Positions 1-48,593 of a stretch of DNA of 48,593 nucleotides are shown piece after piece. Within the stretch, counting starts at the first letter, position 1, and the number at the start of each line of letters is the position of its first letter. The notes beneath the pieces were generated by a model. It saw only the letters and a program-made list of their open reading frames with translations, searched no databases and had not been told where the DNA came from. The position numbers and the translations under genes were made by a program. Origin of the DNA: Oscillospiraceae bacterium (GTDB lineage: Bacteria > Bacillota > Clostridia > Oscillospirales > Oscillospiraceae); contig JAFXCL010000024.1 of assembly GCA_017521485.1 (NCBI GenBank), positions 1-48,593 of the forward strand, read 5' to 3'.

Positions 1-171
1 AAGGCTCGCGTTATGATGGAAAACCGCTCCGACTATGCTATGGAGCTGGCTGTTAAGGGTATGCTGCCCAAGAACACCATCGGCCGCAACAGCATGGGCC
101 GTCTGCACCTGTATAAGGGCAATGAGCATCCCCACGCTGCCCAGAAGCCTGAATCCTGGACCCTGGACTGA
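1..171 (+). CDS. rplM: 50S ribosomal protein L13, C-terminal part
   Basis: The window opens inside this gene, so only the last 56 codons are present. The reading frame starts at base 1 and stops with TGA at 169-171. The visible protein has the L13 C-terminal hallmarks, including the M-L-P-x-N-x-x-G-R motif and the closing H-P-H-A-A-Q-K-P segment. L13 is an early-assembling protein of the large subunit. It lies 17 bases before rpsI, the usual rplM-rpsI operon order, so the two are almost certainly co-transcribed. The promoter lies outside the window. Confidence 0.95.
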   Translation, partial: KARVMMENRSDYAMELAVKGMLPKNTIGRNSMGRLHLYKGNEHPHAAQKPESWTLD

Positions 172-188
172 TTTGGAGGTAAACGATT

Positions 189-593
189 ATGTACGAGAGC
201 AAGAAGAAGTATAGCTACGGCACTGGTCGCCGTAAGTCCTCCGTTGCCCGTGTTCGTGTTTACGAGAACGGCACCGGTTCTATCATCATCAATGGCCGCG
301 ACATCGACGATTACTTTGGTCTGGACACCCTGAAGCTGGTTGTCCGTCAGCCCCTGGTCTCCTCTGACCTGGTTGGCAAGGTCGACGTAGTTGTTACCGT
401 TGCTGGCGGCGGTGTTTCCGGTCAGGCCGGTGCGATCCGTCACGGCATTTCCCGCGCACTGCTGACCCTGAACCCCGAGCTTCGTCCTTCCCTGAAGGCT
501 GCTGGTTTCCTGACCCGCGACCCCAGAATGAAGGAAAGAAAGAAGTACGGCTTGAAGGCTGCTCGCCGCGCACCCCAGTTCTCCAAGAGATAA
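189..593 (+). CDS. rpsI: 30S ribosomal protein S9
   Basis: This 134-residue protein has the full S9 signature. The N-terminus carries the [13 protein letters not shown] motif. The middle has the [19 protein letters not shown] segment. The basic C-terminal tail ends in S-K-R, which in S9 reaches the P-site tRNA. The start ATG follows a GGAGG site (176-180) by 8 bases. Length is normal for the family. It is the second gene of the rplM-rpsI operon and is followed directly by a strong terminator. Confidence 0.97.
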
Positions 594-616
594 TTTGTTA
601 TCTTACAGAGTTTACA

Positions 617-652
617 AAACCCTCGAAACCAAATGGTTTCGAGGGTTTCTTT
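617..652. terminator. Bidirectional intrinsic terminator after rpsI
   Basis: A perfect 14-bp stem (617-630 with 635-648) closes on the loop AAAT and runs into a T-rich tract. It ends the rplM-rpsI unit. On the other strand the same stem is followed by TTTTG and can also stop the convergent regulator gene that ends at 683. Confidence 0.9.
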
Positions 653-682
653 ATATCTTGCCTTATATCAAGCAATATTGGA

Positions 683-1288
683 TCACTGCTTTTTCATCAG
701 CATCAAAGCCTTAATGGTCAAAAATACAAACAGGTAAGCTGCGGCATACGGCTGCAAGCTTATTATAAAAAGAAGCGTTCCAAAGGCATTTAGAATCAGG
801 GAGATTTTACTTTTATTGTTCTTCCAGATCCGGCAGTTGCTACTATGCAAACCGAAAGTCGAAACGCCACAAAGGGTAATTACAATTACCGCAGCAAAAT
901 ACAGCACTTTCAAATAAGGCTGAATGCCAGAAATAGACAACAAGGAAACTGATTGTACCGTCTCCCCTGCTCTTTGTCCAAAGATGGGAAAAAAGAACGC
1001 CATCACAGCACTTATATCCAGCAATCCAAACACAAGATCCCGGACATTACTTTCTTTTTCCCTTGTGTCCGCTTCGGCGATCGTCAGCAGTTCTTCACCG
1101 GAAAGCAGCTCATCGACGGTTACGCCAAAAAATTTAGCAAGTGCTTTTAACGATTCTATATTTGGGTATCCCCTGCCGGACTCCCATTTTGAGATAGCTG
1201 TGCGGGAAACAAATAGCACTTCCGCCAGTTCTTCCTGGGTCATTCCCTTTTGTTTCCGAAGCTCCTGTAATTTTTCATTAAATTCCAT
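683..1288 (-). CDS. XRE-family regulator with C-terminal membrane segments
   Basis: The 201-residue protein begins with a classical helix-turn-helix of the XRE/Cro type. Residues about 5-60 include L-R-K-Q-K-G-M-T-Q-E-E-L-A-E and the recognition helix S-R-T-A-I-S-K-W-E-S-G-R. The C-terminal half, from about residue 85, contains three or four hydrophobic stretches that look like membrane helices. This arrangement is common in Firmicutes, where the DNA-binding domain is tethered to the membrane and may sense envelope stress or a small ligand. It stands alone between rpsI and glyA, and its target is unknown. It is not a phage repressor by context, since no phage genes are near. Confidence 0.85.
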   Translation of the reverse strand: MEFNEKLQELRKQKGMTQEELAEVLFVSRTAISKWESGRGYPNIESLKALAKFFGVTVDELLSGEELLTIAEADTREKESNVRDLVFGLLDISAVMAFFFPIFGQRAGETVQSVSLLSISGIQPYLKVLYFAAVIVITLCGVSTFGLHSSNCRIWKNNKSKISLILNAFGTLLFIISLQPYAAAYLFVFLTIKALMLMKKQ

Positions 1289-1316
1289 AACAATACACTT
1301 TCTTATATTTTTATTG

Positions 1317-1344
1317 ATTATATCACAATGTTCAAAAAACGCAA
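1317..1344 (-). promoter_or_regulatory. Candidate promoter of the XRE regulator
   Basis: On the minus strand a TTGCGT -35 (1339-1344) and a perfect TATAAT -10 (1317-1322) are separated by 16 bp, just upstream of the start codon at 1288. Confidence 0.55.
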
Positions 1345-1375
1345 ATCAAGTTTCACGCATTCCTCAGAATGTAAA

Positions 1376-1403
1376 AACAGACACGAAAATACTCGTGTCT
1401 GTT
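1376..1403 (-). terminator. Intrinsic terminator of glyA
   Basis: An 11-bp stem (1376-1386 with 1393-1403) lies just past the glyA stop codon. Read on the minus strand it ends in a short T run. Confidence 0.88.
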
Positions 1404-1410
1404 CTGTGTT

Positions 1411-2664
1411 TTACTTATACAGGGGGAACTTTTCGCAGATCTCGTGGACAGTTGCTCTGACTTCATCGGCAGTGTTTTCGTAGTCCTTAGCAGTCAGTGC
1501 AATGCAATGGGCGATCTTCTTCATTTCCTCAGCGCCCAGACCACGGGTAGTAACCGCAGCAGTACCAATACGAACGCCGCTGGTGACAGAGGGCTTTTCA
1601 GGGTCGTTGGGGATTGCATTCTTATTGAGGGTGATATGGTTCTCGTCGCAGCGGGTCTGCAGTTCCTTACCGGTGATGTTCATGGGACGCAGATCTGCCA
1701 GCATCAGGTGGTTATCTGTACCGCCGGTAACCAGATCAAAGCCTTCTTGCAGCAAGCTTTCTGCCATAACCTTTGCATTGGCAACCACATTGTGGGCATA
1801 AGCCTTAAAGTCATCGCTCATAGCTTCCTTCAGGCAGACAGCCTTAGCAGCAATCACATGCTCCAGAGGACCGCCCTGTGTGCCGGGGAACACTGCGGAA
1901 TTGATCTTTTTGGCATATTCCTCTTTGCCCATAATCAGACCGCCCCGAGGACCACGGAGAGTCTTGTGGGTGGTTGTGGTAACAATGTCCGCATAAGGCA
2001 CAGGGTTCATATGCGCGCCACCGGCAACCAGACCGGCAATGTGCGCCATATCTACCATCAGCACAGCGCCCACTTCGTGAGCGATGTCAGCAAAGATCTT
2101 AAAGTCGATTGCTCTGGGGTATGCAGAAGCACCGGCAATAATCAGTTTTGGCTGGCATTTCTTAGCCATATCCCGAATTTCATCATAATCGATACGGCCG
2201 GTTTCGTGGTTCACATCATAGGAAACCACATTATAGTACTTACCGGAAATATTTGCAGGGCTGCCATGGGACAGATGGCCGCCGTTGGCAAGGCTCATAC
2301 CCATCATTGTATCACCGGGCTGGAGCAGTGCAAGCTGAACAGCCATATTTGCCTGCGCGCCGGAGTGGGGCTGAACATTGGCAAACTCTGCGCCAAACAG
2401 ATCCTTTGCCCGCTGGATACACAGGCTCTCCAGTTCATCAACAAACTGGCAGCCGCCGTAATAGCGCTTGCCGGGCAGGCCCTCGGCATACTTATTGGTG
2501 AGGATAGAGCCCATAGCAGCAATCACCGCAGGAGAAGCAAAGTTCTCGGATGCGATCAGCTCCAAGCCGTCCTGCTGACGGGTCATTTCCCGGCTCATCA
2601 TTGACGCCACTTCGGGGTCAAACTGTGAAACAAATCCAATGGAATCAAGTGTCTTTCCGTGCAT
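1411..2664 (-). CDS. glyA: Serine hydroxymethyltransferase
   Basis: GlyA is a PLP enzyme that interconverts serine plus tetrahydrofolate with glycine plus methylene-tetrahydrofolate. The 417-residue protein has the S-E-N-F-A-S-P motif near the N-terminus, the G-G-H-L-S-H-G stretch, and the PLP-lysine motif [14 protein letters not shown]. Length and motif order are normal. An upstream in-frame ATG exists at 2718. The ATG at 2664 is preferred because an AAGGA site precedes it and family homology begins there, while the extra 18 residues overlap the riboswitch expression platform. The gene is monocistronic, with its own terminator downstream and a glycine riboswitch upstream. Confidence 0.96.
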
Positions 2665-2691
2665 TATTAGTTCCTTCTTTCTAAATTTTAC

Positions 2692-2729
2692 CAAACAAAA
2701 AAATGAGCTATCCCTCAAGAGGACCGCTC
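2692..2729 (-). terminator. Riboswitch-controlled terminator before glyA
   Basis: On the minus strand a GAGC...GCTC outer stem encloses a GTCCTC/GAGGGAT inner stem and is followed by seven T residues, just before the glyA ribosome site. The GTCCTC arm is complementary to GAGGAC at the 5' edge of the aptamer. This suggests that aptamer folding decides whether the terminator forms. The direction of control cannot be settled from sequence alone. Confidence 0.75.
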
Positions 2730-2744
2730 AAACTCCGAAAAAAC

Positions 2745-2880
2745 GCTTATTTAAAAGCATCTCCGTCCGTTCGCCTGAGAGATTCGGCATACGCCTTGCA
2801 CCTTCGGCACACAACTAAATGTGTTCTCCAGAGAGTCCTCAGCTTTTCGGTCTTATTCCCGCAGAAGGGATCTTCCTGAA
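2745..2880 (-). promoter_or_regulatory. Glycine riboswitch (single aptamer) upstream of glyA
   Basis: Read on the minus strand, the leader contains the glycine-aptamer (gcvT-motif) consensus blocks in order: CTCTCTGGAGA, then GCCGAAGGTGCAAG, then CCGAATCTCTCAGGCGAA, then CGGACGGAG. Only one aptamer is visible. A separate hairpin precedes it, with AGCTTTTC pairing with GAAAAGCT around a GATCCC/GGGAATA inner stem. This could be the ghost aptamer described for singlet glycine riboswitches. The position between promoter and glyA, followed by a terminator hairpin, fits transcriptional control of glycine/serine/one-carbon metabolism. Confidence 0.9.
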
Positions 2881-2913
2881 AAGCTTCACAGGTTTATTTG
2901 GTTGACTATATAT

Positions 2914-2941
2914 AGTATACACATATCAAGTGAAATGTCAA
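2914..2941 (-). promoter_or_regulatory. Promoter of glyA
   Basis: On the minus strand there is a perfect TTGACA -35 (2936-2941), a 16-bp spacer and a TATACT -10 (2914-2919). It would place the transcription start just before the riboswitch. Confidence 0.8.
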
Positions 2942-2992
2942 TACCTAGTCTTTTATGTTTTTGGGCGCGCTGATAGCAGCGCGCCCAACATC

Positions 2993-5146
2993 TTATTCCT
3001 TGGGAATGTTCTTCATTGTCAGACTGATCCGCTTGCGCTTTTCGTCCACATCCAAAACCGCAACTTTCACAATATCACCCACCTGAACCACTTCCTTGGG
3101 ATGGGAGATCCGACGGTTGCATACCTGAGAAATATGCACTAATCCGTCCTGATGAACGCCTATATCCACAAACACGCCGAAATCTATTACATTCCGAACA
3201 GTTCCGGACAGGACCATACCCGGCTTCAGATCGCTCATTTCCAGCACATCTGTCCGCAGGATCGGAGCCGGCAGCTCGTCACGGGGGTCACGGCCGGGTT
3301 TTAGCAGTTCCTTAACCACATCTTCCAATGTAGGAACACCCACGCCACAGCCTTGGGCAGCCTTTTCAGGCCCAAAGTCCGCAAAGCGTTCCTGCAGCTG
3401 TCCAATAGATCCTGCAGCCACATCTTTCTTATCATAGCCACAAAGAGTCAGAAGCTTCTGCGCAGCCTCATAGGATTCCGGGTGGACACCGGTATTATCC
3501 AGAATCTCTTTACTCTCAGGCACACGCAAAAAGCCTGCGCACTGCTGATACGCCTTCGGTCCAAGCTTGGGAACTTTTTTCAGCTGACTTCTGGCAGAAA
3601 ACGCGCCGTTTTCTTCACGGTATGCTACAATATTTTTCGCTGTGGTGGAATTGAGTCCGGATACTCTCTGGAGTAAACTTGCAGATGCAGTATTCAGGTC
3701 CACACCAACCGCGTTAACGCAGTCTTCAACCACTGCATTTAAGGAAGTATCCAGTTCCTTTTGGGGCATATCGTGCTGATACTGACCCACACCAATGGCC
3801 TTGGGATCGATCTTCACAAGTTCCGCAAGGGGGTCCTGCATACGGCGGGCAATAGAGACCGCAGAGCGGAGGTTTACATCGTACTCAGGGAACTCCTCCG
3901 CTGCCAGCTTAGAGGCGGAATACACCGATGCGCCGGCTTCGTTTACGATCATATAGCTGACGCCGGACACCTGCTTAAGCATTTCCACGGTCATCGCTTC
4001 CGTTTCCCGGGAGGCAGTACCATTGCCGATTGCGATATGCCGGACACTGTGTTTACGGATCAGGCGGGAGAGGATCTCAATTGCCTCCTCTTTTTTGCGC
4101 TGGGAGAAAGTGGGATAAACAACCGCAGTGTCCAAGACCTTACCTGTGCCGTCCACAACTGCCACCTTGCAGCCATTGCGGTATCCGGGATCAAGGCCCA
4201 TGGTCACAAAGCCTTTAACAGGACGCTGCATCAGAAGAGGCTTTAAGTTCAGGGCAAAGTTTGCAATTGCTGCTTCTGCTGCCTGATCTGTCAGTGCATT
4301 ACGCAGTTCCCGCTCCACACTTGGTGCAATCAGGCGGTTAAAGGCATCTTCAGCCGCCGCACGGACAAAGGCAGACACCTGCATGGTAGGCTTCAGTGCC
4401 ATACGGCACACCAGTGCCTGACCCTCCAGGCCGGGCAGTGCAGCAGAAACTTTCAAGAAGCCTTCCTTTTCACCCCGGTTAATGGCAAGGATCTGATGGT
4501 TCTGCAATTTGGAAACCACACAGGAAAAGCTGTAATACAGCTCATACACACTTTCCTTATCGGGATCTTCCGCCTGAACAGACAAAACAGCAAAACGCTC
4601 CATTTTCTGGCGCAGCGCTTTGCGAATTTCCGGATCATCGGAGATCATCTCCGCAATAATATCTGATGCACCGGCAAGGGCATCTTCCAGAGTTTCCACA
4701 CCCTTTTCCGGGTCGATATAGTCCTGTGCAAGGGTTTGAGGATCCTGTCCGTCCTGTGCAAAAATTGCAAGAGCCAGGGGTTCAAGCCCCTTCTCCTTAG
4801 CAACCGACGCGCGGGTACGGCGTTTTTGCTTGTAGGGACGGTAAAGATCTTCTACTTCAGCCAAGGTAGCAGCCGCCATAATCGTCTGCTCCAGCTCCTC
4901 AGTCAGCTTTTCCTGACCTGCAATTGCCTTGCAGACTTCCTCCTTGCGCTCCTGTAAATTGCGCAGATAGGTAAGCCGTGATTCCAGCTGGCGCAGCACA
5001 GTATCATCCATACTGCCATGCATTTCTTTCCGGTAACGGGCAATAAAGGGAATGGTATTTCCTTCATCCAGCAGGTTTACTACATTTTCTACACATTCCG
5101 TTTTCTGCCCCAATTCCAGGGCAAGGGCTTCAATAATGGAATTCAT
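2993..5146 (-). CDS. tex: Tex-family RNA-binding transcription accessory protein
   Basis: The 717-residue protein has the canonical Tex architecture. An N-terminal helical Tex domain covers about residues 1-200. A YqgF/RuvC-like domain starts at the G-L-D-P-G-Y-R-N-G segment near residue 320. A helix-hairpin-helix region includes N-T-A-S-A-S-L-L-Q-R-V-S-G-L. A C-terminal S1 domain starts at L-K-P-G-M-V-L-S-G-T-V and contains F-G-V-F-V-D-I-G and D-G-L-V-H-I-S. Tex proteins bind nucleic acid and are implicated in transcription and RNA processing. The start ATG follows AGGAG by 8 bases. It stands alone with its own promoter. Confidence 0.95.
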   Translation of the reverse strand: MNSIIEALALELGQKTECVENVVNLLDEGNTIPFIARYRKEMHGSMDDTVLRQLESRLTYLRNLQERKEEVCKAIAGQEKLTEELEQTIMAAATLAEVEDLYRPYKQKRRTRASVAKEKGLEPLALAIFAQDGQDPQTLAQDYIDPEKGVETLEDALAGASDIIAEMISDDPEIRKALRQKMERFAVLSVQAEDPDKESVYELYYSFSCVVSKLQNHQILAINRGEKEGFLKVSAALPGLEGQALVCRMALKPTMQVSAFVRAAAEDAFNRLIAPSVERELRNALTDQAAEAAIANFALNLKPLLMQRPVKGFVTMGLDPGYRNGCKVAVVDGTGKVLDTAVVYPTFSQRKKEEAIEILSRLIRKHSVRHIAIGNGTASRETEAMTVEMLKQVSGVSYMIVNEAGASVYSASKLAAEEFPEYDVNLRSAVSIARRMQDPLAELVKIDPKAIGVGQYQHDMPQKELDTSLNAVVEDCVNAVGVDLNTASASLLQRVSGLNSTTAKNIVAYREENGAFSARSQLKKVPKLGPKAYQQCAGFLRVPESKEILDNTGVHPESYEAAQKLLTLCGYDKKDVAAGSIGQLQERFADFGPEKAAQGCGVGVPTLEDVVKELLKPGRDPRDELPAPILRTDVLEMSDLKPGMVLSGTVRNVIDFGVFVDIGVHQDGLVHISQVCNRRISHPKEVVQVGDIVKVAVLDVDEKRKRISLTMKNIPKE

Positions 5147-5175
5147 AGGTATCTCCTAACATATTGATATTGAAT

Positions 5176-5204
5176 ATCATACCATATGAAGCAGTAATTT
5201 ACAA
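5176..5204 (-). promoter_or_regulatory. Promoter of tex
   Basis: On the minus strand a TTGTAA -35 (5199-5204) and a TATGAT -10 (5176-5181) are separated by 17 bp. Confidence 0.65.
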
Positions 5205-5243
5205 TATCTTTATACTTACCAGCGGTTTCTCTAAAGGAGCCAA

Positions 5244-5272
5244 TTGACAACATACGGCGCAAAATGTATAAT
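5244..5272 (+). promoter_or_regulatory. Promoter of the cytidylate-kinase-like gene
   Basis: This is a consensus sigma-A promoter: perfect TTGACA (5244-5249), 17-bp spacer, perfect TATAAT (5267-5272). It lies 34 bp before the start codon. Confidence 0.88.
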
Positions 5273-5306
5273 AATATTGTAAGATCATTCTAAAGGAGGC
5301 CGTTTT

Positions 5307-5915
5307 ATGGAAAAGAAGATCATTACCATCAGTCGTGAATTTGGCAGCGGTGGCCGTACAGTGGGTCATATGGTGGCAGAAGCACTTGGTATTCCCTTCT
5401 ACGACAAGGATCTTGTGGATCATATCGCACTGGAATCCGGTTTCTCCCCTAAATTTATTGAGGAGCACGGAGAACACGCCCCCGGCAAGAGTCTGTTTTC
5501 TTATGCCTTTGCACATCAGGGAATCCCCGGTGCAATCAGCGGGCTTTCTACCGCGGACTTCCTTTGGAATATTCAGTGCAGTGTGATTTTGCAGCTTGCC
5601 GAGAAAGGTCCTTGTGTAATCGTCGGCCGAAATGCTGACTACATACTCAAAGACCGGAAGGATTGTTTCCACGCCTTTATTCACGCAGACAATGATTTCC
5701 GTGCGGAAAGAATCGTTAAAATGTACGGCGAAACGGAAAAAAGTCCGGAATCCCGTCTGCAGGAAAAGGATAAGCGCCGCAAGGTCAATTATCAGCACTA
5801 TACCGGCAGAGACTGGGGTCGGTCCCAGAATTATGACATCAGCCTGAGCACAAGTACACTGGGTATTGAAAAATGCGCTCAGATCATTGTAGATCTGGTA
5901 AATGAAAGTAAATAA
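5307..5915 (+). CDS. Cytidylate kinase-like family protein
   Basis: The 202-residue protein starts with I-I-T-I-S-R-E-F-G-S-G-G-R-T, a P-loop variant typical of the cytidylate-kinase-like family found in many gut Firmicutes. It continues with P-F-Y-D-K-D-L and a C-V-I-V-G-R-N-A-D motif near residue 110. It differs from true Cmk and is shorter. Family members are predicted nucleotide kinases, but the substrate is not established. The start follows AAAGGAGG by 7 bases. The gene is monocistronic, between a strong promoter and a strong terminator. Confidence 0.88.
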   Translation: MEKKIITISREFGSGGRTVGHMVAEALGIPFYDKDLVDHIALESGFSPKFIEEHGEHAPGKSLFSYAFAHQGIPGAISGLSTADFLWNIQCSVILQLAEKGPCVIVGRNADYILKDRKDCFHAFIHADNDFRAERIVKMYGETEKSPESRLQEKDKRRKVNYQHYTGRDWGRSQNYDISLSTSTLGIEKCAQIIVDLVNESK

Positions 5916-5924
5916 CAAAAGCAA

Positions 5925-5958
5925 CTCCCCCGCTGATATTTTCAGCGGGGGAGATTTT
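5925..5958. terminator. Intrinsic terminator between convergent genes
   Basis: A GC-rich 12-bp stem (5925-5936 with 5942-5953) is followed by six T residues. It ends the cytidylate-kinase-like gene and, in the other direction with a weaker T tract, may end the DUF4317 gene that stops at 5959. Confidence 0.9.
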
Positions 5959-7110
5959 TTATACCAAAGCACCTTCGCCCTCTGCAATGTGAATGTTCAC
6001 GCCGTTAACTTCCACATTTTCATCGGCACAGATCAAAATATACTTCACGCCGCCAATGATTCGGGTTTCGATCAAGTCACTTCGCTCCGGATTGACCTTA
6101 ATAGACACATCCGGTGTGTTGATTAAAAACTGCTTGTTGTTGATAATATTCTTCGGATGAAGCTCTGCTTCAAAGCCAAAAACAGAATCGTATTCCACAC
6201 TGAATTTGGAAATATTCCTTTCCGGGACGCCGCTTTCCTTAAGTGCCTGCTTTACCTGTTCTTTGGAAATCAGCAGCGGCTCCGCAACTTTACTTTCCTT
6301 ATGCAGTTCAATACACTGGCAAAGCTGTTCGTGGACGGTCTGAACCACATCCAGACTGCAGGATTCATTTAAGGAAGTTGTCAGCAGTGCTTCAAAGGAC
6401 TTCTTCTGCTCCGCCGCAGGCTTTGGCGGCTGCACACAAAACAGTGCGTCCACCAAATCTGGGTGATTGTCCTTCTGGCTATGGGTATAATACAGGGCAT
6501 TGTAGATATTCGTTGACCGGTCATCAAATGCCGGGAACAGAAAGCCTGCTTCCGGTGCGGAAACCACATTGACCGCTCCCCCGTCCTGGAACGCTTTGCT
6601 GTCAGCATCGTAATGTAAATTCGGCTTTGCCAGCTTTACAGGACAAACAGCGCACAGCAGATAGGTGTAGGTTTCAGAGGATGCATCCGACTGACTTTCC
6701 CCGTCCTTACTCTTAAAGGGAACATCATAGCTGTCGCAGCCAATCAAGATGAGAAATCCCTCCGGGAATGTGACAGAATCGATAATCTTGCGGTAAAGCT
6801 CCTGCCGTTTTTCGCTGTCCTTCAGTCCGCTGCTGCGCAGATCCATCAATAGTTTGTGTTCCGGAGAATTGGCAACCTGTGCAGTGCGGAAGGTAATGTC
6901 AATGAGATTCTTGCCAACACTTCCGGAAAGTGTGCGTTTCATAAGGGTGAAGTACTTTTCTGCCTCGTTTTCTGACATCATACCGGTGCTTTTGGAAAAT
7001 TCGGAGATGATCTCCTTCTGTCCGTTCACATAGCAGCCGTAGATAGTCGTCATATTACTGCGATCCCGGCGAACTCTGCGCCGGATCTCGCCAATTTCCT
7101 TTTCGTTCAT
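5959..7110 (-). CDS. DUF4317 family protein
   Basis: This 383-residue soluble protein matches the DUF4317 family of Clostridia by its N-terminus (E-I-G-E-I-R-R-R-V-R-R-D-R-S-N-M) and by the central G-C-D-S-Y-D-V-P-F segment. There is no signal peptide or membrane helix. The first ~25 residues are very basic and arginine-rich, which could contact nucleic acid, but no function is established for the family. It is a stand-alone gene opposite the cytidylate-kinase-like gene. The start codon ATG at 7110 begins at the conserved family N-terminus. Confidence 0.85.
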   Translation of the reverse strand: MNEKEIGEIRRRVRRDRSNMTTIYGCYVNGQKEIISEFSKSTGMMSENEAEKYFTLMKRTLSGSVGKNLIDITFRTAQVANSPEHKLLMDLRSSGLKDSEKRQELYRKIIDSVTFPEGFLILIGCDSYDVPFKSKDGESQSDASSETYTYLLCAVCPVKLAKPNLHYDADSKAFQDGGAVNVVSAPEAGFLFPAFDDRSTNIYNALYYTHSQKDNHPDLVDALFCVQPPKPAAEQKKSFEALLTTSLNESCSLDVVQTVHEQLCQCIELHKESKVAEPLLISKEQVKQALKESGVPERNISKFSVEYDSVFGFEAELHPKNIINNKQFLINTPDVSIKVNPERSDLIETRIIGGVKYILICADENVEVNGVNIHIAEGEGALV

Positions 7111-7217
7111 AGCATGCCTCGTATGTATAGATTTGCGGACTGCTCCGCCTGGGTATTATATCACAAAGCACGCGCAAAATCTATCTTAAAAAAGATAAGA
7201 TTTTTTTAGAAAAAGTA

Positions 7218-7245
7218 TTGACTTATTTCAAAATTCTGCTATAAT
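7218..7245 (+). promoter_or_regulatory. Promoter of tRNA-Gly
   Basis: TTGACT (7218-7223), a 16-bp spacer and a perfect TATAAT (7240-7245) lie 12 bp before the tRNA 5' end. Confidence 0.85.
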
Positions 7246-7257
7246 ACCTCTTGTTCC

Positions 7258-7333
7258 GCGGGTGTAGCTCATCTGGTAGAGCGCCACCTTGCCAAGGTGG
7301 AGGTAGCGAGTTCGAGCCTCGTCACCCGCTCCA
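7258..7333 (+). tRNA. tRNA-Gly (anticodon GCC)
   Basis: The 76-base gene folds as a cloverleaf. The acceptor arm pairs GCGGGTG with CACCCGC, the D arm pairs GCTC with GAGC, and the anticodon stem pairs CCACC with GGTGG around the loop TTGCCAA. The T arm pairs GCGAG with CTCGT around TTCGAGC. The 3' CCA is encoded. Anticodon GCC reads glycine codons GGC and GGT. It is a single-gene transcription unit with its own promoter and terminator. Confidence 0.97.
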
Positions 7334-7338
7334 GAAAA

Positions 7339-7376
7339 AAACAGCCTTTGTCTATTGACAAAGGCTGTTTCTTTTT
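7339..7376 (+). terminator. Intrinsic terminator of tRNA-Gly
   Basis: A 14-bp perfect stem (7339-7352 with 7357-7370) with loop TATT is followed by CTTTTT. Confidence 0.92.
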
Positions 7377-7424
7377 AATTAAATTGCCGCATTTGCCAAA
7401 CTAAGCAAATGCGGCAATTTAATT
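7377..7424 (-). terminator. Terminator of the parE-parC-yitT unit
   Basis: A long perfect stem (core 7381-7396 with 7405-7420, extended by flanking AATT/AATT) touches the yitT stop codon. On the minus strand it is followed by AATTAAAAAG. Confidence 0.75.
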
Positions 7425-8285
7425 TTACAACGCATCTTTATGGTATCGAGTGAAGCCGTCGCCTAGGACCTGGTGAGCTTCCTGCATAATAATAAAAGCA
7501 TTGGGGTCTAATTCGGACACAAGCTGTTTCAGCTCAGCCACCTGCTGGCGTTTCACTGCCGTCAGGACGACCTTTGTTTCATTATGCCGGAAAGAGCCCT
7601 CTCCGTGAAGAAAGGTTGCGCCACGGTCCAGCTTCGCTGCAATGGTCTGGGCGATTATCTCATGGTGATTTGTGATGATCAGTGCCACCTTTGAATAATC
7701 AAACCGGTAAACCACCGCATCAATTACAAGTCCGGACACAAAGATCGCCACACCGCTATAGAGAGTTCTGGTAATATCCCGGAATACGATACCGGTGAGC
7801 ACCGCAACACACATATCAAACGCAATATTGATGGTGCCGATGGGCATATTACGCCATTTCCGTTTCAAAAGCCGCACAATGATATCTGAACCGCCGGTGG
7901 TTGCACCGGTAGAAAACACTACACCCAGACCAAACCCGCAGATCGCTCCGCCGTACAATGCACCGATCAGGGGTTCTGTTTCCGGTGCAGGAAGGATCGA
8001 AAACAGATCAATAAATGTGGCAGAGAGGATCATTCCAACCAAGGAACTGAAGAAAAACTTTTTGCCGATCTTCATGCCACCCAAGGCAAAGAGCGGAAGG
8101 TTAAAAAGCGCCGTGACCGTACCCACTGTTCCCACCTTGATCAAATGGACCAGTGCCATTGAAAGACCGGATATACCGCCGGCATTCAGGCCATTGGGCA
8201 GCAAAAACAGGTTGAAACCCAAGCCAAACAGGGCGCAGCCTACCGTTACTTTTATGAAGGCTGTCAGTTTCTGACGAATCTTCAA
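7425..8285 (-). CDS. YitT family membrane protein
   Basis: The protein (286 residues from the start chosen here) has five or six hydrophobic segments in its first ~200 residues and a soluble C-terminal DUF2179 domain. The YitT hallmarks are the N-terminal F-L-L-P-N-G-L-N-A-G-G-I-S-G-L-S segment and the S-T-G-A-T-T-G-G-S-D-I motif near the middle. The role of YitT proteins is not settled. No ATG lies near the N-terminus. TTG at 8285 is chosen because AGGAG precedes it by 8 bases; an in-frame TTG at 8303 abuts the parC stop codon without its own ribosome site. It is the last gene after parE and parC. Confidence 0.85.
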   Translation of the reverse strand: MKIRQKLTAFIKVTVGCALFGLGFNLFLLPNGLNAGGISGLSMALVHLIKVGTVGTVTALFNLPLFALGGMKIGKKFFFSSLVGMILSATFIDLFSILPAPETEPLIGALYGGAICGFGLGVVFSTGATTGGSDIIVRLLKRKWRNMPIGTINIAFDMCVAVLTGIVFRDITRTLYSGVAIFVSGLVIDAVVYRFDYSKVALIITNHHEIIAQTIAAKLDRGATFLHGEGSFRHNETKVVLTAVKRQQVAELKQLVSELDPNAFIIMQEAHQVLGDGFTRYHKDAL

Positions 8286-8303
8286 GACCCTTTCTCCTCT
8301 CAA

Positions 8304-10553
8304 TTAAATTTCAAAGCCGATCTGCTTTTCGGTAGAATCCTCTTCCTTCAAAATCGCACCTGCTGTGGGAATATTTCTGGTGCGGTAACGGCTGGGGTTA
8401 ACAATACCGCTTTCCTCCAGAAGTACCGCACTGCTCAGCGCGGCCTTTTTCTTCAGGCTGATTACAGAAACACCGATGGTATTTCTGGTGGTCTTAGGAA
8501 GAAGCTGTGCTGTGGAGATCACCGCTGCCCGTCCGTCTGTGGTATAGACAGCCATCTGACAGTCGGTTTCCAGCGCCACAGCCGTCTTCAGCGGGCTCTT
8601 ATCGGAATAAGCGCCTGTCAATCTGCGTCGATTGGTTTTTGTCTCATAGGCAGACAGAGGCACCTTAGCCGCCTTGCCGTTTTCAAAGAAGAACAGAATG
8701 AAGCCCTTATAATCGCCAGGCAGGATCACCTGTATCACATTTTCACCGGCGTCCATACCCAGCTTCTGGGGCAGATAATCACCAAGCTGAGAGGCTTTTC
8801 CGTCGTCAAAGTCGGAAAGCCTTGATTTATAGCACTGATACTGATCGGTAAACACCAAAATCTCAGCACGGTTATTAGTTTCTCTGGAAAATGCCAGGCT
8901 ATCCCCTTCTTTGAATTTTTGTTCGCCAGACATACGAAGGCTCTGGGGCGTGATCTTTTTCAGGTAGCCTTCTTTGGATACGAACAATGTAACAGGATAA
9001 TCCGGAATATCCTCAGCCTCGTCCTCTGGTTCAATCTGCTGAGAATCGTAGATAATCTCGGTTTTCCGGGGCTGACCGTACTTGTCGGAAACTGCTTTCA
9101 GCTCGGAAACGATCAGATTTTTCAGCCTTCTGGAGCTGCCCAGGGTATCTTTCAGATCTGCAATTTCCTTCTCCAGATCCGCTACATTTCGGGTCTGCTT
9201 GAGAATATATTCCTTATTGATGTTGCGAAGCTTGATCTCCGCCACATAATTTGCCTGGACTTCATCGATGCCAAAGCCGATCATCAGGTTGGGAACGACT
9301 TCGTTTTCCAGTTCGGTTTCCCGAATGATCTTAATTGCCTTATCAATGTCCAGCAAGATTCGCTCCAGGCCCTTCAGCAGGTGCAGGCGCTCTTCCTTCT
9401 TTTGAATCTGGAAGAAGATGCGGCGTTTGACACAGTCTGTTCTCCAGGCAGTCCACTCTTCCAAAATCTCGCCTACACCCATTACTCTGGGCATACCGGC
9501 AATGAGGATATTGAAATTACAGGGGAAGCTGTCCTGCAGGGGGGTCAACCGGAACAGCTTCTGCATCAGCTTTTCCGGCTCGACACCGCGTTTTACATCA
9601 ATGGCTAGCTTCAGACCGTTCAGGTCCGTTTCATCACGCATATCGTTGATCTCTTTGATTTTTCCCGCCTTGATAAGCTCTGCCACCTTGTCCATAACCG
9701 CTTCGCTGGTGGTGGTATAGGGAATCTCATAGATCTCGATCACATTATCTTTTTTCTCATAGCGCCACTTCGCCCGCAGCTTAAAGCTGCCACGACCTGT
9801 GGAGTAGATCTCTCTGGTAGCAGCTTCATCAAAAAGGAGCTCTGCACCGGTGGAGAAATCCGGTCCGGGCAGGGTTTCCAGAATGTCTGCATCCGGGTCG
9901 TTCATCAGCGCAATGGCTGTATTGCACACTTCTGCTAAGTTAAAGGAGCAGATATTGCTTGCCATACCAACGGCAATACCCTGGTTGGCTGTCACCAGCA
10001 CATTGGGGAATGTGGTAGGCAGCAGGCTGGGCTCTTTCATAGTGGCATCGTAGTTATCCACCATATCCACAGTGTCGGAATCAATATCACGGAACAGCTC
10101 ACCGCAAATTCCGTCCAGCTTAGCTTCCGTATAACGGGCTGCTGCATACGCCATATCCCGGGAATAGACCTTACCAAAGTTACCCTTGGAGTCCACAAAG
10201 GGGTGCAAAAGCGTTTCATTACCCTTTGCAAGACGCACCATTGTCTCATAGATGGCTGCATCGCCGTGGGGGTTCAGGCGCATAGTCTGACCCACAATGT
10301 TGGCAGATTTGGTCTTTGCGCCATTCATCAAGCCCATTTTATACATGGTGTACAGCAGCTTGCGATGGGACGGCTTAAATCCGTCAATTTCCGGAATTGC
10401 CCGGGAAACAATCACTGACATTGCATAGGGCATATAGTTGATCTCAAGGGTCTCAGAGATCGCCTGCTCTGTGGTAGAACCCACAAGGCCCATAATGCCG
10501 TCAGTATTGATCTTCTTTTTATTCTGTTCCGGTTCTTTCTTCTTCCGTGCCAT
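8304..10553 (-). CDS. parC: DNA topoisomerase IV subunit A (GyrA/ParC family)
   Basis: This 749-residue type IIA topoisomerase subunit breaks and rejoins DNA through an active-site tyrosine, seen in A-A-A-R-Y-T-E-A-K-L near residue 140. It carries the S-R-A-I-P-E-I-D-G-F-K-P-S-H-R-K-L-L-Y winged-helix segment and the H-P-H-G-D-A-A-I-Y-type motif (N-P-H-G-D-A). A coiled-coil tower lies at about residues 370-470. The C-terminal domain is short and lacks a clear GyrA box (Q-R-R-G-G-K-G), so topoisomerase IV is preferred over gyrase. It follows the B subunit by 12 bases, so the two are co-transcribed and presumably form the A2B2 enzyme. Confidence 0.9.
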   Translation of the reverse strand: MARKKKEPEQNKKKINTDGIMGLVGSTTEQAISETLEINYMPYAMSVIVSRAIPEIDGFKPSHRKLLYTMYKMGLMNGAKTKSANIVGQTMRLNPHGDAAIYETMVRLAKGNETLLHPFVDSKGNFGKVYSRDMAYAAARYTEAKLDGICGELFRDIDSDTVDMVDNYDATMKEPSLLPTTFPNVLVTANQGIAVGMASNICSFNLAEVCNTAIALMNDPDADILETLPGPDFSTGAELLFDEAATREIYSTGRGSFKLRAKWRYEKKDNVIEIYEIPYTTTSEAVMDKVAELIKAGKIKEINDMRDETDLNGLKLAIDVKRGVEPEKLMQKLFRLTPLQDSFPCNFNILIAGMPRVMGVGEILEEWTAWRTDCVKRRIFFQIQKKEERLHLLKGLERILLDIDKAIKIIRETELENEVVPNLMIGFGIDEVQANYVAEIKLRNINKEYILKQTRNVADLEKEIADLKDTLGSSRRLKNLIVSELKAVSDKYGQPRKTEIIYDSQQIEPEDEAEDIPDYPVTLFVSKEGYLKKITPQSLRMSGEQKFKEGDSLAFSRETNNRAEILVFTDQYQCYKSRLSDFDDGKASQLGDYLPQKLGMDAGENVIQVILPGDYKGFILFFFENGKAAKVPLSAYETKTNRRRLTGAYSDKSPLKTAVALETDCQMAVYTTDGRAAVISTAQLLPKTTRNTIGVSVISLKKKAALSSAVLLEESGIVNPSRYRTRNIPTAGAILKEEDSTEKQIGFEI

Positions 10554-10565
10554 AAGTGACCTCTC

Positions 10566-12548
10566 TTAAGAAATGTCTGCCAGTTCCAAATATCTGGCAC
10601 CGTTTTCCGCAATAAAATTCTTCCGCTCTGCAAGGCTATCCCCTAGCAAAACATCGAAATAGTGAGCTGTCCGCTCCGCATCCTCCGGCATCACCTTGAT
10701 CAGCCGGCGGGTATCCGGATTCATCGTAGTCATCCACATCATTTCCGGATCGTTCTCACCAAGACCCTTAGAGCGCTGAATGGTAACCTTTTTGCCCTCC
10801 AGGTCTTTAAGGATCTTAGCCTTTTCCTGCTCATTATAGGCAAACCAGGTCTGATCCTTGCAGGTGATCTCAAACAAGGGAGATTCCGCAATATACACAT
10901 AGCCGTCCCGGATCAGTGTGGGGCACAGGCGATACAGCATTGTCAGAATCAGGGTGCGGATCTGGAAGCCGTCCACGTCTGCGTCCGTACAGATCACAAC
11001 CTTATTCCAGCGCAGGTTATCAATATCGAAGCTGGACAGCTCCTTTGCTTTTTTTCCCTGCAATTCCACACCACAACCCAGAACCTTCATCAGGTCTGTG
11101 ATGATGGGAGAAGCAAAAATTTTATTATAATCCGCTTTCAGGCAGTTCAGAATCTTACCGCGAACCGGCATAATACCCTGGAATTCCGCGTCACGGCTGA
11201 GCTTGACACTGCCCAATGCAGAGTCACCCTCAACGATATACAGCTCCCGGATCGCTGTATCCTTGCTGCGGCAGTCCACAAACTTCTGCACCCGGTTGGC
11301 AATATCCACCTTGGCGCTCAGGTTCTTCTTAACACTGCTGCGGGTCTTTTCTGCTGACTCTCTTGCCCGCTTGTTAATGAGGATCTGCTCCGCAGCGCGA
11401 TCCGCCTCCTGCTTATTCTCAATAAACCAAACCTGAAGCTTTTCCTTAAAGAAGGCGGTCATCGCCTCCTGTGTAAACTTGGAATTAACGGACTTCTTGG
11501 TCTGATTTTCAAAACAGCCGATGGTAGAAAAACAGTTTGTCACCAGCACAAGGCTGTCCTGCAGGTCCTGGAAAATGATCTTGTTTTCATTTTTGGTATA
11601 CTTATTGTTATCCCGCAGGTACTTATCAAAGGCAGCGGTAAAACCAAGGCGCACTGCTCTATCGGGACTGCCGCCGTATTCCAGCCAAGAGGAGTTATGA
11701 TAGTACTCCATATGGCTGACCTGCTTACTAAAGCAGAAGGAGGTGGTGATCTTCAACTTCATTTCCGGGCGGTTTTCTGCATCCCTGCCCCGGCGCTCTG
11801 TTTCCCAGAACACCGGCATTGTAAAGGCGTTATCTCCTACCAGCTCCTCAATATACTGCTGGATACCGTTTTGATAGCAGTATTCCTCTGTCTCAAACCG
11901 GCTGCCCACCTGATTGCGGAAACGGAAGGTAATTCCCTTATTTACAACCGCCTGACGGCGCAGCACATCCCGATAGTATTCAGCCGGGATATTGATGTCG
12001 GTAAACACATTCTTATCCGGTCGCCAATGAAACAGCGAGCCTGTCTTTTTCCGGTCTGTAGGTTCTTTTTTCAGTCCGCCCTTATTTCTGCCCTTTTCAA
12101 AGTGCAGATCATAGCGGAAGCCGTCACGGCGGATGGTGGCGTCAAAAAACTCAGAAGCGTACTGGGTAGCGCAAGAGCCAAGTCCGTTCAAGCCAAGGGA
12201 ATACTCATAGTTTTCACCGTTTTCGCCGTACTTGCCACCGGCATACATTTCACAGAACACCAGCTCCCAGTTATAGCGCTTTTCTTTTTCATTATAGTCC
12301 ACGGGGCAGCCCCGTCCAAAGTCCTCCACTTCCACAGAAAGGTCTTCGTAGCGGGTGACGATGATCGTATCGCCGTGACCTTCTCTTGCCTCGTCGATGG
12401 CGTTGGAAAGAATCTCAAATACTGCGTGTTTACAGCCTTCCAGATCGTCAGAGCCAAAAATAACAGCAGGGCGCTTACGAACCCGCTCTTCCCCTTTCAG
12501 CATCGAAATACTGGAGTTACCGTATTGTTCCTGTGTTGATCTTGCCAT
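10566..12548 (-). CDS. parE: DNA topoisomerase IV subunit B (GyrB/ParE family)
   Basis: The 660-residue ATPase subunit has the GHKL ATP-binding motifs E-I-L-S-N-A-I-D-E-A, D-F-G-R-G-C-P and L-N-G-L-G-S. The TOPRIM motifs are V-E-G-D-S-A-L-G-S near residue 440 and T-D-A-D-V-D-G near residue 520. P-V-R-G-K-I-L-N lies between them. Here V-E-G-D-S-A-L-G replaces the more usual A-G-G. The ATG at 12548 is chosen over the in-frame TTG at 12566 because AGGT precedes it at suitable spacing. It is the first gene of a parE-parC-yitT unit with a strong promoter. Confidence 0.9.
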   Translation of the reverse strand: MARSTQEQYGNSSISMLKGEERVRKRPAVIFGSDDLEGCKHAVFEILSNAIDEAREGHGDTIIVTRYEDLSVEVEDFGRGCPVDYNEKEKRYNWELVFCEMYAGGKYGENGENYEYSLGLNGLGSCATQYASEFFDATIRRDGFRYDLHFEKGRNKGGLKKEPTDRKKTGSLFHWRPDKNVFTDINIPAEYYRDVLRRQAVVNKGITFRFRNQVGSRFETEEYCYQNGIQQYIEELVGDNAFTMPVFWETERRGRDAENRPEMKLKITTSFCFSKQVSHMEYYHNSSWLEYGGSPDRAVRLGFTAAFDKYLRDNNKYTKNENKIIFQDLQDSLVLVTNCFSTIGCFENQTKKSVNSKFTQEAMTAFFKEKLQVWFIENKQEADRAAEQILINKRARESAEKTRSSVKKNLSAKVDIANRVQKFVDCRSKDTAIRELYIVEGDSALGSVKLSRDAEFQGIMPVRGKILNCLKADYNKIFASPIITDLMKVLGCGVELQGKKAKELSSFDIDNLRWNKVVICTDADVDGFQIRTLILTMLYRLCPTLIRDGYVYIAESPLFEITCKDQTWFAYNEQEKAKILKDLEGKKVTIQRSKGLGENDPEMMWMTTMNPDTRRLIKVMPEDAERTAHYFDVLLGDSLAERKNFIAENGARYLELADIS

Positions 12549-12587
12549 ATTTTGTATACCTGCCAAAATTCATATTTTAACGATTAT

Positions 12588-12616
12588 ATTATACACATTT
12601 AGTGTGGTAAAGTCAA
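12588..12616 (-). promoter_or_regulatory. Promoter of parE-parC
   Basis: On the minus strand TTGACT (12611-12616), a 17-bp spacer and a perfect TATAAT (12588-12593) lie 40 bp before parE. Confidence 0.82.
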
Positions 12617-12661
12617 CCAATACCACAATATATGGTAAATTTGTTTTCCTTCTTCTTTAGT

Positions 12662-12722
12662 TCTATTTGTCCACGGTCGGACATACTCTGTCTTAGACCG
12701 TGGCAGGAGCTTTCTTTCCTGC
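12662..12722 (+). promoter_or_regulatory. Candidate sigma-E promoter and two-hairpin leader of spoIVA
   Basis: TCTATTT (12662-12668) and CATACTCT (12682-12689), 13 bp apart, loosely resemble the sporulation sigma-E consensus (GxATATT, CATACAxT). The -10 sits inside a perfect inverted repeat (CCACGGTC 12671-12678 with GACCGTGG 12696-12703) that has an inner GACA/TGTC pair. A second hairpin, GGCAGGA with TCCTGCC, follows directly before the GGAGG site. The promoter match is only partial. Because the first stem overlaps the -10, it may be a DNA operator rather than an RNA structure. Confidence 0.45.
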
Positions 12723-12740
12723 CGGATAAGGAGGCTGGCT

Positions 12741-14204
12741 ATGGAAACTATTTACTCTGATATGGCTGTTCGTACCGGCGGTAATATCTATATTGGTGTT
12801 GTCGGACCGGTGCGGACCGGAAAATCCACGCTTATAAAGCGGATTATGGAAGAACTAGTCATCCCAAACATTGACGATCCCTACCGCAGGGAACGGGCAA
12901 GGGATGAGCTGCCCCAAAGCGGCTCAGGAAAGACAATTATGACAAGTGAACCGAAATTTGTACCGGAGGAAGCTGTAGAAATCTCACCGGATGGCACTGC
13001 AAAGCTTCGCGTACGGATGATCGACAGTGTAGGCTATATGGTCGACGGTGCTGTAGGCGCAGACGAAGACGGTGCGGTTCGGATGATAACAACCCCTTGG
13101 TACGACTATGAAATCCCAATGACCCAAGCCGCTGAGCTTGGTACAAAGAAAGTAATGGATGAGCATTGTTCCATTGGTTTGGTTGTAACCACCGACGGCT
13201 CTATTACAGATATTCCCCGCTCTGACTACATAGATGCAGAGCGCCGGGCGATTGAGGATATGCAAGCCACCGGAAAGCCTTTTCTGGTGATCGTCAATTC
13301 CAGATATCCTTCTTCTGAAGCTGCACAGAATGTAGCAAACAGCATTTATAAGGAATTTGGTGTGCGACCCGTAGTAGCAGACTGTCAGGCACTGTCCGGA
13401 GAGGACATCCGACGACTTCTCAAGGAAATACTGTACGCCTTTCCGATGATGGAATTGCGGGTATTTCTCCCCCGTTGGATGGACGCATTGGAAACCGACC
13501 ATCCTGTAAAAGCAGCATTATATGAAGCTCTTTTACAGCGTGCAGAGGAAATCCTCACATTAGGGCAAGCAGAGCCCACCTTAGCAAAATTAAAGGAACT
13601 GGAAAATGTGCTGGATTTTTCAATTCGCTGTGTGGATCTGGCCACAGGAACTGTATCCTGTGCCTTAGGATTCCCGGAATCTCTGTTTTATGAGATCCTC
13701 AGTGAAAAAGTGGGGGTCAGTCTTCACAACGACGGAGAATTATTTGCACTGCTCACTGAGCTTTCTGCCGTAAAACAGGAATACGACCGGATCGCAGATG
13801 CCCTAGCATCTGTAAAAGCAACCGGTTACGGCATTGTGATGCCGTCGGCTGATGAAATGACTCTGCAAACCCCGGAGATCGTGCGCAAAGGCGGTGCTTA
13901 CGGCGTAAAACTAAAAGCAGGTGCAACCTCCATTCATATGATGCGGGTAGATATTGATACAGAAATTTCCCCCATGGTAGGCGGTCAGGAACAGTCTCAG
14001 GAGCTGATCTCCTATCTTGCCGGAGAAGATCCGGACAGTCTGTGGGAGAGCAATATTTTCGGCAGATCTGTATACACTCTGATTCAGGAGGGTCTTACTG
14101 CAAAGCTTATCCGCACACCGGAAGATGTGCGTGAAAAATTCAGAGGAACATTGACCCGAATTGTCAACGATGGAGCAACAGGTCTTATTTGTCTGATTCT
14201 ATAA
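12741..14204 (+). CDS. spoIVA: Stage IV sporulation protein A
   Basis: SpoIVA is the ATPase that polymerises on the outer forespore membrane as the base layer of the spore coat. The 487-residue protein is close in length to the Bacillus protein. It has a Walker A motif G-P-V-R-T-G-K-S-T at residues 22-30. The conserved P-N-I-D-D-P-Y-R-R-E-R-A-R-D-E-L-P-Q-S-G-S-G segment and the C-terminal R-I-V-N-D-G-A-T-G are also present. A GGAGG site lies 8 bases before the ATG. Its presence marks the organism as an endospore former. In Bacillus it is transcribed by sigma-E in the mother cell. The gene stands alone and is closed by a perfect terminator. Confidence 0.97.
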   Translation: METIYSDMAVRTGGNIYIGVVGPVRTGKSTLIKRIMEELVIPNIDDPYRRERARDELPQSGSGKTIMTSEPKFVPEEAVEISPDGTAKLRVRMIDSVGYMVDGAVGADEDGAVRMITTPWYDYEIPMTQAAELGTKKVMDEHCSIGLVVTTDGSITDIPRSDYIDAERRAIEDMQATGKPFLVIVNSRYPSSEAAQNVANSIYKEFGVRPVVADCQALSGEDIRRLLKEILYAFPMMELRVFLPRWMDALETDHPVKAALYEALLQRAEEILTLGQAEPTLAKLKELENVLDFSIRCVDLATGTVSCALGFPESLFYEILSEKVGVSLHNDGELFALLTELSAVKQEYDRIADALASVKATGYGIVMPSADEMTLQTPEIVRKGGAYGVKLKAGATSIHMMRVDIDTEISPMVGGQEQSQELISYLAGEDPDSLWESNIFGRSVYTLIQEGLTAKLIRTPEDVREKFRGTLTRIVNDGATGLICLIL

Positions 14205-14210
14205 AGTCTA

Positions 14211-14246
14211 TTACAGGATCTTCTTTAGAAGATCCTGTAATTTTTT
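14211..14246 (+). terminator. Intrinsic terminator of spoIVA
   Basis: A 14-bp perfect stem (14211-14224 with 14227-14240) has a two-base loop and is followed by six T residues. Confidence 0.93.
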
Positions 14247-14315
14247 GATTTTTCTTCTTTACCAGTAGGAAATAATATGGTAAGATAAAACAATAGATTA
14301 TTTCAGGAGACAAAT

Positions 14316-17096
14316 ATGAAAAAAACACAGCTTGCAAAAACAAAAATCAGCACCCCTGCCCTGGCATTTTTTATGGTCTGCGGCGGGCTTTTGCTGCTTC
14401 GTCTGATCAATTCCCTGATGTTCAGCGGCACTTATTCTATGCTTTATTCTGATTGCTACCACCAGTACTATCCGTTTTTTGTAGCCTATCGAAAAGCACT
14501 GCTGTCCGGCGATTCCTTGCTCTACAGCTGGAATGTGGGAATGGGTATGGATTACTTAGGCCTCATTTCCTATTATCTTGCCTCTCCCCTGAATTTACTG
14601 AGCATTTTCGTCCCGGAAAGATTTTTACTTGGCTATTTCTCTTTGCTGATGCCTGTAAAGCTGGGCCTGGCTGCTGCATTCTTTGCCCTTTTTCTGAAAA
14701 AAGTATTCCAAAAGGATGATTTCTCTGTAGCTGTATTTGGCTGCTTCTACGGCTTATGTGCCTGGGCTTTAGGCTATCAGTGGAACATTATGTGGCTGGA
14801 TACCTTTGCTCTGCTACCTTTGGTCGTATTAGGCACAGTATCCTTGCTGAAAGACAAGAAATTTGTTCTGTATACCATCACACTGTTTTTGTCTGTTTTC
14901 TCCAATTACTATATCGGATTATTTACTTGTATTTTCGTGCTTTTGGTATTTATCTGCTACGAGATCTGCCGTTGGGGCGGTTTCAAGAAGTTTTTTACCG
15001 ATCTGGCACGCATTGCTGTTTTCTCCATTCTGGCAATCGGTATGACTGCCATTTTGGAACTGCCGGCTCTTGCGGCTCTGCAGACAACCCAATCCAGTGT
15101 CAATAAATTCCCGCAAGGCTTTCGGCTGAATATTGCCGATAAGAATACCTGGCTGGGACTATTGGATGCGATGCGTCAGGTCGCCGGCAATATGAATGGC
15201 GGTCTGGAGCCCACCTTTAAGGAAGGTCTTCCCAATCTTTACTGCGGTGTCATCACCAATATTCTTGCACTTTTATTCATGACCTGTAAGCAGGTCCGTG
15301 TGCGGGATAAGATCTGCTCTGTTTTCCTGCTGCTTTTCTTCAATCTCAGCTTCATTATCCGGCAGCTTGACTATATCTGGCACGGATTCCATTTTACCAA
15401 TATGATCCCCTACCGGTTCAGCTTCCTATACAGCTTCGTGCTGCTGTATATGGCATATCACGCCTGGACCTTACGGCACACATTCCGGCTGTGGCAGGTA
15501 ATCGTATCCGGTGTTCTGTCCATTGGTATTTTCCTGTGCAGCGATGCACCATCCAAATTTATTGATCTTGTTTCTGGAAAGGTGACACTGCAGCCCTGGA
15601 CAAGCAATAGTAATATTTACAACAATCTGGAAACCATTGCAACCCACTCCACTTTTGTTTTTTACAACATTATTTTCCTCGGACTATATTTGGCGATCTT
15701 GTTTAATACAAATACAGATGAAAACGAGACCGAAGAATTACCAGTTAAAAAGGCAACGCAGAACAAAGCAATTCCGCGAGACCGCAGAAAAACAGCAACA
15801 ACGCTGCTTCTTGGTATTATGGTGATCGAGCTGACATTGAATCTTGTGAACTTCGGTGCATGGTTCCCCGGAACAAATGTTTCCAATTATCCAAAGGGCA
15901 CAACCAACACCAAACGCGCCATTTCCTATATGAAGGATCGGGAAGCCGACACCCTGTTTTACCGTACAGAGACAACCCATTCCCAAACCCTTAATGACGG
16001 CGCACTTAACGGCTACAATGGCATCAGCACCTTTACAAGCTCCGCCAATGTCCGGGTCACCGAATTTATGAAGGCTTTGGGTTACGGCGCAAAGAACACT
16101 TATAATCGCTACTGTTTTGAAGAGAGCTCCCCTGTTGCCAACCTGTTTTTGAATCTGAAATATATGATTGAGCGGGATGGAAAAGTAGAAGAAAATCCCT
16201 ACTTTGATGACCTGCACTATTTTGATTCTGTGCATCTTCTGGAAAACAACGCTTATCTTCCCTTAGGCTTTTTGACAAATTCTCAGATTCTCAATGTTGA
16301 TTTCTCTCAAAGCGGAAACCGTTTCCAGATGCAAAATGAATTGTTCCGTTCTGCCACCGGACTTTCTGATAATGTCTGGAAGCCTGTTCCCAGCAGCAAC
16401 CTGATTATTAACGGAAGCAATGTCACACTGACTGCTTCCCAGACCCAGACCGGTTATTGCTCCTACTCCTCGGGTAGTTCCAGCGGCACTGTCACTTACA
16501 GTTACACCGCAAACCGTAACGGCCTGCTGTGTGTAAATCTGGATCTGAGCAAAAAGAACAGCTCTTCTATGTACCTGAACGGTCAACAGCTTTACACAGA
16601 AACCTACAGTCTGCCGCAGATGTTGGCTGTGAGCAATGTAACTGCCGGTGATGTGGTTGAGATCAAGCTCAACTGTAAGGCAAATGAAAATGGCACTATG
16701 AACATCAGTGCTGCTATCGTAGACGAAAATGTTTTCCGCAAGGGATATGATATTCTGAACAATTCCATATTGGAATTGACGGAATTTAAAAACACCTATA
16801 TAGAGGGCACAATCCAATGTGACCGGGACGGTGTGCTTTACACCTCCATCCCCCAGAATGGAAACTGGACGGCTACCGTGGACGGACAGCCTGCTGAAGC
16901 TGTAATGGTAGGCGGTGCAATGGTTGGCGTTTTGGTAACCGAAGGATATCATACCGTTGCTTTCCATTATCACAACGGTGCATTTGCCCTTGGCTGGAAA
17001 ATCAGTCTTGCCTGCGCGCTGATCTTTGCTGGTCTGTACTGGGTCAGTTATCGTCCGGATTGTAAGAAAATTATGGGTAAATTCCAAAAAAAATAA
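14316..17096 (+). CDS. YfhO family polytopic membrane protein
   Basis: This 926-residue protein has an N-terminal signal-anchor followed by about a dozen membrane helices to residue ~530. A long extracytoplasmic region with beta-rich composition follows, and a final membrane helix lies near the C-terminus. The acidic-aromatic motif S-D-C-Y-H-Q-Y-Y-P-F in the first external loop and the overall plan match the YfhO family of GT-C-like glycosyltransferases. In Bacillus subtilis YfhO acts with CsbB in GlcNAc modification of lipoteichoic acid. The donor and acceptor here are unknown, and no CsbB/GtcA partner is adjacent. The ATG follows AGGAG by 8 bases. It is a single-gene unit between two terminators. 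Confidence 0.85.
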   Translation: MKKTQLAKTKISTPALAFFMVCGGLLLLRLINSLMFSGTYSMLYSDCYHQYYPFFVAYRKALLSGDSLLYSWNVGMGMDYLGLISYYLASPLNLLSIFVPERFLLGYFSLLMPVKLGLAAAFFALFLKKVFQKDDFSVAVFGCFYGLCAWALGYQWNIMWLDTFALLPLVVLGTVSLLKDKKFVLYTITLFLSVFSNYYIGLFTCIFVLLVFICYEICRWGGFKKFFTDLARIAVFSILAIGMTAILELPALAALQTTQSSVNKFPQGFRLNIADKNTWLGLLDAMRQVAGNMNGGLEPTFKEGLPNLYCGVITNILALLFMTCKQVRVRDKICSVFLLLFFNLSFIIRQLDYIWHGFHFTNMIPYRFSFLYSFVLLYMAYHAWTLRHTFRLWQVIVSGVLSIGIFLCSDAPSKFIDLVSGKVTLQPWTSNSNIYNNLETIATHSTFVFYNIIFLGLYLAILFNTNTDENETEELPVKKATQNKAIPRDRRKTATTLLLGIMVIELTLNLVNFGAWFPGTNVSNYPKGTTNTKRAISYMKDREADTLFYRTETTHSQTLNDGALNGYNGISTFTSSANVRVTEFMKALGYGAKNTYNRYCFEESSPVANLFLNLKYMIERDGKVEENPYFDDLHYFDSVHLLENNAYLPLGFLTNSQILNVDFSQSGNRFQMQNELFRSATGLSDNVWKPVPSSNLIINGSNVTLTASQTQTGYCSYSSGSSSGTVTYSYTANRNGLLCVNLDLSKKNSSSMYLNGQQLYTETYSLPQMLAVSNVTAGDVVEIKLNCKANENGTMNISAAIVDENVFRKGYDILNNSILELTEFKNTYIEGTIQCDRDGVLYTSIPQNGNWTATVDGQPAEAVMVGGAMVGVLVTEGYHTVAFHYHNGAFALGWKISLACALIFAGLYWVSYRPDCKKIMGKFQKK

Positions 17097-17109
17097 GCTT
17101 ATATACAGC

Positions 17110-17146
17110 AAAACTGCCTTCCGCTTGAGCGGAAGGCAGTTTTATA
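17110..17146. terminator. Bidirectional terminator between YfhO and the opp unit
   Basis: A 15-bp perfect stem (17110-17124 with 17129-17143) with loop TTGA is flanked by A/T tracts on both sides. It can end the YfhO gene rightwards and the long protease-opp unit leftwards. Confidence 0.9.
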
Positions 17147-17147
17147 T

Positions 17148-17390
17148 TTACGCAAGTGAAAAAAGGAGATATAAAATGCCGTAGGCTACGCAGAGCGCAG
17201 CGATTACAAGAAGCATCGGTTTGACTGTCATCTTGACGGCACTCCAATAGGTCTGCCACTGCTCCTTAAAGCTGGCTCTGTACTGACCGGATTTTCCGGA
17301 CAAGCCCGGGCTTGATACACCGGACATATCCGCCAGAGATCGGCCATCGTCGATATATACGACCTTTTCCTTCTTTTTTCTGATACCCAT
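17148..17390 (-). CDS. Small single-pass membrane protein in the opp unit
   Basis: This 80-residue protein is not recognised. The N-terminal half is basic and polar. Residues about 55-78 form one hydrophobic helix, so it is probably anchored with the N-terminus in the cytoplasm. It starts 4 bases after the oppF stop codon and is the last gene before the operon terminator. It is therefore expected to be co-expressed with the peptide importer. It could be an accessory or regulatory subunit, but this is inference from position only. Confidence 0.7.
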   Translation of the reverse strand: MGIRKKKEKVVYIDDGRSLADMSGVSSPGLSGKSGQYRASFKEQWQTYWSAVKMTVKPMLLVIAALCVAYGILYLLFSLA

Positions 17391-17394
17391 ATCC

Positions 17395-18501
17395 TTACTC
17401 CTGATTCAGCAGGTGGCAAGCGGCGAAGTGACCGGGCTCGCACTCTTTGTATTCCGGCGGGATATGCTTACAGATTTCCTTTGCATAGGGACAGCGGGTA
17501 TGGAACCGGCAGCCCTTGGGAGGATTGGCGGGACTGGGAATATCGCCCTCCAGCTTGATCCGCTCCATCTTTGCAGTGGGGTCAGGATTGGGAACTGCAG
17601 AGAACAGCGCCTTTGTGTAGGGGTGCAAGGGATTACGGAAAATGTCGTCCTTTGTACCAAACTCCATCATTGCACCTAGGTACATAACGCCAATCTTGTC
17701 GGAAATAAACTTAACCACAGAAAGGTCGTGGGAGATAAACACATAAGCCAAATTCATCTGCCGCTGCAGGTCCTTCAGCAGGTTAATAATCTGTGCCTGA
17801 ATGGACACATCCAGTGCAGAAACCGGTTCATCACAGATCACCAGCTTTGGATTGACTGCCAGCGCACGGGCAATACAGATTCTCTGGCGCTGACCGCCGG
17901 AGAACTCGTGGGGATAACGCTCGTAGTAGTAGTCACGCAGTCCGCACTTTTCCATCAGGTCCAGCACGTAGTCCTTGATCTGGCTCTTCGGAACGATCTT
18001 ATGGACTTCCACCGGCTCACTGAGGATACCACCAACGGTGCTTCTGGGAGGCAAGGAGGAATAGGGATCCTGGAAGATGATCTGCATTTCCTTGCGGAAA
18101 GGACGCATCTGCTTAGAATCATAGTCGGTGATGTCCTCACCGTTAAAAATGATGCGGCCGCCGGTGGGCTGGTGCAGCTTCAAAATGGCACGGCCTGCAG
18201 TAGTCTTGCCACAGCCGGACTCGCCAACGATACCCAGGGTCTCGCCTGCATTGAGCTTAAAGGAAATGTCGTCAACTGCAACAAGCTCCTTTGTGACCTT
18301 GCCGAACATAGTCTTCTTAATGGGGAAGGTTTTACGCAAATGCCGCACTTCCAGAACGCACTGGGGGTCATAGGGTTTTGCAAAATCCTCCTCCATCTGC
18401 TGTTTTCTCTTTTCCTGATACTTTTCCTGCTCTAAAGCATCGTCATATACCACTTCGGAGCAGTCTGTGGCTTCATTATTCAAAACTTTTTCTTCAGCCA
18501 T
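17395..18501 (-). CDS. oppF: Oligopeptide ABC transporter ATP-binding protein OppF
   Basis: The 368-residue ATPase has a Walker A motif G-E-S-G-C-G-K-T-T near residue 95, the Q-loop Q-D-P-Y-S-S-L, the signature F-S-G-G-Q-R-Q-R and the Walker B V-I-C-D-E-P. The C-terminal oligo/dipeptide extension carries the C-R-F-H-T-R-C-P-Y-A cluster. An unusual charged extension of ~45 residues precedes the ABC domain. It overlaps oppD by 8 bases, so translation is probably coupled. With OppD it powers uptake through the OppB-OppC channel. Confidence 0.95.
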   Translation of the reverse strand: MAEEKVLNNEATDCSEVVYDDALEQEKYQEKRKQQMEEDFAKPYDPQCVLEVRHLRKTFPIKKTMFGKVTKELVAVDDISFKLNAGETLGIVGESGCGKTTAGRAILKLHQPTGGRIIFNGEDITDYDSKQMRPFRKEMQIIFQDPYSSLPPRSTVGGILSEPVEVHKIVPKSQIKDYVLDLMEKCGLRDYYYERYPHEFSGGQRQRICIARALAVNPKLVICDEPVSALDVSIQAQIINLLKDLQRQMNLAYVFISHDLSVVKFISDKIGVMYLGAMMEFGTKDDIFRNPLHPYTKALFSAVPNPDPTAKMERIKLEGDIPSPANPPKGCRFHTRCPYAKEICKHIPPEYKECEPGHFAACHLLNQE

Positions 18502-19708
18502 TGTCTTTCTCCTCGTTGTACAAATGACAGGCTACAAAGTGTGTGGGGCTGACCTGTACCATACCCGGATATTCACCGGAGCACTTGGCAGTACACTTTG
18601 CGCATCTTTCTTTAAAGTAGCAATGATCGGGCATATTGATAGGATTGGGAACGTTGCCGGGAATGTTATATAACTCTGTGCTGTCATCCAAGGTCATAGT
18701 AGGCTTGGACTTCTGCAAGCCGATGGTATAGGGATGTCTGGGATCTTGGAAAATCTCAAGGACTGTTCCCTTCTCAATTACCTTACCGGCATACATAACC
18801 ACCACATAGTCTGCCATTTCTGCAATGACACCCAAATCGTGGGTAATCAGCAGAATCGAGCCGTCGATCTTCTTCTTGATATCCTGTAGCAGGTCAAGAA
18901 TCTGCGCCTGAATGGTAACATCCAATGCAGTCGTAGGCTCGTCAGCGATAATCAAGCGGGGCTCTGCAGCCAGTGCCATTGCGATCATAACACGCTGACG
19001 CATACCGCCGGACAGCTCGTGGGGAAATGCTTTGTAAACATTTTCCGGAATGATGCCAACCAATCGGAGCATCTCCTCAGATTTGGCCTTTGCCATTTCC
19101 TTGGTTGCGCCGGGAACGTGGATCATGGTCACCTCGTCCAGCTGTTCACCGATGGTGAAAATGGGGTTCAAGGAGGTCATAGGCTCCTGGAAGATCATAG
19201 CGATCTGCTTGCCGCGGATGCGATGGATCTCATTGATGGGCATCTTGGCAATATCGTAGACCTTTTCTTCCATCTGGAACTGGCCTTCTGCGCCCTCCAC
19301 AGGGACAGGCTCACCCTTTTCGTCCCGCTTATAGTCATACGCCTTGAAACGGATTGAACCCTCTGTGATCTGGCCTGTGGGGCCCTGGATCAGGCGCATA
19401 ACAGACATGCTGGTAACGGACTTGCCGCAGCCGGATTCACCCACAACACCCACAACCGCGTTCTTAGGCACGTCGTAGGATACGCCATTTACTGCCTTTA
19501 CCACACCCTGCTCTGTAAAGAAGAAGGTGTGCAGATCGTCAATCTCCAGCAGGTTCTCGGGATTTTTCATCTGGGTCAGGAACTCAGACTCCTCAGCCTT
19601 GCGGTTTTTATAAGCCTCCAGGCGCTTCATTTCCTTGTTGTTAGCTTTCGCAATGGCGCGGATCTCTTTGCCGGTGAGATAGCCTTTTGTATTCTTTGTT
19701 TCACTCAT
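18494..19708 (-). CDS. oppD: Oligopeptide ABC transporter ATP-binding protein OppD
   Basis: The 404-residue ATPase has Walker A at residues 90-98 (G-E-S-G-C-G-K-S), the signature L-S-G-G-M-R-Q-R-V and Walker B L-I-I-A-D-E-P-T-T-A-L-D. Its C-terminal tail carries a C-x5-C-x2-C-x3-C cluster, the arrangement linked to an iron-sulfur cluster in some DppD proteins. A ~50-residue basic extension precedes the usual start of the family. An insertion rich in charged residues (about 120-150) lies between Walker A and the Q-loop. The gene follows oppC by 5 bases. Confidence 0.95.
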   Translation of the reverse strand: MSETKNTKGYLTGKEIRAIAKANNKEMKRLEAYKNRKAEESEFLTQMKNPENLLEIDDLHTFFFTEQGVVKAVNGVSYDVPKNAVVGVVGESGCGKSVTSMSVMRLIQGPTGQITEGSIRFKAYDYKRDEKGEPVPVEGAEGQFQMEEKVYDIAKMPINEIHRIRGKQIAMIFQEPMTSLNPIFTIGEQLDEVTMIHVPGATKEMAKAKSEEMLRLVGIIPENVYKAFPHELSGGMRQRVMIAMALAAEPRLIIADEPTTALDVTIQAQILDLLQDIKKKIDGSILLITHDLGVIAEMADYVVVMYAGKVIEKGTVLEIFQDPRHPYTIGLQKSKPTMTLDDSTELYNIPGNVPNPINMPDHCYFKERCAKCTAKCSGEYPGMVQVSPTHFVACHLYNEEKDNG

Positions 19709-19713
19709 AGGGC

Positions 19714-20751
19714 TTATCTCCTTCCCTTCGGGTCGAGGGCATCACGCAGACCGTCACCCACAAAGTTGAAGCCAAGAACGGCAATGACAATGCAAATGCC
19801 GGCAGGCACCCACACGTACCAGTGGTTCTGCAGAACATCCTGATTGGTGGAAATAATATTGATCATTGTACCCCAAGCAGCATAGGGTGCTTTTACGCCC
19901 AAGTTCAAGTAGGACAGGGTTGCCTCATAGAGGATCATGCTGCCCAGGCTCAGAGTCATCTGAACGATCAGCTGGGGCATCACATTGGGGACAAGGTGCT
20001 TAAAGATCTTACGGGAGGTGGAATAACCCATTGCTTCCGCAGCAACCATATACTCCTGCTCACGCAGGGACAGGATCTGACCTCTTACCAAGCGGGCTGT
20101 GCCTGTCCAGGAAATAAAGGTCAGGTAGATCATCAGCAAATAGATGCGGTACTTCGCATCAATGTCAGAGGCATCCAGAATGGTGCTGATAATCAGCAAG
20201 ATCGGCACACCGGGCAGACACATCAGCACATCGCAGATACGCATAATGATGTTGTCGATCGCACCGCCGAAATAGCCGGCAATACCGCCCAGAACCACAC
20301 CTAAAATGGTAATCAGGAACACAGCAATAAAGCTGACGATCAGAGAGATCCGTCCGCCGTACATCAGGCGGACAAACACATCGTAGCCCTCATTGTCGGT
20401 GCCCAGAATGTGCTCTGAAGAGGGTGCGGACAGGAAGTTATCCTTCAGATACTTCTCCGTGGTCTGACGAACTGTGTATTCCTCTCCGTCTACGGTATAA
20501 GTAGTTACGGAGCTGGCGTATTCAGTCTTACCGCTCTCGTCCAGTTCGATCTCGCCCCACTGGGTATAGACCAGCGGACCGACAAAGCTGAACAGAAACA
20601 GGCTCACCACCATAATCAGACCGATAATACTCAGTCTGGAACGGAAAAAGCGACGGACCACCATACGGGTGGGAGACATCAGCCGAACATTTTTGTCAAG
20701 AGGCAGCTCTGCATCCACAGCTTCTTCTTTTTTCATTTCAAGCTCTTCCAT
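19714..20751 (-). CDS. oppC: Oligopeptide ABC transporter permease OppC
   Basis: The 345-residue permease has an N-terminal OppC-type domain with one membrane helix, an extracellular insert of ~60 residues, and a five-helix permease core. The EAA-type motif E-A-M-G-Y-S-T-S-R-K-I-F-K-H-L-V-P-N-V contacts the ATPases. The ATG at 20751 is chosen over the in-frame GTG at 20766 because AGGAGG sits 6 bases before it. The upstream oppB stop overlaps this ribosome site, so the genes are tightly coupled. Confidence 0.94.
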   Translation of the reverse strand: MEELEMKKEEAVDAELPLDKNVRLMSPTRMVVRRFFRSRLSIIGLIMVVSLFLFSFVGPLVYTQWGEIELDESGKTEYASSVTTYTVDGEEYTVRQTTEKYLKDNFLSAPSSEHILGTDNEGYDVFVRLMYGGRISLIVSFIAVFLITILGVVLGGIAGYFGGAIDNIIMRICDVLMCLPGVPILLIISTILDASDIDAKYRIYLLMIYLTFISWTGTARLVRGQILSLREQEYMVAAEAMGYSTSRKIFKHLVPNVMPQLIVQMTLSLGSMILYEATLSYLNLGVKAPYAAWGTMINIISTNQDVLQNHWYVWVPAGICIVIAVLGFNFVGDGLRDALDPKGRR

Positions 20752-20762
20752 ACAGCGCCTCC

Positions 20763-21755
20763 TCACTCAAGTTTTACTCTGGGATCTACCAAGCCGTACA
20801 TCAAGTCAGCCAGCAGCACACCCAGAACGCTCAGCAGTGCCAGGAACATATTGTATCCCATAATAAAGGGGATGTCACCGCGGTTCATCGCATCCAGCGC
20901 AATGTTACCGATACCGGGCAGGTCAAAGACCTGCTCGGTAATAATTGCACCGGAGAAAAGGCTGGGCAGCAGACCTGCCAGAGAGGTCACCAGGGGGATC
21001 AGGGTGTTGCGGAAGGCGTGCTTGTTGATCACAACGCTCTCCTTCAAACCCTTTGCCCGAGCAGTACGGATATAGTCCGAATTGAGGACCTCCAGCATAT
21101 TGGTTCTGGTCATTCTCATTCTGGCACCGATACTCAGGATCACAATGGTCAAAATGGGAATGAACATATGGTACATCTGGTCCAGCAGAAGCTGAATTCC
21201 GTTATAGGACGCGGTAGCATTCACAAGTCCCGACGGCGGGAACCATCCCAGCTTCAGTGCCAGTACATCCTTGAGCATCTGGCCGAAAAAGAAGGACGGC
21301 AGAGAAATACCGATCATAACCAGAATGGTTACGATATAGTCCCGAAGGCTGTACTGGTGTCTTGCGGCAGTAATACCCAGAGGGATTGCGATCAAAAATT
21401 CAAAAACGGTCGCAATCAGGGACACTGCAAAGGACACACCCATATGCTCAGTTATGACCCGAGCCACAGGAATACCGTAGACAAAGCTTGTGCCCAGATC
21501 GCCCTGAGCCAGCGCACCCAGCCAGCTGAAATAGCCTTTGAGGATGCCCTTAACGCTGTTATCGCCCAGGCCGTACATTTCATACATTGCCTGCACGGTT
21601 TCTTCACTGACAGTCGCGCCGCCCTGATTGATGGCGTTGATTTTATCCTGGATAAAATCAACGGGCATCAAACGGATCAGAAAATAGATAATCAGGGAAA
21701 CGCCCAGCAGGATCAAAACCGAATATGCAATTCTCTTTACGATATATTTAAACAT
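20763..21755 (-). CDS. oppB: Oligopeptide ABC transporter permease OppB
   Basis: The 330-residue permease has six membrane helices. It starts with the typical Y-I-V-K-R-I-A-Y-S-V-L-I-L-L-G-V-S segment. The EAA loop R-A-K-G-L-K-E-S-V-V-I-N-K-H-A-F-R-N-T-L is near residue 230. The C-terminus L-M-Y-G-L-V-D-P-R-V is characteristic of OppB/DppB. It pairs with OppC to form the inner-membrane channel for peptides. It follows oppA by 14 bases in the same unit. Confidence 0.95.
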   Translation of the reverse strand: MFKYIVKRIAYSVLILLGVSLIIYFLIRLMPVDFIQDKINAINQGGATVSEETVQAMYEMYGLGDNSVKGILKGYFSWLGALAQGDLGTSFVYGIPVARVITEHMGVSFAVSLIATVFEFLIAIPLGITAARHQYSLRDYIVTILVMIGISLPSFFFGQMLKDVLALKLGWFPPSGLVNATASYNGIQLLLDQMYHMFIPILTIVILSIGARMRMTRTNMLEVLNSDYIRTARAKGLKESVVINKHAFRNTLIPLVTSLAGLLPSLFSGAIITEQVFDLPGIGNIALDAMNRGDIPFIMGYNMFLALLSVLGVLLADLMYGLVDPRVKLE

Positions 21756-21769
21756 AATCCACTCCGGGT

Positions 21770-24331
21770 TTAATTAGCAAATTCAATTTCCCAAATACGG
21801 TCCAGGGGGGAGGAATAAGGGTTCACATCCGCATCAATGCTGTCGGAGGAAATCACCTTGGAGTTGTATGCGTACAGAACCTCACGCTGGTAGACAGGCA
21901 GCTCGATTGCCAGATCCAGGATCAGGCCCATACAATCCTTATACATATCTGCACGGGCAGTCTGATCGTTGGTGGAACGGGCCTCGTCGATCAGGTCGCT
22001 CAGTTCGTCCAGAATGTCCATTTCCTCAGCAGAACCGCTGTTCTTAAGGTAGTTATAACCCCAAGCCAGAGTGCTGGTAGCGGAGGAATCCTTGTGGTAG
22101 ACCTGATACATATCCGGATCCAGTGCGGAAGACCAGGCAGCTGCCCAAACAGCCAGAGAACCGGTGTTGATCTTAGTCAGAGCCTGAGAGTCACACACGA
22201 CTTCTACTTCCCAACCCAGATCGTTGAGCATTGCGGCAGCATCACGGAACACCTTGTAAGTGGGGTGATCCTGCAGGCTGGAGCCTGCGATGGTGAAGGT
22301 AACCTTCAGCTCACTGTCGCCTGCGCTGACGCCTGCCAGCTGCATATACTTTTCGATGTTGGCAATTGCCACAGACTCGTTCCAGTTGCCCATCTGGGGA
22401 TAATCATGGCCGTTATCGGTAGCGCTATCGCCCTTGGGGTATGCCCAGCTGACGGTGGACATATTCCAGTAGACCTGCTCAGCAGTACCGGTACGGTAGT
22501 AGTCCAGAGCCAGAGATGTGTTCATTGCACACATAATCGCCTTACGCAGGTTGATGTCATTGACCTTGCCGGCGTTAATGCCGATGTAGCCGTAGCCCAG
22601 CTGGTCGGTGTGCAGAAGCACAACGCCCTTACCGGACATACCTTCCAAATCTTCATAGTTCTTGGTTGTCATTGCGGGGGAAATGTAGTGCACAGTGCCG
22701 TTCTCCAGCGCAGCGATGGCGTTGTTGGAGCTAACGACCTGATAACGGATCTTCTCGATCTTAGCATTCTCCAGTTCTGCGCCAACTGTGTGGAAATTCT
22801 CGTTAGCCTTGAAGTACACAACATTGTTGGTGTAGAAGGAGCTTTCCGTAGGATCGCCGTTCTGGTTGTCAGTTGCCTTGTAAGCACCGGCACCCATGGG
22901 GATCTTAATGTTTCTGGTAGACTGGACAATGTTTGTCATAAAGCCGTAGTTGGCGTACTCAACGCCGAACTTGTTGTTTGCAATATCCACACCCACAGTG
23001 CTGCCCTCGCCGTAGTAGTGCTGGGGAGCGATGGTAATGGCAAAGTTCCAGATCGCCTTGGGGTCAACGCCATTGATGGTGATCTGCAGAACATCGTACT
23101 CATTCTCCCCTGCCACTGTGCCGTCTGCATTGTGGGAAGAAGCGATCTTATACTCTGTGCCGTTCACAGTGATAGCAGAGCCTGCCTTATCGGTGTGACC
23201 CAGAGAAACGATACCGGAGATGTTCTCAACAGCCAGAGAGCCGTCGTCAGAGACGTTCTCATGGAGGATAACTTCCTTTGCCTTTGCAGTAAACTCGGTT
23301 GCCAGAGTTGTACCGGTAGCCCAGTACTGCAGAACGATGTCCAGTTCAGTTGCGATCTTATCGTTGAAGATATAATCGATGGCAGCTTCCTTGGTCTTAA
23401 TGGAGGAAGGATACTGAGGCTTCAGAGATTCCATAGTAGTACGGTCGATCTTACCGTCTGCACCCTCGGCATACTTCACTTCCACATAGCCCTCGGTGTA
23501 CATAAAGCAGAAGATCTCATCCTTAAACTCCTCGTACTTATTGTAGGGAGCTTCTGTATAGGACTCCTGAGCGCTGACATAGTCGTTACCCAGCTCTTCC
23601 TTAAACAGCTTCAGGGCATACTCATAGTCTGCCAGAAGATTTTCGTTGGTGATCTCATCGGGGTTGTTGGAAATAGCATCCTTATAGCCGGAAGAAATGC
23701 TTGCAGCCTTGATAGCCTTAACCATATTGTCATAACTGACTTCGTTGGTAGAAGAAGCCTTCTTCTCAGAATTAAACAGGGCAACCAGCTCCTGAATTCT
23801 GTTCTGTGCTCTGGTGGAAGCTTGAGTTGCGATCAGCTCATTGCTGTCATCAGAGGAAGAACCTACAGTCTGGGTACGGTACTCAGGCAAACCAACGATA
23901 TCGGTGGAGTACAGCGTATTGGAACCGGTGTAAACAGGGTCCAGATACACATAGTAGTTAAACAGCACGTCCTCCATAGTCAGAGGCTGACCGTCAGAGA
24001 ACTGAATACCGTTCTTCAGGACAAAGGTGTATGTAGTGGTGTCGTCATCGTTTTCTTTGATGTCGTAATCCTTAACGACAACAGCATTGTTCTCACCGCA
24101 AGCAACCACAACCTCACCGTCCACATAGTCAGCACCCAGCATAGAGATCTGGGTCATACTGACAATTGTGCCATCGTTGGCAGAGGTGTAGAAGAAGGGA
24201 TTGAACAAACCGTCCAGGTTCTCCGTCATAATAACGAAGGCATCTGCGTTGCCGCCGCAGCCGGAGAGCATGGAGACCATACCTACGCACATAGCAATGC
24301 ACAGGATCATGGAAATGATTTTCTTGCTCAT
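21770..24331 (-). CDS. oppA: Oligopeptide-binding lipoprotein OppA (SBP family 5)
   Basis: This is a lipoprotein with a signal peptide ending in L-S-G-C-G-G (lipid cysteine about residue 25). The mature part is a family-5 extracellular solute-binding protein that captures peptides outside the membrane. Segments such as F-V-L-K-N-G-I-Q-F-S-D-G-Q-P-L-T near residue 120 and A-I-M-C-A-M-N-T-S near residue 600 mark the fold. At 853 residues it is well above the usual 500-600. The excess is an insertion between about residues 150 and 400, possibly a larger binding pocket or an extra domain. It is encoded immediately before oppB. Confidence 0.93.
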   Translation of the reverse strand: MSKKIISMILCIAMCVGMVSMLSGCGGNADAFVIMTENLDGLFNPFFYTSANDGTIVSMTQISMLGADYVDGEVVVACGENNAVVVKDYDIKENDDDTTTYTFVLKNGIQFSDGQPLTMEDVLFNYYVYLDPVYTGSNTLYSTDIVGLPEYRTQTVGSSSDDSNELIATQASTRAQNRIQELVALFNSEKKASSTNEVSYDNMVKAIKAASISSGYKDAISNNPDEITNENLLADYEYALKLFKEELGNDYVSAQESYTEAPYNKYEEFKDEIFCFMYTEGYVEVKYAEGADGKIDRTTMESLKPQYPSSIKTKEAAIDYIFNDKIATELDIVLQYWATGTTLATEFTAKAKEVILHENVSDDGSLAVENISGIVSLGHTDKAGSAITVNGTEYKIASSHNADGTVAGENEYDVLQITINGVDPKAIWNFAITIAPQHYYGEGSTVGVDIANNKFGVEYANYGFMTNIVQSTRNIKIPMGAGAYKATDNQNGDPTESSFYTNNVVYFKANENFHTVGAELENAKIEKIRYQVVSSNNAIAALENGTVHYISPAMTTKNYEDLEGMSGKGVVLLHTDQLGYGYIGINAGKVNDINLRKAIMCAMNTSLALDYYRTGTAEQVYWNMSTVSWAYPKGDSATDNGHDYPQMGNWNESVAIANIEKYMQLAGVSAGDSELKVTFTIAGSSLQDHPTYKVFRDAAAMLNDLGWEVEVVCDSQALTKINTGSLAVWAAAWSSALDPDMYQVYHKDSSATSTLAWGYNYLKNSGSAEEMDILDELSDLIDEARSTNDQTARADMYKDCMGLILDLAIELPVYQREVLYAYNSKVISSDSIDADVNPYSSPLDRIWEIEFAN

Positions 24332-24359
24332 ATTATCGCTCCTTTAATAAAATACTATC

Positions 24360-25682
24360 TTAGTCGGCAAAGGAAACGGTTACTGTTCCGTCCGTTACCG
24401 AAATGACTACCTTTTCAGGGTTATTGCCGGTTACTGCGCAGGAAATATCCGCAGTATCCACATTGGCAACGCCCATACCGCAAAGCAAGCCGATGGTGTA
24501 ATCCTCTGTACCGAAGTAGCAGCCGGAATCGATCAGCAAGGTGCTTTCCAGAATGTTAACAGCCTTGAGCTGGGTTTTTTCCGCAACCGCACCTGCCAGC
24601 AGACCGTAGGATGTACCGGCAACACGGGTACCGGATTTGATGGTAAAGGTTACATTCTTAAAGGTCAAATCGGACAAAAGCGCTGTTTCGGAAAGCTGAC
24701 CGAACAAGCCAGCATTAGGCTTAGAGTTGTTGGTCTGCACAAGATCGATATTGCTGAAGGTGTGTCCGTTGCCCTGGATGGTGCCGGTAAAGGTACCGTA
24801 CATCATAACCGTAGGCCAGATCTTATCTGTAAAGTCAAGATCCTCGTGGATCACATAGCAGCCATTCAAGCTGGCGTTTTCCAGGAACTGATCCACATTG
24901 TAAATGTGGTACCACTCCCCTTCCGTCCAGTCAATGTACAGCTTCATAGTAGTGTTTTCCGCTGTTGCATTTTCATAATTGACAATGGCGGTATGGTTCA
25001 TGGTCTCCGCATCAACGCTTTGAAGGCCCTTTGCATCCAGATAAACACCGTTATAGGTGTAATTCTCTCTTTTGGGAATATCGTTCATATCCAATCTGCC
25101 GGTTTCGTCATTCCACTGGGGCAGCTTGATATTACTCATCTGAGCGGGATTGTAGCTGGATGTGCCCAGCAATTCGCCGGTGTCCAGTACATAATATTCA
25201 ATTTCAAAGATCGGGATCCAAGCCGCATACAGTGTCAGCTCCGGCTGCGCAGAAGTATAAGACTTTGCCGGGTCCACTGCCAGACGGTCTTCTTCAAAAT
25301 CCCATTTTCCGGAATATGTATACCGGGGATTTCCATCGCCGTCAACACCGTTTTCCGTTCGCTGGGTGTACCAGCCCGCCAGGAAATAGCCATTGTTGAC
25401 CGCTTCAAACGCATTGTTGCCTCTTGCCTGATCTTCCGGAGCAAGCAGCGCGATCTGCTTTGTGCCGTTACTGTCCGCGCTGATCTGGCCCAGATCGTAG
25501 GAGTCTACGATCACAGAGGTATTTGTGGTAAATGTACCGCCGTTTGCATCATATTTAACGCTGAGGGTATAGTTCTCTGCGTCATTTAGCTGATAAGGTG
25601 TTTCTGTTTTTCCGCAGCCTGCGGCAAAAACACCGATCAACAGAAGCATAACCGCGAACAAAATTGCTTTCTTTTTCAGATT
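24360..25682 (-). CDS. InlB-repeat/GLUG-type surface lipoprotein
   Basis: The 440-residue protein has a lipoprotein signal peptide ending F-A-A-G-C-G. The next region contains InlB/Flg_new-type repeat features, including K-Y-D-A-N-G-G-T-F, F-L-A-G-W-Y and L-T-L-Y-A-A-W. The C-terminal third has right-handed beta-helix-like GLUG motifs such as G-T-I-Q-G-N-G-H-T-F-S-N-I and A-G-L-F-G-Q-L. It is probably a surface adhesin or accessory factor. It sits between the giant protease and oppA on the same strand, so a role in holding substrate near the protease or importer is plausible but unproven. The ATG at 25682 begins the signal peptide; an ATG at 25703 is also in frame. Confidence 0.8.
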   Translation of the reverse strand, partial: NLKKKAILFAVMLLLIGVFAAGCGKTETPYQLNDAENYTLSVKYDANGGTFTTNTSVIVDSYDLGQISADSNGTKQIALLAPEDQARGNNAFEAVNNGYFLAGWYTQRTENGVDGDGNPRYTYSGKWDFEEDRLAVDPAKSYTSAQPELTLYAAWIPIFEIEYYVLDTGELLGTSSYNPAQMSNIKLPQWNDETGRLDMNDIPKRENYTYNGVYLDAKGLQSVDAETMNHTAIVNYENATAENTTMKLYIDWTEGEWYHIYNVDQFLENASLNGCYVIHEDLDFTDKIWPTVMMYGTFTGTIQGNGHTFSNIDLVQTNNSKPNAGLFGQLSETALLSDLTFKNVTFTIKSGTRVAGTSYGLLAGAVAEKTQLKAVNILESTLLIDSGCYFGTEDYTIGLLCGMGVANVDTADISCAVTGNNPEKVVISVTDGTVTVSFAD

Positions 25683-25717
25683 CATAGTTTCCGCATCCTT
25701 CATCTTGGGATCCGGTC

Positions 25718-25743
25718 CGGGCAGAGCATTTTTGCTCTGCCCG
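25718..25743 (-). other. Intergenic hairpin in the protease-opp unit
   Basis: An 11-bp perfect stem (25718-25728 with 25733-25743) with a four-base loop lies between the protease stop codon and the lipoprotein start. No T run follows on the minus strand, so it is not a standard terminator. It could stabilise or process the transcript and so set different levels for protease and importer. Confidence 0.6.
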
Positions 25744-25757
25744 TTTCCGGGTGTTCC

Positions 25758-28700
25758 TTATTCTTCAGATGTTTCTTCATCCTGAGGCTCTGCATCCTCT
25801 GCAGCTTCCTCAACAATTACTTCTTCCTGTGCCTCGTCCTGGGGTATTGCAGTTTCCTGCTCTTCTTCTGCCTGGATTTTTGCAGGAACTTTGAAGCCCA
25901 GTTTTTTCAAAACAAGGACTGCAGCAGCGCCTACAAGTGCCACGGAAGCGATCACGATCACTGCGATCCAACCGCCACCTAATCCGGACTTCTCCTCAGG
26001 CTCTGTAACCTCGGCAGGCTCTTCTGTGGGTGTCAATGCCAGAATTCTCTGCTCGGCAGAAACAAGATCGGAATAGTTCAGGACCAGTGCCTTCTGCTCG
26101 TGGGTAGCGACCTTATCATAGGCAGCACGGGCAGTTTCTACCAATGCCCTGTTCTCATAAGTAACGCCGGAAGGAATCGCCTTGATTGCAGCAATGGCTG
26201 CCAAAGTGGTCTTATCCGGAGCTCTTTCACCGTCGATCACCAGGTCAAAGTACTGGCTCAGCACATAGGAGTCATAATTCTGACCGTTGGCAGGTCTTAC
26301 CATCGTCAGCTTATCTTCCACATAGCCCACATAGTCTACGAAGTTTGCACCGTAGAACACATTGGAGTACATACCGCCGGTGGCGTTCCACATAAAGTAG
26401 GGCACCATATCCATACTGTCGATCTGCACTTCGTTACCGTTGTAATCGGTGTAAGTGCCATAGTCGCCGGAACCGGGAATATGCGCCAGAGAATCATAGT
26501 AGGCAGGATCAAACTCTTCTTCCAGAATGGGAGCAATATAGCTGCCAAAGACAACTGTATGGAGCTTGTCACAGCCGTAGAACGCCTTATGACCAATGGA
26601 AGTGGTGGCATAAGGCATCGTCACCATTTCAATGTCAGTGCCGGCAAATGCCATAGAGGTGATCCGCACAGTATCCTCTGCAAGGTGGACATCAACATGG
26701 TCTGTACCAGCATAGGTAATCAGTTCCAAGCCGTTGGGCACTTTGCAGTACAGGCTGCCTTCAATCACAAGAACGGTATCGCTCACCTCATAGGTATCGC
26801 TTGCGTTCTCATAATCCACGCCGTTAAAGGTGTTGGTCTCCACAAGACGGAAGGGCTCGATCTTGCACATTGCAAAAGGATTGTCACCCAGTGTCTTCAG
26901 ATTGCTGCCCAGTGTCACCTTAAAGGGTGCGGCAGTTTCTTTTACAAATGCCAGAGTGCCCACAGAAACTGCGCCGGACAGGTCTGCCTCTGAAAGTGCT
27001 GTGTAAGCAAAGGCATAGTCGCCGATCTCGGTTGCAGCAGAAAGATTTTCAACCTTTGTCAGCTGCGCATTGTAGCAGAATGCACCCTCAGAGAGCTTAC
27101 TGCCATTGGGATTAAGCACCACAGTCTGAAGCTGTGCACCGTTTACAAAGGCGTACTCGCCAATGGTTTCTGCCGCAGACAGATTCACATAGGAAAGACT
27201 GCCGCTTTCGGAGAAGGCATAGTCCGCAATGGTAACTACCTTATCCAGATTGATGTCTGTCAAAGCGGTACAACCGGTAAATGCATAGGTGGGAATCTCG
27301 GTAATTCCGTCACCCAGAACCACCTGCTTCAGATTCTTACAGTAAGCAAATGCATATTCCCCAATAGATGCGGCTGCGGACAGGTCCACAGTTTCCAGCA
27401 TCGGTGCGTAATAGCTGTAAATGTAATAGCCTTCACTGGATACTGCGCCATAGGCCATTTCCGTATCCATACAGACCATATATACATCGCCGGAGAATGC
27501 ATAGTCACCAATGGACTGTACCTTGCTCAGATCAATGCTCTTAAGATTAACTGTGTTGTAGAATGCCATCTTCTCGATCTTGGCATTTGCGCCCAATGTC
27601 ACAGACTCAAGACCTGCTGCATAGGAGAACGCATTTTCACCGATCACTGCATTGTCGCCAATGGTCAGAGAGGTCAGAGAACCGCTGAACTCATAGCAGT
27701 AGTACTCTGTATCCAGATAGGGCTTTACTACAAAGACATTATCCTTATTGGTGGTAAAGGCATACTTGCCGATCACAACATCGTTGCCAATCACCACTTC
27801 CTGAAGCTTCAGACACTCACTGAACACACCCTCGTTGATTTCCATCTTATCGGGAATGGTCACAGAAGTAATGTCTGTGAAGGAGAATGCATACTTGCCG
27901 ATATAAGTATCCACAGTAAACTTGGGCAGTTCGGTAATTGCCGTTTCGAAGAATGCGTATTCACCGATGCTAGTCAGATCACCCAGTGTCACAGAAGCGA
28001 TTTCCTCAGCAGAACCGAAAGCATAGTCACCAACAACAGTGACTGCGGGCAGTTCTACACTGGTGATCTCCAGATTGTGGGAGAATGCACCGTTACCGAT
28101 AGCAGTTACTTCTGCACCGTCAATATCCTTTGCAGCAAATGCGCCGGTAATCGTCGGAGCTACTGCAACCAGTGTCTTGCCGTCAGCGGAGAGGATATAT
28201 TTTCCTTCCCCACACCGATAAGCGGCATTGCCATTTTCTACCTTAAAGGTGGAGATCTTGGTATCCCGGAATGCAAACTCGCCGATATTATTCACATCCG
28301 GTCCGACGGTTACTTCCTTCATGCCTTCGCACTCGTAGAACATACCCTCAGGCAGAACCGCAGCATTCACATAGAAGGATTTCAGGGCATCACAACCGGT
28401 AAATGCATAAGCGCCGTACTTGACCTTCTTAGCTGTGATGGTCACTGTCTCCAGCTTTTCACAACCGGCGAAAGCGTACTGTCCGATGGACAGCAGGCTG
28501 TCGCTTGTGACAACCTCTTTCAGGTTCTTATTGCCTGCAAAGGCATAGTCAGAAACAATGCAGACAGCAGACAGATCCACAGTATCCTTCAGATCACACT
28601 GCTCGAATGCGCTCTGGTTGATGATCTGCAGGTTATTCTCACCACTGAAGGTGATCTTCTGCAAGGAAGTACAACCGTAGAATGCGCCGTATTCAATTGC

Positions 28701-31700
28701 CTGCAGTGTGGACGGAAGAACGATCTCCTCCAGTGCTGTCAGGTTTGCAAAGGCATAGGCGCCGATCTTTTCCACGCCCTCAGGAATAACAACCTTGGTA
28801 ATGGTGGATTCACCGATGTACCACTGCTTGGTGGTCTCTCTGTCATCGAACGCAAGCTCCTCTTCTGTCTTCGGCACATAGTCGAAGTTGGAGAAAGCGA
28901 AGTTGCCGATCTCTCTTAGGGACAGGTCATCGGGGATGGTAACCACACCGCCGTTACCATAATAGTGGGTCAAAGATCCGCCGGTAGACACATAGGGATC
29001 TTTTACTTCCACCGATACGGACTCGGAGTAGAAGGTGCTCTTTCCATCCATCATAACCTTTACGGTTACAGATGCATAGCCTTCGGAAACTGCCGTAACG
29101 ATGCCGTTGTTATCTACTTTCACAACATTTTCATTACTGGTTTCAAAGGAAACCGTAGTGTCATTGGGGAAATATGCTGCCAGATCGTAGTTGAGCAGGA
29201 CAGATTCAGAGGGGTACATAGACAGATCGTACTTACCCTCAAAGAACCGAATATCACCGGTGTCGCCCAGCAGCTTATCCTCACTTGCCAGCATAAAGTA
29301 GGCCTTCTGGGTAGTATAGCCGGTCAGCCGGAACACGTCTGCAACAGGCTTATCGTAGCGACGGTAGCCCTCATCGTCCTTACCGAGCACATTGACATTG
29401 AAGGTCAGGCTCTTGTTGGTCTTAGGATCACGGACTTTAACAACCGCAGCGCCGTCAGAAACAGCAACCAGCTTGTTGTTTACCACACGGACAACACTGG
29501 TTCTGGAAGATGTGAACTCCAGCAGCTCGCTCCAACCGGACTCAGGATAAACCAGCGGCTCCAAAGAATAGACCTCATTGACGCTCATTGTCAGGCCTTC
29601 CTCCAGACCGTCCACGAAGAAGTCCGCATAGTCAGCGGGCAGACCGATCTCATAGGTAGCGTAGTTGAGTGCATAGTCGTAGACTGTCACCACAAAGCTA
29701 TTGTCGTTATATGCGTTCTCTTTGATGTTATAGATGTAGTCTGTCAGTTCGAAGGTCACATAGGTAGTGCTGTTCTCCTGAGAATAAACAGGAGTCATAT
29801 ACTGCTCAAATGCCTTCATTTCCTGCATAGGATTGCCGTTCTCATCTTCGCCCATAACCACAACACCAAGCTGTGCAGACATTGCATAGTGGTTATCGTA
29901 GATGGCAGCCTTTGCATACAGGCGGTTCTTCTTCAGGGTCTTATCATACTCATAATAGTACTCAACATCTGTCACAGTGGGCGCTTCAATATCCACAGTC
30001 AGCGGGAAAGTATAAGTATTCTTCTCGTTGGTGGTCTCACCGCCGTCACCGTAATCCAGCCAGCCGGTAATGGTAACAGTCAGCTTACTGTTATTTGCCA
30101 GATTGTAGTCCATGGTGTCGAACTCGATGTCCACATTGGCAGGATAGATAGAGCCGCCGTCGCCATAGGACTTGCGTACATCCACATCCTCTGTCTCATA
30201 GACTACTTCGCCGGTGGTGTCGTCGGTAATCACAATATCCACCTTAGCTGCGTTTCTGAGCATACCTGTCCACATAAAGCGCAGGGAGTGGACCGTACCC
30301 TCCTGATTGGACAGGGCAATATAATCCTTTGTTGCAGAGATCACCATATCCTCGGGATCCTGCAGGAAGTAGTAAGAACCCAGATAGCTCACATAGTCCT
30401 GCTCCATGCCGCCCACCAGACGGGTAGCATAGGCATCTGCCTTCAGCTTATCTTCCTCATTCAGGCCCATATCCAGCTCATCGGCGTTGGTTTCGTAGTA
30501 GGTCAGGTCGAACAGAGGTGCCTGTGTCCAGTCACCGTAGAAGGCAAGATAAGGAACATTCAGGTCAATATCTGTACCCTTTGTGGCAGTCAGGGTCACA
30601 AAGCCCTCCACATACATACCGTTTGCAAAGGAGCTGTCCAGATATGCCTTATTCTCGTCGGTAAGCGTAACGGTAACCGTTACATCCATGCTGCTGCCTG
30701 CCTTCACAGTCAGCTTGTTTTTCTTCAGAGAGCCGCCCTCTGACTCTTCTGCAGAAATAGAAACATCTGCTCCTTCCAGAATGTAAGCTTCCTCTGTAAC
30801 CGTGGTCTTACCGGAATTCGTCTTTGTTTCGCTGACGCCTTCAGTCATCACATAAGCACCAATATCATAGGAAAGGTTTTTCTTTCCAAAGTTGGTGACA
30901 GTGAACTTCATTTCATACACGCCGGTCTTGTCCGGATCGCCACCCAGCTCCAGCTTGGGTGCATCCATCTCATTACCGTCTTTGTCGTAAGTGGTAATAT
31001 ATGCAGTGGTATTCAGGCAGGAAGCAAGATTTGCAAGACCTGCGCCCTGCTTTCTGATAGAATAGGGCTTTCCGTTGGTGTTCAGAATGATATCCGCAGA
31101 GGACATCATCAGCTTGTTCACCATCTTATTGACTGCAACATTGTCGTTTGCAATCTCCGGGAAATTCTCCACCACATACTGCCGCAGCAGCAGCACTACA
31201 CCTGCCAGGTTGGGGCAAGCCATAGAGGTGCCGGACAGATAATCGTATCCGCCGCCGGTAACGGAAGAGTAAATGTTTCCGCCGTGGGCAGTGATCTCAG
31301 GCTTGATCTTCAGATCCGGAGTGGGGCCCCAGGAGGAGAAGTCAGAAATGAACGGACCGGAGGTCTGGCTCTTCTTGATGGTCAGCTTGCCGCCGTTCTT
31401 CTCTGCCAGGAATTCGCCGTCATTCTGAGAAATGGAGCAGACTGCCAGCTTGGCATCGCCCACATTCATTTTCACATCACCGGATACATTATTGTAAATA
31501 ATAATACCGGCCGCGCCCTGAGTCTGGGCGATCATTGCTTTTTCTTCGAAGGTGTTGTCGCCACGGCGAACCAGCGCGATCTTGCCGTTTACATCCAGAC
31601 CTGTGTAGTCAGCAGTTCTGCCCACGCCGGGGATCACAACATATTCGTAGGTTTTAGAATCTTCCTCGCCCAACAGTGTGTCGAAGAAGCTCAGCTCCTT

Positions 31701-33041
31701 GGCTGCATTGTTATTCGCTTCATCAAAATAGATAATTGTGCCGTCATAGATCAGATAAGGCGTTTTCTTACCGCTGATGGATGCAACGGAAATAGTTCCG
31801 GGGTATGTACCGGGAGAACCGACCGTACCGGTATCGGGGTTGGAGGTCAGACCCAGGTTACCGTTTGCTTCAGAACCGTAGGCGGAGGAATAGCTGTTGG
31901 ATGCCGCAACGATCAGGCTGATACCAGCATTACGGATCTTCTCGTAAACGCCATAAACCAGTTCCTCGTCAGACTCACGACTAAAGCCGCAAGCAGTACC
32001 CAAGGACATATTGATGGCATCCACACCCAGAATAACACAGTCCTCCAGCGCGTCCAGGATCCAGGATGCCATAGCCGTGTCCACCACATCGGAGAACACC
32101 TTCATGGCAACCACCTGTGCATTGGGTGCAACACCGGTAATCACATCGTCCTTACCCACAATAACACCGGAAACGTGTGTGCCGTGGTTGTTGTGGGTGG
32201 AGTATGCATCGGAGTCGCCGTCAGCATAGTCAAATGCGAAAGGCACTTTCTTATTGACATACACATCGTCAACTGTAACACCTGCAAGAGCATTTGCCTT
32301 TGTATCGCCAACAACCTTAGCCACATCCTCATAGGTCAGGCCCAGATTGTCGGAAGTGAAATTGTCCACAGAGAAAGCAGTGTGATTGGTATCAAGACCT
32401 GTATCCAGAACCGCAACCACCATACCGCTTCCGTCGTAGCCGGAGTCACCGCTGTTAAAAATACCGGTATCAAAAACATTAACGGTATTCTCCACCAGCT
32501 CTGTTTCAGCCACATTATACACTTCGCCAATGATAGCATTCTCGCCCTTGTTCAGCGCCTTGCAGGTGGCAGCATAGTCCCCTGCCTTCACAAGGATCTC
32601 AAAGCCACTGAGAATGGTGGAGTAGTCCTTGCCGGTTTTATAGGCAACACCCTTCTCATCCAGCGCAGACAGGATCTCTGCCTTCCGATCCGCGATCTGT
32701 GCTTCAATCTTCTCAGCATCCTGGCTGTAGAGAGCATAGTCTGTAAAGCTTTCAGACTTGTCAGTATTCTCATAAGCGGACATAATATCAGGCATATCCA
32801 GAGAAATGATTACAGAGATCTCCTGATCGTCTTTCATTCCCTCCGGAAGCTGATAGACAACATTGCTGTCTAAATAGTCCTTATAATTTACATCCAACAA
32901 CTGGTTTAGCGTTTCAATATAGGACGCCTGATAGTTGGTTGCCTGAGCCTGAGGCACATAGAGCGCACAGACTAAGATCACCGCTGCCAGGGCAAACACC
33001 AAAGCCGATCGGGTGAAGGTAATCCATCTTGTTTTTCTCAT
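25758..33041 (-). CDS. Giant membrane-anchored subtilisin (S8) with BspA-like LRRs
   Basis: This 2427-residue protein has a signal peptide ending near A-Q-A-T-N. A propeptide follows, then an S8 catalytic domain with the triad D213 (V-L-D-T-G), H286 (H-G-T-H-V-S-G) and S606 (G-T-S-M-A-C-P). A PA domain (about 430-560) is inserted between His and Ser. Fn3-like and Big_2-like beta domains follow. Residues about 1364-2160 are many LRR_5/BspA-type repeats with the I-G-x-Y-A-F pattern. A single membrane helix lies near 2355-2378, followed by a ~48-residue acidic tail. There is no LPxTG motif. The ATG at 33041 starts the signal peptide; GTG/ATG codons upstream (to 33077) are less likely. It is the first gene before the importer, so it probably supplies peptides for uptake. 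Confidence 0.92.
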   Translation of the reverse strand: MRKTRWITFTRSALVFALAAVILVCALYVPQAQATNYQASYIETLNQLLDVNYKDYLDSNVVYQLPEGMKDDQEISVIISLDMPDIMSAYENTDKSESFTDYALYSQDAEKIEAQIADRKAEILSALDEKGVAYKTGKDYSTILSGFEILVKAGDYAATCKALNKGENAIIGEVYNVAETELVENTVNVFDTGIFNSGDSGYDGSGMVVAVLDTGLDTNHTAFSVDNFTSDNLGLTYEDVAKVVGDTKANALAGVTVDDVYVNKKVPFAFDYADGDSDAYSTHNNHGTHVSGVIVGKDDVITGVAPNAQVVAMKVFSDVVDTAMASWILDALEDCVILGVDAINMSLGTACGFSRESDEELVYGVYEKIRNAGISLIVAASNSYSSAYGSEANGNLGLTSNPDTGTVGSPGTYPGTISVASISGKKTPYLIYDGTIIYFDEANNNAAKELSFFDTLLGEEDSKTYEYVVIPGVGRTADYTGLDVNGKIALVRRGDNTFEEKAMIAQTQGAAGIIIYNNVSGDVKMNVGDAKLAVCSISQNDGEFLAEKNGGKLTIKKSQTSGPFISDFSSWGPTPDLKIKPEITAHGGNIYSSVTGGGYDYLSGTSMACPNLAGVVLLLRQYVVENFPEIANDNVAVNKMVNKLMMSSADIILNTNGKPYSIRKQGAGLANLASCLNTTAYITTYDKDGNEMDAPKLELGGDPDKTGVYEMKFTVTNFGKKNLSYDIGAYVMTEGVSETKTNSGKTTVTEEAYILEGADVSISAEESEGGSLKKNKLTVKAGSSMDVTVTVTLTDENKAYLDSSFANGMYVEGFVTLTATKGTDIDLNVPYLAFYGDWTQAPLFDLTYYETNADELDMGLNEEDKLKADAYATRLVGGMEQDYVSYLGSYYFLQDPEDMVISATKDYIALSNQEGTVHSLRFMWTGMLRNAAKVDIVITDDTTGEVVYETEDVDVRKSYGDGGSIYPANVDIEFDTMDYNLANNSKLTVTITGWLDYGDGGETTNEKNTYTFPLTVDIEAPTVTDVEYYYEYDKTLKKNRLYAKAAIYDNHYAMSAQLGVVVMGEDENGNPMQEMKAFEQYMTPVYSQENSTTYVTFELTDYIYNIKENAYNDNSFVVTVYDYALNYATYEIGLPADYADFFVDGLEEGLTMSVNEVYSLEPLVYPESGWSELLEFTSSRTSVVRVVNNKLVAVSDGAAVVKVRDPKTNKSLTFNVNVLGKDDEGYRRYDKPVADVFRLTGYTTQKAYFMLASEDKLLGDTGDIRFFEGKYDLSMYPSESVLLNYDLAAYFPNDTTVSFETSNENVVKVDNNGIVTAVSEGYASVTVKVMMDGKSTFYSESVSVEVKDPYVSTGGSLTHYYGNGGVVTIPDDLSLREIGNFAFSNFDYVPKTEEELAFDDRETTKQWYIGESTITKVVIPEGVEKIGAYAFANLTALEEIVLPSTLQAIEYGAFYGCTSLQKITFSGENNLQIINQSAFEQCDLKDTVDLSAVCIVSDYAFAGNKNLKEVVTSDSLLSIGQYAFAGCEKLETVTITAKKVKYGAYAFTGCDALKSFYVNAAVLPEGMFYECEGMKEVTVGPDVNNIGEFAFRDTKISTFKVENGNAAYRCGEGKYILSADGKTLVAVAPTITGAFAAKDIDGAEVTAIGNGAFSHNLEITSVELPAVTVVGDYAFGSAEEIASVTLGDLTSIGEYAFFETAITELPKFTVDTYIGKYAFSFTDITSVTIPDKMEINEGVFSECLKLQEVVIGNDVVIGKYAFTTNKDNVFVVKPYLDTEYYCYEFSGSLTSLTIGDNAVIGENAFSYAAGLESVTLGANAKIEKMAFYNTVNLKSIDLSKVQSIGDYAFSGDVYMVCMDTEMAYGAVSSEGYYIYSYYAPMLETVDLSAAASIGEYAFAYCKNLKQVVLGDGITEIPTYAFTGCTALTDINLDKVVTIADYAFSESGSLSYVNLSAAETIGEYAFVNGAQLQTVVLNPNGSKLSEGAFCYNAQLTKVENLSAATEIGDYAFAYTALSEADLSGAVSVGTLAFVKETAAPFKVTLGSNLKTLGDNPFAMCKIEPFRLVETNTFNGVDYENASDTYEVSDTVLVIEGSLYCKVPNGLELITYAGTDHVDVHLAEDTVRITSMAFAGTDIEMVTMPYATTSIGHKAFYGCDKLHTVVFGSYIAPILEEEFDPAYYDSLAHIPGSGDYGTYTDYNGNEVQIDSMDMVPYFMWNATGGMYSNVFYGANFVDYVGYVEDKLTMVRPANGQNYDSYVLSQYFDLVIDGERAPDKTTLAAIAAIKAIPSGVTYENRALVETARAAYDKVATHEQKALVLNYSDLVSAEQRILALTPTEEPAEVTEPEEKSGLGGGWIAVIVIASVALVGAAAVLVLKKLGFKVPAKIQAEEEQETAIPQDEAQEEVIVEEAAEDAEPQDEETSEE

Positions 33042-33101
33042 AGAGTAATCGCCTTTCATCTGAAAAAATTCGCACAATTATATGCATACATAGTCCAGAA
33101 T

Positions 33102-33130
33102 ATAATACTGTATTTCACATTAAAAAGCAA
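33102..33130 (-). promoter_or_regulatory. Candidate promoter of the protease-opp unit
   Basis: On the minus strand TTGCTT (33125-33130), a 17-bp spacer and TATTAT (33102-33107) lie about 60 bp before the protease start. Just upstream a TTCGC/GCGAA inverted repeat (33137-33141 with 33151-33155) could be an operator, with low certainty. Confidence 0.55.
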
Positions 33131-33314
33131 GGATTTTTCGCTGAAACTGGGCGAATATGAGCAAATAAGTACAAATTTAAGAAAACATCCACCAGTGGCG
33201 GACATGGTGTAAATATTCGGCCGAAAAACGGTTCAGAGCACCGATTACAGCATTTACTTTCCTCCCCTGCTATGCTATACTGTATAAGAAAATTACCCCT
33301 TTGGAGGAGAAAAT

Positions 33315-34073
33315 ATGACAAATAACAAACGGGTGCGCCTGATTTACGGCATCATCCTAAGTCTTTCGCTGATCTTTGCGGGGATCTGCCTGATCGGTGC
33401 TTGCATCTGCATCTATCAATCCGGTGACCGGCCATTTTCCCGGGAGTCGGTTGCGCTGTACTTCTCCCAGATTGCTGTGCCGGTGTATGTAGCCCTGGCG
33501 CTGATAGTAGGCGGCTTTATTCTGAGCTTTGCGCTGCCGAAAGAAAAGACAAAGAAAAAGGCAGCTAAGGACTATGCTGCAATTTTGCGTAAGCTCTGGG
33601 AAAAGCGGGATATTTCCTTCTGCGGTCCGACACTGCTGCAGGATATTTTGAAGCAGCAAAAGCGCCGCAAGCTTCATACATATATTAGTATTGTACTTCT
33701 TGTCCTGGGTAGCATTGCTTTCCTTGTATATGCAGTAAACCCCGGTAACTTCCCTTCCGAAGACATTACCGGCTCTATGGCGCGAGGCAGCCTGGTTATG
33801 CTCGCCTGCCTGATCGTTCCTTTTGGCTATTGTGTGTTTTCCGCTTATTTTACACGGGCAAGCATCAAAAAGGAAATCGAGCTGGTAAAGGGCATAGCTC
33901 CCAGCCGGGAAGCAACTGCTGCTCCGGAAAGCAAAAGCCCGGTCAATGTTCTGCGCTGGACTTTTCTCGGCTTGGCAATTCTGCTGATTGTTTACGGCTA
34001 TTTTGCCGGCGGCACAGCGGATGTGCTGACAAAAGCTGTTAACATCTGCACCGAGTGCGTGGGATTGGGGTGA
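33315..34073 (+). CDS. Membrane protein with C-terminal CD1871A-type CXXC motif
   Basis: This 252-residue protein has about five membrane helices (near residues 8-30, 52-72, 121-141, 155-180 and 215-232). Basic cytoplasmic loops separate them. It ends in T-K-A-V-N-I-C-T-E-C-V-G-L-G, which matches the closing motif of the small CD1871A family of CXXC membrane proteins. In that family the motif terminates a very short protein, so here it appears fused to a larger membrane domain. It starts 7 bases after GGAGG and ends 6 bases before the ferredoxin-thioredoxin fusion. A shared role in moving electrons or thiols across the membrane is inferred. Confidence 0.75.
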   Translation: MTNNKRVRLIYGIILSLSLIFAGICLIGACICIYQSGDRPFSRESVALYFSQIAVPVYVALALIVGGFILSFALPKEKTKKKAAKDYAAILRKLWEKRDISFCGPTLLQDILKQQKRRKLHTYISIVLLVLGSIAFLVYAVNPGNFPSEDITGSMARGSLVMLACLIVPFGYCVFSAYFTRASIKKEIELVKGIAPSREATAAPESKSPVNVLRWTFLGLAILLIVYGYFAGGTADVLTKAVNICTECVGLG

Positions 34074-34079
34074 TATAGA

Positions 34080-35543
34080 ATGAAAGAGAGATTAAAAAGA
34101 CTGATCCCCAGTAAGCGGAAAATTATGCAGCTTTACTTTGCGGTGCTGTTCAATGCCAACTTAAAAGGCTTCATCACCGGCAACATTTATCAGGGCAACT
34201 CAAAAATTATGTGTGCCCCCGGTATCAACTGCTATTCCTGCCCCGGTGCGATCGCTGCCTGTCCGTTAGGTTCGCTGCAAGGCTCGTTCAGTGCGGACCA
34301 CTCTACGATCTATTATGTAGGCGGTATCCTGCTGCTGTATGCGCTGATGTTCGGCAGAATGATCTGCGGCTGGCTGTGTCCCTTTGGATTGGTGCAGGAG
34401 CTGATGTATAAGATCAAAACCCCAAAAATGAAAAAGAGCCCGGTTACCCGCGCCCTTTCTTACTTAAAATATGCGATCCTAGTGTTCTTTGTGCTGATCG
34501 TTCCCATTATGTACGCATTCCGGGATACGCCTCTGCCTACCTTCTGCAAGTACATCTGCCCCGCTGGTACGCTGGAGGGCGGTATCGGACTGCTGAGCAA
34601 CAAAGTCAACGCCAGCTACTTCTCCATGCTCGGACCTCTGTTCACATGGAAATTCCTGCTGATGGTAAGTATTCTGGTGGGATGCGTGTTCATCTTCCGG
34701 CTGTTCTGCCGCTTCCTCTGCCCCCTTGGTGCGCTGTACGGCCTGTTTAATAAGATGTCCTTCTTCGGTGTCAAGGTGGTGCAAAGCAAGTGTACCGACT
34801 GCGGCTTGTGTGTAAATCACTGCAAGGTTGACATTAAGCACGTGGGCGATCAGGAATGTATTAGCTGCGGTTCTTGTGTGGATGTTTGCCCCACAAAGGC
34901 AATTCAGTGGAAAGGTCCGAAGATCAAGCTAAAGACCAATGAAGTTGGCCCTGATAAGCTCAAGCGCCGTAAGACCATTTCCCGGGTAATATCTGCAGTT
35001 CTGCTGCTGGGTATTCTGGGCGGTACGATCGCCTACTATTGGATGCAGCCGGATCAGACAAATCCCAATCCCGGCGTGATCACCGCAGACCGGGGCAATC
35101 AGGTTGGCGACCTGTGTTACAATACAGATCTTCCCATCGTGACCGCAAATGGCGTTTCTGAGGAAACACTGGATCCCACCGCAACCGGCACTGTGACGGT
35201 CATTAACTTCTGGGGCACATGGTGTACCCCCTGTGTGGCTGAGCTCCCCTACTTCGAACAAATCGCAAATGAATATGGCGAGGATGTGACAGTGATCGCT
35301 GTCCACTCCGCCCTGTCTTGCGAGACAGCGCCGGATTATATCGGGCAGTATTATCCCAACTCTAACCTGATCTTCTCTCAGGACAGCGGTGAAGGCTTCA
35401 ACGGCGATTATTACACCGCCCTTGGCGGCAGAGGCACTTACCCCTATACCGTCGTCCTGGACGAAACCGGCGTCATCACAGAAGTCTTCGTCTCCTCCCT
35501 TACCTACGACGACCTGAAAACGGCAGTCGACGATGCTATGTAA
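34080..35543 (+). CDS. NapH-like 4Fe-4S membrane protein fused to TlpA-like thioredoxin
   Basis: The 487-residue protein combines two functions. The N-terminal part has membrane helices and NapH/NosR/CcoG-like cysteine clusters: C45, C51, C54 and C61, then W-L-C-P-F-G near residue 100 and F-L-C-P-L-G near residue 215. Two ferredoxin motifs follow at about 237 (C-T-D-C-G-L-C-V-N-H-C) and 259 (C-I-S-C-G-S-C-V-D-V-C-P). After another membrane helix near 305-325 comes an extracytoplasmic TlpA/ResA-like thioredoxin domain with W-C-T-P-C near residue 381. Electrons from cytoplasmic donors could thus reduce external disulfides, a DsbD-like task. This is inference from domain order. It is probably co-translated with the CXXC protein upstream. 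Confidence 0.88.
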   Translation: MKERLKRLIPSKRKIMQLYFAVLFNANLKGFITGNIYQGNSKIMCAPGINCYSCPGAIAACPLGSLQGSFSADHSTIYYVGGILLLYALMFGRMICGWLCPFGLVQELMYKIKTPKMKKSPVTRALSYLKYAILVFFVLIVPIMYAFRDTPLPTFCKYICPAGTLEGGIGLLSNKVNASYFSMLGPLFTWKFLLMVSILVGCVFIFRLFCRFLCPLGALYGLFNKMSFFGVKVVQSKCTDCGLCVNHCKVDIKHVGDQECISCGSCVDVCPTKAIQWKGPKIKLKTNEVGPDKLKRRKTISRVISAVLLLGILGGTIAYYWMQPDQTNPNPGVITADRGNQVGDLCYNTDLPIVTANGVSEETLDPTATGTVTVINFWGTWCTPCVAELPYFEQIANEYGEDVTVIAVHSALSCETAPDYIGQYYPNSNLIFSQDSGEGFNGDYYTALGGRGTYPYTVVLDETGVITEVFVSSLTYDDLKTAVDDAM

Positions 35544-35548
35544 ACACA

Positions 35549-35590
35549 TGTCATTGCGAAACCAGTGCGCACACTGGTTGTGGCAATCTC
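35549..35590. repeat. REP-like palindromic repeat, family A
   Basis: This unit runs from TGTCATTGCG to GGCAATCTC and encloses AACCAGTG/CACTGGTT, a perfect 8-bp stem. It follows the thioredoxin-fusion gene directly and may also act as its terminator. Confidence 0.75.
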
Positions 35591-35601
35591 AACACATGAC
35601 T

Positions 35602-35637
35602 TGTCATTGCTAGGAGCGGATGCGACGTGGCAATCTC
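35602..35637. repeat. REP-like palindromic repeat, family A, second copy
   Basis: This diverged copy keeps the TGTCATTGC and GTGGCAATCTC ends of the preceding unit, but with a different centre. It lies in the same orientation 11 bases downstream. Confidence 0.65.
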
Positions 35638-35649
35638 CTGTTATATTGC

Positions 35650-35672
35650 GGGCGGATAATATCCGCCCCTAC
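35650..35672. repeat. REP-like palindromic repeat, family B
   Basis: GGGCGGATA/TATCCGCCC forms a perfect stem followed by CTAC. It is the reverse-oriented form of the TGTAGGGGCG... family that surrounds the transposase gene at 37.1-37.6 kb. Confidence 0.75.
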
Positions 35673-35695
35673 TAAAAATATACGAGGTGTTCTTT

Positions 35696-36415
35696 ATGCA
35701 AAAGAGTATCTTCCCTGATAAATATAGAATTCTCAGTGGCAGTATGCTGAAGCTGATCGCTATGATTTCTATGCTGATCGACCATACAGCGTTTATCCTT
35801 GCCCCGGTGCTTCCTTATATGGTTACTCCCCTTCTTACCTTTGCCGGCAGAGAAATCACCCTCTACTGGATCATGCGCAAGATCGGCAGAATTGCTTTCC
35901 CCATTTTCTGTTTCCTGATCACCGAGGGTTATACCCACACAAGAAATAAGTTTAAATACGGCTTGAACTTGCTGATCTTTGCGATTATTTCGGAAATACC
36001 ATTTAACCTAGTGTTTAATAGATTCTTTATATTTAAATATCAAAATGTTTTCTTTACTCTGTTTTTGGGTCTGTTGCTGATCTACATTCTTGAAAGCGTT
36101 TCTAATCAGTTCAAGAAAGCAATCCTGATGGGTATTGTTGTTGTAATATCAATGTATATAAACTGTGACTACGGCTTCAAGGGTGTATTGCTGATCCTGC
36201 TTATTTATTTGCTCAAGAATAATCCCGTACCACAAGCAATTCTCTCATATCCACTCCTATCCGGCGGTCTCGCTGCGCTGACTGCTTTCCTCCCAATTAA
36301 TCTTTATAGTGGCAAACGTGGCTTTATAAAATCAAATACCCTAAAATACGGATTCTACCTATTCTATCCAATTCATATTGTGATTCTGGTTATTATTAAA
36401 ACTATACTGAAATAA
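35696..36415 (+). CDS. TraX family membrane protein
   Basis: This 239-residue polytopic protein has seven or more hydrophobic helices. The family signature is the N-terminal L-K-L-I-A-M-I-S-M-L-I-D-H segment, followed by I-G-R-I-A-F-P-I-F-C-F-L. The C-terminus Y-G-F-Y-L-F-Y-P-I-H is also typical. TraX acetylates F-pilin in plasmid systems. Chromosomal Firmicute homologues are of unknown function and probably acyltransferase-like. The ATG at 35696 is chosen because AGGTG precedes it by 6 bases; a GTG at 35687 lies inside that ribosome site. The second half is AT-rich compared with the neighbours, suggesting acquisition. Confidence 0.88.
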   Translation: MQKSIFPDKYRILSGSMLKLIAMISMLIDHTAFILAPVLPYMVTPLLTFAGREITLYWIMRKIGRIAFPIFCFLITEGYTHTRNKFKYGLNLLIFAIISEIPFNLVFNRFFIFKYQNVFFTLFLGLLLIYILESVSNQFKKAILMGIVVVISMYINCDYGFKGVLLILLIYLLKNNPVPQAILSYPLLSGGLAALTAFLPINLYSGKRGFIKSNTLKYGFYLFYPIHIVILVIIKTILK

Positions 36416-36466
36416 CTTTATCTCAAGTATTGACCTCTTTGTATAACCATAAAAATAGATATAAAT

Positions 36467-36505
36467 TTACCCCGACTGGTGCATTCGTCCAGTCGGGGTA
36501 ATTAT
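36467..36505. terminator. Bidirectional terminator between traX-like gene and lipoprotein
   Basis: A 13-bp perfect stem (36467-36479 with 36489-36501) is flanked by AT-rich tracts on both sides. It ends the TraX gene and the convergent lipoprotein gene. Confidence 0.85.
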
Positions 36506-36510
36506 TATAA

Positions 36511-37086
36511 TTAATTACTACCGATAACTTCTTCTAGATCAATCGGCGTTGAACCATCAATTTCAATCAAATTATTGTTATATTCCTCTTTAGCAGTATT
36601 ATACCATACAAAAAATGCATCTATAGATTCAAAACTATTAATAAACGCCAACTGCTCATCTGCCGACATTGCGTTATAGACTACATATGTCATCTTGTCT
36701 GCTGGCGGCACACTAACATTAGGAACAGTAGTTTCAGTTGTTTCGTTATTTGTTGTATCTTCCGTAGGATTCTTTTGCTGTTCTACATAATCCTCATAAT
36801 GCTGAACGATCTCATCATACCACTCAAAAAATTCATCTGTTGTTTCAAATGTATTCATAACAGCTTGTTGCTGTTCTGCAGTCATTTTATTGAACTCCGG
36901 AAGCGTCAAAGTATCAACATTAGGGAGTGTATCTTCTGTTTCTTCACCAAAGAATGTATCATTAGTAGGCGCCTGTGTTGCATTTGTAGTTTCCGGTTCT
37001 GTATCGGTGTTACTATCACCACAGCCTACAAAGGTTGAAAAAATCAGTACTGCAATCATTAAAAATAACAGAAAATTTCTTTTCAT
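36511..37086 (-). CDS. Lipoprotein with two copies of an F-x-x-W-Y module
   Basis: The 191-residue protein has a lipoprotein signal peptide ending F-V-G-C-G, then a Thr/Glu-rich spacer. Two related segments of about 45 residues follow, one at ~62-107 and one at ~131-178. Both share the pattern M-(T/S)-A-x-(Q/E)-Q, then (N-T/N-S)-F-E, then F-F-x-W-Y. The segments are separated by another Thr-rich linker. This is an internal duplication. The function is unknown. It is an acidic surface lipoprotein in an AT-rich stretch, not in an obvious operon. Confidence 0.75.
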   Translation of the reverse strand: MKRNFLLFLMIAVLIFSTFVGCGDSNTDTEPETTNATQAPTNDTFFGEETEDTLPNVDTLTLPEFNKMTAEQQQAVMNTFETTDEFFEWYDEIVQHYEDYVEQQKNPTEDTTNNETTETTVPNVSVPPADKMTYVVYNAMSADEQLAFINSFESIDAFFVWYNTAKEEYNNNLIEIDGSTPIDLEEVIGSN

Positions 37087-37116
37087 AATTGTAACCTCAA
37101 GTAAGATTTATAGTAG

Positions 37117-37605
37117 TCATTCTTGAATAAAAAATTTGTCTTCAAACCACTTGCCTGGATTTCCCTCAATGTATTTCCATACCTCTCGGTAATCACTATC
37201 GTTGCGGATCACATGGTCGTAAAACCCCTTTTGCCAAACAGAAAATCCTGCCTGACTGGACACAGCACCCTTCGTCAGCCGGATCACCGTAGATATTGTA
37301 GGGGCGATCATTGGTCGCCCGTCCTGATCCGTATTGATTTGCAGCAGCAAATGAATGTGATTGGGCATAATAACATAATGATCCACAGTTATTGCCGGAT
37401 AATGCATTGGTATTTCTACAATGCTGTTTTTAACGATTATGCCAATATCTGTCAGTGGTATATTTTCCGGGCGATCAATGATCGCCCCTACATTTTTCCA
37501 AAATAGATTCTTCCGTCCTAATGTGCAGACTGTTATGAAATACGCATTGGGAGCGCTGTAATCATAGTCTGTCAGCCGGTTTTCTTTTCGTTTCGGTAAT
37601 ACCAT
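37117..37605 (-). CDS. REP-associated tyrosine transposase (RAYT, IS200-like Y1)
   Basis: The 162-residue protein is a single-domain HUH/Y1 transposase. The metal-binding motif is P-N-H-I-H (residues 81-85). A candidate catalytic tyrosine lies in K-Y-I-x-x-N-P near the C-terminus. Such proteins process REP palindromes as single strands. Two family-B palindromes lie inside the reading frame and encode residues 39-46 (V-G-A-I-I-D-R-P) and 96-103 (G-R-P-M-I-A-P-T). Three more lie upstream of the gene. There are no IS ends of its own that I can see. The start has no clear ribosome site. The gene is intact, so activity is possible. Confidence 0.88.
   Translation of the reverse strand: MVLPKRKENRLTDYDYSAPNAYFITVCTLGRKNLFWKNVGAIIDRPENIPLTDIGIIVKNSIVEIPMHYPAITVDHYVIMPNHIHLLLQINTDQDGRPMIAPTISTVIRLTKGAVSSQAGFSVWQKGFYDHVIRNDSDYREVWKYIEGNPGKWFEDKFFIQE
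37297..37320. repeat. REP-like palindrome, family B, inside the RAYT gene
   Basis: TGTAGGGGCGATCATTGGTCGCCC lies within the coding sequence. It differs at one position from the intergenic copies at 37624 and 37740. Confidence 0.85.
37469..37492. repeat. REP-like palindrome, family B, inverted copy inside the RAYT gene
   Basis: This copy is in the opposite orientation to the copy at 37297, with CCCCTACA at its right end. It is a perfect GGGCGATCA/TGATCGCCC stem within the reading frame. Confidence 0.85.
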
Positions 37606-37623
37606 AACAATTCATTAGCGGCG

Positions 37624-37762
37624 TGTAGGGGCGATCATTGATCGCCCGAAATTAGACGGATAACGGGTGTAGGGACGCGATGGTTGATGTGGGTTTGCGG
37701 GCGTTCGGTGAACGCCCCTACAAGGGTATCGTAAGCGTGTGTAGGGGCGATCATTGATCGCC
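37624..37762. repeat. Cluster of three family-B REP-like palindromes
   Basis: This intergenic stretch upstream of the transposase holds copies at 37624-37647 (forward), 37699-37722 (inverted, arms GGGCGTTC/GAACGCCC) and 37740-37762 (forward). Stem sequences differ but stay complementary, and the TGTAGGGG end is constant. Alternating orientation resembles REPIN/BIME arrays. The last copy abuts the pqqD-like stop codon and may serve as its terminator. Confidence 0.85.
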
Positions 37763-37769
37763 AGAACAA

Positions 37770-38033
37770 TTATGCTAAGAAATCGTGCTCTTTTAAGCTC
37801 TTAACAAACTCGGAAATAAACTTCTTTACTTCCTCCTGGTCTACATTTTCAAAATTAGCAACCACTGCCTGCAGCAGACCTTCTTCTGTCTTTTCCTCCT
37901 GCAGCTGTTCCCACAGGAATTTCGCAGAATCATTCAATGTGATCATCACAGACAGGTCTAAATCATCACCGGTAGGCAATACAACATTTTCTCCTGCAAC
38001 CGTACTAATAATATATCCTTCTTTAATTTTCAT
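37770..38033 (-). CDS. PqqD-like (RiPP recognition element) protein
   Basis: This 87-residue protein matches the PqqD fold by its size, its N-terminal beta segment G-Y-I-I-S-T-V-A-G-E-N-V-V-L-P, the L-N-D-S-A-K-F-L-W-E-Q-L helix, and the C-terminal helix F-I-S-E-F-V-K-S-L-K. PqqD-like proteins bind leader peptides of ribosomally made peptides and deliver them to modifying enzymes. Its start overlaps the kinase-like gene stop by 4 bases (ATGA), so the two are translationally coupled. A 32-codon gene upstream is the obvious candidate substrate. A true ring-forming enzyme is not seen in the window. Confidence 0.82.
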   Translation of the reverse strand: MKIKEGYIISTVAGENVVLPTGDDLDLSVMITLNDSAKFLWEQLQEEKTEEGLLQAVVANFENVDQEEVKKFISEFVKSLKEHDFLA

Positions 38034-38767
38034 AATTTAATCTCCTTGGTAAATTTTTGACCGGACATTGCTTCATATGAAACGATTGCCGCTTCGGGAT
38101 CCATGTTGCATTTCAACTTCCAAACAGGAACTCGCGTCATCAATTCATTTAGCAGGTTTAGAAGCTTAACACGATATTCAGACTTTCTGGGACGATTTAC
38201 CTGTTTCATAATTGCTTGAATTGCATTAGCACCGCAAAACCGTTCAATTTCATTGTTTTCACCGCGTTCTAAACAAGCAATTCCAGCAACAGGGATCCGG
38301 GTATTCACACTAATATCATTCTTTCCGCTCCAGGGCGTACCGTAGGCATACCAAACACCATCAACTAATCTAAGTGCTGGCTTATCATCATTCAAGATAT
38401 AAGCGCGATCACCAAACATATTTAACCACAGATTTGTATGGGTAGATTTACCTGTACCAGAATCAGCAGTGAACAAATAAGCTTTTCCATCTACAACGAT
38501 GCAAGATGAATGAAGCATCATCCCTTGATGATTTAATAGATTTTTGTAAAAAAGCATACCTGATATCATGTATTCACGAAGATCGTGGGAAACTTCTTTA
38601 AAGTAATCATCAACAGGAATCATACCTAAATTTTCAACCGTGCTGGAATCTATTGCAAAATCTTCTATATCAAAGGGTTCACATAAGTATGGTCTTGCTT
38701 GCAATTCTGTTCTGCCGAATGTTTTCATTCGCACCTTTAAATCAGCTATAATATAAAAGTTTTCCAT
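38030..38767 (-). CDS. HPr kinase-like P-loop protein (lasso-kinase-like)
   Basis: This 245-residue protein has a P-loop A-D-S-G-T-G-K-S-T-H near residue 103. A downstream N-D-D-K-P-A-L motif resembles the HprK/PEPCK-like kinase core. It lacks the N-terminal domain of the genuine HPr kinase at 47.3-48.2 kb. HprK-like proteins occur next to PqqD-like genes in lasso-peptide clusters, where they phosphorylate the peptide. That precedent and the ATGA overlap with the PqqD-like gene suggest a peptide kinase here. It has its own promoter and a GAGG site 6 bases before the ATG. The gene is more AT-rich than the core genes. Confidence 0.8.
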   Translation of the reverse strand: MENFYIIADLKVRMKTFGRTELQARPYLCEPFDIEDFAIDSSTVENLGMIPVDDYFKEVSHDLREYMISGMLFYKNLLNHQGMMLHSSCIVVDGKAYLFTADSGTGKSTHTNLWLNMFGDRAYILNDDKPALRLVDGVWYAYGTPWSGKNDISVNTRIPVAGIACLERGENNEIERFCGANAIQAIMKQVNRPRKSEYRVKLLNLLNELMTRVPVWKLKCNMDPEAAIVSYEAMSGQKFTKEIKL

Positions 38768-38803
38768 ACAGTCCTCACATCGTAATTATATAAAATTATA
38801 TAT

Positions 38804-38832
38804 ATAATACCACATTTCACAGTAATATGCAA
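38804..38832 (-). promoter_or_regulatory. Promoter of the kinase-like/PqqD-like pair
   Basis: On the minus strand TTGCAT (38827-38832), a 17-bp spacer and TATTAT (38804-38809) lie ~37 bp before the start codon and downstream of the peptide terminator. The pair can therefore be expressed separately from the peptide. Confidence 0.65.
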
Positions 38833-38883
38833 CATAATTTATCTAGCAAAATTCATATAATGACTAGACCCTTCTTATGCAGC

Positions 38884-38916
38884 CAAAAAAATCGTGCCGA
38901 TGTTACTCGGCACGAT
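38884..38916 (-). terminator. Intrinsic terminator after the 32-codon peptide gene
   Basis: A 10-bp perfect GC-rich stem (38891-38900 with 38907-38916) with loop TGTTAC is followed on the minus strand by a run of seven T. It begins 10 bases after the peptide stop codon. Confidence 0.93.
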
Positions 38917-38926
38917 CTTTTAAGCA

Positions 38927-39025
38927 TTATTCGTCTGCTTCAGGACCCTGGAAGCTACCAACAGGTTCCATAGTAATGTGCTCGGAAACGATGGTATAGG
39001 CCTTAATCTCGGGCTTATTGAACAT
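38927..39025 (-). CDS. Small peptide, candidate RiPP-like precursor (32 aa)
   Basis: This short gene encodes a peptide that begins M-F-N-K-P-E-I-K-A-Y and ends G-S-F-Q-G-P-E-A-D-E. It has a strong AGGAGGG site, an ATG start, a TAA stop and its own terminator, so it is very likely real. Residues F2-x-x-P5-x-I7 match the Y-x-x-P-x-L leader motif bound by PqqD-like domains in lasso systems, with conservative changes. There is no signal peptide and no cysteine. Ser14, Ser24, Thr11 and Thr18 are possible phosphoacceptors. It lies 45 bases after the secreted 920-residue protein and upstream of the kinase-like/PqqD-like pair. A canonical lasso core is not evident, since too few residues follow the acidic positions. 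Confidence 0.72.
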   Translation of the reverse strand: MFNKPEIKAYTIVSEHITMEPVGSFQGPEADE

Positions 39026-39051
39026 AAACTCAACTCCCTCCTATTTAAATT

Positions 39052-39071
39052 AGATAAACAGAAATTTATCT
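39052..39071 (-). other. Hairpin between the secreted protein and the peptide gene
   Basis: A perfect 7-bp inverted repeat AGATAAA/TTTATCT (39052-39058 with 39065-39071) begins at the stop codon of the secreted protein. No T run follows, so it may be an RNA processing or stabilising element that lets peptide and protein levels differ. Confidence 0.5.
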
Positions 39072-41833
39072 CAATAAGTATAAGTCTCGCCAACAACTAC
39101 AGTGCCAGTATCAGTCACCAGCTTAGTAGTCAATTTCAAATCCTGATAATTGTTGCAATTATCAATAGGACAAGCAAGGATAGAACCAGAAGCGAGAGCT
39201 TTAGCAAGTTCCTCAGAACAAGAATATGTCATAGACTGATACATATCACCATAAGCAGTAGGTGCTGTCCAAGTTGCTTCAACAATGAAAGACACACCGT
39301 GAGCGGACGCGCCGTCAGCAGCAATAGGAGTTTTAGCAACACCAGGGAGGTTGAAGTAGAATGTGATACTTGCTGTACCAGCTTCTTTATCTGCAGTAAA
39401 GCCAAAATCGCCCTCAGCCGCACTATCATACAACTGGGTATGGGTAAACACATAGTAATCACCCATCTTCAATGTAATCAAATGATAATCAACGCCATTA
39501 GATGCTGTTTGAGTATATATTGTATCGTTGGAAATGCTAATCTTACTAGAATCTACATACAATTTAGCATAATCCTTGGAAGAAGAAAGACGACTACCAG
39601 TAACAACACTATCAGTAAGACCAATCACATATGCTGCCTTCAGATCAAATGCAACAAGATCAAGAGTAACTCCACCCTTAATAGTCAAGATAGCATCAGC
39701 GTTATTCAGGTCATCGGCAATCATAGTGACAGTTTCACCGGACTTTGCTGCGTTCAGAGCATCCTCGACGGTTGCGTAAGGAGTATCGCCGATCTTAGCA
39801 ACAGGATCTGCAACAGGCTCAACACCAACAGCAGTCAGGGTGTAGACGCCGTCGCCAGCGACCCACTCGTAGTCAACGCCATCAATGTTGATCAGCTCAG
39901 CAGCCATCATGTTGGTGGTGTTAATGGTTGCACCGGCAGCGCCAACAACGAAGTTGCCGTTCAGTGCAGCAATGTAGGGAGTGCTCAGGTTGTTGCCATT
40001 CAGGTTCAGAGTTACGCCTGCGAACAGGGTGATACCGGTTTCAGATGTAGCATCAGCAACCAGGACGATCTCGTCGCCGTTCACAGCAGCCTCAACAGCC
40101 TCGTCGATGGAATAGTACTCAGCTTCATCGATGGTTGCAATGGGAGTCATGTAGTTCAGGGTAGCAGTAGTACCAGCTTCCATTTCAATCATGACAGGCT
40201 CGCCTGCCATAACAGTCATGGGGGACCACCAAGCACTGCAATCGAGCTTACCGTCCTTTTCAGCGGTGTAGGTGTAGAACACAGTAGAATCAGTCTCATT
40301 TATATGAGAAGTTACACCTTCCAGCACGGAACCCCATTCATAGGGGAAGTTGTAAGAACCGTCAGCCTCGATCTCATCAATTCTGCTGAATGTATAGGTG
40401 TTTGCACCAAGCTCAGAGTCGTAGCTATAAGCAATAATGGTAACGGACTCGCCGGGGGACATCTTATATACGATACCGCCCTGGTACTCGAAAACGCCCA
40501 TCCAAATGTACTGGAGGTTTGCAAAACCGCCGTTGTCAGCCTTCACGAACAGGTAGTAGGATTCCTCGGAATTATTGGTATAGGTAAACTCCTGATTGTA
40601 CTCACCGGAGAATGTCTCAGGGTGTGTATAAGGAAGGGACTCGATCACGATGGGGCCAGCGGGCTCCTCAGGATCGGAAGGATCGGAAGGATCGGTGGGC
40701 TCGGAAGGCTCGGAAGGCTCAGTGGGCTCCTCCACGGAGAACTCAACCTTAACAGTAACAGTACCTGCAGGCAGCTCCCAAGCAGAAGGATCATATGTAG
40801 CAGCCATAATACGAATATCGTCGCCCTCGGAAACTGCAATGACCTGAGGATTCACAACAGGATCACTATCAGACCATTGGGTATCGCCCATGCCGCCAAC
40901 TTCAACAGACTTGTTGTCAACCTGATACATCCAGCCCAGATCGCCAGCATCAACACTTACAGAGATATAGCCGTCGCCCTCGGCAATATACTTGTACCAG
41001 TAAGCTGTGCCAGCAGCAGCAATCGTAGCGGTATATTCGGTGCCAGAAACGATTACTTCGGGATTTTCCTCGGTGCCAAGGGGGACTTCTACTTCGACCA
41101 TAGTGAAGGTGTAGGTCTGATCCTGCTCAGTCTTGTTGGTCAGCTTGATCTCAACAGCGTTCATACCTTCAGCGATTTCCAGGTCAACAGTGTTAGTCAG
41201 AACAGGATTGCCGTCCTCACCGTTGATGCTGCCCAGAACATCTTCGCCCATTACGATCTTAACGCCTTCGCCAGATACATTAACGGTCTCGCCGCCGAAC
41301 CACTGCAGTTTGCAGAAAACAGTCTCGCCAGCGGGAACAGTAACAGTATCGATTGCCTCAACACCCATCTCCGGAGCCACATTGGGGTTAGCAATCACAT
41401 AAGGATTGGACTGACTGCCTTCCAGACCAACTAAGTTGATGGTAGCGGTGCCCTTCCAGTCAACATCGCTGGTATACAGAGAAATCTCGTAAGCCTCACC
41501 AGCAACAACAGAATAGCCTTCAAAGCCCTCTGCTGTGATATTGACGCCTTCTACTTCAGCAAAAACAGTAACACCAGAGTAGTCTTCACCTTCTTCACCT
41601 TCTGCAACTTCTTCTACATAAGGTGTGAAGTTGATGCCCATCACGGTGCCGCTTTCTTCGGCAATCCAAAGAAGCTCTTCAATAATAAAATTATTTTCTT
41701 CGAGCAGTGCATAATTGCCGCCGTCGATGAAGTCGGTGCCACCAACATTCCATTCGGGAGCAGCAAAAGCACTAAAGGGGATCATGCAAAGGACCATTGC
41801 AAGAACAATGATCAGAGATAATGCTCTTTTCAT
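39071..41833 (-). CDS. Large secreted protein with Pro/Glu/Ser linker
   Basis: The 920-residue protein has a Gram-positive signal peptide ending F-S-A-F-A-A-P. Beta-rich modules follow, with repeats of the kind seen in extracellular carbohydrate- or peptide-binding proteins (for example G-T-E-E-N-P-x-V-I and A-x-A-G-T-A-Y-W-Y-K-Y). A low-complexity linker built from E-P-S/E-P-T/D-P-S triplets lies near residues 367-390. Two later modules begin A-x-I-D-E-A-E-Y-Y-S-I-D-E-A-V and A-x-I-G-D-T-P-Y-A-T-V-E-D-A-L. No membrane anchor or sorting signal is seen, so it is probably released or held by a partner. The AGGAGG site is 9 bases before the ATG. It is co-directional with the downstream peptide gene. 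Confidence 0.8.
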   Translation of the reverse strand: MKRALSLIIVLAMVLCMIPFSAFAAPEWNVGGTDFIDGGNYALLEENNFIIEELLWIAEESGTVMGINFTPYVEEVAEGEEGEDYSGVTVFAEVEGVNITAEGFEGYSVVAGEAYEISLYTSDVDWKGTATINLVGLEGSQSNPYVIANPNVAPEMGVEAIDTVTVPAGETVFCKLQWFGGETVNVSGEGVKIVMGEDVLGSINGEDGNPVLTNTVDLEIAEGMNAVEIKLTNKTEQDQTYTFTMVEVEVPLGTEENPEVIVSGTEYTATIAAAGTAYWYKYIAEGDGYISVSVDAGDLGWMYQVDNKSVEVGGMGDTQWSDSDPVVNPQVIAVSEGDDIRIMAATYDPSAWELPAGTVTVKVEFSVEEPTEPSEPSEPTDPSDPSDPEEPAGPIVIESLPYTHPETFSGEYNQEFTYTNNSEESYYLFVKADNGGFANLQYIWMGVFEYQGGIVYKMSPGESVTIIAYSYDSELGANTYTFSRIDEIEADGSYNFPYEWGSVLEGVTSHINETDSTVFYTYTAEKDGKLDCSAWWSPMTVMAGEPVMIEMEAGTTATLNYMTPIATIDEAEYYSIDEAVEAAVNGDEIVLVADATSETGITLFAGVTLNLNGNNLSTPYIAALNGNFVVGAAGATINTTNMMAAELINIDGVDYEWVAGDGVYTLTAVGVEPVADPVAKIGDTPYATVEDALNAAKSGETVTMIADDLNNADAILTIKGGVTLDLVAFDLKAAYVIGLTDSVVTGSRLSSSKDYAKLYVDSSKISISNDTIYTQTASNGVDYHLITLKMGDYYVFTHTQLYDSAAEGDFGFTADKEAGTASITFYFNLPGVAKTPIAADGASAHGVSFIVEATWTAPTAYGDMYQSMTYSCSEELAKALASGSILACPIDNCNNYQDLKLTTKLVTDTGTVVVGETYTY
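40661..40734. repeat. 9-bp tandem repeat encoding the acidic proline linker
   Basis: Imperfect repeats of GGATCGGAA / GGCTCGGAA type encode the E-P-S / D-P-S triplets of the secreted protein. Such repeats can change copy number by slippage without shifting frame. Confidence 0.7.
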
Positions 41834-41907
41834 TCGTTTTTTCCTCCTGATTTATAATTCGGCCTTGCGGCCTATAAAAACCCAAGATGGTCTGCAAGAC
41901 TTCCGGC

Positions 41908-42027
41908 AAGTGCAGGATGAGGGCTCACCACCGCCTTTTTAGGGGTGGAGAGAAGGTACTGACCGTGGGCGGCGGTAAGTACAAAATTTCCCGCTATGCG
42001 GCGGGAGCAAGCCCCCGCCCTGCACTT
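41908..42027 (-). other. Highly structured intergenic element upstream of the secreted protein
   Basis: The element is bounded by the inverted repeat AAGTGCAGG (41908-41916) and CCTGCACTT (42019-42027). It contains nested inverted segments, including ACCGCC/GGCGGT, GGTACT/AAGTAC and a GCGGGAGCAAGCCCCCGC hairpin. It lies in the 232-base gap between the lipoprotein stop and the secreted protein start. I do not recognise a known riboswitch. It may be a MITE-like repeat or a structured leader. Confidence 0.55.
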
Positions 42028-42065
42028 CCCATCCGTTCCTTAGAACATCGGGAGTTTTCCGTTTG

Positions 42066-42482
42066 TTAGGCAATCGCCTGAAGGGTGATGATTGCTTCGG
42101 TAGAACCGTCCGGGAAGAAGAACCGCTCTTCTTCGGTGGTATAGCCATAACCCTGAGGCATAGCCATCAGCTTGATCTCATAATCTGCATCGGGCATATC
42201 ATAATAGGAAGCAATGCCGTTTGCATCTGTCTGAGCAGGTGTGCAGGTATCCAGGCAGATCTGGACAAATACACCGGCAATGGGGTTGCCGCCCTCGTCA
42301 ACAACCTTGACGGTGTGGGAGGGAGTGGCAGCTTCGGTGGCTTCCGTTGTATCCGCAGGCAGGGTGGTTGCCGCAGTGGATGCAGTGGAAGGCTGGGTGT
42401 TATCTGCATTGCCGCCGCAGGCGCACAGGCCAATCATCAGGCAAAGAGCCAGCAGAAATGCGGCAAAACGTTTGGTGTTCAT
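42066..42482 (-). CDS. Small lipoprotein with carboxypeptidase-regulatory-like domain
   Basis: The 138-residue protein has a lipoprotein signal ending L-C-A-C-G-G and a Thr/Ala-rich spacer. A C-terminal beta-sandwich follows, of the prealbumin/CarboxypepD-regulatory type. It is recognised by V-K-V-V-D-E-G-G-N-P-I-A-G-V-x-V and the later T-D-A-N-G-I-A-S-Y-Y motif. Such domains are common in surface proteins and pilin-like backbones. The two cysteines in I-C-L-D-T-C could form a disulfide. AAGGAG lies 10 bases before the ATG. It may be transcribed together with the secreted 920-residue protein downstream. Confidence 0.8.
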   Translation of the reverse strand: MNTKRFAAFLLALCLMIGLCACGGNADNTQPSTASTAATTLPADTTEATEAATPSHTVKVVDEGGNPIAGVFVQICLDTCTPAQTDANGIASYYDMPDADYEIKLMAMPQGYGYTTEEERFFFPDGSTEAIITLQAIA

Positions 42483-42561
42483 AAGGGGTCGTCTCCTTTC
42501 AGGGTGCTAATCTACGGCCCATTAAAAGGGTATAGTTACACTGCTATCAATGATCACTAAC

Positions 42562-42590
42562 ATTCTAGCACTACTTTTCAAATTTTGCAA
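42562..42590 (-). promoter_or_regulatory. Candidate promoter of the small lipoprotein
   Basis: On the minus strand TTGCAA (42585-42590), a 17-bp spacer and TAGAAT (42562-42567). The rest of the 397-base gap 42483-42879 holds only this promoter and the REP-like repeats at its right side. I see no gene in it. Confidence 0.6.
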
Positions 42591-42758
42591 GTACTAATTT
42601 GGAAAAAGTTTGGATTTTTTTCACGAATTTCTAAAATTGGCTCTTGGGAGTGTTGGAAAATTTTAGTAATATGTGACAAGAATTGAAAATAGTGTGCAAC
42701 TTAACGGCTTTTGGGAGGGTTTATTTAGGAACCCCGGCTCTTTGGACGGTCCTCTGGA

Positions 42759-42792
42759 GATTGCCACGGGCGCATTGCGCCCTCGCAATGAC
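42759..42792. repeat. REP-like palindromic repeat, family A, right side of the accessory region
   Basis: GATTGCC...CGCAATGAC, with a GGGCGCA/TGCGCCC core, is the reverse-oriented form of the repeats at 35549-35637. Confidence 0.7.
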
Positions 42793-42845
42793 GCTGAAGG
42801 CAGGAATGGTTCTAGCAGGACGGCAATGCCCATCCCAAAAACAAA

Positions 42846-42872
42846 TGTAGGGAACGGTGGTCGTTCCCTACA
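42846..42872. repeat. Family-B REP-like palindrome, probable terminator of the lysozyme gene
   Basis: TGTAGGGAACG and CGTTCCCTACA form a perfect 11-bp stem just after the lysozyme stop codon. The TGTAGGG end is the one shared by the copies near the transposase. Confidence 0.8.
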
Positions 42873-42879
42873 TTATATA

Positions 42880-44970
42880 TTATTTTACATAGTCCATACA
42901 GATCCAGCCGGAGGAAATCCGACCCCAGGTCGTACCGCCCGCAGATTTGGTTTCCAGAATTTCAACCTTACTGCCGTTATACAGGTAGGAAACGATCTTA
43001 TTGGATGTGCCTGCGTCGCTACGGACACACAGGCAGCTTGCAGTAACTGTCTTTATAACAGCGTTTGCAGAGCCGCTATTGCTACTGCCGCCAGCAACCA
43101 CCACATAATCCATGCTGATCCAGCCGTTTGCGATCTTGCCCCAAAGGGTAGCGCCCACGGTCTTGGTTTCTGTAATCGTTACAGTATTGCCGTTATACAG
43201 ATAGCCGCACACAGCATAAGATGTGCCGGGACCACTACGGACACGGAGGCAATCGCCAACCTTGACCGTTCCGGTCTGGTTCGTGGGGGTGTTAGGTGTC
43301 TGGTCTGCGCTGCCGTTGCTGTCCAGCTTCACATAATCCATGCTGATCCAGCCATCAGCGATCTTGCCCCAAGTGGTGCTGCCCTCTGTTTTGGTTTCGG
43401 TGATCTGCACCTTTGTACCTTTGTAAATGTAACGCACAACAGAGTGACCAATGCCAGGACCACTGCGGACACGCAAGCCGCCAACTGCGGTGATCGTGCC
43501 GGTGACTGTGTTTGTTGCGGGGGGTGCGCTGGGGGTGCTAGGTTCGGAAGGCGTTGTGGGCGTGCTGGGTGTTTGCTCACCAGCAGAATCCAGAACCACA
43601 TATTTCATACTGACCCAACCGTCGGAGATCTTGCCCCAAGTCATGGAGCCAACTGTTTTCTGCTCAAGGATCTGCACCTTGCTTCCGTTGGCTGCATAGC
43701 GGATCGCACTGTATCCTGTGCCAGGGCCGGTGCGGACGCACAGTCCACCGTTTGCTTTAACAGTGCCGGTCACCACAGCAGGCGCTGCAGGTTCCTGAGG
43801 CGTTGTCTCCTGAGGAGGTGTTTCGGGCTGCGGCTGGCTGGGGGTATCCTTAACGGAATCGTAATTGGTGTACTTCAGGCAGACCCAGCCGCCGTCGTAC
43901 TTGCCCCAAGTATAGCCGCTGCCGGTGGCTACGGCTGTAATTGTAAACTGTCTGCCCGCATTGGCAGTGCCAACGATGGTGTAGTTCGTGCCGGGGCCCT
44001 TGCGCAGGTTCACATCGTTATGGGTAACGGTAATTGTGACATTAACGGTCTGCTCGTTGCTTTCCGGAGCCTGACCGGCTTCGTTCACCCACTGGGCATA
44101 CAGGGTAGCACCCTTTACGCTTCTATCCAGGACTGTAACCTGTGTGCCACCGGAGGGCTGTGTAAACCAACCCTTGAAGGTATAGCCGGCATAGGTGGGT
44201 GTGGAGAACGGTGCTGCGGTGAGGTTTGAATCGTAGCCCTGACTTCTGGGGCTGACAGAACCGCCGTTTGCATCATAGTATACGTAGCAGTAATTGTCCG
44301 GAGGTGTCTGGGAATATACATTATTTAAGTACATATTCGCCTCGGACAAGCGGCGTCTGAGCAGGAAGTCCTGCACCTGACCGCCGGCAATGCACCAAAG
44401 AGCAAAAGCGCGGATCAGATTGTTTCCGGTCGCACCCTTGGCAATGGCATTATACAAGGTGCCGGTGGAATCAAAGCTCCAGCCTGTTCCGCAGTTATAG
44501 GAGAACAGCACAAGTGCATCAAACTGATTCTGGGACAGGTTCAGGGAGTTCTTTACCATATAGTTTACAACATCTCTGTAAACGCCCTGCAAGTGATTGC
44601 GCAGAAGAACTTCTGCATCTCTATCAGTAATGCCATGCTCGTCATAATAGGCTTTCATATCATCGGGACATTTTGTGCCGTAGCCAACAGTCCACTGAGA
44701 ATAGTCCCAATAGGGTCTTTCGCTGAAGCCTTCTTCCTTCTTCAAAACAGCAATGCATGCATCGCTGGCTTTATAACCATTATAGCCCGGGTCCTCAATG
44801 GGAGGCAGCTCCTCCGGTGTTGTGGTCGCCGGCACAGTAGTTTCCGGTACGGTGGTTTCCGTTGCAGTTGTTTCCTGGGTTTCTACGGTCTCCCCTTCTG
44901 CCGACGCAAACGGCAGGATGCTGATCATCATAACCGCAGCCAGAAGAACACTGATCAGTCTCTTCGCCAT
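42880..44970 (-). CDS. Secreted GH24-type lysozyme with InlB repeat and five SH3 domains
   Basis: The 696-residue protein has a signal peptide ending A-S-A-E and a Thr/Pro-rich linker. A phage-type lysozyme domain (GH24) occupies about residues 66-220. Its catalytic glutamate lies in K-K-E-E-G-F, and the D...T pair in W-D-Y-S-Q-W-T-V-G-Y-G-T. One InlB/Flg_new repeat (about 225-290) follows, then five bacterial SH3 domains, each ending W-G-K-x-x-x-G-W-V/I. The domain cleaves peptidoglycan, and the SH3 units bind the wall. The mature protein is probably a wall-remodelling or germination-type hydrolase rather than a prophage endolysin, as no phage genes are nearby and it has a Sec signal. Confidence 0.9.
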   Translation of the reverse strand: MAKRLISVLLAAVMMISILPFASAEGETVETQETTATETTVPETTVPATTTPEELPPIEDPGYNGYKASDACIAVLKKEEGFSERPYWDYSQWTVGYGTKCPDDMKAYYDEHGITDRDAEVLLRNHLQGVYRDVVNYMVKNSLNLSQNQFDALVLFSYNCGTGWSFDSTGTLYNAIAKGATGNNLIRAFALWCIAGGQVQDFLLRRRLSEANMYLNNVYSQTPPDNYCYVYYDANGGSVSPRSQGYDSNLTAAPFSTPTYAGYTFKGWFTQPSGGTQVTVLDRSVKGATLYAQWVNEAGQAPESNEQTVNVTITVTHNDVNLRKGPGTNYTIVGTANAGRQFTITAVATGSGYTWGKYDGGWVCLKYTNYDSVKDTPSQPQPETPPQETTPQEPAAPAVVTGTVKANGGLCVRTGPGTGYSAIRYAANGSKVQILEQKTVGSMTWGKISDGWVSMKYVVLDSAGEQTPSTPTTPSEPSTPSAPPATNTVTGTITAVGGLRVRSGPGIGHSVVRYIYKGTKVQITETKTEGSTTWGKIADGWISMDYVKLDSNGSADQTPNTPTNQTGTVKVGDCLRVRSGPGTSYAVCGYLYNGNTVTITETKTVGATLWGKIANGWISMDYVVVAGGSSNSGSANAVIKTVTASCLCVRSDAGTSNKIVSYLYNGSKVEILETKSAGGTTWGRISSGWICMDYVK

Positions 44971-45003
44971 ATATGCATACTCCTTTCAAGTCAATTCATA
45001 GTC

Positions 45004-45032
45004 ATTATAGCAGAGGATTTTCCCCATTGCAA
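45004..45032 (-). promoter_or_regulatory. Promoter of the lysozyme gene
   Basis: On the minus strand TTGCAA (45027-45032), a 17-bp spacer and a perfect TATAAT (45004-45009). Confidence 0.75.
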
Positions 45033-45127
45033 CCCTTTTCCAGAAAAAATTACAGGTTTGTTACTATTTTATGTGACCAATTTTTTCCATAAGTGTCGGC
45101 TTTTGGGGAATATTGCATTATATTCAA

Positions 45128-45148
45128 AACTTTTACCACGTAAAAGTT
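45128..45148. promoter_or_regulatory. Perfect 9-3-9 palindrome, possible operator upstream of mnmA
   Basis: AACTTTTAC-CAC-GTAAAAGTT is a perfect inverted repeat of operator length. Its right end overlaps a TTGACA hexamer at 45147-45152. It lies between the divergent lysozyme and mnmA promoters. The binding protein is unknown. Confidence 0.55.
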
Positions 45149-45176
45149 GACATAACGCGTTTCCTGCCTTTGGTAA

Positions 45177-45205
45177 TTGCTTTTTTCACACCGTTATGGT
45201 AGAAT
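45177..45205 (+). promoter_or_regulatory. Promoter of mnmA
   Basis: TTGCTT (45177-45182), a 17-bp spacer and TAGAAT (45200-45205) lie 30 bp before the start codon. Confidence 0.7.
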
Positions 45206-45234
45206 GAGCGCAGAATCTTTAAGGAGGTGCGGCT

Positions 45235-46284
45235 ATGGAAAAGAAAAAGGCACTGATCGCCATGAGCGGCGGTGTGGACAGCTCGGTTGCAGCCCATCTG
45301 ATGTGCCGCACCGGCTTTGACTGTGTGGGCGCTACTATGCGCCTGTTTAAAAAATCACCGGAAGATGCAAATGATGCTCAGGCGGTAGCAACAAAACTGG
45401 GTCTTCCCTTTTATGTTTTCGATATGCAGGCAGCCTTCCGGGAAAAGGTTATGGACAAGTTTGTTCGGTGCTATGAGTGCGGTCTGACACCCAACCCCTG
45501 CATTGACTGCAACCGCTATTTAAAATTTCAGGAGCTGCTGGATCAGGCAAAGCTTATAGAATGTGACTGCATTGCTACGGGACATTATGCTTCTATCCGT
45601 TATGACAGCGATACCGGACGATACCTATTATATAAAGCAGCCGACAAAAGCAAGGATCAGAGCTATTTTCTTTATGCCCTGACTCAGGAACAGCTCGCCC
45701 ACATCCACTTCCCTCTCGGCGACCTGACAAAAGAGCAGGTGCGGAGAATCGCGGAGGAACAGGGCTTTGTAAATGCCCGCAAGCGGGACAGTCAGGATAT
45801 CTGCTTTGTGCCGAACGGGGATTATTTCTCATTCCTAAAGGCGTACACCGGTAAGGAATATGCTGCAGGCGATTTTCTGGATCTAAAGGGCAATGTGATC
45901 GGACGGCACAACGGCGCAGCTGCATACACCAGAGGTCAGCGAAAAGGTCTTGGACTTGCAATGGGTGAACCGGTGTATGTGTGCGGCAAGGATATGGAGA
46001 AAAACACGGTTACAGTTGGCAGCAACGATGCACTGTTTAGTAGTAAGCTCCGGGCAAATGACTGGAATTTCTTCCCCTTCCAGACACTGACAGAGCCCAT
46101 GCGGGTTCTGGCAAAGGCCCGCTCCCGGATGGCAGAGCAGCCGGCAACCGTTTATCCGGAGGAAAACAGATTTGTCCGGGTGGAGTTTGATGAACCCCAG
46201 CGGGCAATCACCACCGGTCAAGCGGTGGTGTTATACGACGGCGATCAGGTGATCGGCGGCGGTACGATTACGGAAGTATTATAA
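45235..46284 (+). CDS. mnmA: tRNA-specific 2-thiouridylase MnmA
   Basis: MnmA transfers sulfur to uridine 34 of tRNAs for Lys, Glu and Gln. The 349-residue protein has the PP-loop motif A-M-S-G-G-V-D-S-S-V-A at residues 8-18. The first catalytic cysteine is in N-P-C-I-D-C-N near residue 97, and the second in S-Q-D-I-C-F-V near residue 190. The C-terminal beta-barrel region is present. AAGGAGG lies 7 bases before the ATG. Length is normal. It is a single-gene unit closed by a strong terminator. Confidence 0.96.
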   Translation: MEKKKALIAMSGGVDSSVAAHLMCRTGFDCVGATMRLFKKSPEDANDAQAVATKLGLPFYVFDMQAAFREKVMDKFVRCYECGLTPNPCIDCNRYLKFQELLDQAKLIECDCIATGHYASIRYDSDTGRYLLYKAADKSKDQSYFLYALTQEQLAHIHFPLGDLTKEQVRRIAEEQGFVNARKRDSQDICFVPNGDYFSFLKAYTGKEYAAGDFLDLKGNVIGRHNGAAAYTRGQRKGLGLAMGEPVYVCGKDMEKNTVTVGSNDALFSSKLRANDWNFFPFQTLTEPMRVLAKARSRMAEQPATVYPEENRFVRVEFDEPQRAITTGQAVVLYDGDQVIGGGTITEVL

Positions 46285-46317
46285 AAAGTGTGCGTTTCAG
46301 TTAACGCACACTTTTTT
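46283..46317. terminator. Bidirectional terminator between mnmA and the pseudouridine synthase
   Basis: A 14-bp perfect stem (46283-46296 with 46303-46316) has A and T tracts on either side, overlapping the ends of both convergent genes. Confidence 0.92.
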
Positions 46318-47284
46318 ATTTCATTGTAACGCCGGGAAAGTATTCTTCCGCAAAGTCTACCTTATCTACCTGAAAGGACTTTCCGTTCAGGTATGCGAGG
46401 ATGCCAGCGTCAGTTGTGAACCGGAAGGTCAGCTTGTAGGAATACAGTGCCTGATAATTCCGGTCTGATTTTCTATTGAGCTTACCGTATTTGCCATCAC
46501 CCAGAAGCGGGTGTCCTGCGTGAGCAAACTGAGCGCGGATCTGGTGGGTTCTGCCGGTAATGAGATCACATTCCACCAGAGATAGCCCGTTTTTTGAAGA
46601 GAGGGTCACATAATTGGTCTGGCAGGTTTTTGCGCCCGGCTGAGGTTTGTCTGTAACAAACACCCGATTCTTTTTCGCGTCTTTAAACAGGTAGCCTTTC
46701 AGACTGCCGGATGCCGGCTTTGGCGTTCCCTCAACAATTGCAAGGTAGCGCTTTTCCAGTTCCCGATCTTTGATCTTTTGGTTGAGAATCCGGAGGGCTT
46801 CTGCATTCTTTGCAGCGATTACGATGCCGCCGGTATTGCGGTCGATCCGGTTGCAGAGCGCGGGGGCAAATGAATTCTCCCCCCTTGGTCTCCATTGGCG
46901 TTTCTGGTAAAGATATGCCTGAATATGATCGATCAGGGTTCTTCCGTACTCTGCGCCGTCGTGGGGATGGACTGCCATACCCGGGCGCTTGTCTGCCAGA
47001 AGGATGTTATCATCCTCATATACGATATTTAATTTAGGGGTTGCGACAGTCAGGTAGGCATTATCCTCCCGTGGTGCTTCAAAAAACTCATCGTTGATAT
47101 AAAGCTGGAGCACATCCCCTGCCTGCAGGCGGGTATCCCGCTCTGCTCTGCTGCCGTTAAGTTTGATCCGCTTGATACGGATATATTTCTGTGCCAGGGA
47201 TGCGGGCAAAAGCGGAACAGCTTTACTTAAAAAACGGTCCAGCCGCTGACCTGCGTCGTTGGCACCTATTGAAAATTCCTTCAT
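46316..47284 (-). CDS. RluA family pseudouridine synthase
   Basis: The 322-residue protein has an N-terminal S4 RNA-binding domain (G-Q-R-L-D-R-F-L near residue 12) and a RluA-type catalytic domain. The catalytic aspartate lies in N-R-I-D-R-N-T-G-G-I-V near residue 145. G-R-T-H-Q-I-R-A-Q is also present. It isomerises uridine to pseudouridine in rRNA or tRNA. The exact target site cannot be assigned by sequence reading. Its start overlaps the hprK stop by 4 bases (ATGA), so both are co-translated. Confidence 0.92.
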   Translation of the reverse strand: MKEFSIGANDAGQRLDRFLSKAVPLLPASLAQKYIRIKRIKLNGSRAERDTRLQAGDVLQLYINDEFFEAPREDNAYLTVATPKLNIVYEDDNILLADKRPGMAVHPHDGAEYGRTLIDHIQAYLYQKRQWRPRGENSFAPALCNRIDRNTGGIVIAAKNAEALRILNQKIKDRELEKRYLAIVEGTPKPASGSLKGYLFKDAKKNRVFVTDKPQPGAKTCQTNYVTLSSKNGLSLVECDLITGRTHQIRAQFAHAGHPLLGDGKYGKLNRKSDRNYQALYSYKLTFRFTTDAGILAYLNGKSFQVDKVDFAEEYFPGVTMK

Positions 47285-48231
47285 AACTTCTGCTGCTCAA
47301 CCTTCTGCTGATAATGGCGGTCGATCTGCTCAGTAAATTCCTGTGCGGGGTTATAACCCATTTTCCGCTGGCGGTTATTCATAGCTGCCACTTCCAAAAT
47401 CACCGCCAGATTTCGTCCGGGGGTAATGGGGATGGTATACATAGGCACTTTTACGCCCAAGATCTCGGTGTGCTGGTCCTCAAGTCCAATCCGGTCATAG
47501 ACCTTCTGGGTATTCCAAGGAACGATATTAACCACCAGATCGATCTCATTTTCTGTGCGGATAGAACCCATACCGAACAGCTTTGCCACATTTACAATAC
47601 CAATGCCACGCAGTTCCACATAATTACGCACCAACTCCGGCGCTGTTCCCACAAGGGAACTGCCGGAAATTTTACGGATCTCCACTGCATCGTCGGCAAT
47701 CAGGCGGTGACCGCGCTTAAGCAGCTCAACAGCTGCTTCACTTTTGCCCATACCGCTCTCGCCTATGATCAGCAGTCCCTCGCCATAGACCTCCATCAGG
47801 ACACCGTGCTGAGTGATCCGAGGAGCAAGGGCGCCTTTCAGGTAAGTAATGATCGCAGAAACCATAGAGGAGGTAGCATCCTGGCTTTTCAGCAGGGTCA
47901 CATCGTGCTTTTTTGCCATTTCCACGCACTGGGGATCAGGGGTCCTATTTCGGGAAATCAGTAAAGCAGGGATTTTATAGGACAGCAGGCGGTCAAAGGT
48001 GATTGCCCGCTCCGCAGGGGTCAGCTTCTGCAGGTAGCTGCTCTCCACATTGCCCATCACCTGAAGACGCATGGGCTCAAAATGGTCGAAGTAGCCTGCC
48101 AGCTGCAGGCCGGGACGGCCCACATCTTCAACGGTGATCTGAATAGACTCAAAATCCGTTGATGCATATACTACTTCTAGGTTAAATTCTTTTACAAGGG
48201 TCGTCAGCGGAACACTATACATATCAAACAC
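47281..48231 (-). CDS. hprK: HPr kinase/phosphorylase
   Basis: HprK phosphorylates and dephosphorylates Ser46 of HPr and controls carbon catabolite repression. The protein (about 316 residues) has the N-terminal domain with G-R-P-G-L-Q-L-A-G-Y-F. The Walker A is G-E-S-G-M-G-K-S (near residue 150). The HprK signature E-L-R-G-I-G-I-V-N-V and the C-terminal P-I-T-P-G-R-N-L-A-V-I-L-E-V-A-A-M-N follow. The GTG at 48231 is preferred because GAGGTG lies 6 bases before it; a GTG at 48240 sits inside that site. It is the first gene of an hprK-pseudouridine synthase pair. Confidence 0.95.
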   Translation of the reverse strand: MFDMYSVPLTTLVKEFNLEVVYASTDFESIQITVEDVGRPGLQLAGYFDHFEPMRLQVMGNVESSYLQKLTPAERAITFDRLLSYKIPALLISRNRTPDPQCVEMAKKHDVTLLKSQDATSSMVSAIITYLKGALAPRITQHGVLMEVYGEGLLIIGESGMGKSEAAVELLKRGHRLIADDAVEIRKISGSSLVGTAPELVRNYVELRGIGIVNVAKLFGMGSIRTENEIDLVVNIVPWNTQKVYDRIGLEDQHTEILGVKVPMYTIPITPGRNLAVILEVAAMNNRQRKMGYNPAQEFTEQIDRHYQQKVEQQKL

Positions 48232-48255
48232 AATATCCACCTCTTTCTGCCCTCT

Positions 48256-48284
48256 ATTATAGCTTTAACTCCCTTGAATATCAA
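48256..48284 (-). promoter_or_regulatory. Promoter of hprK
   Basis: On the minus strand TTGATA (48279-48284), a 17-bp spacer and a perfect TATAAT (48256-48261). The resulting leader would be very short. Confidence 0.75.
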
Positions 48285-48322
48285 TAATATTTTGAAAAAG
48301 AAAAAATTTTTGCAAAAAACAC

Positions 48323-48351
48323 TTGCATTTTGGATAAAACTCTGCTATCAT
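48323..48351 (+). promoter_or_regulatory. Promoter of rpmB
   Basis: TTGCAT (48323-48328), a 17-bp spacer and TATCAT (48346-48351). The short leader contains a CGCC/GGCG inverted segment before the AGGAGG site. Confidence 0.7.
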
Positions 48352-48414
48352 ATCTAAGCGCCTGTTTGGGGCGTGATTTTAGTGAGCCATCATAGCGGAT
48401 AGGAGGTGCAGTGA

Positions 48415-48593
48415 ATGGCAAAGTGTGATTATTGCGGTAAGGGCGTTACCTTTGGTATTAAGGTTTCCCACTCCCACAGACGTTCCAACCGGACCTGGAA
48501 GCCCAATGTAAAGCGGGTCAAGGCCATTGTGAACGGTACTCCGTGCCATGTGTACGCTTGTACCAGATGCCTCCGTTCCAACAAGGTTGAGCG
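48415..48593 (+). CDS. rpmB: 50S ribosomal protein L28, N-terminal part
   Basis: The window ends inside this gene, after about 59 codons. The visible protein is L28, with the M-A-K-C-D-Y-C-G-K-G start. It shows the S-H-S-H-R-R-S-N-R-T-W-K-P-N segment and a second C-T-R-C-L-R pair. The two C-x2-C pairs make it the zinc-binding (C+) form. AGGAGG precedes the ATG by 7 bases. It has its own promoter and is probably a single-gene unit. Confidence 0.95.
   Translation, partial: MAKCDYCGKGVTFGIKVSHSHRRSNRTWKPNVKRVKAIVNGTPCHVYACTRCLRSNKVE

Follow-up and report, generated by a model that had tools for sequence, protein, structure and literature searches.

Introduction

Linear polyphosphorylated peptides (LPPs) are RiPPs described from the lpp cluster of Paenibacillus alginolyticus (Popov et al. 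2026, PMC13381572). According to the main text of that paper, the cluster combines a precursor with a YxxP leader, an HprK kinase, a discrete RRE, a SipW-like peptidase, an MsbA-like exporter and an NTP transferase, and it holds no cyclase; the kinase, LppK, adds several phosphates to one core serine and does not accept threonine in its place, residue D70 of the RRE, LppB, hydrogen-bonds the leader tyrosine, and the function of the family is given as not known (PMC13381572). Paeninodin-type lasso clusters, too, are described in the portions of the literature drawn on here as having an RRE, an HprK-like kinase and an NTP transferase as their accessory set (PMC13381572, PMC7533575).

Here we analyze a stretch of 48,593 nucleotides from an Oscillospiraceae bacterium (the window, in the genome that we call G000). 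We propose, with a probability of about two in three, that the window holds one half of a split LPP-type RiPP system, in which a 32-aa open reading frame (ORF) encodes the precursor and the product would be the phosphopeptide partner of a surface protein.

Results

Gene order and sequence elements

In the order of minus-strand transcription, the relevant part of the window comprises the gene for a 920-aa protein, a gap of 45 nt, the 32-aa ORF, a terminator, the kinase gene, the RRE gene, a REP/RAYT element and a lipoprotein-like gene:

39071..41833, minus strand: 920-aa secreted surface-type protein with a signal-like N terminus, gene upstream of the 32-aa ORF
38927..39025, minus strand: 32-aa putative precursor peptide ORF, with F2-x-x-P5-x-I7 and an acidic C-terminal part free of K and R
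38886..38921, minus strand: intrinsic terminator 3' of the peptide ORF (15-bp stem, loop of 6, U-rich)
38030..38767, minus strand: HprK-like P-loop kinase (LppK-like), 245 aa
37770..38033, minus strand: PqqD/RRE adaptor (LppB-like), 87 aa (PF05402, E = 1.7e-13)
37296..37766, no strand: five REP-like palindromic repeats directly 3' of pqqD (repeat search)
37117..37605, minus strand: REP-associated tyrosine transposase, RAYT (NF047646, 63.2 bits at a cut-off of 80; PF01797, 20.5 bits, below cut-off)
36511..37086, minus strand: 191-aa lipoprotein-like protein, its tail common to a lipoprotein on contig C49

A preliminary description of this DNA had proposed a short coding gene with a strong ribosome site, a terminator behind it, the F2-x-x-P5-x-I7 motif, a Thr at residue 18 and a 4-base overlap of the HprK-like and PqqD-like genes, and each of these features is borne out. 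AGGAGG lies 11 nt 5' of the peptide ATG, the codon usage is coding-like (see below), motif and T18 are present as claimed, and the overlap spans 38030-38033. The terminator was missed by a simple pattern scan and seen by folding (z = -6.9; none of 200 shuffles equally stable). The further suggestion of a separate terminator and promoter stands for the terminator; no promoter of the enzyme genes was seen by a sigma-70 pattern scan, a weak test whose null carries little weight. Rfam gave no match at the gathering threshold in 36000-42500. The same description had passed over the 920-aa secreted protein, the REP/RAYT element and a protease gene on contig C49.

Because the gap between the 920-aa gene and the peptide ORF is only 45 nt, with neither promoter nor terminator seen in it by pattern scans, the two genes are probably in one transcript. 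Directly 3' of pqqD, at the site occupied here by the REP/RAYT element, relatives have a peptidase gene, and we suspect this site to be a breakpoint; since the REP palindrome of the window is not found in the fetched stretch of C49 (L073), a breakpoint common with C49 stays unproved. An ORF similar to the lipoprotein gene at 36511-37086 also lies upstream of the kinase in one relative (L192).

Kinase and RRE

The kinase has the P-loop GTGKST; G-K-S-T is invariant, and NDDKP nearly invariant, in 17 aligned homologues. Its NCBIfam matches, ScmC (E = 7e-9) and HprK-related kinase A (E = 8e-4), are both below cut-off, and a sequence search of the PDB finds HPr kinase weakly (E = 0.26-0.64). It is the sole match in the window genome to this kinase query, just as the RRE is the sole PqqD match at E up to 1. 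A profile of the RRE family, searched against PDB sequences, finds LppB (9x8z, E = 1.5e-6), but the lasso RREs TbiB1 (3e-11), PbaB1 (9x90, 5e-9) and TfuB1 (6e-8) all score above it, so that the RRE may belong to either clade, LPP or lasso. A tblastn search of the kinase against 50,697 phage records gave two matches (E = 3e-44 and 1e-16), both to unannotated 'Bacteriophage sp.' records from human faeces, and the kinase gene may be of mobile origin.

Precursor-like peptides in relatives

A search of 400 genomes of the family found relatives of the window kinase in 86, and the 40 loci fetched around the better matches repeat the same parts: representatives match ABC/MsbA, NTP_transf_5 (PF14907) and the capsule genes Wzz, CpsB/CapC and Polysacc_synt_2. 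Over 122 sequences (the window, the C49 stretch, the 40 family-level loci and 80 named loci), profiles detected the kinase in 121, PqqD in 86, the peptidase in 74, the ABC exporter in 60 and NTP_transf_5 in 32, counted anywhere in the stretch. At the level of the genus, 72 of 136 genomes have the kinase and 70 of 136 the peptidase. Together with the match to the LPP system as its paper describes it (PMC13381572), these counts give good support to the earlier idea of a RiPP-like phosphopeptide without a macrocycle.

A peptide profile built from 19 peptides, that of the window included, detected 44 precursor-like ORFs (54 starts) of at least 8 bits in 40 of the 121 kinase loci, whereas none of 8493 decoy ORFs from reversed sequence reached that score. 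Nineteen of the 44 are the profile's own seeds, and 24 of the 40 positive loci are among the 80 named loci, which gave no seed. The family pattern is [Y/F]xx[P/A]xhEhxxFxxEDhITTS followed by an acidic tail. In an enlarged set of 94 peptides, whose 12-bit limit the window peptide does not reach, the motif opens with Y in 66 and F in 26, has P (69) or A (18) as the third residue after it, then a hydrophobic residue and E/D; F stands at position 11 in 80, E and D at positions 14 and 15 in 64 each, I at 17 in 55 and S at 20 in 63, and 93 have a C-terminal part of net negative charge. The precursor-like peptides are 31-77 aa long (median 40; search span 24-100 aa), and ten members that were scanned had no Pfam or NCBIfam match better than E = 0.1.

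The peptides tend to occur together with the kinase across the genus: a profile match (E up to 0.1) was found in 47 of 136 genomes, 43 of which have the kinase, compared with 72/136 overall (p = 1e-11); the four exceptions are G455, G464 (a weak match), G467 and G519. The profile (A2) finds nothing in 29 of the 72 genomes with the kinase, that of the window included; among the four genomes with the closest kinases, G440 and G442 have a match and G436 and G415 do not, and the 5 kb upstream of the kinase in L192, L193 and L195 showed no family-like ORF. In G279 all seven matches (two of them weak) are remote from the kinase, on different contigs or separated from it by 60 kb or more.

Leader residue and RRE residue

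Considering all 43 loci with an RRE and a nearby peptide, the leader has Tyr in 28 of the 29 where the RRE carries D or E at the place aligned to LppB D70, and Phe in 9 of the 14, the window included, where it does not (p = 3e-5). The window has Phe in both places, F2 of the leader and F72 of the RRE. A tree-aware test of this covariation on the kinase tree was not significant, with two well-supported independent contrasts (five in all); as the contrasts are so few, the covariation is suggestive only. The short leader and an RRE pocket with a Tyr/Phe choice are open to a mutational test.

The 32-aa ORF

Positions 38927-39025 encode MFNKPEIKAYTIVSEHITMEPVGSFQGPEADE. Its codon log-odds, trained on ten other window genes, is 0.413 per codon, higher than in any of 1983 null windows, which were taken from the shifted frames and the antisense of six genes, and close to the coding median of 0.393. 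With such coding-like usage, the ORF is very probably translated.

Whether the product belongs to the precursor-like family is less straightforward. The peptide carries the FxxPxI leader motif, matches no Pfam or NCBIfam family at E up to 1 and is without the common Ser at motif position 20. When left out of the profile it scores 1.3 bits, which 221 of 2000 of its own shuffles reach and another window ORF exceeds, and profile A2 finds nothing in the window genome at E up to 10. By tblastn the peptide has matches in 8 of 135 other congeners (E up to 10), the best at E = 0.024 inside a 271-aa open frame, none of them a credible homologue. The preliminary description had looked to conservation of the small ORF beside the enzyme pair; this holds for the kind of ORF, found at 40 of 121 kinase loci, and fails for this very peptide, which has no close homologue in 136 congeners.

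The missing Ser and the leave-one-out result would suit a different reading, in which the enzymes are working LPP-type enzymes, their true precursor is encoded in an unassembled part of the genome, and the short gene behind the surface-protein gene, though real, is unrelated or in decay. The incompleteness of the assembly (83.9% complete) and the relatives, whose precursors often lie far from the enzymes, favor this reading as well. It does not sit easily, however, with the fully coding-like codon usage of the ORF, with a best pairwise alignment to the family (an L255 peptide) that only 10 of 1000 shuffles match, with the position of the ORF behind a secreted protein and ahead of the kinase, as for many family members, or with F2 and F72, which fit the Tyr/Phe trend. 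With the motif held fixed, the remainder of the peptide also matches two G442 peptides, for which 35 and 79 of 5000 shuffles do as well, and a G418 peptide (56 of 5000), but not a G440 peptide (1214 of 5000), these four targets having been picked by hand. Four other genes on the minus strand of the window (products of 2439, 696, 191 and 138 aa) are followed within 400 nt by no small ORF judged family-like by eye. We weigh a precursor elsewhere as a serious but unlikely alternative and take the 32-aa ORF to be the probable precursor gene.

A probable second half on contig C49

The window genome is a MAG of 51 contigs. Its sole PF14907 (NTP_transf_5) protein is encoded on contig C49 (L073:13485-14654, E = 2e-47), adjoining genes for a lipoprotein-like protein (L073:14826-15554), a 154-aa candidate SpI-type peptidase (L073:15598-16062) and a 541-aa MsbA-like exporter (L073:16140-17765; ABC_membrane 3e-25, ABC_tran 1e-24). 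Residues S36, H75 and D89 of the peptidase are kept in 12 of 12 seeds. Pfam gives no match for this peptidase or for that of L034; Peptidase_S24 matches the peptidases of L061 (above cut-off) and L036 (below) and has no match in that of L069, the representative peptidases being about 150 aa long.

The tail of the C49 lipoprotein is 43% identical over 60 aa (E = 2e-11) to the product of 36511-37086. The C49 stretch and the window both have a GC content of 0.483, and their tetranucleotide correlation is 0.958, compared with 0.935 between the window's own halves and at most 0.909 for 12 congener loci. The C49 peptidase is 51% identical to the peptidase that adjoins kinase and RRE in G279, and its best congener match (66%) is in G436, where 261 bp separate it from the kinase nearest to that of the window (62%). 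In 23 of 25 fetched congener loci, the kinase has a peptidase gene no more than about 1.5 kb away (all 20 of L192-L211 as well as L034, L064 and L068; the exceptions are L044 and L070). The NTP transferase, for its part, is unlinked from the kinase elsewhere in the genus too, as on contigs C7 and C6 of G279.

All six core LPP functions have a candidate in the window genome, and kinase, RRE, peptidase, exporter and NTP transferase are full-length open frames. From these comparisons, the assignment of the enzymes to an LPP-type pathway appears fairly firm, and the gene set is most likely split over two loci, the window and C49. The kinase/RRE pair had previously been called a minimal system or a remnant, with no protease or cyclase visible. 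The peptidase, exporter and NTP transferase on C49 speak against both labels. A candidate for the protease not visible there lies on C49, and no cyclase is clustered here.

That the pair is left over from a larger lasso or LPP cluster in decay, its pathway lost, might be read from the RAYT/REP element standing where relatives have the peptidase gene, and from there being no peptidase or exporter beside the pair. We find such decay very improbable, given an intact other half on C49: the kinase keeps its Walker A motif and the peptidase S36/H75/D89, and RRE, exporter and NTP transferase are likewise intact in the genome. The lasso leader peptidase family PF13471, moreover, is absent from the window genome, and the two genomes of the genus with strong matches to it are without this kinase.

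Adjacency to surface-protein genes

A same-strand ORF ends 5-30 nt before 36 of the 94 peptide genes and before 187 of 1343 control genes; for an ORF of at least 500 aa (at least 300 if cut) at that distance, the counts are 30 of 94 and 38 of 1343 (p = 7e-20). The controls come from the same loci, whose selection rested on a kinase or a peptide and which are partly non-independent. The pairing extends beyond the enzymes: among the 44 peptides of 38 loci selected for a peptide that does not adjoin the kinase (mostly on a different contig or over 5 kb off, with L259 at 2.7 kb from a kinase match), 11 are preceded at 5-30 nt by an ORF of 300 aa or more. Not all peptides are placed in this way: some form tandem arrays, as in L244 with five, and some follow other genes or a wider gap. 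By a simple rule, 18 of 20 complete upstream proteins have a signal-like N terminus, compared with 206 of 755 other ORFs (p = 1e-8). Pfam, applied to nine upstream proteins, found Big_4 Ig-like, BspA-type LRR, MBG plus GDSL-like or InlB-like repeats in five; a sixth had one match, below cut-off, and the last three had none.

The window peptide follows the 920-aa secreted protein by 45 nt, outside the 5-30 nt range. Parts of the 920-aa protein resemble secreted proteins that precede family peptides (for instance L210, E = 4e-8, and L267, E = 7e-5; ORFs of the fetched loci searched), a likeness that may be caused by common repeat modules. Read-through from surface protein into peptide was rejected: the gaps differ by single bases, so the two have no fixed frame.

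Discussion

Our data are consistent with the following scheme for the split LPP-type system. The 32-aa precursor, probably co-transcribed with the gene for the 920-aa secreted protein, would be bound through its F2-x-x-P5-x-I7 leader by the PqqD protein, acting as an RRE, and presented to the HprK-like kinase, which would phosphorylate a Ser or Thr of the peptide (S24, T18 or S14). The SpI-type peptidase encoded on C49 would then remove the leader and the MsbA-like exporter secrete the acidic core; a further group may come from the NTP_transf_5 protein. Once mature, the phosphopeptide probably acts extracellularly, jointly with the co-encoded surface protein, a partnership that we infer from gene order, chiefly in relatives.

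Precursor genes are recurrently paired with surface-protein genes, even where the enzymes are not nearby, and this links the peptides to the cell surface. We found no report of such pairing in the literature searched, a search that left most subscription journals and all bioRxiv preprints outside its scope. Tentatively, and with less than even confidence, one may go further and imagine, in such Clostridia, a single LPP-type machine serving many scattered precursor genes, each the short 3' companion of a large secreted protein and expressed along with it, with the phosphopeptide as its dedicated partner; LPP biosynthesis would then be a pathway of surface-protein maturation, not an antibiotic pathway. 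If this were true, the partner could serve as an anchor, a ligand or a glycan-attachment primer. That LPP-type pathways can be split over the genome also has a practical side, as a cluster-based search would therefore see only a 'minimal' or 'orphan' pair.

Comparison with known systems

The kinase and the PqqD protein recall ScmC and ScmD (E = 0.002 for the latter) of the SynChlorMet cassette, which was rejected, the scores (35.5 bits for ScmC at a cut-off of 125; 18.2 for ScmD at 100) being far below the cut-offs.

With paeninodin-type clusters the system shares an RRE, an HprK-like kinase, an NTP transferase and a [Y/W]xxPx leader motif, but the window genome is without the lasso leader peptidase and no cyclase is clustered. 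A lasso system was rejected on these grounds: the B2 leader peptidase family PF13471 has no match in the window genome and no Asn synthetase is clustered with the RRE. Across the genus, PF13471 is found in 43 of 136 genomes at E up to 0.001, 13 over cut-off, and the only strong genomes are G314 and G428. The analogy drawn earlier between T18 and the lasso -2 Thr loses its footing with the absence of PF13471. A phosphorylated lasso peptide whose cyclase lies elsewhere in the genome could claim the accessory set shared with paeninodin (PMC13381572, PMC7533575, as far as these sources were drawn on) but would have to do without PF13471 and rely on the sole PF00733 (Asn_synthase) protein of this incomplete MAG, a 618-aa open frame on contig C8, apart from the RRE, which may be an ordinary AsnB, and we give this reading hardly any credence.

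The likeness to LPP is the closer one: [Y/F]xxP-leader candidates, a discrete RRE, an HprK-like kinase, an SpI-type peptidase, an MsbA-like exporter and an NTP transferase, with no cyclase seen; capsule-type genes, found close to the kinase in L033 and L034, are a further shared trait. The Ser-His spacing is 39 in both the C49 peptidase and LppS (S29, H68), although the Asp follows the His after 14 residues in the former and after 25 in the latter. Compared with the main text of the LPP paper (PMC13381572), the leader continues after the motif as ExxFxxEDVITTS here and as LxHQxIxFETxxS there, and the precursors are 31-77 aa (24-100 searched) instead of 35-200. That main text does not contain 'surface', 'adhesin', 'S-layer' or 'Clostridi', and it deals with LPPs of Bacilli, whereas the system described here is from Clostridia. 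Finally, unlike the published lpp cluster, the gene set here is split over two loci, and the precursor genes of the relatives are scattered, often behind surface-protein genes.

Surroundings of the kinase and pqqD genes

Directly behind pqqD, which encodes the PqqD-type leader-binding adaptor (RRE), lies a REP/RAYT element, and the end of its last REP-like copy at 37766 immediately adjoins the pqqD stop at 37770. In relatives, the place held by this element in the window is occupied by the gene for the SpI-type leader peptidase. Other features of the window, those outside the element being assigned from sequences read by eye, are as follows.

25758-33077, (-), 2439-aa protein, putative subtilisin-type protease with leucine-rich repeats
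34080-35543, (+), putative fusion of a ferredoxin-type membrane protein with a thioredoxin-like domain
37117-37766, RAYT gene and five REP-like palindromes
47281-48240, (-), putative ordinary HPr kinase/phosphorylase, judged from its look

The last of these is distinct from the HprK-like kinase of the window (38030-38767). Behind the gene for the 2439-aa protein, a family-like small ORF was looked for and none was seen. Relatives of the HprK-like kinase are encoded by MT835590.1 and MT835698.1 (E values of 3e-44 and 1e-16), two faecal "Bacteriophage sp." records that carry no annotation.

Peptides and surface proteins of relatives

One locus of a relative, L244 (G405:C8:7022-8056), encodes five peptides in tandem that differ in their middles and share an almost identical C terminus (NPNCENEGPAGDAFL), which is also present elsewhere in the same genome (L257 and L261). 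Many surface proteins encoded upstream of peptides have, as read by eye, a similar helix-like C-terminal motif, MMxYGDSAxxYF; endings of this type occur at loci L249, L250, L253-L256, L260, L266, L269, and others.

A second type of small peptide, containing cysteine and with a similar start, YxKP, was observed at L071 and L259; at L071, it sits at the end of the gene for a 1177-aa secreted protein. These peptides may represent another RRE-dependent family.
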